A stretch of DNA of 38,131 nucleotides from a virus, in the IMG/VR virus record IMGVR_UViG_3300009024_000032, positions 1 through 38,131 of that record; one strand, written 5' to 3'. The position numbers and the translations under genes were made by a program. Under the pieces are notes generated by a model. The model did no database searches. It was not told where the DNA came from and worked only from the letters and a program-made list of their open reading frames with translations. This document shows, in pieces, positions 1 to 38,131 of this stretch. Numbering within the stretch: position 1 is the first letter of the stretch; each line of letters opens with the position of its first letter.

Positions 1-1
1 A

Positions 2-601
2 GATACTATTGCTAAAAACCTTGGAGTTTCTAAGGAAGTAGGTATTTCTGTAGAGAAAGCATTCTTCCAGGCATTTCCTGCACTTAAGACTTATTTTGAT
101 ATAGGTAAAAAAGCTGCATTTGACAGAGGATATATTTTAGTAAGTAAAGTAAGCGGTAGAAAAGTATTTATAGATCAATTTGATCAATTCTTAGAGTTAT
201 CTAATGAAGTAGATAGAAAAGAATTTTGGGATTTCTACAGAGAACAGAAGAATAACAATGGGCCTTATTATGAGGAACTCAAATCAAAAGTCTCTAAGTT
301 TTTCAAAACAAAAGGATCTATGGAACGAGAAAGTATGAACTTTCCTATCCAAGGGTGTGCAGGTGAGCAAACTAAACTAGCCACAGCTATGCTTTACAAG
401 GTAATCAAAGACAGAAACCTACTATTCACAGTTAAAATTGTAAATCTAATACATGACGAGATCCTTCTAGAGTGTCCTAAAGATATGGCAGAAGAATTTG
501 CAGTAATACTTAAGAAATGTATGGAAGACGCAGGTTCTGTGTATTGTAAAACAGTAAAACTATATGCAACTCCTATGATTAGTAGTCAATGGATTCATTA
601 A
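2..601 (+). CDS. DNA polymerase I, family A (C-terminal part; 5' end outside window)
   Basis: The frame is open from base 2 to the TAA at 599-601, so this is the last 199 residues of a gene that begins before the window. It contains the end of the polymerase palm of family-A DNA polymerases. The stretch NFPIQGCAGEQTKLATAML matches the conserved 'PIQG.A' helix. LIHDEILLE (HDE at 452-460) is motif C, whose Asp binds a catalytic metal. The upstream part, with KAFFQAFP and a G-Y-hydrophobic segment before GRK, fits the fingers/palm region. Family-A polymerases replicate many crAss-like phages, and the helicase, primase and SSB genes downstream support a replicative role. The polymerase family is clear. 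The full length and any exonuclease domain cannot be judged. Confidence 0.93.
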   Translation, partial: DTIAKNLGVSKEVGISVEKAFFQAFPALKTYFDIGKKAAFDRGYILVSKVSGRKVFIDQFDQFLELSNEVDRKEFWDFYREQKNNNGPYYEELKSKVSKFFKTKGSMERESMNFPIQGCAGEQTKLATAMLYKVIKDRNLLFTVKIVNLIHDEILLECPKDMAEEFAVILKKCMEDAGSVYCKTVKLYATPMISSQWIH

Positions 602-613
602 ATAATAATTAAA

Positions 614-898
614 ATGAAATACGATCAAACTAAGCTCAAAATAGAGCTCTACAAAAAGCTAAAAGACTTTGATTGGTCTTATAAGGATAAAAATCCTGCA
701 GCTATGACCGCCAAAGATGTCCTTCACAAATTTAAAGAAGGTCAAATATGGAATCTTATGAAAAGCTTCCCCAACAGGGTAGATGCCGCTAGAGTATATC
801 ACTCTGAATGTCCTAAGAATAATTACAACCAACAATACCTAGAAGATAAACTAGGTATTCAATTGTATGGTAATAAATGGATGTACCATGCAAGCTAA
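614..898 (+). CDS. hypothetical protein (94 aa), between polymerase and helicase
   Basis: A small charged protein starting at an ATG 12 bases after the polymerase stop, preceded by A-rich sequence (AATAATAATTAAA) and no Shine-Dalgarno. The first half is rich in Lys and Asp and contains a WSYKDKNPAAMTAKDVLHKF segment; the second half has a possible helical hairpin. No catalytic motif, signal peptide or membrane segment is visible, and I do not recognise the family. Its end overlaps the next gene (11 bases if the helicase starts at 888). The tight packing suggests co-translation with the polymerase and helicase, so an accessory replication role is possible but is only inferred from position. 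Confidence 0.7.
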   Translation: MKYDQTKLKIELYKKLKDFDWSYKDKNPAAMTAKDVLHKFKEGQIWNLMKSFPNRVDAARVYHSECPKNNYNQQYLEDKLGIQLYGNKWMYHAS

Positions 899-1913
899 AG
901 CAGAGAAACAAAAAATTGCTTTAAATGCAAGTAAGGATAATCCTTTCTTATTCTTAGAATGGTTTACTGGATTAGGTAAATCAAAAGCAGCATTAGACAT
1001 TATGGAGTATCATAAAGATGCAAAGTGGGTAGTGGTTTGTAAAGAACTAAATCACATGATTACCTGGAAAGATGAGGCAGATAAGTGGAAAGTAGATTTC
1101 ACAGATGTCACTCTTATATCTTATGATTCACTTCATAAACTTCCGCAGGATGAGTCACTTAATCTAATTTTGGATGAGGCACATGCATTAACTTCTACAA
1201 GAGTTAAGAAGCTGAAAGCCTTAAAGATTAATAGAATAGTGGCTTTGACTGCAACTATGCCCTTGACCAAGAAATCACTTTTATATTCTTTAGGAAAATT
1301 TAAAGTATATACTGTTTCTATGTCTAAGGCAATAGAAGATGGTATCTTACCAGAGCCAACTATTTATCAAATTAAAGTAAACCTATCTCGTAACGCAAGA
1401 GCTACATACAATAAAATGACAAGTAAGATTGATCGTTGTATGCTCAATGATAACGTAGAGACTGCCAAAATACTGGGAGCACAGCGCAAAAGATTATTAG
1501 CTGCTGCAAAAACAGGGCATGTCAAAGAATATCTTAATTACGACAAGAGGTTTGTATGTTTTACAGGGTCTATTGAACAATGTAATTTAATAGGAGGAGA
1601 GAATGCAATTCATTCCAGTAAATCTAATAGAGTAGAGGTAATAACTAAGTTTAATAACTTAGAAATCGACCATTTATTTGCCGTCAATATGCTTAGAGAG
1701 TCTATGAATCTTAGGAACATAGACATAGGGTATATTATACAGTTAGATAATCAGGAGAAGAGTACTATCCAAATGTTAGGTAGAAGTTTTAGATCCAAAA
1801 ATCCAATTATGTATGTCTTTATCGCGAAAAAAACGATTGACGAGAGATACGCGGAAAATGCGTTCTCCCAAATCCCAAAGAAATTCATTAAAGTCATTGA
1901 TACCACTATATGA
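888..1913 (+). CDS. SF2 DEAH-box helicase (SNF2/type III restriction-like ATPase)
   Basis: A 341-residue superfamily 2 helicase or translocase. In order: Walker A (motif I) TGLGKSKAAL at residues 27-36, motif II DEAH at 96-99, motif III-like ALTATMP, and motif VI QMLGRSFRS beginning near residue 295, with the arginine-finger positions present. The two RecA-like lobes are compact and no extra domain is visible, so the protein is small for the family. The reaction is ATP-dependent movement on or unwinding of nucleic acid. The same frame is open from an ATG at 867. I prefer the ATG at 888 because it removes an atypical MVINGCT leader and reduces the overlap with the upstream gene from 32 to 11 bases. 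It lies between polymerase and DnaB-type helicase genes, which fits replication or recombination. Confidence 0.9.
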   Translation: MQAKAEKQKIALNASKDNPFLFLEWFTGLGKSKAALDIMEYHKDAKWVVVCKELNHMITWKDEADKWKVDFTDVTLISYDSLHKLPQDESLNLILDEAHALTSTRVKKLKALKINRIVALTATMPLTKKSLLYSLGKFKVYTVSMSKAIEDGILPEPTIYQIKVNLSRNARATYNKMTSKIDRCMLNDNVETAKILGAQRKRLLAAAKTGHVKEYLNYDKRFVCFTGSIEQCNLIGGENAIHSSKSNRVEVITKFNNLEIDHLFAVNMLRESMNLRNIDIGYIIQLDNQEKSTIQMLGRSFRSKNPIMYVFIAKKTIDERYAENAFSQIPKKFIKVIDTTI

Positions 1914-1966
1914 AGATAGTGTTGCACAGGCTATTTCTTTTTATGGAAACTTAGAAGAGTATAATT

Positions 1967-2389
1967 ATGAAAATTAAATATAAAAAGCTAACAATATCTC
2001 AACTAATTTCCAACTGGATTAATAGAAAAATGAGTATAGAAGAGTTAAGTTTTCATATAAAAGATTGTGAATTAACTATGCAATCTAGTTATAGTCATAA
2101 ACCTTTTATGGACGGAGAGTTTGGGATTTATAATTCTATTTATGATTGTGTTTTGAACAAAGGGAATTTAAGGTTATCTTTTAAAGCAATGGTTAAAGTT
2201 AATTCAATCTTTGCTTTTAATGGAGGGGGCCATCATATTGATTATAAGCCAATTGAGTATGGAGTTGCTGAAGTTAATTTTAATGAAAGAACCAAAAATA
2301 ATGTTTGGCACATTCCTATAACACCTGCACTTCAAACCCGCATAAAATTACTTATGAATAATACTAATAATCCTCCTAAAATTTCTTAG
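1967..2389 (+). CDS. hypothetical protein (140 aa)
   Basis: A 140-residue basic protein that I do not recognise. The N-terminus is Lys/Ile-rich (MKIKYKKLTISQLISNWI). The middle has aromatic and glycine-rich stretches (FNGGGHHIDYKP), and the C-terminus is polar (NNTNNPPKIS). No signal peptide, membrane helix or catalytic signature is evident. It is preceded by 53 noncoding bases, one of the longer gaps in this block. A possible promoter overlaps its stop codon, so it may mark the end of one transcription unit. It could be a late insertion into the replication operon; whether relatives carry it at this position is unknown. Confidence 0.65.
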   Translation: MKIKYKKLTISQLISNWINRKMSIEELSFHIKDCELTMQSSYSHKPFMDGEFGIYNSIYDCVLNKGNLRLSFKAMVKVNSIFAFNGGGHHIDYKPIEYGVAEVNFNERTKNNVWHIPITPALQTRIKLLMNNTNNPPKIS

Positions 2390-2394
2390 ATTTG
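2387..2394 (+). promoter_or_regulatory. possible Bacteroidota -7 promoter box (TAGATTTG)
   Basis: TAGATTTG matches the Bacteroidota -7 consensus TAnnTTTG exactly and overlaps the stop codon of the preceding gene. It would start RNA near 2398-2400, about 50 bases before the ATG at 2451. I see no clear -33 TTTG/TTG element at the expected distance. A TACCCC (2397-2402) and GGGGTA (2430-2435) inverted repeat would lie in the leader. The motif is short and could arise by chance in AT-rich DNA. Confidence 0.3.
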
Positions 2395-2450
2395 TGTACC
2401 CCTCAAGGAAATGCAGACTTAAGTTATTCGGGGTAACCTTCAAACAATTT

Positions 2451-3020
2451 ATGAAAATTTTAATAGATCTAAAAAAGGATTTACATCCTATTGGGCAACT
2501 TATCCTCCATCTTTTACACAATTCTGAGTATGACGAGATAGAAAAACATTTTCAAAACACTTACCCTCAATATATTAGAGGGTTAATCAAAATGAAATAC
2601 ATCTTGAATACTGATAGTGACTCTATAAAACTGTCAGAGTTAACTTTAAATAAATCTAAACTAAAAGCTATACTAGGAGAGGTAGAATCTTCTTCCATGT
2701 GGATAGACTCTTATAGAGAATTATTTAGAGGCAAAAAGACAGGGGCTATGGGTACTAAGAGTGCCTGTATTAAGAAGATGGACAAGTTTATACAAGAGTT
2801 TGGCTACAATAAAGAAATAATTTTAAGCGCAGCAGAAAGATACATCGCTACTAGTAGGGACTATGCTTATTTGCAGCAAGCAGATTATTTTATTTATAAG
2901 AGCGAATCTTTTATGGGCTCTTCTGTAGAGAACTCTAAGTTGGCTACTTACTGCGAAGAGATAGAAATGCTAGATAATAATCAAATAACAGACGGAGCAT
3001 GGAACATCCAAAGCATTTAA
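2451..3020 (+). CDS. hypothetical replication-associated protein (possible helicase loader/partner)
   Basis: A 189-residue, mostly helical protein directly upstream of the DnaB-like helicase, whose start lies inside this gene (22-base overlap). The N-terminal 70 residues alternate helices and short turns, as in winged-helix domains. The C-terminal part (YNKEIILSAAERYIATSRD, then YLQQADYFIYK) resembles the helical module of DnaD-like or helicase-loader proteins. The frame is open back to a GTG at 2394, but that start would overlap a possible promoter box and add a basic leader, so I chose the ATG at 2451. The helicase next door lacks the usual N-terminal domain, so a partner or loader encoded here is plausible. 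The functional call is an inference. Confidence 0.6.
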   Translation: MKILIDLKKDLHPIGQLILHLLHNSEYDEIEKHFQNTYPQYIRGLIKMKYILNTDSDSIKLSELTLNKSKLKAILGEVESSSMWIDSYRELFRGKKTGAMGTKSACIKKMDKFIQEFGYNKEIILSAAERYIATSRDYAYLQQADYFIYKSESFMGSSVENSKLATYCEEIEMLDNNQITDGAWNIQSI

Positions 3021-4084
3021 GTACGCCTCTCTGGGATCAATTAGAGGCCCAAATAAACTTAGGTATGCAAGGAAGGAATAGAGGCCTTCCTATGGGCTTT
3101 AAAAAGCTTTCTAAGTATATTTCTAACATTCAACCAGGTAGATATGACTTGATAGGGGGTGCTACGGGTACAGGTAAAACTGCACTAGTAGACTCTGCAT
3201 ATATGTATAACCCTATTAAGTATATCACAGCGGAAAAAGAAACTGATTTTAGTATCAAGATTCTATATTATAGTATAGAGATTACTCCCCTACAGAAAAT
3301 AGCCAAGATGGTGTGTAGGAAGTTATTCGAAGACCATAATATATTAGTTGACTCTGAGAGTTTATTTTCTAGAGGCGATAGGTCTTTACTAGACAAAGAC
3401 GTTGCTAAGAAAGTATTTGCTACCAGAGATTACTTTGAAAAGATGCTATCTGATCATGTTATCTTTTATTCTGCAGCCTCTCCTGATTATGTATGGATGA
3501 CTGTTAAAGATTATGTAGAGAAGAACGGTACAATTATCCGCAACTCTAACAAAATGATTCAACAGTATATCCCGCACAAACCTAATGAGATTGTTTTATT
3601 AATTATTGATCACATATCTCTAATAGATAAAAACTCAAAGGATTCTAATAAGAAAGAGGCTATAGACAGGTTGAGTAAAATGCTGGTACAATTTAGAAAC
3701 TTATTCAACATAAGTCCAGTAGTAGTATCTCAGTTTAATAGGGGTATAGAAGGTATGGATAGAAAAAGATTAGATTCTTTAGAGCCGCAGCTCAGTGATT
3801 TTAAAGACACTGGTTCTACTCAAGAAGATGCTAATACTTCTATTGCCTTGTTTAATCCTTTTAGATATGGGATAGAAAAGCATAATGGTTATGATATTAA
3901 AAGACTGAACAGAAACTATAGATCACTAAGTATCTTAAAGAACAGAGACGGTCAAGATAACTTATCATTAGGCTTATTTTTTATGGGGGCAAATGGATTA
4001 TTTCGTGAGTTACCTCCCTCACAAGAATTTATAAGTAATCCAGAATTATATAATAAACTTTTAAAATACTCAAATGGCAATTAA
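2999..4084 (+). CDS. DnaB-like replicative helicase (RecA-fold ATPase)
   Basis: A 361-residue replicative helicase of the DnaB/gp41 type, which unwinds DNA 5' to 3' as a hexamer at the fork. Walker A is GGATGTGKTALV (residues 53-64). Walker B is IVLLIIDHISLID (Asp 204). The sensor-like motif VVSQFNRG (Ser 244 to Arg 248) corresponds to DnaB SQLNR, and the following LSDFKDTGSTQEDAN matches the DnaB 'L.DLR.SG.IEQDAD' segment. It is shorter than bacterial DnaB (about 470 residues) and lacks most of the N-terminal collar domain, as in several phage helicases. The start overlaps the upstream gene by 22 bases and the end overlaps the next gene by 11, so translation is probably coupled. Confidence 0.92.
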   Translation: MEHPKHLSTPLWDQLEAQINLGMQGRNRGLPMGFKKLSKYISNIQPGRYDLIGGATGTGKTALVDSAYMYNPIKYITAEKETDFSIKILYYSIEITPLQKIAKMVCRKLFEDHNILVDSESLFSRGDRSLLDKDVAKKVFATRDYFEKMLSDHVIFYSAASPDYVWMTVKDYVEKNGTIIRNSNKMIQQYIPHKPNEIVLLIIDHISLIDKNSKDSNKKEAIDRLSKMLVQFRNLFNISPVVVSQFNRGIEGMDRKRLDSLEPQLSDFKDTGSTQEDANTSIALFNPFRYGIEKHNGYDIKRLNRNYRSLSILKNRDGQDNLSLGLFFMGANGLFRELPPSQEFISNPELYNKLLKYSNGN

Positions 4085-4820
4085 AGTCGGTATTATGGGT
4101 GCTCCAAACACTGGTAAATCATATTCCAGAAGCTTCTTGGAGAATCCTGAGGAGGTAGTTATTTTGGCATCATCTGCTAAGGCTACTTACTTAAAAGATA
4201 ATAAGGGTAAACCCTTACAAAAGCTACCTTCAATGGTAGACATGAAAGAACTTGTACAAAAGAAGGAACATATTCTAGGCAACTGGGCAATAATGCCTGA
4301 TATCAAGAGTGTAGAGTCTAATTTAAAGGTAATAAGTAGTTATATGCCTCATATTAAGACTGTTATTATTCCTGACTTTACTCATTATATTAGTAAGATA
4401 CTAGCTAGTGAGTCTTTTATGAAGGCTAATTCAGGCGGTGGTGCATTTGCTAGATTTTGGGACTTAGCTGCTGCTAGTCTAAATGCTTTTTTCTTGGCAT
4501 CAGATAGTTTAAGAGATGACCTTATTATAGTATTGGAGTTTCATGCAGAATACAATGATTCAGAAGAGGTGTTTCAGATATTTGTACCAGGTGGTAAGAT
4601 GCTTTCAGAGAAATTCAAGCCTGAAAGTTATTTTGACATTATGTTGTGTACTTACATTGACAAGAATGATTCTGGAGAGATTACTCCTGATAGTTATAAA
4701 TTTATAACAAGGAAGCACAGTTATTATAACGCCAGATCTATGGAGATGATTACAGAGACATTTATTCCTAATAATTTACAAACAGTACTGAGTGCAGTAC
4801 GAGGATATTTTCACATTTAA
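4074..4820 (+). CDS. P-loop NTPase, AAA/RecA-like, of the replication module
   Basis: A 248-residue protein with an N-terminal Walker A, GAPNTGKS (residues 9-16), and a Walker B-like strand TVIIPDF (Asp 101). The region between them carries a Lys-rich loop. This layout fits the small phage nucleotide-binding (AAA_24/Sak4-like) proteins often found beside SSB and helicase genes. Those act as recombination mediators or single-strand annealing helpers, but the exact function here is not shown by the sequence. The C-terminal half (FITRKHSYYNARSMEMIT) has no recognised motif. It overlaps the DnaB-like gene by 11 bases and is followed by a T-rich leader and two SSB-like genes. Confidence 0.82.
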   Translation: MAIKVGIMGAPNTGKSYSRSFLENPEEVVILASSAKATYLKDNKGKPLQKLPSMVDMKELVQKKEHILGNWAIMPDIKSVESNLKVISSYMPHIKTVIIPDFTHYISKILASESFMKANSGGGAFARFWDLAAASLNAFFLASDSLRDDLIIVLEFHAEYNDSEEVFQIFVPGGKMLSEKFKPESYFDIMLCTYIDKNDSGEITPDSYKFITRKHSYYNARSMEMITETFIPNNLQTVLSAVRGYFHI

Positions 4821-4846
4821 TTTTTATTTATTTTTTATTTTTTACT
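4812..4846 (+). promoter_or_regulatory. T-rich 5' leader, first copy
   Basis: The 35 bases before the ATG at 4847 begin with CACATTTAATTTTT and continue as almost pure T/A. The same 14 bases begin the leader of the next gene (5409-5422), so the two leaders look duplicated. The first bases overlap the stop codon of the upstream gene. They may act as an unstructured translation leader for highly expressed proteins. No terminator hairpin is present. Confidence 0.45.
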
Positions 4847-5404
4847 ATGGGTAATTTAATTATCGGTATCCCTACCGTTAAAAGGGGAATGACTTCTGAT
4901 GAATATGAAGGAAAAAGTGCAGTTGTATTAAAAGCAACTGAAGAAGGAAAGCGAAGTAAGATAGGTTTTACATCTGCTTTGTGTAGTGATTTACAACTTT
5001 CTGAGAATAATGTAGAGCTTAACATAGCTGTGGATATGGGAGAAGATGGTATCAATGATATCTATTTTGTACCTACTATTGGTAAGAAGCTTAGTAATAG
5101 AATAGGACGTCAACTAAGGACTATTGCAGATAAGAAAATTTACAACTACATAACACAGGAGTATCTAAATCTTGGTGAGACTATAGCTGAAGATGTAGTT
5201 CTAGATGTAGAAATAATTTCAACTATGGCTCCATATTCTTGGGCAATTAGACTTATTAACTCAAATCAAGAACAATCTGAGACAGTCGAGGATGCAATAG
5301 TAGAAGAAGAAACTTCTAAGCCTTCTTGGAGTAGTAATGAATCTATGGATTCCTATGATAATGAGATAGAGGCAGATTCAAATGAGGAATTAGCTCCTTG
5401 GTAA
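4847..5404 (+). CDS. putative ssDNA-binding or replication protein with acidic tail (185 aa)
   Basis: A 185-residue protein with a globular N-terminal part of about 135 residues rich in predicted beta strands, followed by a Ser/Glu/Asp-rich tail of about 45 residues ending in EELAPW. An acidic disordered tail with an aromatic tip is typical of single-stranded DNA-binding proteins, where it recruits other replication enzymes. The body (YFVPTIGKKLSNRIGRQLR) is basic enough for DNA contact, but I do not recognise an OB-fold signature with certainty. The T-rich leader resembles that of the next gene, and the pair may be paralogous or functionally linked. A phage recombination protein is the main alternative. 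Confidence 0.65.
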   Translation: MGNLIIGIPTVKRGMTSDEYEGKSAVVLKATEEGKRSKIGFTSALCSDLQLSENNVELNIAVDMGEDGINDIYFVPTIGKKLSNRIGRQLRTIADKKIYNYITQEYLNLGETIAEDVVLDVEIISTMAPYSWAIRLINSNQEQSETVEDAIVEEETSKPSWSSNESMDSYDNEIEADSNEELAPW

Positions 5405-5408
5405 GTAA

Positions 5409-5444
5409 CACATTTAATTTTTTTAATTTTTAATTTTATAAGTA
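5409..5444 (+). promoter_or_regulatory. T-rich 5' leader, second copy
   Basis: The 36 bases before the ATG at 5445 repeat CACATTTAATTTTT (5409-5422) exactly as in the leader at 4812-4825, then continue with T/A-rich sequence to AGTAATG. The shared sequence is noncoding in this copy and sits at a similar distance from its start codon. This argues for a duplicated leader or a shared expression signal rather than codon constraint. Confidence 0.45.
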
Positions 5445-6041
5445 ATGAGTATTGATTTAAATAGTAATGAATTTGACAACGGAAGTAGTTCTGTTAGTAT
5501 TTTTAATGGAGGTAATGCAGGTGTTTGTAGCAACTGTACAATAACCACGTTAGCAAAAGATGAGGCAGAGACTAGAAAGCTACCACATTGGAAGTTGATC
5601 GCTACTGACGAAAGTGGAGCATCCACTGATTTGTCTTTTTATTATGTAGATGATCCCTCGAATATGTATTACGAGGCTAATCTAAAAAGACAAGGTAAGA
5701 TTCTTAAGCATCTTGTTAAGACTATTGCAGGGCCAGATGTAAAGATTCCTATTTTTAATTCTAACGAAGAAATGTTAGATAAGTGTATGGAGTTAATTAC
5801 AGGTAAAGCAAAAGGTAAGACTTTTTCTGTATTTGCAAATTATGGCACTGTAGGAAGCAAACAAGTTAGTGGATATATAAAGGTTCGTTCTTTTGTGCCA
5901 ATGATTTCTTCTAATAGTAACTCAGACACTTTGCAGGAAACTCCATATGATACTATGCAGAGACCTCAAGCAGATACTGCTTCTAATGATACCGCAGCTG
6001 ATGCTACAAGCAGCGCTTTGAAAGAAGACGATTGGATCTAA
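5445..6041 (+). CDS. single-stranded DNA-binding protein-like (198 aa)
   Basis: A 198-residue protein with features of phage SSBs: a beta-rich core (PHWKLIATDESGASTDLSFY near residues 46-65; KGKTFSVFANYGTVG and SGYIKVRSFVP further on), then a disordered Ser/Asn/Asp-rich tail from about residue 150 ending in KEDDWI. The acidic aromatic tip matches the protein-docking tail of SSBs. The N-terminus is Asn/Ser-rich with a CSNC pair that could bind metal or be coincidental. It would coat ssDNA during phage replication. Its stop codon lies inside the start region of the primase gene (10-base overlap). SSB is the most likely role, inferred from architecture and context. Confidence 0.7.
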   Translation: MSIDLNSNEFDNGSSSVSIFNGGNAGVCSNCTITTLAKDEAETRKLPHWKLIATDESGASTDLSFYYVDDPSNMYYEANLKRQGKILKHLVKTIAGPDVKIPIFNSNEEMLDKCMELITGKAKGKTFSVFANYGTVGSKQVSGYIKVRSFVPMISSNSNSDTLQETPYDTMQRPQADTASNDTAADATSSALKEDDWI

Positions 6042-7060
6042 ATTCTGTCATATATGATGAAAGATTAACCAAAGACTCTATATTAAAAGTTATATCTGAA
6101 TTAGATATATACAGTTTTTATATAGGGAAGGAAGCTCTTTCATTAAGACCCATAAATAGTCCGTTGAGGAGGGATAATATTCCCTCCTTTTCGGTCTTTT
6201 ATGCTTCTAAGTCTAATAAGTATTTATTTAAAGACTTTGGAAATGGTATGTCAGGAGATTGTTTTTCGCTGGTACAGATTATGTATGGGCTTTCTTATAA
6301 TGGAGCTTTAGAAAGAATAGCTATTGACTTTGGTATAACTACTAGTGGCGTGTCGCCAAGTATTAAGCCAATAAGTAAAGTAGAAATAGAAAAGATAAGC
6401 AACAAAGAGAAAGTTAACCTACAGATTAAGAGTAAAAGTCCCACTTTAAAAGATAAAGAGTTTTGGAGTCTATTTGGCATAACACCTAAGACTCTTAGTA
6501 AGTATATGGTTAAGGTAGTAGATTTAATATTTATTAATAACAATATTATTAATCCTAAAACTAACTGTTATGCTTATTTAGAATTTAAAGACGATACCCC
6601 TACCTATAAAATATACCAACCTTTTAGTAAGGAGTATAAGTTTATGAATAATAATAATTATTCTGTGTGGGAAGGGTGGACACAAATGCCTGACACTGGA
6701 GATTTACTTATAATCACTTCATCTAGAAAAGATGTAATGAGTATAATAAGTACTACAGATTACCCAGCGGTAGCATTACAATCAGAAAGCGTATTGCCTA
6801 AGAAGCAGGTCATAGAAGAACTAAAGACTAGATTTAAAAACATATATATATTATATGACAATGACTTTAGTAGCGAACAAAACAATGGTAGGAAGTATGG
6901 TGCTAATTTAGCTAATGCATTTAACTGCATTCAGATAGAAATACCTTCTAAGTATGAAAGTAAAGACTACTCAGACTTAGTAAAAAAGCATGGGCAACAC
7001 TTAGCCAAGAATTTATTAAAAAGTTTACTAAAAACAAACACAGCATGCACAAGGCATTAG
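6032..7060 (+). CDS. DnaG-like primase with degenerate zinc-ribbon and Toprim domains
   Basis: A 342-residue primase-like protein. The N-terminus (INSPLRRDNIPSFSV followed by YLFKDFGNGMSGDCFSLV) matches the DnaG 'CPFH..KTPSF.V ... C..C...GD...FV' pattern, but the zinc-binding Cys/His residues are gone. The Toprim region has LLIITSSRKDVMSI (residues 225-238) where the usual catalytic Glu is replaced, then YILYDNDF with the acidic DND at 276-278, and NGRKYGANLA. The start is a TTG at 6032, because the first in-frame ATG (about 6248) would delete the ribbon. The start overlaps the SSB-like gene by 10 bases. It probably makes RNA primers with the DnaB-like helicase. Loss of key residues could mean altered chemistry. 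Confidence 0.82.
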   Translation: MDLNSVIYDERLTKDSILKVISELDIYSFYIGKEALSLRPINSPLRRDNIPSFSVFYASKSNKYLFKDFGNGMSGDCFSLVQIMYGLSYNGALERIAIDFGITTSGVSPSIKPISKVEIEKISNKEKVNLQIKSKSPTLKDKEFWSLFGITPKTLSKYMVKVVDLIFINNNIINPKTNCYAYLEFKDDTPTYKIYQPFSKEYKFMNNNNYSVWEGWTQMPDTGDLLIITSSRKDVMSIISTTDYPAVALQSESVLPKKQVIEELKTRFKNIYILYDNDFSSEQNNGRKYGANLANAFNCIQIEIPSKYESKDYSDLVKKHGQHLAKNLLKSLLKTNTACTRH

Positions 7061-7524
7061 AAATTAACCTACCTAGATTCCCTACTCATGCACAGATATC
7101 CAAAAATAAATGGGTAAAAATATCAGGTAACACTTTTTATTCAGGAACACATTACATTATTAGAAATAAAGTCTTTAGAGTTATGCATGATTATATAGAT
7201 CATTACATTCCTAAAGACATTGTGTTTTCCAGAATAGAAACAGAGATGATATTTAAAGCGCCGCTTAATTATGGCACTGTAAGGAGGACTAAATCTAAAG
7301 GAATATCTTGGAATCCTCCTAAGGATGATTATGTTCCTAATTGGGACATAGATAATTTAGCATGGCCTTGGACAAAGGCCATTTTTGATACAATTATATC
7401 TAACAATATTGTACCAGACGATAACATTAAATATGTAATAGGCAACTCCTATAGATATGAAAAATGTGATTCTATGGACGATAGAAGTATTAACGTAAAA
7501 ATTAAAGCATATGGGATGGACTAA
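7045..7524 (+). CDS. RusA-like Holliday junction resolvase
   Basis: A 159-residue protein with the RusA signature: NWDIDNLAWPWTKAIFDTII followed by NIVPDDNIKYVIG. Asp 101 and Asp 103 plus Asp 125/126 fit the three catalytic aspartates of RusA, and Lys 111 sits near the conserved Lys. RusA dimers bind four-way DNA junctions and cut symmetrically, resolving recombination or replication intermediates before packaging. It is longer than E. coli RusA (120 residues), with an extra N-terminal segment. It overlaps the primase gene by 16 bases, consistent with an operon. Confidence 0.85.
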   Translation: MHKALEINLPRFPTHAQISKNKWVKISGNTFYSGTHYIIRNKVFRVMHDYIDHYIPKDIVFSRIETEMIFKAPLNYGTVRRTKSKGISWNPPKDDYVPNWDIDNLAWPWTKAIFDTIISNNIVPDDNIKYVIGNSYRYEKCDSMDDRSINVKIKAYGMD

Positions 7525-7660
7525 ACGATATATGGAACTTATAAATGCAGGGGTAGAAGAACCTACTGCAATAACTGTTATACAAAATTTAAGAAAACAA
7601 CATGAAGAATTATCGAGAAATGCCAGGAGTCAATCAAAGTCTTCTGAAGAAATTAATTAA
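7511..7660 (+). CDS. possible small overlapping ORF (49 aa)
   Basis: An ORF from the ATG at 7511 to the TAA at 7658-7660, encoding MGWTKRYMELINAGVEEPTA followed by a helical, charged segment ending in KSSEEIN. It fills the 77-base gap between the RusA-like and nuclease genes, overlapping the first by 14 bases and the start of the second by 59 in another frame. The amphipathic pattern and the choice of start before the gap favour a real gene, but the overlap may simply be a chance open frame. An ATG at 7532 is an alternative start. Function unknown. Confidence 0.4.
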   Translation: MGWTKRYMELINAGVEEPTAITVIQNLRKQHEELSRNARSQSKSSEEIN

Positions 7661-8543
7661 AGGACCGTTTTTTACTGAATCAAATGCTACTGCCGATCAT
7701 TTTATACTAGGAAATCTTACAGAAGATTTGTATAACGGCAACGCAGATAAATATAAAGCGGTTACTTTCCCTTCTAAGACTACTAACCTAGGTAAGTTTA
7801 TAGGAGCTATATGGCAATTTGCTATAGATTATGATAGGATGCCAGACTCTTCTGAGAGATCCTCTATTTATGATGCAGCTGGAATTAAGAAGCCTGCATT
7901 CCCTGAACTAGATGCTAAGGCAGAAGATTTCTTTGGGACTAATGGTAATCTAGATCCTACAAAACATGTTGTTGTTAGTGAGGATATTATGGGTAAAGCC
8001 ACTAATATGGTAGACAAACTTATGTTTGATTACTATGTAAAAGAATTACTATCTGCTAACTCTGAAAAGACTATTCATACTTCTGTAGTACTAGAGTCTA
8101 ATTATGAAGGGCGCATAAAATGTAAAGGTGAGTTAGATAAACTAATTGTAGATCATGCCAACAAGACTGTACAGATTGCAGACCTTAAAACTATGGGCAA
8201 TTATAACTATTCTTTTAATTCTTCTTTCTGGTCTTTTAGATATGATATACAAGGCGCATTCTATTATTCCTTAGTAGAGTCTATGATTGCAAATAATCCT
8301 CTTTACGAAGAATATACGCAACTTAACCCTGTATTTATAGCTGTAGATCCTTGGACGCCTCATCCATTAATATTTAAAATGTCTGATGAGACTTTAAGTA
8401 AAGGTAAAGATGGTTACAAAGATCATTATGATAACTATCAACCAGGTTGGGTTAAATTAATGGAGCTTTATGAATTTTATGAATCTAATACTTATGAATA
8501 TCCCAGAGAGACTATAGAGTCTAATGGCACAATTATGATTTAA
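7602..8543 (+). CDS. PD-(D/E)XK nuclease, RecE/RecB/Cas4-like exonuclease
   Basis: A 313-residue nuclease of the PD-(D/E)XK superfamily. The N-terminus (GVNQSLLKKLIKGP, then HFILGNLTEDLYNG) matches the 'S.S.L......P...A...G...H' start of RecE/RecB-type nuclease domains. The active site is GELDKLIVD (Asp 179) followed by VQIADLKT (Asp 194, Lys 196). After it, FWSFRYDIQGAFYYSLVE resembles the 'YD.Q.A.Y...' QhXXY helix typical of RecB-family nucleases. It probably degrades one DNA strand from ends for recombination with the SSB-like and P-loop proteins, as in RecE or lambda-exo systems. Motif order and spacing make the family confident; the exact polarity is not visible. Confidence 0.85.
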   Translation: MKNYREMPGVNQSLLKKLIKGPFFTESNATADHFILGNLTEDLYNGNADKYKAVTFPSKTTNLGKFIGAIWQFAIDYDRMPDSSERSSIYDAAGIKKPAFPELDAKAEDFFGTNGNLDPTKHVVVSEDIMGKATNMVDKLMFDYYVKELLSANSEKTIHTSVVLESNYEGRIKCKGELDKLIVDHANKTVQIADLKTMGNYNYSFNSSFWSFRYDIQGAFYYSLVESMIANNPLYEEYTQLNPVFIAVDPWTPHPLIFKMSDETLSKGKDGYKDHYDNYQPGWVKLMELYEFYESNTYEYPRETIESNGTIMI

Positions 8544-8544
8544 C

Positions 8545-9219
8545 ATGATGAAATTTACATATACAAGTTTATTCGTATTTCCATTACTGGGCATACCTAA
8601 AAGACTGTTTGGAATATCAAAGTACACTAAAGGAAAGTACATAGGAACTAGGTTTGTTAATGCATATCTATATCAAGAAAGTATAAATACACCGATTAAC
8701 TCAATCTGTGTTGTCTACTCTAACTTTATGGATAAAGGTCAAGCTGCTTTTCAGGATACTCTAGAATCGTATGATGACTTTAGGTTTACTTATGACTTAT
8801 TGAAAGGTTATATGTCTGTTAGTGTATTTTCTATTTCTGAAGATCAACTAGAGGCTTATAATTTATTCTTAGAAGGTAAGTACAGTAAATACCCTAATAA
8901 GAGCAAGTCATTGTGCTATGATTATGTACCTGGAGATATGGATATTATGGTTCCTTTTCTTCAAAGTATATTTCTAAGGGAATCTCCTAGGAGAGAAAAG
9001 ATAGAGAGAGATTTGAAAATAACTTTAGCAGAAGATGCGGAGTTATGGAGCATATACACTCCAGAAAAAGAATCTATTAACCCTTCTACTATTAAGAATT
9101 TAAAATCAAAAATAATTGAATATGCAGAGTTATGGCCAAGACAAGTTCGTCCCCATGAATTTTTGGACGAAATTACTGTCTCCGAAATGGGCAAGAGTTC
9201 TCCAGGATTTATTGAATGA
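8545..9219 (+). CDS. hypothetical protein (224 aa)
   Basis: A 224-residue protein starting at tandem ATGs (8545, 8548) one base after the nuclease stop. The N-terminus is rich in aromatics and hydrophobics (FTYTSLFVFPLLGIPKRLFG) but is interrupted by charged residues and is not a convincing membrane helix. The middle (SISEDQLEAYNLFLEGKYSK) and the acidic/basic C-terminus suggest a soluble alpha/beta protein. I do not recognise a family. Its 3' end overlaps the uracil-DNA glycosylase gene by 65 bases, one of the largest overlaps in the window. It is probably cotranscribed with the recombination genes; function unknown. Confidence 0.7.
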   Translation: MMKFTYTSLFVFPLLGIPKRLFGISKYTKGKYIGTRFVNAYLYQESINTPINSICVVYSNFMDKGQAAFQDTLESYDDFRFTYDLLKGYMSVSVFSISEDQLEAYNLFLEGKYSKYPNKSKSLCYDYVPGDMDIMVPFLQSIFLRESPRREKIERDLKITLAEDAELWSIYTPEKESINPSTIKNLKSKIIEYAELWPRQVRPHEFLDEITVSEMGKSSPGFIE

Positions 9220-9826
9220 TAAAAGTACAAACGACTTAATCTCTACAATTGGTAGTTATTATAAAACAAAAGATTTATGCCCTGATCAAAAAGATGTGTT
9301 TAGGGCATTTAAAGAAGTTGATTATTCTAACTTAAAAGTTGTAGTAATAGGGCAAGACCCTTATCATGATGGTAAGTCTGCATGTGGATTAGCTTTTGCT
9401 AATTCTACAGATAAGAAAGGCGTTAGCCCTTCTTTAAAACGCATACTAAATGAGACGCCTAATAAAGGTTACTTTACAGATAAAAATTTATCTAACTGGA
9501 CGTCTCAGGGAGTACTACTATTAAATACAGCATTGACTGTAGAAAAAGGAAAACCAGGATCTCATGTTGATCTCTGGAAGAACTTTACGAAGAACACAAT
9601 AACATCAATATCAAACTCTACTTCAGGATTAATTTTTATGCTATGGGGAGCTCATGCTCAATCATATAAAAGCTGTATAAATGAAAATTTGCATTATATA
9701 CTAGAAGCTGAACACCCTGTAGCAGGAGCATATCAAGGAAGGACTTGGCAATCTAATGATTGTTTTGATAAAGCCAATGATATACTCTTAAAAAATAATG
9801 GAGTAGACTTTATAATAAACTGGTAA
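9155..9826 (+). CDS. ung: uracil-DNA glycosylase, family 1 (UNG)
   Basis: A 223-residue UNG-type enzyme that removes uracil from DNA. The water-activating loop is GQDPYHD (residues 66-72, catalytic Asp 68). The uracil-binding region includes GLAFANS and LLLNTALTV. The leucine-loop equivalent is HPVAGAYQGR with His 187. The length is close to E. coli UNG (229). The frame is open back to a TTG at 9116 and an ATG at 9122. I chose the ATG at 9155 because MNFWTKLLSPKWARVLQDLL fits the family N-terminus. The HPSPLS motif is changed to HPVAGA. The product implies that the genome uses ordinary thymine, not uracil. The gene is followed immediately by the rIIA-like gene. Confidence 0.93.
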   Translation: MNFWTKLLSPKWARVLQDLLNDKSTNDLISTIGSYYKTKDLCPDQKDVFRAFKEVDYSNLKVVVIGQDPYHDGKSACGLAFANSTDKKGVSPSLKRILNETPNKGYFTDKNLSNWTSQGVLLLNTALTVEKGKPGSHVDLWKNFTKNTITSISNSTSGLIFMLWGAHAQSYKSCINENLHYILEAEHPVAGAYQGRTWQSNDCFDKANDILLKNNGVDFIINW

Positions 9827-12046
9827 ATGGAAATACAAAAAATAACAGACGCAGAAGTAGAATCTTCTGACGTGCTTGAATCTTTAGACTTTAAATTTAA
9901 TGAAGACGCAATGTCTTTAATGTTCAAGTCTTTCACGGATTCATTATATTCTAATAAGATAGGATCTATTGTTAGGGAAATTGTTTCTAATGCAGCAGAT
10001 GCTAATCAAGAAAATAACTCTGTTAAGCCTGTAGAGATACACCTAGAGACGTTAATAACAGATTCTCTAGAACTGACTGTTAAGGATTATGGCAAAGGCC
10101 TATCCCCTGACTTAATTAAAAATACCTATACCCAATACTTTGCATCGACTAAAAGAAACACTAACGAGCAAATAGGAGGTTGGGGTATTGGGGCTAAGAC
10201 TCCTTTAAGCTATGCTAAAAGTTTTTACCTGATTACACATCATGAAGACAAAAAATATAAATACTTAGTAAGCAGAGGTGAGGTTGCCCCTCAGATTAAT
10301 TTAATATTTACTGAAGACAGTACAGATATAGGTACATCAGTAGTAATAAATTTCAAAAAGGAAGACCTAGCTACTTTAACTGCAGAGCTGCAACATCAAC
10401 TAAAGTATTTTGATAATGTAAATTATTATGGATGTTCTATAGATAATAATTATCGGCTATACTACTTTAATAATTTTATTGTAAGGCCAGGTAACAATCA
10501 ATTAGAAATTTCTTTAGGCAGAGTGTGTTACCCTATTATGGAATCTGTAGTACAAGACGCAGTTTTAGAAATAAAAGAACTTACTTTTAATAATGTATCA
10601 AAACACCTTAATGCTAGCGCTCTTTCTGCACTGCCTATAGCATTAAAATTTGAGATAGGAGGGCTAGATGTTACTTTAAGTAGAGAACAGTTAGAATACA
10701 CTGATAAAACTAAATCAGCTATAAAAAGTAGAATACTAGCAGCTATCAAGGAACTTGATAAGCTAGTCGCACTTAATGATAAGACTGTTAAAAATCTAGA
10801 ACACTTTTTAGAAGTAGGTGCAGGAAATGCATCTGAAGGTAACTACATTAAACTAGAAGATGAAACTTATTTTTCTCTTTACTCAGTTAATAAAGGGAAT
10901 GACGGTTATAGAAGGGGAACATGGGTTTACCCTGTTTTTAGAGAGCCTGAAGTAATTATAAAATCTTTTAGCAGTGAGGATAATGCCTTCTTAGCATCAA
11001 AGTTATCTAGCATAGGATACTTTATTAATTTTACTCAACGTACAGTTAAATATGGAAAACCTACTTCTGTAAAAAAGTCCGTAAATAAGTTATTTCGTTT
11101 AGCAAGTAAATCTATAATTCAATTTATTAATAGTTTAGAAGATACTGAAGTGTTATTATTAGATGAAAAGGTTAACAGAAATAAACTTTTGTACTTAGCT
11201 AATAATGGTCTTGCAGAAAATGATAGTACTTATGATAAAACAGAGTATACAATAATCTGTGCTGAAGTTAATAATAAAGATGGATCACATAGGAGTGTTG
11301 AACACCCAAACCCTGAAGTATTTAATGAAGTATTGGCTCTTTTAAATAAAAAGCTAACTGTTTTAAGTGATATAGAGATCCCAGAAGATTGGTTAATTAA
11401 ATATAAGCAAACTCATGCTAATGTAAAAAAGGCCATAGATAATACTAAAATTAATGTTATTGACACCCGCTATGGTAATAGACTAAAGCTAAGTATACAA
11501 GAACTTAGAAGTAAGAATAACTTAGTAGTATATGGGACTCAAGATAATAGAGCTGCTTTAGATAAAGTACAGTATCTTTTTAAAAGAATAGAAATAAAAT
11601 GCGATGTATATGTTTGTTCTATAGATAACTTACACTATTTTGATAATAATCCTAAATTTATTTATATAGAAGACATTAATAATTATTTACAGAAAAAGTT
11701 TATTAATGCATATGTAATAGATAAGGTTCGCACTTTATATAGTACTGATCAATATCATTTTTATAATAATCATTTTAAAAATAGCATAAATACTTTAGGT
11801 AAAAATCTAAAAATATTAGATCAATATCGTTGTAAAAATTTAAATAAATATGACTATATCTTGAGTAACCTTGATATACCTGGGACTATAAGCTTAGATG
11901 AATATGAGTGTATTTTTATTCATAGCAATCAGTCTTACGATATTATTAAAATTCTTAAAAACGTAACCGAAGAATTGTGTCAAGTATATGATGCAATCTA
12001 TCCGACTAACAAAATTTTATACAAATTAATTAATCATAAAAAATGA
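9827..12046 (+). CDS. rIIA-like: rIIA-like GHKL ATPase
   Basis: A 739-residue protein with a GHKL (Hsp90/gyrase/MutL-type) ATP-binding domain at its N-terminus: the N-box REIVSNAADA (Glu 51, Asn 55, Asp 58), G1 DYGKGL (from Asp 87) and the ATP-lid GGWGIGAKTPL (from Gly 117). The order and length match T4 rIIA (725 residues) and its relatives. The rest is rich in Lys, Asn and Tyr and is divergent. T4 rIIA/rIIB counter lambda RexAB-type exclusion, with an unclear molecular role. The start follows the UNG stop without a gap, and the end overlaps the rIIB-like gene by ATGA. The rII assignment rests on the GHKL fold plus the adjacent partner. Confidence 0.85.
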   Translation: MEIQKITDAEVESSDVLESLDFKFNEDAMSLMFKSFTDSLYSNKIGSIVREIVSNAADANQENNSVKPVEIHLETLITDSLELTVKDYGKGLSPDLIKNTYTQYFASTKRNTNEQIGGWGIGAKTPLSYAKSFYLITHHEDKKYKYLVSRGEVAPQINLIFTEDSTDIGTSVVINFKKEDLATLTAELQHQLKYFDNVNYYGCSIDNNYRLYYFNNFIVRPGNNQLEISLGRVCYPIMESVVQDAVLEIKELTFNNVSKHLNASALSALPIALKFEIGGLDVTLSREQLEYTDKTKSAIKSRILAAIKELDKLVALNDKTVKNLEHFLEVGAGNASEGNYIKLEDETYFSLYSVNKGNDGYRRGTWVYPVFREPEVIIKSFSSEDNAFLASKLSSIGYFINFTQRTVKYGKPTSVKKSVNKLFRLASKSIIQFINSLEDTEVLLLDEKVNRNKLLYLANNGLAENDSTYDKTEYTIICAEVNNKDGSHRSVEHPNPEVFNEVLALLNKKLTVLSDIEIPEDWLIKYKQTHANVKKAIDNTKINVIDTRYGNRLKLSIQELRSKNNLVVYGTQDNRAALDKVQYLFKRIEIKCDVYVCSIDNLHYFDNNPKFIYIEDINNYLQKKFINAYVIDKVRTLYSTDQYHFYNNHFKNSINTLGKNLKILDQYRCKNLNKYDYILSNLDIPGTISLDEYECIFIHSNQSYDIIKILKNVTEELCQVYDAIYPTNKILYKLINHKK

Positions 12047-13332
12047 TGAAAAACACTATTATAGCACATAGAGCAGATGACTCTATTTCTTTATTTATTA
12101 ATGGCGAACACTTCTCTCATGTATACGACAGCATAGAAGATGCAAGAGAAGACTTTAAGCATATAATGTCTGTTAAGGCAGATTCTACAGATGAAGCTGT
12201 AAAAGAGTTAACTCATAGGTTTTCTCCTAAATATAAGCAACAAGTAATAGATTTACTTGAGAAAAATAAAAACGGAGATTATTTCATTAAAGGAGTTAAC
12301 TACCCTTTGCCTACTGCTTTAATGATTAGAATTAAAGATCAACTAGAAGAAGGATTGCCTGTACATAACTTGGTAAACTTCTTTAAGTGGCTTTGTCTTA
12401 ATCCTGATGAGCATGTTAGAGAATCTTTGTTTCGTTTTATGGAGACTTTCAATATGCCTATTACTGATATGGGTTACTTTATTGGCTACAAAAGCGTAGC
12501 GTGGGCAGGACAGAAAGAAAAAGTATTCGCAGAAACAATTTGCCATGCTTACATTTCTAAGAAAGCTAACAATCAAGACCCTAAAGATGTATTGATTTAC
12601 CAAAACATTGCCATACTAGAAGACGGCAGCGTAGACCCTGTAGTGGATTCTTATCTGACCTTGGATAGTTCTACTGTGGACGATGTCTCAGAGTACTTAA
12701 AAGAGATGTATGTGACTACAAATAACACTGAAGTATCTCCTTATGACTATGCTTTAATGAGTGAAGAGGATAGAGACAATCTTATTGAAGATGATGGTTG
12801 TTATTATAAGGAAGAAGAAAAAGATCTTACTCCTAATTACCTTGGTAATGCGGAAGAGTTATTTCCTAAAGTAAATGAATTATTTAATAAAGACGAAAAT
12901 GATTTTACTGATTGGCATACTAGAAGATCTTCTATTAAACTAGGTACTCCTAGCCAACTAGATAGAGATAAGTGTGACAATGACGAAACTGTTAGCTGTT
13001 CTAGCGGACTACATGTAGGCGCACCTGCATACGTTTCTAAGTTTGGGGGCAGTAATAGTATTATACTAGCCTGTCTAGTAAACCCTATGAATGTAGTAGC
13101 AGTTCCTTTTGATTATGCATGGCAAAAACTAAGATGCTGTGAGTATCTTCCTTATGCTATCTGTGAATTTAAGGACAATAAGATCTCAGAGATAGAGACT
13201 AAGTACTTTGAAGATGACTATTCTGAGCTTCAATTGGAAGAGCTTAATAGTAAACTTGAGGACTTACCTACTTTAGGAAATCAAGACCAGGCGTCTATTC
13301 TTGAAGATAGGATTGTACTTTGTAATAAATAA
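12043..13332 (+). CDS. rIIB-like: rIIB-like protein
   Basis: A 429-residue protein overlapping the rIIA-like gene by four bases (ATGA). The central segment (LVNFFKWLCLNPDEHVRESL, then FNMPITDMGYFIGYKSV) and a C-terminal segment (CSSGLHVGAPAYVSKFGG, then LACLVNPMNVVAVP) match the conserved blocks of phage rIIB-like proteins: a helical 'NP......L..F' part, a 'G.f..YK.V' strand and the GLH/VNP.dVV.VP motif. It is longer than T4 rIIB (312 residues), mostly through an acidic insertion around residues 215-280 rich in Asp/Glu. The pair probably acts together at the membrane or on host stress or exclusion pathways, but the biochemical role is unknown. An intrinsic terminator follows four bases after the stop. 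Confidence 0.82.
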   Translation: MMKNTIIAHRADDSISLFINGEHFSHVYDSIEDAREDFKHIMSVKADSTDEAVKELTHRFSPKYKQQVIDLLEKNKNGDYFIKGVNYPLPTALMIRIKDQLEEGLPVHNLVNFFKWLCLNPDEHVRESLFRFMETFNMPITDMGYFIGYKSVAWAGQKEKVFAETICHAYISKKANNQDPKDVLIYQNIAILEDGSVDPVVDSYLTLDSSTVDDVSEYLKEMYVTTNNTEVSPYDYALMSEEDRDNLIEDDGCYYKEEEKDLTPNYLGNAEELFPKVNELFNKDENDFTDWHTRRSSIKLGTPSQLDRDKCDNDETVSCSSGLHVGAPAYVSKFGGSNSIILACLVNPMNVVAVPFDYAWQKLRCCEYLPYAICEFKDNKISEIETKYFEDDYSELQLEELNSKLEDLPTLGNQDQASILEDRIVLCNK

Positions 13333-13336
13333 AAAG

Positions 13337-13365
13337 AAAGGGGGAGTAAAGTCTTCCCCTTTTTT
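13337..13365 (+). terminator. intrinsic terminator after the rIIB-like gene
   Basis: A ten-base-pair stem, AAAGGGGGAG (13337-13346) with CTTCCCCTTT (13353-13362), contains one G-U pair and a six-base loop TAAAGT. It leads straight into a run of six T (13360-13365). It sits four bases after the stop and before the ribonucleotide reductase gene, so it should end the replication/rII unit. Confidence 0.88.
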
Positions 13366-13372
13366 ATCTTTG
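13365..13372 (+). promoter_or_regulatory. possible Bacteroidota -7 promoter box (TATCTTTG)
   Basis: TATCTTTG matches the Bacteroidota -7 consensus TAnnTTTG and lies directly after the terminator, 22 bases before the ATG of the ribonucleotide reductase gene. RNA would start near 13377, giving a leader of about 18 bases. I see no good -33 box, whose position falls in the terminator stem. A new transcription unit is needed here because of the terminator, which supports the call. Confidence 0.45.
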
Positions 13373-13394
13373 TTTCCCCTTTTTAAATATTAAT

Positions 13395-15926
13395 ATGAAT
13401 TATCTAGAAGCACTAAAAGCTGCCAAAAAATATTATGGCGGAGAGGAACTTGCGGCCTCTGTATTTTTAAATAAATACGCAGTTAAAAATCCGAAAGGAG
13501 AGTATGAAGAAGATACCCCTGATAAGATGCATAGAAGACTTGCTAAAGAATTTTATGGGTCAATAAAAGAATGTCCTTTGAAGAGTAAGATGTTTCCTGA
13601 CGAAGAGTCTGTGTACATTTTATTTAGGGATTTTGAATATATAATACCTCAAGGTTCTATAATGAGTCAACTAGGACATCCTTATTCTACTGGTAGTTTA
13701 AGTAATTGTTTTGTAGTAGGAACTCCTTATGATTCTTATGCGGGTATACTGCAAAAAGATCAAGAATTAGTACAGTTAATGAAGCGTAGAGGGGGAGTAG
13801 GGATTGATCTCTCTACATTGAGGCCTGATACTACCCCTGTAAAAAATGCAGCAGGATCCTCTACAGGAGCTGTTAGTTTTATGCATAGATTTTCTAACAC
13901 AACTAGAGAAGTAGCACAAAATGGACGTAGAGGAGCACTAATGATATCTATGGATATTAATCACCCTGATGTATTAGACTTTATTAAGATTAAAAGAGAC
14001 TTGACCCAAGTAACGGGTGCAAACATTTCTGTTAAACTTAATGATGAGTTTATGAAAGCAGTCGAAGGGGATAAAGATTATATCTTACGATTTCCTTGTG
14101 ACGCTGAAGTTCCTAACTATGTAGTTGATTACGATAAATTACTTGAAGTCAATACAGATGAGGGCATCGTACATATCAGAAGAATTAAAGCCAAACAATA
14201 CTGGGATGAAATTATAAAGTCTGCACATAATGTAGCAGAGCCAGGATTAATGTTTTGGGATTCTATGGTTAATTACTCTCCTGATGGTATATATGATCAG
14301 TATAGACAAATTACTACTAATCCTTGTAGCGAAATAGCTATGCAACCATATGATGCATGTAGATTAATCTGCATGAATTTATTTTCTATGGTGGAACAGC
14401 CTTTTACTATATACTCTGAGATTAATTATGACTTATTATACGATGTTGCGTATAGAATGCAAATGCTAGCAGACACTGTAGTGGATCTAGAAGTATCTAA
14501 AATCATAAAAATCTTAGATAAAATAGAAAAAGACCCAGAGCCAGAAGAAGTTAAGATCACTGAGTATACTCTTTGGAGAAAAGTTTTAGAGACTGCACAA
14601 AATTCTAGAAGAACAGGTACTGGGTTTACTGCACTAGGAGATATGATTGCAGCCTTAGGGTTAAAGTATGATTCTCCTGAGGCAATGAAAGTTATCGAAC
14701 GAGTTATGCGTATTAAATTTAGAGCAGAATTAAATGCTTCTATAGATTTAGCAAAAGCTAATGGACCATTCGAAGGTTGGAGCTCTTTAAAGGAGAAAGA
14801 AGCCTCAGAAGATCCTAATAGTTTTTATCATACTATTCGTACTGAGTTCCCTGTAGAATGGGTAACCATGCTAGAGGTTGGTAGGAGAAATGTATCTTGG
14901 TCTACCGTTGCCCCTACAGGCACAGTATCTTTAATGACCCAAACTACTTCAGGACTCGAACCTTTATTTATGGCGTATTATATGCGACGTAAGAAAGTTA
15001 ATCCTAATGATGAAGATTCACGAGTAGATTTTACTGATCAAAATGGAGATACTTGGCAAGAGTTCCCAGTTTTACATCCTAAGTTTAAAGAGTGGATTAG
15101 AATTAATGGAGGCAACTCAACGACTAAAAGAATTGATGACTATTCAGAAGATGAACTTAAAGAGTTATTTGAAAAATCTCCTTGGTATAAAGCTACAGCT
15201 AATGATATTGATTGGATTAAGAGAGTAGAGATTCAAGGTCTTATACAGAAGTATATTACTCATAGTATTTCTTCTACTATTAATTTACCTAATGATGTAA
15301 AAGAAGAAGAGGTATCTAAGATCTACTTGGAGTCATGGAATAAAGGCTTAAAAGGTATCACTGTGTATAGAGATGGATCTAGAAGTGGAGTGTTAGTATC
15401 TAGCGACTCTTCTCCTGAATCATTTAAGTATAGTGATGCTCTTAAACGTCCTAAGTGTTTGCCTGTAGATATTTATACTACTACTAGTAAAGGCAAGAAA
15501 TGGAATGTAATTGTAGGACTTTATAATAGTATTCCTTACGAGGTCTTTGCTATAGAACACTTTACTAATAAAGAAAAGGGTGAACTATGTAAAGTTAGTA
15601 GGGGGCATTATAATTTAGTACAAGGAGAAGAATTAATTTTAGAAAACATAACATCTAAGATGACCGCTGAGGAAGATGCTTTAACTAGAATGGTATCTAC
15701 TGCATTAAGACATGGGGCTGATATTACTTTTATAGTAGAGCAGCTTAACAAGTCTTTTGGAGATATTACTTCTTTTGGTAAAGCAATAGCCAGAATCCTT
15801 AAAAAATATGCTGATCCTGCCTTACTAAATAAAGAAGTTACCTGCAGCGAATGCGGATCTTCTAATGTAGTATTTGAAGAGGGTTGCTATAATTGCAAGG
15901 ACTGCGGAGCATCTGGGTGCTCTTAA
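13395..15926 (+). CDS. nrdJ: class II (B12-dependent) ribonucleoside reductase
   Basis: An 843-residue ribonucleotide reductase converting ribonucleotides to deoxyribonucleotides for phage DNA synthesis. The core matches class II (adenosylcobalamin-dependent) enzymes: SLSNCFVVGTP (Cys 105, first redox Cys), RRGGVGIDLSTLRP, AGSSTGAVSFM, NPCSEIAMQPYDAC (thiyl-radical Cys 311), RLICMNLF (Cys 326), and APTGTVSLMTQTTSGLEPLF. The C-terminus is a Cys-rich tail, CSECGSSN through CKDCGASGC (six Cys from 817 to 842), as in many NrdJ proteins. No small-subunit (NrdB) gene lies nearby, in agreement with class II, which needs none. It starts a new transcription unit after a terminator and is followed by HNH and MazG genes. 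A thymidylate synthase is not visible in this window. Confidence 0.92.
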   Translation: MNYLEALKAAKKYYGGEELAASVFLNKYAVKNPKGEYEEDTPDKMHRRLAKEFYGSIKECPLKSKMFPDEESVYILFRDFEYIIPQGSIMSQLGHPYSTGSLSNCFVVGTPYDSYAGILQKDQELVQLMKRRGGVGIDLSTLRPDTTPVKNAAGSSTGAVSFMHRFSNTTREVAQNGRRGALMISMDINHPDVLDFIKIKRDLTQVTGANISVKLNDEFMKAVEGDKDYILRFPCDAEVPNYVVDYDKLLEVNTDEGIVHIRRIKAKQYWDEIIKSAHNVAEPGLMFWDSMVNYSPDGIYDQYRQITTNPCSEIAMQPYDACRLICMNLFSMVEQPFTIYSEINYDLLYDVAYRMQMLADTVVDLEVSKIIKILDKIEKDPEPEEVKITEYTLWRKVLETAQNSRRTGTGFTALGDMIAALGLKYDSPEAMKVIERVMRIKFRAELNASIDLAKANGPFEGWSSLKEKEASEDPNSFYHTIRTEFPVEWVTMLEVGRRNVSWSTVAPTGTVSLMTQTTSGLEPLFMAYYMRRKKVNPNDEDSRVDFTDQNGDTWQEFPVLHPKFKEWIRINGGNSTTKRIDDYSEDELKELFEKSPWYKATANDIDWIKRVEIQGLIQKYITHSISSTINLPNDVKEEEVSKIYLESWNKGLKGITVYRDGSRSGVLVSSDSSPESFKYSDALKRPKCLPVDIYTTTSKGKKWNVIVGLYNSIPYEVFAIEHFTNKEKGELCKVSRGHYNLVQGEELILENITSKMTAEEDALTRMVSTALRHGADITFIVEQLNKSFGDITSFGKAIARILKKYADPALLNKEVTCSECGSSNVVFEEGCYNCKDCGASGCS

Positions 15927-15928
15927 CT

Positions 15929-16432
15929 ATGAAAACAAAAAGAAGAACTCCTACGGGAGAAGCAGAATTATTTAGAGCTATATGGGGAGAACGTCCCCAT
16001 ATATGCACTAATTGTAAAGTTCCCTTAGGGGAAGAGGCTAAAGTGTTTTTCTTTTCTCATATAAAAGGCAAAGGAGCCCATCCTGAATTAAGGCTAGACA
16101 AAGAAAATATTCAATTACTTTGTTGGCAATGTCATACAGAATATGATCATGGCTCCAGAGAAAAATATGAGAGCAGGAAAGACATTAACCTAGGTAAAGA
16201 AGTAGTAGATGAAGTTAATTATAGAGGATTCTATTTTGCTTCATGTGATATGCTGGCAACTATTGTGTTGCAAATGTCAGGAGAGTATTTTACCAAACAA
16301 GAAATACACCTACTTAATAAACAACAAGCAAATACCCAAACCACTAAAGACCTTACTAATCAAGAATGGGAAACCTTCTTAGAGGCAGTCAGTGAGTATT
16401 GGGAAAATAAACTAAACGTAAATATATTTTAA
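15929..16432 (+). CDS. HNH-type zinc endonuclease-like protein
   Basis: A 167-residue protein with an HNH/treble-clef core. Cys 26 and Cys 29 (HICTNCKVPLGEE) form the first knuckle. FFSHIKGKGAHPELRLDKEN carries His 44, His 51 and Asn 60. LLCWQCHTEYDHG supplies Cys 65, Cys 68, His 69 and His 74. This arrangement fits HNH nucleases and the related NinG/Rap-type recombination proteins. The remaining 90 residues are helical with no known motif. The frame is open from 15893 but that would overlap the reductase; the ATG at 15929 is two bases after its stop and is preferred. It could be a freestanding nuclease aiding recombination or host DNA breakdown. An intron-homing role seems unlikely because the adjacent genes are intact. 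Confidence 0.75.
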   Translation: MKTKRRTPTGEAELFRAIWGERPHICTNCKVPLGEEAKVFFFSHIKGKGAHPELRLDKENIQLLCWQCHTEYDHGSREKYESRKDINLGKEVVDEVNYRGFYFASCDMLATIVLQMSGEYFTKQEIHLLNKQQANTQTTKDLTNQEWETFLEAVSEYWENKLNVNIF

Positions 16433-16433
16433 A

Positions 16434-16760
16434 ATGGATTTTAATGAATATCAAAAAAAGGCAGTAACAACTGCTATATATCATCAAGCTCATAAGGTTA
16501 CTTACCCTGCACTAGGACTAGGTAATGAAGCAGGTGAGGTTTTAGGAAAAGTAAAAAAGGTATTAAGAGACAACGATGGGCTGTTTACAGATGATCAGGT
16601 TTCTAAGATTGCCGACGAAGTAGGAGATGTTTTGTGGTACATGGCAGCATTGTGCAGAGACTTAAATGTAAATCTTGAAGACGTTGCTCAGAAAAATATA
16701 GACAAACTAGAAGATCGTAAAAATAGAAATGTCATAAAAGGAAGTGGAGACTCAAGATGA
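16434..16760 (+). CDS. MazG-type nucleotide pyrophosphohydrolase
   Basis: A 108-residue all-alpha NTP pyrophosphatase. The metal-binding ExxE motif is NEAGE (Glu 32, Glu 35) and the second motif is DEVGDVLWYM (Glu 62, Asp 65), with the helix spacing expected for MazG. Such enzymes hydrolyse (d)NTPs or, in some phages, may act on (p)ppGpp-related alarmones. It starts one base after the HNH-like gene stop and sits next to the ribonucleotide reductase, suggesting control of nucleotide pools. Its stop overlaps the next start codon (ATGA). The substrate cannot be read from the sequence. Confidence 0.88.
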   Translation: MDFNEYQKKAVTTAIYHQAHKVTYPALGLGNEAGEVLGKVKKVLRDNDGLFTDDQVSKIADEVGDVLWYMAALCRDLNVNLEDVAQKNIDKLEDRKNRNVIKGSGDSR

Positions 16761-16915
16761 ATGCTCCTAAATACAGACGAATTGCTGCAAAGCTAGCCTT
16801 AAAGCATGGAATACATTTAACTCGTTCTAAAGAGTTCAATGACCTTGATGCTGGGGCACAAACTAAAGTCAGGCACGAAGTTTTTAAAATTGTTAAAAAT
16901 AAAGAAATCATATGA
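16757..16915 (+). CDS. small basic hypothetical protein (52 aa)
   Basis: A 52-residue ORF starting in the ATGA overlap with the MazG gene and ending in TGA at 16913-16915, where it overlaps the next start by four bases. The sequence begins MNAPKYRRIAAKLALKHGIH and is Lys/Arg/His-rich, with two likely helices and no Cys. Tight overlaps on both sides strongly suggest a real, translationally coupled gene. The family is not recognised; binding to nucleic acid or a host protein is possible because of the charge. Confidence 0.65.
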   Translation: MNAPKYRRIAAKLALKHGIHLTRSKEFNDLDAGAQTKVRHEVFKIVKNKEII

Positions 16916-17145
16916 AAGTAATCAGCTTATTAGTAGTAGGTTTATTGGCTAGCTGCACCACATCACAATTGGTTTATCAAACTCAAGAAGAAATAGAATT
17001 AGAACGAGCAAAAAAATTAGAATCATTAGGTCTTAAAGAATACAAAGTAATAACTGACGACAGTACATACCATATTCAAATACCAATAGACAGTGTTGTC
17101 TGTTATGACACTTTTGCGAAGTACTTTAAATACAACAGAGAATAA
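16912..17145 (+). CDS. small predicted lipoprotein (77 aa)
   Basis: A 77-residue protein with a short type II signal peptide: MKVISLLVVGLLASC, where LLAS-C is a lipobox and Cys 15 would be lipidated. The mature part (about 62 residues) starts TTSQLVYQTQEEIELERAKK, has a charged helix and then a beta-rich tail ending FKYNRE, with one more Cys. It would be anchored in the periplasmic or outer membrane. Phage lipoproteins of this size serve as outer spanins in lysis or as superinfection-exclusion proteins. No paired inner spanin is evident next to it, so exclusion or receptor masking is somewhat more likely. This is an inference from size and signal only. Confidence 0.75.
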   Translation: MKVISLLVVGLLASCTTSQLVYQTQEEIELERAKKLESLGLKEYKVITDDSTYHIQIPIDSVVCYDTFAKYFKYNRE

Positions 17146-17151
17146 AAAATT

Positions 17152-17454
17152 ATGAAAAATATATTTACACTCTTTAAAGAGTTACTAAGTAAAGCATATA
17201 CTTTACTTTCAGGGGAAGGATATGCAGATGATATTAGAACCATAAATTACTTCAGGATAGCAAAGAAAGACTATGGTAAGAAATTATTATACATAGTTAC
17301 TTTTGACGATGGGAAGTATACTTACGAACATGACTATGTTTATAATATGCTGATTAACACATATAAAATTAAGAATTGCTGGAAAAAATATGGGTACTAT
17401 ACTAACACAAATAATATTCCTAAAGATGCTTTAAAATACGTCAAGAAAATATGA
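17152..17454 (+). CDS. hypothetical protein (100 aa)
   Basis: A 100-residue basic protein with an N-terminal amphipathic helix (MKNIFTLFKELLSKAYTLLS) and a Tyr/Lys-rich second half (KKLLYIVTFDDGKYTYEHDY, then KKYGYYTNTNN). The amphipathic helix may sit on a membrane but is too short and charged to span it clearly. No known motif is seen. It begins six bases after the lipoprotein stop and overlaps the next gene by four bases, so it belongs to the same run of small genes. Confidence 0.7.
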   Translation: MKNIFTLFKELLSKAYTLLSGEGYADDIRTINYFRIAKKDYGKKLLYIVTFDDGKYTYEHDYVYNMLINTYKIKNCWKKYGYYTNTNNIPKDALKYVKKI

Positions 17455-17657
17455 AAGTAAAGGACAAAGTAAAAGATATCATAGATGCCCAACAAGACAA
17501 AGGTTTATCCAAGTATGGTGTGTACGTTGATGAGGCTGACTTGACTGCGGAAGAGTGGATAGAACACGCCCAGGAAGAACTAGCAGACATGATGGTGTAC
17601 TTAGAGTGTCTTAAACGAAAGATATCAAAACGACTAATTGATATATTAGATGATTGA
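17451..17657 (+). CDS. MazG-like short helical protein (68 aa)
   Basis: A 68-residue protein with the pattern KGLSKYGVYVDEADLTAEEW followed by HAQEELADMMVYLECLKRK. The EExxD motif (Glu 42, Glu 43, Asp 46) in an amphipathic helix and the preceding W..HA match short MazG-like phage proteins. Only one of the two helical metal motifs is present, so it may need to dimerise or may not be catalytic. It is the second MazG-like gene within 1.3 kb and overlaps both neighbours (four bases and eight bases). A role in nucleotide-pool or alarmone control is inferred. Confidence 0.68.
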   Translation: MKVKDKVKDIIDAQQDKGLSKYGVYVDEADLTAEEWIEHAQEELADMMVYLECLKRKISKRLIDILDD

Positions 17658-17751
17658 GCTTATAGCAGTAGGAGGAATGACTCTAGTAGTGTTATTCTTA
17701 TTTATCTTTTTTATAATTTTACTTTATATGATATTTTATTATGAAGAGTGA
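17650..17751 (+). CDS. single-pass membrane peptide (33 aa)
   Basis: A 33-residue ORF, starting MIELIAVGGMTLVVLFLFIF, whose whole length from about residue 4 to 30 is hydrophobic, followed by YYEE at the end. The acidic C-terminus and lack of N-terminal positive charge leave the topology open. It overlaps the preceding gene by eight bases and the next by eleven, which fills the apparent gap between them. Such a peptide could be a small holin-like, antiholin or membrane-regulatory protein. The coding call rests on the packing and the sharply hydrophobic composition. Confidence 0.6.
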   Translation: MIELIAVGGMTLVVLFLFIFFIILLYMIFYYEE

Positions 17752-18016
17752 ATTACCAAAGCAACAGTCAGAGCTTATTGTAATAATAGGTATAATGACA
17801 GCAATCCGTGAATTAACTCATTGCTATAAAGAAGATACTAGTTACACGAACAAGTATATATTAAATAACTCAGAAAAAGCTTTAAATCAAATGTTTAAGC
17901 ATTTTGATAAGACGGAATTAAATAAAGATCCTTCTATAGATATTATTGTAGATAAATTTATAAACTTGGCTACAGATATAAAAGAAGAGATTGAAGACAT
18001 ACTAGAAAATAATTAA
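17741..18016 (+). CDS. hypothetical helical protein (91 aa)
   Basis: A 91-residue, predominantly helical, acidic protein (ELIVIIGIMTAIRELTHCYK near the start, ending IKEEIEDILENN). The hydrophobic run IVIIGIM is short and part of an amphipathic helix, so a soluble helical bundle is more likely than a membrane protein. No motif is recognised. The start lies inside the end of the membrane peptide gene and a three-base gap precedes the next gene. Function unknown. Confidence 0.68.
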   Translation: MKSELPKQQSELIVIIGIMTAIRELTHCYKEDTSYTNKYILNNSEKALNQMFKHFDKTELNKDPSIDIIVDKFINLATDIKEEIEDILENN

Positions 18017-18019
18017 AAG

Positions 18020-18457
18020 ATGGCAAAATTTACTACGTTAATTAATACTCGGACTAAAGAGTACATTAATATAATTGGAAACGAAAAGGAATCTCAAGTA
18101 GTCATATCAGACACTCCTATATTTGTGAGTCCTGATACTGTTATCTCAGATTTAATAATAAAATATCCTAATATAAATGTGACGGATGTAGGTATTATAG
18201 ATATAGAGATAGAAAGAAAAGGGTATACTAAGCCTGCAGGTATTATGGACAATAAAAGAGCTATTTTTAAATTCTCTAGTAGAATGGAAGACTGCCCTCT
18301 TTGTAATACTAGATTAGAAGAAGACGCTGCGTTAGTTATGCTTGCAGATACTACAGAGGACAATATAGCCACAGGAGCTCCTGTACATGTAGACTGTCTT
18401 ATTAGAAACTCTGTTTATTATAAAGAGGATAAGTTAATAGCAGCCAAAATAAAATAG
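18020..18457 (+). CDS. hypothetical protein with CxxC...HxxxC zinc-like site (145 aa)
   Basis: A 145-residue protein. The first 90 residues are beta-rich and polar without a known motif. The C-terminal part has EDCPLCNTRL (two Cys, C-P-L-C knuckle) and, 30 residues later, APVHVDCLIR (His and Cys), which could form a single zinc-binding treble-clef or ring-like site. Such folds bind nucleic acids or proteins; no catalytic residues are evident. It is the last gene of more than 50 codons before the convergent terminator. A phage transcription or host-takeover factor is one possible guess, not shown. Confidence 0.68.
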   Translation: MAKFTTLINTRTKEYINIIGNEKESQVVISDTPIFVSPDTVISDLIIKYPNINVTDVGIIDIEIERKGYTKPAGIMDNKRAIFKFSSRMEDCPLCNTRLEEDAALVMLADTTEDNIATGAPVHVDCLIRNSVYYKEDKLIAAKIK

Positions 18458-18461
18458 TGTG

Positions 18462-18469
18462 TATATTTG
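18462..18469 (+). promoter_or_regulatory. possible -7 promoter box (TATATTTG)
   Basis: TATATTTG matches TAnnTTTG and lies in the 18-base gap before the ORF at 18476. RNA would begin only a few bases before that ATG, giving a nearly leaderless message. No -33 box is clear. It may drive the last four mini-genes, but chance is a real possibility. Confidence 0.25.
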
Positions 18470-18475
18470 ATAGCT

Positions 18476-18619
18476 ATGCCTAATTTTTTAGTAGAAATAG
18501 GATTTTATCCTGGAGTATTGATTGGAGTAAGAACTTATATCCAGAAATCATTTACTCAGTATGTTATATATTTTCCTTTTATAGACATCTGTATTACAGT
18601 AGAAAATTCTAATAATTAA
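18476..18619 (+). CDS. small hydrophobic/aromatic hypothetical protein (47 aa)
   Basis: A 47-residue ORF (starts MPNFLVEIGFYPGVLIGVRT, ends CITVENSNN) between 18 noncoding bases on its left and three on its right. It is rich in Phe, Tyr, Ile and Val with few charges and looks like a small beta-hairpin protein or a membrane-associated peptide. It has one Cys and no recognised motif. Continuous packing with neighbours on the same strand supports it, though its short length keeps confidence moderate. Confidence 0.5.
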   Translation: MPNFLVEIGFYPGVLIGVRTYIQKSFTQYVIYFPFIDICITVENSNN

Positions 18620-18622
18620 TCA

Positions 18623-18748
18623 ATGAGCCCAGATGAATATGAAGAGTATACTCAAGCTATACAAGTTTGGAGATCTTTTTACGGAAATAAAACGGTAAGC
18701 GTAGAAGAACTACTTGAATTTTATAAAAGTCAACACAATAAATTATGA
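18623..18748 (+). CDS. small acidic hypothetical protein (41 aa)
   Basis: A 41-residue ORF (starts MSPDEYEEYTQAIQVWRSFY, ends KSQHNKL) with two predicted helices: an acidic N-terminal one and VEELLEFYKSQ. It lies three bases after the preceding ORF and overlaps the next by four bases. The amphipathic, acidic composition is reminiscent of small phage host-takeover peptides, but no family is recognised. Confidence 0.55.
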   Translation: MSPDEYEEYTQAIQVWRSFYGNKTVSVEELLEFYKSQHNKL

Positions 18749-18876
18749 AAGCATTTAAGAAACACATGATGTACGATCCTAAGACAGGCAAAGGCTATAA
18801 AGCAGAAAAGCCAGCAGATCATGATCGAATGAAGAAAAAAGGGTATACTCATACTGCTCCTAAGAAAAAGAAATAG
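18745..18876 (+). CDS. small basic protein (43 aa)
   Basis: A 43-residue, strongly basic protein: a YDPKTGKGYKAEKPADHDRM core, then KKKGYTHTAPKKKK at the end. The pattern 'tGk.YkA....dH.rmkk.GYTH..pKKKK' resembles small basic proteins I have seen in environmental and crAss-like phages, although no function is known. The Lys-rich tail suggests nucleic acid binding. It overlaps the upstream ORF by four bases (ATGA) and is followed by twelve noncoding bases. Confidence 0.65.
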   Translation: MKAFKKHMMYDPKTGKGYKAEKPADHDRMKKKGYTHTAPKKKK

Positions 18877-18888
18877 TATTTACTAATC

Positions 18889-18999
18889 ATGCATAAACAA
18901 GCTGATAAAAAACCTAAGGTATTTAAAACCTTAGAATCGCTTAGTATTCTTCTTGAAAAAAAGAAGACCAAACCAAAAGAAAAGAAAGAGGGGCTTTGA
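18889..18999 (+). CDS. small Lys-rich hypothetical protein (36 aa)
   Basis: A 36-residue ORF (starts MHKQADKKPKVFKTLESLSI, ends KEKKEGL) that is almost half Lys and Glu and is probably disordered apart from a short central helix. Its stop lies in the loop of the convergent terminator, so the 3' end of the gene forms the 5' arm of the hairpin. The coding call is tentative because the sequence is short and low in complexity. Confidence 0.45.
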   Translation: MHKQADKKPKVFKTLESLSILLEKKKTKPKEKKEGL

Positions 19000-19010
19000 C
19001 CCCCCTTTTT
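18983..19010. terminator. bidirectional intrinsic terminator between convergent gene blocks
   Basis: GGGG (18990-18993), loop CTTTGA, then CCCCCC (19000-19005). The four G-C pairs are extended, after one mismatch, by GAAAGA pairing with the C/T-rich side. A run of five T follows on the + strand (19006-19010). On the - strand the same hairpin is followed by TCTTTCTTTTCTTTT. It lies exactly between the last rightward ORF and the stop of the leftward block (19031), so it can end transcription from both sides. Confidence 0.8.
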
Positions 19011-19030
19011 AACCTTTGAAGTTTTTATCT

Positions 19031-22000
19031 TTAGTCCTCTGAAAATAAGGAAGAAGAGATTCCGTAAATAGGATTAAGGCCTTTTTCAAGTACCATAGAT
19101 TCTAAGTAACTATTCTTTATTTGGGGGGAACCTAGCTCATATAAGTTTTTAGCATATACTGAGCGTATTAATTGTTTCTCGAATCTAGTCATTCCTTTAT
19201 ATTGACCTCTCTCTAAGTCATCCCAATTAAGCATCCATTGTAAATCTGAAAATGATTCTACAACATTAATACCTGCGGCAGGAGATTTAAGTACTTCCAG
19301 TAATGTAAAAGGAGACCAGAAAGCTCTTTGCTCTAGTAATACCCTTGAAGTTTGATAGGCGCTGTACTGTAACCACCACATATCATCATCATCTTCTGAG
19401 GCTATTGCATTTACTGCAGCTCCTAGTATACTTAATACACTTAATACACCAAGGTCTGCTGATACCCTTAAAATATTAATCTTTTGATAGTCTTTTAGCT
19501 TTCCCCAAAATGCCTTTATCAGAGCAGGATTTCCTTGTGCAGCTGCCTTAATTGCCGATTTTAATGCTTTATCTGTAAGCAGGCTTCCAATAGTCCTGTA
19601 AGTACCTTCTTCTGTTAATCCAGTTAAAGGGGATATACCCCTTCTGTGAAATCTATACTCTATTCCATTAATTAACCATCCTCTGTGCATACCTCCAAAA
19701 CGAGACAAAGCATTACGATTAAAGGTATTTCTATCTAAACTACCTTGTTCTCCTTTTAATCTAGGAGAAAGCTCTGCTACTATATCTCTAAATCTAAATA
19801 GATCTTTTTTATCTACTCCTGATACAACTCCGTCTTTGATTTTTATCTTATTATATAAAGAGTTGGTTCTATTAGCTTTCCATATTGCTTCAGTAGCTCC
19901 TTTTTGCGCTAGGTATTCTTCTTTCAAGTAAAGCTTGCCATCAATATATCTTAAGTTATCAGCTATTGCTATTGTTAAGGTAGCTTGACGAGTGCCGTCT
20001 AAAACTGAGTAAGGAGCATACGCCAAATCATCTAAGGTTATCCTTGCTCCTTTTGCTTTAAACCTTAATAATTCAGCCTCATTATCAAACCCAGTTCCCA
20101 CATACTTCATTACAAGGGAAAGCTTATTTGTTTTAAGCCTCTTCCCTACATCATTCATAATGCCTGGTAAATTCTTTACTGCTTCTGCCTGAGAATATCC
20201 TATAGAGTCTTTTGCTATTAGCCTACCTCCTATGCGCTCTATTGCCTGATCTATGTTACCTTTTATAAAACCAGCTAGTGCAATGGGTACACCAAATGCA
20301 AGATTACTTTTTAGAATAAAACTGTATAAACCCTTTAAGATTTTATCAACTTGTACTTCTTTTCCTGCAATCTTTACACTCATTGATTTTTCAGACTCCC
20401 CAAATAAGTAAATATCTAAGAAGTTTTCTAACAGCGCATAAGTTTCAGTAGCCTCTCCAGTTACATCTGATTTATTTCCTTTCTTAGTTTTAAATTCTTG
20501 TCTAGCTACTGCTCTTTGTAATGCTTCTAGCTCTGGACGAGAGTTTACTGATTCCTTGTACCCAGTAGACATTTTTGCAAACTTTATCATACTTGCAGTC
20601 AAGTCCTTACTCAGTATTTTAGGATCTATTTTATTAGTGTAGTATACAGGTATAAACTTATTTTTTGTGCCTCTGTAATTAGTAGCCTCTGCGCCATAGG
20701 TATCATCATCCCCGTATCTTAAAACACCTTGCTTTGCTTTTTCCTTCAAGCTATTGTACCTACCATCCCTCACTAACTCTGCTTTTGAAGCTCCTACTTG
20801 GGGCATCATAAACTTTTTATCTCCTGTTCTTTGTCTGAAAGGAAGATTCTCTTTATAAGTAGCCATAGTATTTATGTACTCCTTATAATAAGCGTTATCT
20901 TTTATGCTATTGTAGGTTTTGTTTAGTAGGATATCACTTAGTCCCTCTTCTGTGTTATCTATTATCTCAATCTTATACTTAGTTTGAGATCCTTCCTTTT
21001 CTCCTACTTCTACAACTTTTCCAAATTTTCTAGAAGGGTAATTTTTTTCAGTATAAAAATTTACTTTGTCTCCTACTTTAAAATTTTTACTATTAGACTT
21101 AGTAATTGTAGTACCTACATAGGTTCTTTCTAAAGTCTCTATTTCTTCTTTACTTAAGTTTCTTATAGTTTTATATCCACTAGTATCATAGTACTTTTTA
21201 CTAAAGTCTCTCCAAACTTTGCTATACTTATTAAGCATAGCCTTTTCTTCATTAGATTGTTCAGATTCTTCTTTTTCTTTAATTAGTTCAATTTTAAGTC
21301 TAAGATCGTTGTAATCAGTAATTCCATCAGAAGCGAACGTTTTTACTAAAGATTCTAATACCTCTTCGCGGGCTTGTTGAAGTTTTCCTTGATTATACTT
21401 AGATACAACATTACCTGTAAGATTTCCTTTAGAATCTTTTTCAAACATACTGTCAAAATTAAAACCTGCTCTTTCTGATTCTTCGTAAAGTCTTTGAAGT
21501 TTAGCTTCTACCTCTTCTCCTACACTGTTCTTTTCATTATCAGTTCTTTTAAGTATTTTATAAGCTGCTAATAATAATTTATTATCGGTTTTTCTAAGAC
21601 TCCTTATAGCGCTAGTGTAGCTAAGTAAATCTGTTCCAGCTTCTGCTTTTAAAATTTTTACTATATCTCCTGGTTCATAATACTCTAGTTCACTACTAAG
21701 TATTTGATCATATGCATGTAAATCTAAGTCTTTATATATATTAGATAAATTCCCTATAGACCTAGTTGCATTAGTTATAAGACTATTTAATTCAGCGAGT
21801 TCTTCCTCTGATAAATTAGTTTCTTCACTGCCTACTATTCTCTGTAGGTTAAGTCCTAACTCAGCAATCATGTCTTCGTGAGCGCCAAGAAACTTAACTC
21901 CTGTGTTAATTTTATCAATATCTAAACTGCCGCCATTTGATTTCATAGACTCAGAGTCTTTACTAAACTCCTCTATTACTCCATCTAAATATTGCATGTA

Positions 22001-23791
22001 ATTTAACAGTCCTTTTGCAGTCTGTTTATCAGCAAGGTTTTTTATTATTTCATCTCTTTTTTGCTCTAATCGTCTTCCTTGTAAATCAGTCTTAGCGCCT
22101 CTTCCTATACTTTCATTTATTACTCTAACTTGATTGTTAAGGTCCGCAATGATATCGTCTCCTAGTTTTTCTTTAAAAGCCTCAAGGCTAGCTTTCTCTA
22201 AATTAAAAAACACACTTGAAGGATTATTATATGGATCGCTAACTTCTTCTAATCGTTCCCCTGATCTTATCTTAGTGGCCAGTGCCCCCATTGTTTCTCT
22301 TACTCTACTCTGTAAGTAGAAAGAATTAGGAGTTCCAAACAGCGCAGTAATCTTATCCCATATCCTCATTATTAAAGATCTAGTACTACTTGGCGCATTA
22401 GAAGGATCTTTAAGTAATTCTTTAGTGAGAATCTTACCTAATATTTCTATCTTAGAATGAGCATCAGCCTCTGAGTCATCTAGCCCTAGTTCTCTTTTAT
22501 ATGCTTCAAAGTAAGTAGCGTAGTCTTGCTTGTATTCCTCTGTTTCTTCTATTACTTTTAGTAAGGGGGCAACTAACTCGTGATTTAGTCCTAGCATTGC
22601 AATAGCAATGTGTCCTATTTCTTCCCCTAATACTTCTACTTGCTCAGGTAATGTCATAGAGGAGTCAATGCCCACTATCTTATTCATGGCGTCTGCTACA
22701 CCTGCTACACCTGCAGCATCACTTTTAATTCGTCCTTGTTTCTTGAGTACGTTTATTACTTCTGATAATCCTTCTACCCTTATGCCATTTATTTCTGCAA
22801 ATTGTGTAAGAATCTCTTGAAGCTGCTCTGCCTTTTTTAAGGTCATCTTAGGGGCGTTTGCCGCTTCTCTTGCCCTTTCTGCCACTCTTATACCTTGAAG
22901 CCTGCTAAGAGCCTCTTTTGTTACTCTAGTCTCATAAGCTCCAGTAGTTTCATCATTAGCCTTATCTAAAGATTCATGGGCTTTTTCATGTAGTAAAGCA
23001 AAAGTCAAGAACTCTTCAAATGATTTAAATATATCTTCTGGTAATGCGACTGCTCTACTGCCATCTGCTAAAGGTGCAGGGGTAGTCCAAGATTTATCCT
23101 CATACTTCTTTCTCATTTGGGCAGCCACTACTTGAATTTTCTCCCCTTTATTTACATTACGCATTGCTACCTTAATGCCCCTAGTAGAAGGTATCTCATC
23201 TAAGAACTCTATCATAGTCCCTTCAAACTGAAGACTATTTTTTATGTCGCTCATAGAGAGCATAGACTTTACCTGAGACCCTGTGATGTTAAAGAATAAC
23301 TGAGTCTGTTCAAACTTATCAGGGAACTTTATGTAATGTACTTGCCTGTCAGTACTAGTCTCTGCACCTTTCGCCTCATGTACTGTTATACCATCTAAGT
23401 TATTATACTTCTTCTTTAGTGCCCCTACAGCATTAACTGTATCCGTGTAAGCATTTGTATTAGCAGCTACATATAATCTCTTTACTCCATCTTTACCAGT
23501 TCCAAAGTTTACTGCTCTATAACTTAAAGCTTTGTTTCTTTGGATTAGTACTTTCTTTACATCATCTGATGATAACTGATCGTTTGTAGTATTTGCAGGA
23601 TTAATTATGTCAAAAGGATTTTTAGCGCCTACTAGGACTTCAGCTACACTAGGAAATTCATCAATAGACTTTTTATTCCTAGACTGCCACACAACTATTC
23701 TATGCTCTAAAGCAGTGGCTGATCTATTAAAGCTTCTTAGTAGTGTTCTAAACTCAACACTACTTTTATTTATACATCCTTTTTTAGCCAT
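19031..23791 (-). CDS. giant virion/transcription-module protein (1,586 aa) with HExxH and EExxH motifs
   Basis: The last of three giant leftward genes. The N-terminal third has LLHEKAHE (His 268, Glu 269, His 272), a zincin metalloprotease-like HExxH. A second site, GEEIGHIAIAML (Glu 390, Glu 391, His 394), lacks the first His and looks degenerate. The middle (about 500-1000) is charged and coiled-coil-like (KEKEESEQSNEEKAMLNKYS). Hydrophobic segments lie near residues 1155-1180 (LAFGVPIALAGFIKGN) and 1445-1470 (LGVLSVLSILGAAVNAIA), followed by EDDDDMWWLQYSAY, suggestive of membrane insertion. It overlaps the RNA polymerase gene by eight bases (ATGGCTAA), so translation is probably coupled. 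In crAss-like phages the genes flanking the virion RNA polymerase encode co-packaged cargo or ejection proteins, which I take as its likely role. Confidence 0.78.
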   Translation of the reverse strand: MAKKGCINKSSVEFRTLLRSFNRSATALEHRIVVWQSRNKKSIDEFPSVAEVLVGAKNPFDIINPANTTNDQLSSDDVKKVLIQRNKALSYRAVNFGTGKDGVKRLYVAANTNAYTDTVNAVGALKKKYNNLDGITVHEAKGAETSTDRQVHYIKFPDKFEQTQLFFNITGSQVKSMLSMSDIKNSLQFEGTMIEFLDEIPSTRGIKVAMRNVNKGEKIQVVAAQMRKKYEDKSWTTPAPLADGSRAVALPEDIFKSFEEFLTFALLHEKAHESLDKANDETTGAYETRVTKEALSRLQGIRVAERAREAANAPKMTLKKAEQLQEILTQFAEINGIRVEGLSEVINVLKKQGRIKSDAAGVAGVADAMNKIVGIDSSMTLPEQVEVLGEEIGHIAIAMLGLNHELVAPLLKVIEETEEYKQDYATYFEAYKRELGLDDSEADAHSKIEILGKILTKELLKDPSNAPSSTRSLIMRIWDKITALFGTPNSFYLQSRVRETMGALATKIRSGERLEEVSDPYNNPSSVFFNLEKASLEAFKEKLGDDIIADLNNQVRVINESIGRGAKTDLQGRRLEQKRDEIIKNLADKQTAKGLLNYMQYLDGVIEEFSKDSESMKSNGGSLDIDKINTGVKFLGAHEDMIAELGLNLQRIVGSEETNLSEEELAELNSLITNATRSIGNLSNIYKDLDLHAYDQILSSELEYYEPGDIVKILKAEAGTDLLSYTSAIRSLRKTDNKLLLAAYKILKRTDNEKNSVGEEVEAKLQRLYEESERAGFNFDSMFEKDSKGNLTGNVVSKYNQGKLQQAREEVLESLVKTFASDGITDYNDLRLKIELIKEKEESEQSNEEKAMLNKYSKVWRDFSKKYYDTSGYKTIRNLSKEEIETLERTYVGTTITKSNSKNFKVGDKVNFYTEKNYPSRKFGKVVEVGEKEGSQTKYKIEIIDNTEEGLSDILLNKTYNSIKDNAYYKEYINTMATYKENLPFRQRTGDKKFMMPQVGASKAELVRDGRYNSLKEKAKQGVLRYGDDDTYGAEATNYRGTKNKFIPVYYTNKIDPKILSKDLTASMIKFAKMSTGYKESVNSRPELEALQRAVARQEFKTKKGNKSDVTGEATETYALLENFLDIYLFGESEKSMSVKIAGKEVQVDKILKGLYSFILKSNLAFGVPIALAGFIKGNIDQAIERIGGRLIAKDSIGYSQAEAVKNLPGIMNDVGKRLKTNKLSLVMKYVGTGFDNEAELLRFKAKGARITLDDLAYAPYSVLDGTRQATLTIAIADNLRYIDGKLYLKEEYLAQKGATEAIWKANRTNSLYNKIKIKDGVVSGVDKKDLFRFRDIVAELSPRLKGEQGSLDRNTFNRNALSRFGGMHRGWLINGIEYRFHRRGISPLTGLTEEGTYRTIGSLLTDKALKSAIKAAAQGNPALIKAFWGKLKDYQKINILRVSADLGVLSVLSILGAAVNAIASEDDDDMWWLQYSAYQTSRVLLEQRAFWSPFTLLEVLKSPAAGINVVESFSDLQWMLNWDDLERGQYKGMTRFEKQLIRSVYAKNLYELGSPQIKNSYLESMVLEKGLNPIYGISSSLFSED

Positions 23792-26700
23792 TTCCTAAAT
23801 AATTACAGGTTCTCATATAATTCATAAGTGCATCTTGCTCGGCAGGAGGTATGTTAGCCCATTGCTCTTCTTCATAAGCTTGAGCCTGCGCAGCATTTAA
23901 TTTATCTTGCTCAGAATATGCTTCAAAGGTAACTTTTTTAGTAACTGTAGATTTTTCCTCTTCTAGAAATAGGGTATTATATTCTAGTAGATCTTCTGCG
24001 GAAGGCTCACTTTCTTCAGTAGTTCCTATAAGCGGTTCAAACTTATTAAGAGGCTCCTCTGTAAGTTTTCTTTTACCTTCAGGAAGTTCAAGCGATTCTT
24101 CTGCAGGGGTATAGTCTTGTCTGTAGAACTTAGTTCCTAAAGAGGACACTTCTATATAAGTTATCTTATTATCCTCCCCCTCATCTAAAGCAAACAGCCT
24201 ATCTCCTTCTTTATCTCTTTTTATTAAAAAGTCTACAGCGTTTCCTATAGTATTTTTATAATAAGAAGGAACTTCCCCATTTACTTTTTTTATAACCAAT
24301 GTTCCATCTTCTTCTTTGGCAGCCTCGTCTGCTTTTAGTAAGAAGCTGTTGTCTTCTTTAAATACGTTCCTTACATAGAAAGACATAAAGTTATCGAACG
24401 GTACATCTACATTATTTAAAAGAGATTCTAATCTTCCTTCTATACTTTGTTCAGATCCAAAAGTTTCATTAAAAGCATCAGGGTGAATTAAATTTATAAT
24501 GCTAAAAGGACTAGGAGTATATCCTGTAGTCTTTAAGGCATAAGCTAAAAGATTACGGGCAAAGCCTGCATTCTCTTCGTTACTCATCATCGCTTTCCAC
24601 TCTTCGTGGGCAAGGTTTATTTGGTCTTTGCTAATTGCACTTCTATTTACTACAATCCTGTCTTCTTCTAAACTAGGATCAACTTTCTGAGTTTCTAACC
24701 TTAAGGCGCTAATCAAAGTAGGGTAAGACGCAGCGTAGTCTCTTTTAAATTCTATAAAAGCTTTATGAACGCTTTTCATAACTACTTCAGTAGAAAATCT
24801 TGCTAGCCCATCATGATTAGCTATATGATAAGTCTCAGCATGCTTAAACATATTTGAGATAACCCTATCATTTAAAAATGCATCAGCAGGCACTGTTTCT
24901 AAAAACTTTGTTACTAGTCCTTCAAATGATTCATTAAAGTAAGGGAAAAACTTTGCGTAGGCCTCTCTTACAGGATCATGAGCATTTTCTTTATACATTT
25001 TAAGAATACCATCTTCACTAAAGAATTTTCCAGTGCCTTGTATTGAAGTAAAGTTGTCTTCTGTTACTTTCTCTACCATTTTGTTTTGAAGCATTACCCC
25101 TGCAGCACTTGTAGAAGCAGCTGAGGCATCTAACTTAGTACCTCTTATTACTGTAGAAAGATCTGCTCCAACTTCAGATAACTTAATAAAAGTATTTAAA
25201 AGTTCTTCTTTTTCTATACTTGTGTTATTTTTAAACGTAAACCCACCTTGACGTGTACTATCAAATAAATCCTCTAAATTTAGGTTAGTATAGCCTCCAG
25301 AAGATTCTGATCCTTCTTTTCTCTCGCCTTGTAGCTCAGTAAGTGCTTTTTGAGCTTCTACTAAAAAGGGTTTACCTGTCGTTTTACTAGAATTATATAA
25401 CTTTATTGCTAAAGGAGTAGAAAATAATGCAACAGTGTAGTCTATAGGAAGTCCTAGTCTTATAGCTGCCATGTAAGCATCTGCAGTATTTATATTTAAG
25501 TTAATAAATGCAGCTAAAGGATCTTTAGTATTGTCTACAATAGCAGTAGCAAATTCTTGTAGCCTATAATCTATATCCATGTTATTGCTACTAAGAGACT
25601 TATACTCTTGCCCATTAATAGTTATAGGATCCTTAAGCTCTAGTGAAGTAGATTTGGATTTTATATTGTTTATTAAATGATTTACTAAAACTCCAATTAG
25701 GTTACCTCCTGATTGAATTCTATTATAAAACTCTAACTGAGTACTAGGATTTGCTATGTTATATTTTTTAGCTTCTTCTTCTTCTATAATCTCTCCTTTT
25801 TCTTTTATAGACATACCAGATAGCTCCCCTGCACTTTTAGCTTTATGATCGCTTACATTATTTTTTAGGTATGCAGTGTAGGCAGCTTCCTTTAAATTTT
25901 CAAAATGTCCAGGCCCTATGGACTCTTCACCATGACTTTTTAAATTAGAAGAAATTGCATAGTATATAGAAATCAATCCATTTTCTCTTGCTTTTCTAGA
26001 TTGATTTGGCCCTTTATCTACTTCAAAAGACTCGTCTACTACGACCTTATCTATTTCTTTTTGTGTAGTGTTATGAGGAGTAAAGACAAACATTTTATCA
26101 ATGTCAAAGTCAAGACCTGTTCTACTAGTAATCCCTTTAGGTAAAACAATATTTCCTCCTAAGTTGGCTGGAAGAAATCCTTTGACCTCTATAGCAACTA
26201 TGGAGTATTTAGATTCTGTAGGAGTACGGAATCCTACTAACTCCAATACTTCAGGATCTACCTTACTCATATCTACAGTTCCATCTTCTTTTACAGGGAG
26301 ATCTAGTAAGTCTTTTGACCAAGCAGGAAGATAGGCTTCCATTGTTAGCTTATTAGCCGTCTCATCAACTTTATATTCTAAGTTATCTGATAAACCATAA
26401 GAAGTAAAGTTTACAAACTGGCCTCCTGGCAACTTTTGCTTAAATACCCTACTCTTAAATAACGCTGCTACTACAGACTCTGCCTCTTTAGATCCATAAC
26501 TAGAATATAGCTTAGGTATTATTTCTTTATCAGAAACCTCTATACTATCATTTATACTATTAATAATAGCTGTAGGAGCCCCCCTGTTAGTTAATACTTT
26601 TACAATCTCTTGTCTAAGTACTTGATAGTCTTCTTCAGAATTATTTATTATGCTTGTTAGTCTTTCATTATCTTCTTTAAGGTTAGCCTCTGTAAGTTTA

Positions 26701-29700
26701 TTTAATAAAACTAATAAGTCAGCTCCTTTTACATTTTCTCCTTTTAAATTATAGTTAGCTTCAAGGGCTATATTGTTCATCTGATGAACTCTCATCTGAG
26801 AACCTATTCTTGCGACATGCTCATACCAGTGTGATGGAGTGTTTTGAGCAAGTAGCATATCCTTTAGATTAACCTCCATAATCTGGTCAACTCCAGGATT
26901 TCCTACTTTAACGGCACTTGAGAAAGCTATTAAATCTGCTTTTTCTTCATTTACATACATTTCATTGTATGCTTCTGCTAGATTACCAGCATTGCCTCCT
27001 AGAACTACTAGCTCAGGAGTAAGTACTTGTATAGAGTTTTTAAGTTGTACGGGAGATGATGTACCTATAGATATTCCGTCATCATTCTTAACTTCTCTTT
27101 CTGTAAACATAAAAGGCTTAAACCCTTTAAATAAATCTTGATTTTCTTTTGCAGTTAATGGATTTTTAAATGCAGTGCCTGGTTTCCAATTTTTGGCAGC
27201 TTTAAGATATTTACCATAAGCAACTTCTTTATCCGCATCCCACTGTTGTATGGCCTCCATATACTCCTTGTACTTAGCCATAGAAATAAAGGTCGCTCCA
27301 TCTGTAGTATTATTCTCAGCTTTTTCTATAAGATCTTGTGTAGTCTTGTCTTTTTTTCCTGCCTTTTTGAGAGCAACTTTTTCTTCACTACTATTTTCTG
27401 CTAAGACATCTGCTTTTACTTTAACTTTTGCAGTTATAGATTCTGCAGGAGAAGTACCATTAGTGTTGCCTTGTTTTACTCTTTTGAAAAAATCTGCAAC
27501 TCCTTTGTAGTAAGCAGGCGATTTATGTACTAACTCTGTTATTTGAGTGTTGTGATAAAAGGCGTTGTAGAAATAGTTTTTAGCAGCTTCTTTTTCTCCT
27601 GAAGGTATGAACTTACTGTCCTTTAGACTTCCTAAATCAGTGAACCCAGAAATATTAAATTTCTTTACTTCTTGTCCTGTAAGTTCTAAATCGCCCTTCC
27701 CATTTAATATCCTAATAGACTCTCCATTGGCTAACTTTATTAATCCTCCTGTATTACTATTTGCAAATTCCGTAAAACTTTTTAGAGTTAGTCCTTCCTT
27801 TCTACTTTCCCATACTTCTCTTCCGTCGGAGATTCTATCTGTTTGCCCAAATTCTTTTAACTTAGATACAAAAGTTTCATATTCTTCTTCTAGATAATTT
27901 CTTATAGCATCTTTAATTTGCCCTTCATTTTCTTTAGTTATTTTAAACTTTACGTTATTTAAGAAAGGGAAGTATTGAAAGTTTTTTCTATTTTTTTCTA
28001 TGTTTGATATGTTTCTTACTCCTGAGTTGTTTTCATGTGCAAACTCGTCAATTCTTCTTTGCTCTGCAATTGCTACTTGGGCTAATTTTGTTACTGCACC
28101 TTCTGTAGTCTGCTTAGGAAACTGGAGATAGTATAACATTTTACTGTCTGAAGGAATAGGAATAGAGAATAACCCCATATTGTTTTTCCCAAATTTATTA
28201 TTAAAGAAAGCATTCATGTTTGCCCTATTAAGCTCTTCGGGTGATATGTCCAGATAAGATCTTTTTCCTGACTTTTCTGTAGCTGTATTTTCAAGCAGGT
28301 AAATGTCTATATCTTTTAAGTCACCCATAATAGGCATGTCTGCTAAATAACCTTTAACATTGTTTTTAAATTCTTTAGGATTTTTTTGTATAAGAGTTAT
28401 TAGTTTAGATAAGTAGTTTGATTCTACTAAAGAGTACTTAGGCTTTTTATTAGCTCCAAAAAATACAGGTTGTACTTTAAGGTCAGATATTTCTGCGTAG
28501 TCTTTAGCAAAATTTTCTAGTGTGGATCTAACGCTTGTTCCTATTTTAGGTAATACAGAAAACGGATTTCTTCCATTGCTCATATCAGCGTATATAGAAT
28601 TAAGCTGTAATAGAGTTCCTTCATTAAAATTAGTTGCTTTTGATTTAAGGCTAGGAAATAAACTAGAAAAGCCCATAAGTGCATCTAGCCCTTCTCTATT
28701 TAAAGGAATAAACGATCTTTCTAAAAGATTTGCTAGTTTATCTAGAATAGGACTTAATGTTTCATCTGAAGCATCATTGTTACTAAAATCCCTAATTTCT
28801 TTTCTTATTTCTGTAAATTCCTCAAGCGCTTCTTTTCCTTTAGCTTCATTGTTTAAGTAAGGATTACTATCTACAGTATAAGCAGAAGCAAGAGTATCTC
28901 TAACAATTGTTTTTAAAGTCTTTCTATTAGCTAAGTATATCTTTCCTTTATTATCTACGCCAAAATATTTTATAAATTGGTTATCCCCAATGCCTGTCCA
29001 AAGAGTAGATTGGATTTCTTTTTCTTGTGCTAATTGTAAAAGCTGAGGTACCCAAGGTTGGTTAAGTTTTTCAAGCTTCTCTATCATATGCCCAACACTA
29101 TGTGAGTTAGAAATACTTGACTCTAATGAAGATATAACTGCTTCTCCATCATAGTATTGTACAGTACCCATAATAGGGCTATAGGTTTTGTTTCCTTCTT
29201 TATCTAACTTAGGAATTGTATGTAGCTTTGTTCTTACAGTACTAGGTATTCTTTGCCTGTTGTCTTCCTCCATTCTACTTCTAAAGAAGTTATCTTTTTC
29301 CTCGGCCTCTTCTGCGCCTTCAAAAGCTTCTTCTATATCTACATTATCTTCTAGAGTTACAATCTCTTGTATGTTTGGATTTATTACTATTCCATAATCT
29401 CTTAAAGAAAATATTGAGTCCGCTAACATAGCAGACATTTTTCCTTTCTTAGAAGTTACTAGTTTACCGTCTACCTTTTCAAAAGAAAAATAATTAAGTA
29501 AGAAATTGTTTATTTCTACCTTATCAGCCTCTTCGGTAGAATTGTTTCTTTCCTTTATCATATGATTGAATATCGTATCATTTAAAAATAAAACGACATC
29601 CCCTCTTCTATTTGTTGCAGCTTTTCTAAGAGCTTGTGTACTTGTTAGTCCCTCGTATCCGTCTTGTGCTTTAACAGTGGCTAATACTCTACTGACTAAA

Positions 29701-32700
29701 TGCCTGTATAAATCTTTGTACTCTTTTACATGAGCATTGCTAATACCTTCTGACTTTACCTCAGAAGCCATAGGTTTAAATACTTTAAACTCTTTCTTGA
29801 ATTGTATCTTGTTTCTAAACTTACCTATTTCTATATCTCCAAATAAACGATCTACGTTAAGAGGAGAAGTTCTATTGAATAGGTGATTTATAGCATCCTT
29901 TAATGCGTACATAAATCTTTTTAATGCACCTTTTAGCCCTGATAGTGCTTTATTAGAAATCATTAGTACCCTGAACTCTTCTGCAAGTTTTTCTTCTATC
30001 TCTAAATCTGTAGAAGTGGTATCATTATATCTATTCCTAGCATCTGCTAAGACTTGTTCTCTTTGTGTACTTGTTAGCCCAAGAGTAAATACTGCGTGAA
30101 ACGCCTCATGATATCCTCTGCCTTTAGTTCCTTTAGTTCTTAAGTAAATACCTGCCTCAGTAAATAGGCCCTCTAATACCTGCCCTTTACTCTTTACCTG
30201 TTGTACAAGACCAGCAACTGTAGGAATATCTCCTACAAGCTCTCCTTCATCTACATAAGTTTGTACAAGAGCGTCTCCTCCTAGTACATTAGAAATAAAG
30301 TTTATTTCATCCTCTACGTCTTCTGCAGAGTTTACTTCTTCCTCAGATATAACAGAAGTCTTAAAATCGCCACTTATATCTAATGCGCCTGAATCTTCGA
30401 CTGCACTATCTAATTCTTTTGCGGCTTCTTCACTTTGCTGTGTTGATTGAGCTTCTTTAGCTTCTGCTATTAATTTTTTATATTTTTCATTAATTGTTTT
30501 CCTTTGTGATTCTTCACTTTCAAGAATCCTTTTAACCTGTTCTTTTATTTCTGGTATCTTTTTTTCCAGTCTTTTTAGAGGAACACTTTCTGTTTCTGTT
30601 TTCCATTTAGCCCCAGCCATTCCTGGATATGATACATAATCTCCCTTAACATACATTCCAACTTCTTTAAAAGAAAAATCTGGATTTAATCTAAAATAAT
30701 AGCCCTCGTTACTAGTTTCATAATAACTCCCTTTGTCTATAGTACCTATATTATCTAATTTTTTGTCTCTCTCTGTTTCTAATTCTTTAACTTTAACCTC
30801 TGCTGTTGTGCCTTTTATAAAACTTACTAAATCTTGGGTTTCTCCTTGTTCTACAGTTTCTTCTGTTTTTGTATTTATTTCTGTTTGTATCGGAGATGTA
30901 AAGTTTGCAGCATCATAGTCTTGCAGTGCTTTATTTGCAGCAGCTAACTTTGGTCTTGTCTCCTTTATATTCTGAGGAGTCATACTGTCTTCAATAGACT
31001 CAACTTCAGCGGCAAGTGCTTCCCTCTCTGCCGTAGTTCCTGTACCCTCTATGACATCGTATATAGGTCGCTCCACCTGCTTTCCGTTTACTAAACGCTT
31101 TGGTTTTGAAACCCTATCAATAATCATAACACCCTTCGGAACTTGGTCGCTTTCTCTTCTATTTCCAATCTCTATAATTTCACTATCTGATACTTCTCTT
31201 CCAATCTCCCCATCAAACACATACCCCTCAGCTTCAAGCTCTGCCTTAGACGCTCTATACCACGCCATGTCTTCCTTACTTACAGATGCTGTACTTGCAG
31301 TTGCATTGTAAAGGAAGTTAGTGACTGCCTTAACCTTACCTCCTATATCCGTAGCAGAAGCAAAATCAGATTTAGCTTTATCAATTCTTTTTTGTAGTCT
31401 ACTACTTTCTTTACTAGCTTGTTCTGTAGTAGCCCCTGTTGCAGTCTCGTCTGCTATAGTTTCCTCAGAGCGCTCACTTGGTTGTGTAACAGGTGCTGCG
31501 GACTGGACGTTTACTTTATAGCTTGGGCTATGGATTCCTACTGATACATCCATATTATGGTCTAGATACTCTGCTACATCTGTATTATAATTACCAGAGT
31601 TTATCTTAGCTTTATCTATAAAAGCAATTGTTCCCTTTCCTTCTTCTGTACTTAAAAGAGCTTCTTTTAACTTCTCTTGTTCTGCCTCTTGGCTATTTAC
31701 TAGTACTACGCCTTCTTCTAGTTCTATTTTAAAGTTACTCTTATCCCTATTAATGTGAATTAAGTTCTTTAATTGACTAAGAGCTTCTTTTGCTACCTCT
31801 GGGTTACTATCATATAACCCGTCTACTAAATTTGAAACTGTGTTTTTTAGACTGTCAACTTCTCCAACTTTTTTGGTAAATAATCTAACAGGAAAATATC
31901 TACCATCTGGAGCAGGTACTAATGCATAAACATACCCTCCCTTTAAAATAGTTTTCCCTTCTTTATTTTTACCAGCAGCAGCAAGATTTTCAGAATTTTT
32001 TATAACTAGATTGTCAGGTATTAATCCTGCCTCTTCAAGTCCTGCTAACTTAACATTTCCGTTAGTTACTACTGTGGTTATAAGTTTTACGTTTGGATAT
32101 TTTTCAAGAATAGTATTTAAATCTGCAAATCCTCCGTTAGGTAAATTAAGTATTCTTCCAGGTAGCTTGCTTTTAACTTGTCCTTTTTTCTCAGAAGTAA
32201 ATCTATCTCCTGCGTCTCTAGCTCCAGAGTTTTCATACTCTGATTCTATAGCCTTTCTAAGTTCAGGAGCTACTTTCTTACGGTTTTTTCCTTTACCTCT
32301 ATATTCAGGTATAACTCCTATAAATATTTCTTCCTCGTTTACGTTAACAAACATCTCAATTCGATATGTACGCTTACTGTCGCCCCTATCGCCTTGATTA
32401 TATTCATCTGTACCATCTATTACATAGGATACTTTTTCTCCCTTAACCTTAAACTTAGGATTTAGATGCTTGTCTATACTTTTGTCTCCTTTAGTCTGGA
32501 AATCATAAAATATATGATTTAAGGGGGTTCCGTCGTCTCCTCTTTCTACTTCTCCTTCTGGCCCCGCAAGGTGGAGTAGATTTCCTACAAAGGATTCATC
32601 AGTAGATGTTTCTATTGTTTCTGCATTGGAGTCAAACGTAGAAGTATTTGTTTCTTTTGTGTTTACGTCTGGAGCATCTTCTACTTCTTGTCCTACTTCT

Positions 32701-35168
32701 TCCGATAATTTTTGATTTAGTAATGAGTTAAGAAGGTCTTTTCTAGGATCTGGGTTATTAGGCGCTTGTAGTTCATTGTAGTTTGTTACTAGTTGTTCAG
32801 CTGCTTTTTGAGGATCGTTGTCTAGAGTAATATTTAAAGTGTCCCCAAATTCAGGTATGGCCCTATGGTGAGCTGCTGCGTTTCCTTGTAGTAAGGTAGC
32901 TAGGTTTTTTATTTTATCTTCTGGGCTTAATTCTTTATTTTCAAGTATAGCCTTTACCTTAGGCATTTCTGTAAGAAGAGCAATTGTTGTAGTGCGGTTT
33001 GTATTTTCAGGTTCACCGCCTATTTGTTCTTTTTCTTCCGTTTTAATAGCCTCTACTTCTTCAACTGTAGTTGCTTTTTGAGTCCTATCACTATACCCAG
33101 CCACTGTACCCGCTTGTTCTTTAGCTTTTGCTTCCTCTCTTAATTGAGCTTTGACTACTTCATTTTCTTCAAACCCTTTGGCTGTTTGAAGTTTACCTAC
33201 TTTAGATCTGTATGACTCAGAAATCATCCCTTGATTTAAAGCTGTAAATTGTTTAGACAATAAGCTACCGTCTTTCAGGGTTTTTTTAAATGGTTTGTTA
33301 TCTGCTTTTATAGTCTCATCTAACTGTAATTTTCTTTCTTTTAAACTATCTAAAAACTTTTGTTCTGCGGCATCAGGCTTACCTTTTTTAGCTCCTAAAA
33401 ATCGTATGATAGCTTCTCTTTCTATATAATTTCTATGGTTAGTTACCTCTGGACTTGTTATGCCTCCTTCTTTTTCTAATTGTTGATAGGTATTATCTAT
33501 TTCAGTATTTATTATTCTTCCATCTTGAATAGCCTTTTGTGCTATAAAAGAATAAGTAGCTATGTCTGCTAGTTGACTAGGGGTATATGCTGCGTTACCT
33601 TTCTCATCTACCTCTGATGACATCCGCAGTACTTGCTCATTTAAACCATTAATCATTTCTACAGTCTGAGTAAACTCGTCTGTAGTCTCTTCTTGGGTTT
33701 TTGAGAATTTAGTTAAAGACTTTATTACATTATTTAAATTTCCATTTAAGTTAATGTCTCTTTGTATTATAGCGCCTAGTCCAAAGTTTTTCACTCCCAG
33801 TGCGCCATCTTTTTGCTTAAGTTTAGACAAAGCCTCATACTGTAATAATTTGTCATTGACTTTACCTGAAGCTTTATTAAAGACAGCTCCCATAGTATGG
33901 AATCCTCCTCCCATTACTGCCCCCATCATAGCAGCAGATTGTAACTCCTCACTTGCTAAGTATCCATCAAGTCTTTCAGAGAACCCTTCTTCAAACATTT
34001 TACCCTCTCGTAAAGCTTCTTGTCCTACTACTGCTTGATAAGTTTCTTCAAGAGCCTCTGACCCTGCTTGAAAAGCTAATTTTCTGCTACTGTTCCATCC
34101 TTTCTTAGCGTAGTTAGCTAACTTACTTGCTTTATTAGCCCCTCTTGTTGCAGCTCCTCCTACCTTAAATAGTTTATTTAACCCTCCAAATGCCATAGCA
34201 TATTGAGCATAGTCCATAGTACCTGCTGCCCAATTCCAAGTAGTAGTTTTAGCAGCGGCATCTGCAGCTTTTAAATAATCTTCTTTATACTTGGAAGTAA
34301 GAGCTGACTCAGGATTAGCTAATAAAAATGCACTTTCTGCTTTTGCCTGATCATAAGACATGTCATAGTTTTCCATTAGAGACTCTGTAAGAGATTGGTC
34401 ATAAGTCCCAAACCCCTCTAACATATTCTCTGCGTGTCTAGACGATAAAGTGGCTGCAGTCGTTCCTGCAATATTACCCGCCTTGCCTACTATATTAGTG
34501 GCTTTTATTTGTGCTTTAGTTGCAGCTGCTACTTGTTCTGCAGTTCTTATGGCTCCCGTTACTTTAGCAGAAGCTTTACCTATCTTAGAAAGTCCTACTA
34601 ATCTTGAAGCTGCTTTAGTAGCTAGAAAACCAGCTCCTCTGCCTATAGCCATTCCTGGTATTAATAAAGAAATAGTAGATCCTATAGAGCCTGCATTAGT
34701 TGCCCAAGACATTGCATTAAAGGGATCAAAGTTTTGATCTTCTTCTCTTGCGTAGATAGGGTTAGACTCTATCATAGACTCTTTAGTCTGCCTTGCCCAA
34801 GTAGATAATGAGTTTTGAGTATCTATAAAACCATTACTATCTTCTTGCCAAACATTGCCAAATAAATTAGCAACGCCTGTTCCTATATATCCTATGCCCT
34901 CAGGTATTTCCATTAACGCTGTAGCTCCAGCATTTTGAAATGCATTTTCTACTACATCCCAACTTGATTGATTACTTCGTCTTAAAGCATCAACATCTTC
35001 TGTAAATAAATTTAGACCTTGATCATACTTAGCCTCTGGCGCAGGCGCCATGTCTGTAGCTATAGTAAACGAGGGGGCTGCAGGCTCTACATAGTTACCT
35101 TCTGAATCTACCCTTAGGGCTTTTAAAAATCCTCTATAGTCTCCTAATTTTACTTCTTCTTCTGGCAT
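23784..35168 (-). CDS. giant virion-packaged DNA-dependent RNA polymerase protein (3,794 aa)
   Basis: A protein of roughly 420 kDa. The RNA polymerase signature is GLDFDIDKMFVF: Asp 3020, 3022 and 3024 form the DFDxD metal-binding loop. It is preceded by GFRTPTESKYSIVAIEVKGF and IVLPKGITSRTG, the 'R.P......FLP....I..P..I....G.DFDxD' block of crAss-like phage polymerases. The N-terminus has Gly/Ala-rich hydrophobic segments (about 90-105, 153-193 and 410-430) like ejection proteins. Around 1687-1691 lies GYHEAFHAVF (HExxH), followed near 1722-1730 by EEKLAEEF, which could supply the third zinc ligand of a zincin. Acidic low-complexity linkers near 826-850, 1222-1256 and 1570-1600 separate modules. 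By analogy with crAss-like phage phi14:2, it would enter the host with the DNA and transcribe early genes. Processing into smaller pieces is possible. Confidence 0.87.
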   Translation of the reverse strand: MPEEEVKLGDYRGFLKALRVDSEGNYVEPAAPSFTIATDMAPAPEAKYDQGLNLFTEDVDALRRSNQSSWDVVENAFQNAGATALMEIPEGIGYIGTGVANLFGNVWQEDSNGFIDTQNSLSTWARQTKESMIESNPIYAREEDQNFDPFNAMSWATNAGSIGSTISLLIPGMAIGRGAGFLATKAASRLVGLSKIGKASAKVTGAIRTAEQVAAATKAQIKATNIVGKAGNIAGTTAATLSSRHAENMLEGFGTYDQSLTESLMENYDMSYDQAKAESAFLLANPESALTSKYKEDYLKAADAAAKTTTWNWAAGTMDYAQYAMAFGGLNKLFKVGGAATRGANKASKLANYAKKGWNSSRKLAFQAGSEALEETYQAVVGQEALREGKMFEEGFSERLDGYLASEELQSAAMMGAVMGGGFHTMGAVFNKASGKVNDKLLQYEALSKLKQKDGALGVKNFGLGAIIQRDINLNGNLNNVIKSLTKFSKTQEETTDEFTQTVEMINGLNEQVLRMSSEVDEKGNAAYTPSQLADIATYSFIAQKAIQDGRIINTEIDNTYQQLEKEGGITSPEVTNHRNYIEREAIIRFLGAKKGKPDAAEQKFLDSLKERKLQLDETIKADNKPFKKTLKDGSLLSKQFTALNQGMISESYRSKVGKLQTAKGFEENEVVKAQLREEAKAKEQAGTVAGYSDRTQKATTVEEVEAIKTEEKEQIGGEPENTNRTTTIALLTEMPKVKAILENKELSPEDKIKNLATLLQGNAAAHHRAIPEFGDTLNITLDNDPQKAAEQLVTNYNELQAPNNPDPRKDLLNSLLNQKLSEEVGQEVEDAPDVNTKETNTSTFDSNAETIETSTDESFVGNLLHLAGPEGEVERGDDGTPLNHIFYDFQTKGDKSIDKHLNPKFKVKGEKVSYVIDGTDEYNQGDRGDSKRTYRIEMFVNVNEEEIFIGVIPEYRGKGKNRKKVAPELRKAIESEYENSGARDAGDRFTSEKKGQVKSKLPGRILNLPNGGFADLNTILEKYPNVKLITTVVTNGNVKLAGLEEAGLIPDNLVIKNSENLAAAGKNKEGKTILKGGYVYALVPAPDGRYFPVRLFTKKVGEVDSLKNTVSNLVDGLYDSNPEVAKEALSQLKNLIHINRDKSNFKIELEEGVVLVNSQEAEQEKLKEALLSTEEGKGTIAFIDKAKINSGNYNTDVAEYLDHNMDVSVGIHSPSYKVNVQSAAPVTQPSERSEETIADETATGATTEQASKESSRLQKRIDKAKSDFASATDIGGKVKAVTNFLYNATASTASVSKEDMAWYRASKAELEAEGYVFDGEIGREVSDSEIIEIGNRRESDQVPKGVMIIDRVSKPKRLVNGKQVERPIYDVIEGTGTTAEREALAAEVESIEDSMTPQNIKETRPKLAAANKALQDYDAANFTSPIQTEINTKTEETVEQGETQDLVSFIKGTTAEVKVKELETERDKKLDNIGTIDKGSYYETSNEGYYFRLNPDFSFKEVGMYVKGDYVSYPGMAGAKWKTETESVPLKRLEKKIPEIKEQVKRILESEESQRKTINEKYKKLIAEAKEAQSTQQSEEAAKELDSAVEDSGALDISGDFKTSVISEEEVNSAEDVEDEINFISNVLGGDALVQTYVDEGELVGDIPTVAGLVQQVKSKGQVLEGLFTEAGIYLRTKGTKGRGYHEAFHAVFTLGLTSTQREQVLADARNRYNDTTSTDLEIEEKLAEEFRVLMISNKALSGLKGALKRFMYALKDAINHLFNRTSPLNVDRLFGDIEIGKFRNKIQFKKEFKVFKPMASEVKSEGISNAHVKEYKDLYRHLVSRVLATVKAQDGYEGLTSTQALRKAATNRRGDVVLFLNDTIFNHMIKERNNSTEEADKVEINNFLLNYFSFEKVDGKLVTSKKGKMSAMLADSIFSLRDYGIVINPNIQEIVTLEDNVDIEEAFEGAEEAEEKDNFFRSRMEEDNRQRIPSTVRTKLHTIPKLDKEGNKTYSPIMGTVQYYDGEAVISSLESSISNSHSVGHMIEKLEKLNQPWVPQLLQLAQEKEIQSTLWTGIGDNQFIKYFGVDNKGKIYLANRKTLKTIVRDTLASAYTVDSNPYLNNEAKGKEALEEFTEIRKEIRDFSNNDASDETLSPILDKLANLLERSFIPLNREGLDALMGFSSLFPSLKSKATNFNEGTLLQLNSIYADMSNGRNPFSVLPKIGTSVRSTLENFAKDYAEISDLKVQPVFFGANKKPKYSLVESNYLSKLITLIQKNPKEFKNNVKGYLADMPIMGDLKDIDIYLLENTATEKSGKRSYLDISPEELNRANMNAFFNNKFGKNNMGLFSIPIPSDSKMLYYLQFPKQTTEGAVTKLAQVAIAEQRRIDEFAHENNSGVRNISNIEKNRKNFQYFPFLNNVKFKITKENEGQIKDAIRNYLEEEYETFVSKLKEFGQTDRISDGREVWESRKEGLTLKSFTEFANSNTGGLIKLANGESIRILNGKGDLELTGQEVKKFNISGFTDLGSLKDSKFIPSGEKEAAKNYFYNAFYHNTQITELVHKSPAYYKGVADFFKRVKQGNTNGTSPAESITAKVKVKADVLAENSSEEKVALKKAGKKDKTTQDLIEKAENNTTDGATFISMAKYKEYMEAIQQWDADKEVAYGKYLKAAKNWKPGTAFKNPLTAKENQDLFKGFKPFMFTEREVKNDDGISIGTSSPVQLKNSIQVLTPELVVLGGNAGNLAEAYNEMYVNEEKADLIAFSSAVKVGNPGVDQIMEVNLKDMLLAQNTPSHWYEHVARIGSQMRVHQMNNIALEANYNLKGENVKGADLLVLLNKLTEANLKEDNERLTSIINNSEEDYQVLRQEIVKVLTNRGAPTAIINSINDSIEVSDKEIIPKLYSSYGSKEAESVVAALFKSRVFKQKLPGGQFVNFTSYGLSDNLEYKVDETANKLTMEAYLPAWSKDLLDLPVKEDGTVDMSKVDPEVLELVGFRTPTESKYSIVAIEVKGFLPANLGGNIVLPKGITSRTGLDFDIDKMFVFTPHNTTQKEIDKVVVDESFEVDKGPNQSRKARENGLISIYYAISSNLKSHGEESIGPGHFENLKEAAYTAYLKNNVSDHKAKSAGELSGMSIKEKGEIIEEEEAKKYNIANPSTQLEFYNRIQSGGNLIGVLVNHLINNIKSKSTSLELKDPITINGQEYKSLSSNNMDIDYRLQEFATAIVDNTKDPLAAFINLNINTADAYMAAIRLGLPIDYTVALFSTPLAIKLYNSSKTTGKPFLVEAQKALTELQGERKEGSESSGGYTNLNLEDLFDSTRQGGFTFKNNTSIEKEELLNTFIKLSEVGADLSTVIRGTKLDASAASTSAAGVMLQNKMVEKVTEDNFTSIQGTGKFFSEDGILKMYKENAHDPVREAYAKFFPYFNESFEGLVTKFLETVPADAFLNDRVISNMFKHAETYHIANHDGLARFSTEVVMKSVHKAFIEFKRDYAASYPTLISALRLETQKVDPSLEEDRIVVNRSAISKDQINLAHEEWKAMMSNEENAGFARNLLAYALKTTGYTPSPFSIINLIHPDAFNETFGSEQSIEGRLESLLNNVDVPFDNFMSFYVRNVFKEDNSFLLKADEAAKEEDGTLVIKKVNGEVPSYYKNTIGNAVDFLIKRDKEGDRLFALDEGEDNKITYIEVSSLGTKFYRQDYTPAEESLELPEGKRKLTEEPLNKFEPLIGTTEESEPSAEDLLEYNTLFLEEEKSTVTKKVTFEAYSEQDKLNAAQAQAYEEEQWANIPPAEQDALMNYMRTCNYLGNG

Positions 35169-35202
35169 CTTATTTATTCTTTGTCTTTACTAGGCGGTAC
35201 TA

Positions 35203-35210
35203 CAAATTTA
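35203..35210 (-). promoter_or_regulatory. possible -7 promoter box for the giant RNA polymerase gene (TAAATTTG)
   Basis: On the - strand TAAATTTG matches the Bacteroidota -7 consensus. It lies in the 65-base gap between the two leftward genes, about 35 bases before the ATG at 35168. No good -33 box is seen. Immediately upstream on the same strand is a small AT inverted repeat, TTACTA/TAGTAA (35208-35225), too weak for a terminator. Chance occurrence is possible. Confidence 0.3.
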
Positions 35211-35233
35211 CTATTTCTTTAGTAAGTATAATT

Positions 35234-38098
35234 TTATACTCTATTATCACTTCTGATATTAGCAGCATATAAATCTATTCTGCCTTCAAAAAATCCATCA
35301 GATTTTAATGCTTCATAAAGGCGAATATCTTCTTGTTTTATTATACTCTCAACTAATTGACTTGTTGGGAGTTCAGAGAAAGATGAATCTGTAGTATAGT
35401 CAGTTCCTAGCTCACCATTAATAAAACTTAAAACACTTTTTGCGTAAACGTCTGGGTTGTTGTTATCTGTTGAAGGTGCCCATATTTTTAAAGCGTCTAG
35501 AGTATTAGTTCCCTTGCTTACTACCCTACTTGATAAACCGCCTTTAAATTGTTTTGCTTTAACATCCCAAATAAGTCCTTTTAACCCACTATCATAAGAG
35601 TCAAAAGTTTGATAGCTACCACTGCTACCAGTTTTATATACTCCCGACTTGTATGGATTACTGTTATTAGGTCTTAAGTTACCAAAACTTTTAGTAAGCA
35701 CAGCTACACCCCCTCCGTTATTTCTAACTTCTTGTTCCCAAGGCTCAAGTTGATTCTCTAAAGCTTCCTGCCCTAGATTTCCTTCTCTACTTACTGTTGT
35801 CAGAGTAAGGTCCCCACTATTTGAAATAGTTTTTTTAGTTCCTGTTAACGGATTATCTTTTTTTTTTACTTCTTCTTCACCTGCTATTTGAGTATATCTT
35901 TTTTGTACCCCGTTCTCTACTTGAGTTAAAATAGATGCAGGGTTATTAGTTTCAAACTCTGAACTCATTTGAGAGGTTCCATCTGGCCCTACTATATTCC
36001 ATCTAACATCCCAGTTATCTGCAGAATGTCTAGTTGTTGTTATTTCTAGATTGTTAAGAGTGCCTGCAGCCCCCTCGTTTATATTAGGGATAGTAGTAAC
36101 ATTTTCTGCTACCGTGAAAGCTCCCCTTGTAATATTATGGTTATACTCTTTTTCTGGAGTAGTGCCTTTGGTCTGCAATCCGTATTCAGGCATTGCATAA
36201 TATTGGGTACCTTCCTCTGTACTTACTTCTACTAAAAAGCCCTCAGTTAACTGACTTGGATTACCAGAGGCAACTGCCCCTATTATGTTTATCTGGGTTA
36301 TATCTTCCATTTCATCTAATGCTAAAGGAGTAATTGGGTCTCCACTAGGATCTGATAATGGGAATAACATAGTTGTTTGATTGAATTTTGTTTTCGAGTC
36401 ATTTGTTAGGTTTTTAGAATATAAGAGGCTTTCTTCTTTCTTTTCTATTGCCGCAACCCTTCTTGCATCCTCTGGAGTAGTTCCTACTGGAAATACTCCA
36501 ACTGACGTATATCCTATGTTATTTCCAACTTCTCTCTCGTATTTGTCTACAAAGCGAACTAGTTTTTTATTATCTTTTATTATATTTTGTAATGCTAATC
36601 CCTCTACTTCTTTTTTAGAATGTATAGCTCCCTTACTACCGTTGTATCCTTCTTTTAACTGCTGTTTAAGCACGTCAGATCTACGAGTGTCTATGAACTC
36701 CTTAACTGCTTCCTCAAACATTTCTTCATCATACTTAGTAATAAAGCTAAGTTCCTTTTGGTCCATAATCAAGGAAGGGTCTGCAAATCTATTTAATGCT
36801 TCATACTGTTCATTGCTTACATAACTTTCTATTTCTCTAGTATGAGACTTACCATCCCCCCTATCTTCTGTAACATAAGTACTTTTTAGTTTCCATTCCC
36901 CTTTGTGCTCACCTTCCTCTTGGAAAGTACCAATTTGTCTGGTACTTAGATCATACCTTTCATTATCTGAATTACCTAAAATAGGAATGGGATCAAGAGA
37001 TAATTGAATAGCATCTACGAGAGATTGAGGGTCATACTCAGCCCCAGCCCTAACATCTATGTCTTGTCCAAGAGTTTTATTTAAATTAGCAACCATGTTG
37101 CTCGCCCCGCTAAGAAAAGAGACATTAGCGAGACCAGACATATCTGCTTGTTGTAATAGACTTTTCTCTACCGCAACTTCTTCAACTTCTTTACCTCCTA
37201 AAGCATTACCTGCTGCCCCAGTATTTACCTGTACATTACTTTTTGTTTTTTGACTACTTACTATTCCAGCCATATTAGTAGCTAACTTAACTATGTCCTC
37301 CATACGATTGCCTTTATAGTCCCAGTCTTCTCCAAAAGCATTTCCTTTAGTTTGATACTCAGCGGTAATATACTCTATAAATTTTTCAAGTCCCGCAGTA
37401 TTATCACTTATAGTATTTCCTAGATCATACTTTACAACAGGTAACCTTATAGGCTGCCCCTGGTCATTTATTCCGTCTGTATACTCTACACTAAGTCCTG
37501 CCCCTGCAAGGTCTTCCATTTTTACTCCTGCCTTACTTGCAAGATCAGCTAAATGTGAAGTGTGATCTTTGGATATAGGAGGACTAGGAAAACTATGTGC
37601 GGTTATTAAGTCCCCTGTATTAGGATCAAAAGCTCCATCTTTGCCTTCTTTTTCTGCTTCTAATTGCCATTCATTCCATTTGGAATTTAACAACTCTCTG
37701 TTTTGCCCACTTTTAGCATCAAAGTAATTCTTTTTAGCCTCTTCTCTTTCGGTATAATACTTAGTAGCTTGATAGTATATGCCAGTATTCTTTGCTTGTG
37801 CTACATCTTTATTTAAAGCTAAGACTTGCTTACGGGCATCATATAGGTTAGCGTTGTTACCGCTTATACTATTTGTAACATTTTCTATTCTAGTATTATA
37901 ATCATTAGTGATATCATTTAATATACCTGCTTTATCTTGCTCCGTAGCTAATACTCCTGTGTCAATAGCAAATAACGCATCTGTAAGTTTATCCTTTTCT
38001 GCTTTACGCTGCATAGGAACAAACATAGCTTCCTCAAAGCCTAACTCTGGGGTTACTGCTGGTCCTTTTAAATCTTTAGTAAATCTACCTATTGCCAT
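35234..38098 (-). CDS. virion protein with C-terminal lysozyme-like (P5-type) domain (954 aa)
   Basis: A 954-residue protein. The first 150 residues are charged and likely coiled-coil (heptad-like Asp/Glu/Lys helices), followed by a long polar, beta-rich region without recognised motifs. At about 800-900 it has SFGNLRPNN, SYQTFDSYDSGLKGLIWDV, NTLDALKIWAPSTDNNNPDV and YAKSVLSFINGELGTD. These match the 'GNlR....F.s...G..Al..dl....G..T...i...WAP..eN....Y...V' pattern of the phage P5/lysozyme-like family, which is thought to open peptidoglycan during DNA entry. It has no signal peptide or membrane helix. As first of the three giant leftward genes it is probably a virion cargo or tail protein acting at infection. 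The start ATG follows AAGGAAATAAAATT. Confidence 0.78.
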   Translation of the reverse strand: MAIGRFTKDLKGPAVTPELGFEEAMFVPMQRKAEKDKLTDALFAIDTGVLATEQDKAGILNDITNDYNTRIENVTNSISGNNANLYDARKQVLALNKDVAQAKNTGIYYQATKYYTEREEAKKNYFDAKSGQNRELLNSKWNEWQLEAEKEGKDGAFDPNTGDLITAHSFPSPPISKDHTSHLADLASKAGVKMEDLAGAGLSVEYTDGINDQGQPIRLPVVKYDLGNTISDNTAGLEKFIEYITAEYQTKGNAFGEDWDYKGNRMEDIVKLATNMAGIVSSQKTKSNVQVNTGAAGNALGGKEVEEVAVEKSLLQQADMSGLANVSFLSGASNMVANLNKTLGQDIDVRAGAEYDPQSLVDAIQLSLDPIPILGNSDNERYDLSTRQIGTFQEEGEHKGEWKLKSTYVTEDRGDGKSHTREIESYVSNEQYEALNRFADPSLIMDQKELSFITKYDEEMFEEAVKEFIDTRRSDVLKQQLKEGYNGSKGAIHSKKEVEGLALQNIIKDNKKLVRFVDKYEREVGNNIGYTSVGVFPVGTTPEDARRVAAIEKKEESLLYSKNLTNDSKTKFNQTTMLFPLSDPSGDPITPLALDEMEDITQINIIGAVASGNPSQLTEGFLVEVSTEEGTQYYAMPEYGLQTKGTTPEKEYNHNITRGAFTVAENVTTIPNINEGAAGTLNNLEITTTRHSADNWDVRWNIVGPDGTSQMSSEFETNNPASILTQVENGVQKRYTQIAGEEEVKKKDNPLTGTKKTISNSGDLTLTTVSREGNLGQEALENQLEPWEQEVRNNGGGVAVLTKSFGNLRPNNSNPYKSGVYKTGSSGSYQTFDSYDSGLKGLIWDVKAKQFKGGLSSRVVSKGTNTLDALKIWAPSTDNNNPDVYAKSVLSFINGELGTDYTTDSSFSELPTSQLVESIIKQEDIRLYEALKSDGFFEGRIDLYAANIRSDNRV

Positions 38099-38131
38099 AA
38101 TTTTATTTCCTTATGCTTCCTAAAGTCCCTA

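What the first reader, a model, noticed from the sequence alone, without database searches (positions are those of the whole stretch)
23784..35168. 3,794-residue multi-domain virion RNA polymerase with an internal zincin site
One reading frame joins hydrophobic ejection-like segments, an HExxH site with a likely third ligand (HEAFHAV near 1687, EEKLAEEF near 1725) and the DFDID RNA polymerase core (3020-3024). Acidic low-complexity linkers near 826-850, 1222-1256 and 1570-1600 separate the parts. This looks like a polyprotein that could be cut, perhaps by its own protease, during assembly or ejection. The crAss-like phage phi14:2 polymerase is known to be virion-packaged; a built-in metalloprotease with a processing role is, as far as I know, not established.
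Basis: partly seen in the sequence, partly recalled or inferred. Interest (0 to 1): 0.75.

Follow-up and report, generated by a model that had tools for sequence, protein, structure and literature searches.

The report
Phage virion RNA polymerase with zincin hinge
A giant protein of a crAss-like phage joins a cell-entry module, a zinc-protease domain and the RNA polymerase that such phages carry in their particles; related protease domains sit beside this polymerase in most relatives and, more distantly, in phage N4's unrelated virion polymerase, but what they cut, if anything, is unknown.

Summary
The 3,794-residue frame is on the minus strand (35168 to 23784). HEAFH (1687-1691), EEKLAEEF (1725) and DFDID (3020-3024) are where stated. 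Profiles show a fusion of three known crAss-phage parts: the gp47/g067 cargo module, a zincin, and the phi14:2 gp66-type virion RNA polymerase (PDB 6vr4, 1217 bits).

The zincin is not chance. The HExxH plus downstream-Glu site is near-invariant across 26-35 homologues, and the predicted fold's top matches are all zinc metallopeptidases. It occurs in other fused giants and, as the gp47 C-terminus, in split-gene crAss001. A homologous second zincin lies in the RNAP-associated protein downstream; here it reads EExxH. The family is distantly related to the zincin of phage N4's unrelated virion RNAP.

The polyprotein-cut-during-assembly reading is weakly supported. crAss001 keeps an intact zincin although its RNAP is a separate gene, and its virion gel shows bands near full-length gp47 size. 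N4's zincin-bearing polymerase is packaged unprocessed. Four fused lineages lack an intact copy. A role after ejection is likelier but unshown. The 'virion RNAP plus zincin' idea is published for N4; I found no text describing it for crAss phages.

The parts
30417..35168 (-). P0001 residues 1-1584: N-terminal cargo/ejection module, homologous (residues about 50-720) to phi14:2 g067 and crAss001 gp47
   Evidence: Iterated profile from phi14:2 g067 reaches the window protein, E 1.3e-120
30297..30416 (-). Acidic flexible linker, residues 1585-1624, just before the zincin
   Evidence: 14 of 40 residues D/E; a disorder-prone stretch precedes the zincin in most fused relatives, mean rank 0.87, 23 of 29 above 0.8
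29679..30266 (-). Zincin domain (z1), residues about 1635-1830
   Evidence: Profile hits in about 50 ORFs; AlphaFold model with pLDDT about 95 over the two active-site helices; top structural matches are all zinc metallopeptidases
30096..30110 (-). HEAFH 1687-1691, HExxH zinc-binding motif
   Evidence: Coordinates checked; H1687 and H1691 at least 90% conserved and E1688 invariant in 26 sequences
29991..29993 (-). E1726, predicted third zinc ligand
   Evidence: At least 90% conserved
24609..29633 (-). Virion RNA polymerase, residues 1846-3520
   Evidence: Profile without phi14:2 hits PDB 6vr4 (phi14:2 gp66) with 1217 bits
26907..27119 (-). Conserved lysines K2684, K2710, K2754 of the polymerase core
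   Evidence: Invariant columns of alignment A3
26097..26111 (-). DFDID 3020-3024, catalytic metal-binding motif
   Evidence: D3020, F3021, D3022, D3024 and K3025 invariant in 19 polymerases
23787..24608 (-). C-terminal tail 3521-3794 of the fused protein
   Evidence: Outside the polymerase profile
19031..23791 (-). P0002, 1586 aa, g065/gp49-like RNAP-associated protein
   Evidence: Profile matches to phi14:2 g065 and crAss001 gp49
22247..22699 (-). Second zincin-like domain (z2) in P0002 with EEIGH (390-394) in place of HExxH and E449
   Evidence: Unified with z1 by profile; E391, H394, E449 invariant in 30 z2 domains, first position His or Glu
35234..38098 (-). P0003, 954 aa, upstream gene at the position of the g068/gp46 cargo gene
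   Evidence: Gene order only; homology not tested

Best explanation
The protein is a naturally fused crAss-phage cargo protein: an N-terminal ejection module, a flexible acidic linker, a gluzincin with a complete predicted active site, and the double-barrel virion RNA polymerase. It is packaged and ejected with the DNA, and the polymerase transcribes early genes; these steps are shown for relatives, not here. I think the zincin is a working protease that travels with the polymerase and acts after ejection, most likely on the phage's own cargo: cutting near its own hinge or a neighbouring cargo protein, to free or switch the polymerase from the entry apparatus. Architecture and active-site conservation are shown here; protease activity, timing and target are inferred.
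For: Polymerase identity: 6vr4, 1217 bits. Zincin: near-invariant YHExxH plus E1726 in 26 sequences at 18-28% identity; all ten best structural matches are zinc metallopeptidases or their relatives, PPEP-1 Z 5.9, PprI/IrrE Z 5.9, lethal factor Z 5.4. Position: in fused relatives z1 lies 4-140 residues before the polymerase and mostly after a disorder-prone stretch. Gene breaks fall on either side of it: after it in crAss001, before it in L030, so it behaves as a hinge module of the cargo block. z1 is absent in several lineages whose cargo and polymerase genes are split, such as the phi14:2 clade, L040-44 and L039. The same zincin family occurs in N4's unrelated virion polymerase (z2 profile versus N4 family Prob 84, E 7e-6). 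Relatives gp47, gp49 and gp50 are in crAss001 virions (PMC10172136).
Against: No cleavage data of any kind. crAss001 retains an intact z1 although its polymerase is a separate gene on the other strand, so release of the polymerase cannot be its only job. Fused lineages without an intact z1 exist (L008, L014/L017, L035, L038/L043). In N4 the zincin (C1) belongs to a C-terminal domain that inhibits the polymerase, and no cutting is reported (PMC12633501). Structural Z scores are under 8. Scans of the window proteins in Pfam, NCBIfam and PHROGs gave nothing.
Confidence: 0.45

Rival explanations
1. Polyprotein processing during assembly: the zincin cuts the fused chain before or during packaging, so that virions hold separate ejection and polymerase proteins.
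For: Fused chain, flexible linker before z1, and loss of z1 in several split-gene lineages. Phage P1 DdrB, which carries a zincin of the polyvalent-protein kind, is processed before packaging (PMC5512222).
Against: crAss001 virion gel bands at 150, 270 and over 300 kDa, with gp47 (262.5 kDa), gp49 and gp50 detected (PMC6235969; PMC10172136); N4 vRNAP is packaged unprocessed (PMC5512222). The band-by-band assignment for crAss001 is not given in the text, so this is inference.
Confidence: 0.15
2. Host-directed effector: the zincin is delivered with the polymerase and cuts a bacterial protein, for example a transcription or defence factor.
For: z1 is kept intact in the crAss001 clade where it is no longer attached to the polymerase; the closest folds (lethal factor, PPEP, IrrE) are target-specific proteases; this role was also proposed for such domains by Iyer et al. 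(PMC5512222).
Against: Placement is fixed within the cargo/polymerase block across the order, at the module boundary, which fits a block-internal role better.
Confidence: 0.25
3. Non-proteolytic docking or regulatory domain: the zincin fold holds or inhibits the polymerase and the metal site is structural or residual.
For: N4's C1 zincin domain contacts the polymerase within an autoinhibitory C-terminal domain (PMC12633501). Degenerate copies exist: L008 (WExxR, Thr for Glu), L035 (HExxE); z2 has Glu for the first His in the window and many relatives.
Against: In z1 the catalytic Glu is invariant in 26 sequences and both His plus the third Glu are kept in nearly all; a purely structural site would not need E1688.
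Confidence: 0.15

Closest known systems
phi14:2 gp66 virion RNA polymerase (PDB 6vr4) with neighbours g067 and g065
   Same: Polymerase homologous over nearly its whole length; same gene order; N-module homologous to g067
   Different: In phi14:2 the cargo and polymerase genes are separate and g067 has no detectable zincin; g065 has its own HExxH domain
crAss001 gp47 + gp50 + gp49
   Same: gp47 carries the homologous intact zincin at its C-terminus; gp49 has the same EExxH second domain
   Different: Three genes, two on the opposite strand; here the gp47 and gp50 equivalents are one chain
Fused giants of Suoliviridae (cr4_1, cr1_1, cr53_1, cr114_1, cr118_1)
   Same: One 4,270-4,950-residue chain with the zincin directly before the polymerase
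   Different: Some need TAG read as an amino acid; second zincin mostly keeps HExxH; about 18% identity in the polymerase
N4 gp50 virion RNA polymerase
   Same: Giant virion polymerase with membrane module, flexible linker, and a zincin of the same distant family (PMC12633501)
   Different: T7-type single-subunit polymerase, unrelated to the double-barrel type; its zincin lies after, not before, the polymerase
P23-45 gp96 tape-measure-fused virion RNA polymerase
   Same: Giant chain joining a DFDGD polymerase with a metallopeptidase domain (PMC10770324)
   Different: Tape measure protein of a long-tailed phage; contains no HExxH and no match to this zincin profile

Membership tests
crAss-like (phi14:2 gp66-type) virion RNA polymerase | Sequence homology over the polymerase | tested here: met
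   6vr4 hit 1217 bits with phi14:2 left out of the profile
crAss-like (phi14:2 gp66-type) virion RNA polymerase | DxDxD motif and invariant core lysines | tested here: met
   D3020, D3022, D3024, K2684, K2710, K2754 invariant in 19 sequences
crAss-like (phi14:2 gp66-type) virion RNA polymerase | Packaged in the virion and active on early genes | not testable with these tools
   Reported for phi14:2 and detected in crAss001 virions (PMC7886860, PMC10172136); not for this phage
Zincin metallopeptidase | HExxH plus downstream Glu ligand conserved in homologues | tested here: met
Zincin metallopeptidase | Zincin fold | tested here: met
   Model whose top matches are zinc metallopeptidases, but best Z only 5.9 and Foldseek alone gave no significant hit
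Zincin metallopeptidase | Zinc binding and proteolysis | not testable with these tools
   Needs the purified domain
Polyvalent-protein MPTase of virion RNA polymerases (Iyer 2017; N4 C1 domain) | Profile relation to the N4 MPTase | tested here: inconclusive
   z1 versus z2 Prob 94.8 and z2 versus N4 family Prob 84.4, but z1 versus N4 directly only Prob 13, though in register: an indirect link
Self-cleaving virion polyprotein | Cleaved products in virion or infected cell | not testable with these tools
   Published data on relatives lean against assembly-time cleavage

The most novel reading that the evidence does not exclude
One zincin family has been joined independently to two unrelated virion RNA polymerases (crAss double-barrel and N4 T7-type) because it performs a shared step of protein-polymerase delivery, such as cutting or releasing the polymerase from the entry channel once inside the cell.
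Probability: 0.25. Interest if true: 0.8.

Novelty: new variant of a known kind. Interest (0 to 1): 0.5.

Why it matters
Virion RNA polymerases of crAss-like phages are a hallmark of very abundant gut viruses, yet how such giants are threaded into a cell and switched on is open. A conserved zinc site beside the polymerase, shared with N4, gives a specific residue to test. crAss001 (intact z1) and DAC15 (z1 absent, z2 EExxH) are cultured relatives in one family, a ready natural contrast.

Tried and rejected
Pfam, NCBIfam and PHROGs with the window proteins: nothing significant; two z1 relatives hit phrog_87 'metallo-protease', best E 8.5e-5. phmmer of the polymerase alone against PDB: nothing, the profile was needed. 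Foldseek on the z1 model: no significant match. Idea that each genome keeps at least one intact zincin: by a rough hand count 4 exceptions seen against about 6 expected if independent, so not significant; dropped. P23-45 gp96: no HExxH, no match. g065 versus N4 C2 domain homology: hhalign Prob 0.2, same as the reversed control. dN/dS between window and L002: too few differences in z1 to use. A collection scan with the z1 alignment was not possible, no conserved block long enough. Linkers before z1 are enriched in Pro-Pro (2.2 versus 0.5 per 1000 residues), but proline-rich linkers are common, so no cleavage site is claimed.

Full report
Observation. The window holds a 3794-residue frame on the minus strand, 35168 to 23784. 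Flanking it on the same strand are P0003 (954 aa, upstream) and P0002 (1586 aa, downstream, overlapping by 8 bases). The frame is also continuous in contig L002, which is over 99% identical for most of its length, so the fusion is real.

What it is. tblastn and iterated profiles divide the chain into known crAss-phage parts. Residues about 50-720 match the N-terminus of phi14:2 g067 and crAss001 gp47. Residues 1846-3520 match the phi14:2-type virion polymerase; a 19-sequence profile built without phi14:2 finds PDB 6vr4 with 1217 bits. D3020, D3022, D3024, K2684, K2710 and K2754 are invariant. P0002 matches g065/gp49. A polymerase tree puts the window with L004 and the crAss001/DAC15 clade (support 1.0 for that group; the window's exact place inside it is unresolved).

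The zincin. Residues about 1635-1830 form a domain found in about 50 ORFs of the fetched loci. In 26 sequences at 18-28% identity to the window, Y1686, H1687, H1691 and E1726 are at least 90% conserved and E1688 and A1729 invariant. The spacing and the E-x-x-A-[ED] pattern resemble gluzincins (own knowledge of thermolysin-type sites). The AlphaFold model reaches pLDDT about 95 over the two active-site helices. Foldseek alone found nothing significant, but on re-alignment the best ten chains are zinc metallopeptidases or close relatives of their fold: PPEP-1 and PPEP-3, IrrE/PprI and a mycobacterial IrrE-like regulator, lethal factor, with Z 5.0-5.9. The Z values are modest; the agreement among the hits and the conserved ligands carry the argument. 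A profile also aligns weakly but in register with PPEP (E 0.16).

Distribution. In 58 loci, 35 have cargo module and polymerase fused, 29 of these with intact z1; 23 are split, 8 with intact z1 (labels set by hand). On the tree the fused/split state changes about 5 times (shuffled minimum 12) and z1 status about 8 times (shuffled minimum 9). Fused giants are thus common and not new: Suoliviridae cr4_1, cr1_1, cr53_1, cr114_1 and cr118_1 have them, and giants up to about 6000 aa are noted in a review (PMC10136315). Gene breaks fall after z1 (crAss001) or before it (L030). The same holds for z2 at the polymerase/g065 border: L009 has it on the polymerase ORF, L027 in an ORF between the two. In 23 of 29 fused proteins a disorder-prone stretch precedes z1 (mean rank 0.87); the lineages are not independent. 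The split crAss001 group has it too in most members.

Second zincin and the N4 link. A domain in the g065-like protein is homologous to z1 (hhalign Prob 94.8). In the window it reads EEIGH, first His replaced by Glu, with E391, H394 and E449 invariant over 30 z2 domains. Its model also matches zincins (IrrE Z 7.1, lethal factor 6.9) and, lower, the solved N4 gp50 zincin domain (9pnr residues 2147-2348, Z 5.1). Fourteen N4-type sequences, N4 included, all carry HExxH; the z2 profile aligns with their profile at Prob 84.4, E 7e-6. Ten control blocks of the polymerase alignment, run with the z1 profile, stay at 0.8% or below. z1 against N4 directly is weak (Prob 13).

Mechanism. Established elsewhere: crAss001 gp47, gp49 and gp50 are virion cargo (PMC10172136), and the phi14:2 polymerase is carried in the virion and transcribes early genes (PMC7886860). 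Inferred here: the fused chain is cargo, and its zincin is catalytically competent. Timing: Iyer et al. proposed in 2017 that such domains in N4-like polymerases self-process, while noting N4's is packaged unprocessed (PMC5512222). crAss001 virion bands at 150, 270 and over 300 kDa (PMC6235969) fit near-full-length gp47, gp49 and gp50. Both lean against cutting during assembly. A target among the phage's own cargo is my preferred guess from the fixed position at module borders; a host target is the main rival, and a docking role as in N4's autoinhibitory C-terminal domain (PMC12633501) remains possible.

Novelty. 'Virion polymerase with a built-in zincin' is a published idea for N4-like phages. 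In the crAss texts I could read or search no zincin is mentioned, but figures and two key papers were not available. The crAss arrangement, with a zincin hinge before a double-barrel polymerase and a second EExxH copy, is therefore best called a new variant of a known kind.

Noticed in passing
window 23200-24000: Against near-identical contig L002 (98-100% in 300-base windows elsewhere over 24 kb) a sharply bounded island of 74-88% identity covers the end of P0001 and start of P0002: looks like a recombination tract at the gene junction.
   Followed up: partly
window 22976-22990: P0002 has a further HExxH, HEKAH 268-272, in a stretch related to one just before z1 in L058/L060 (E 3e-11), possibly a third, mobile zincin.
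   Followed up: partly
window 22610-22624; crAss001 gp49 (L067), DAC15 gp77 (L076) and others: The second zincin shows a consistent HExxH-to-EExxH change with the other three site residues invariant, suggesting a retained but altered metal site rather than decay.
   Followed up: partly
L076 (Bacteroides phage DAC15): No HExxH in any of its three large transcription-block proteins, although it is close to crAss001: a natural contrast for testing function.
   Followed up: no
L078 N4 gp50 residues 2376-3500 and P0002 about 790-920: The g065 profile gives its best, still insignificant, score to N4's C2 domain rather than to decoys (4.5 bits); hhalign negative.
   Followed up: partly
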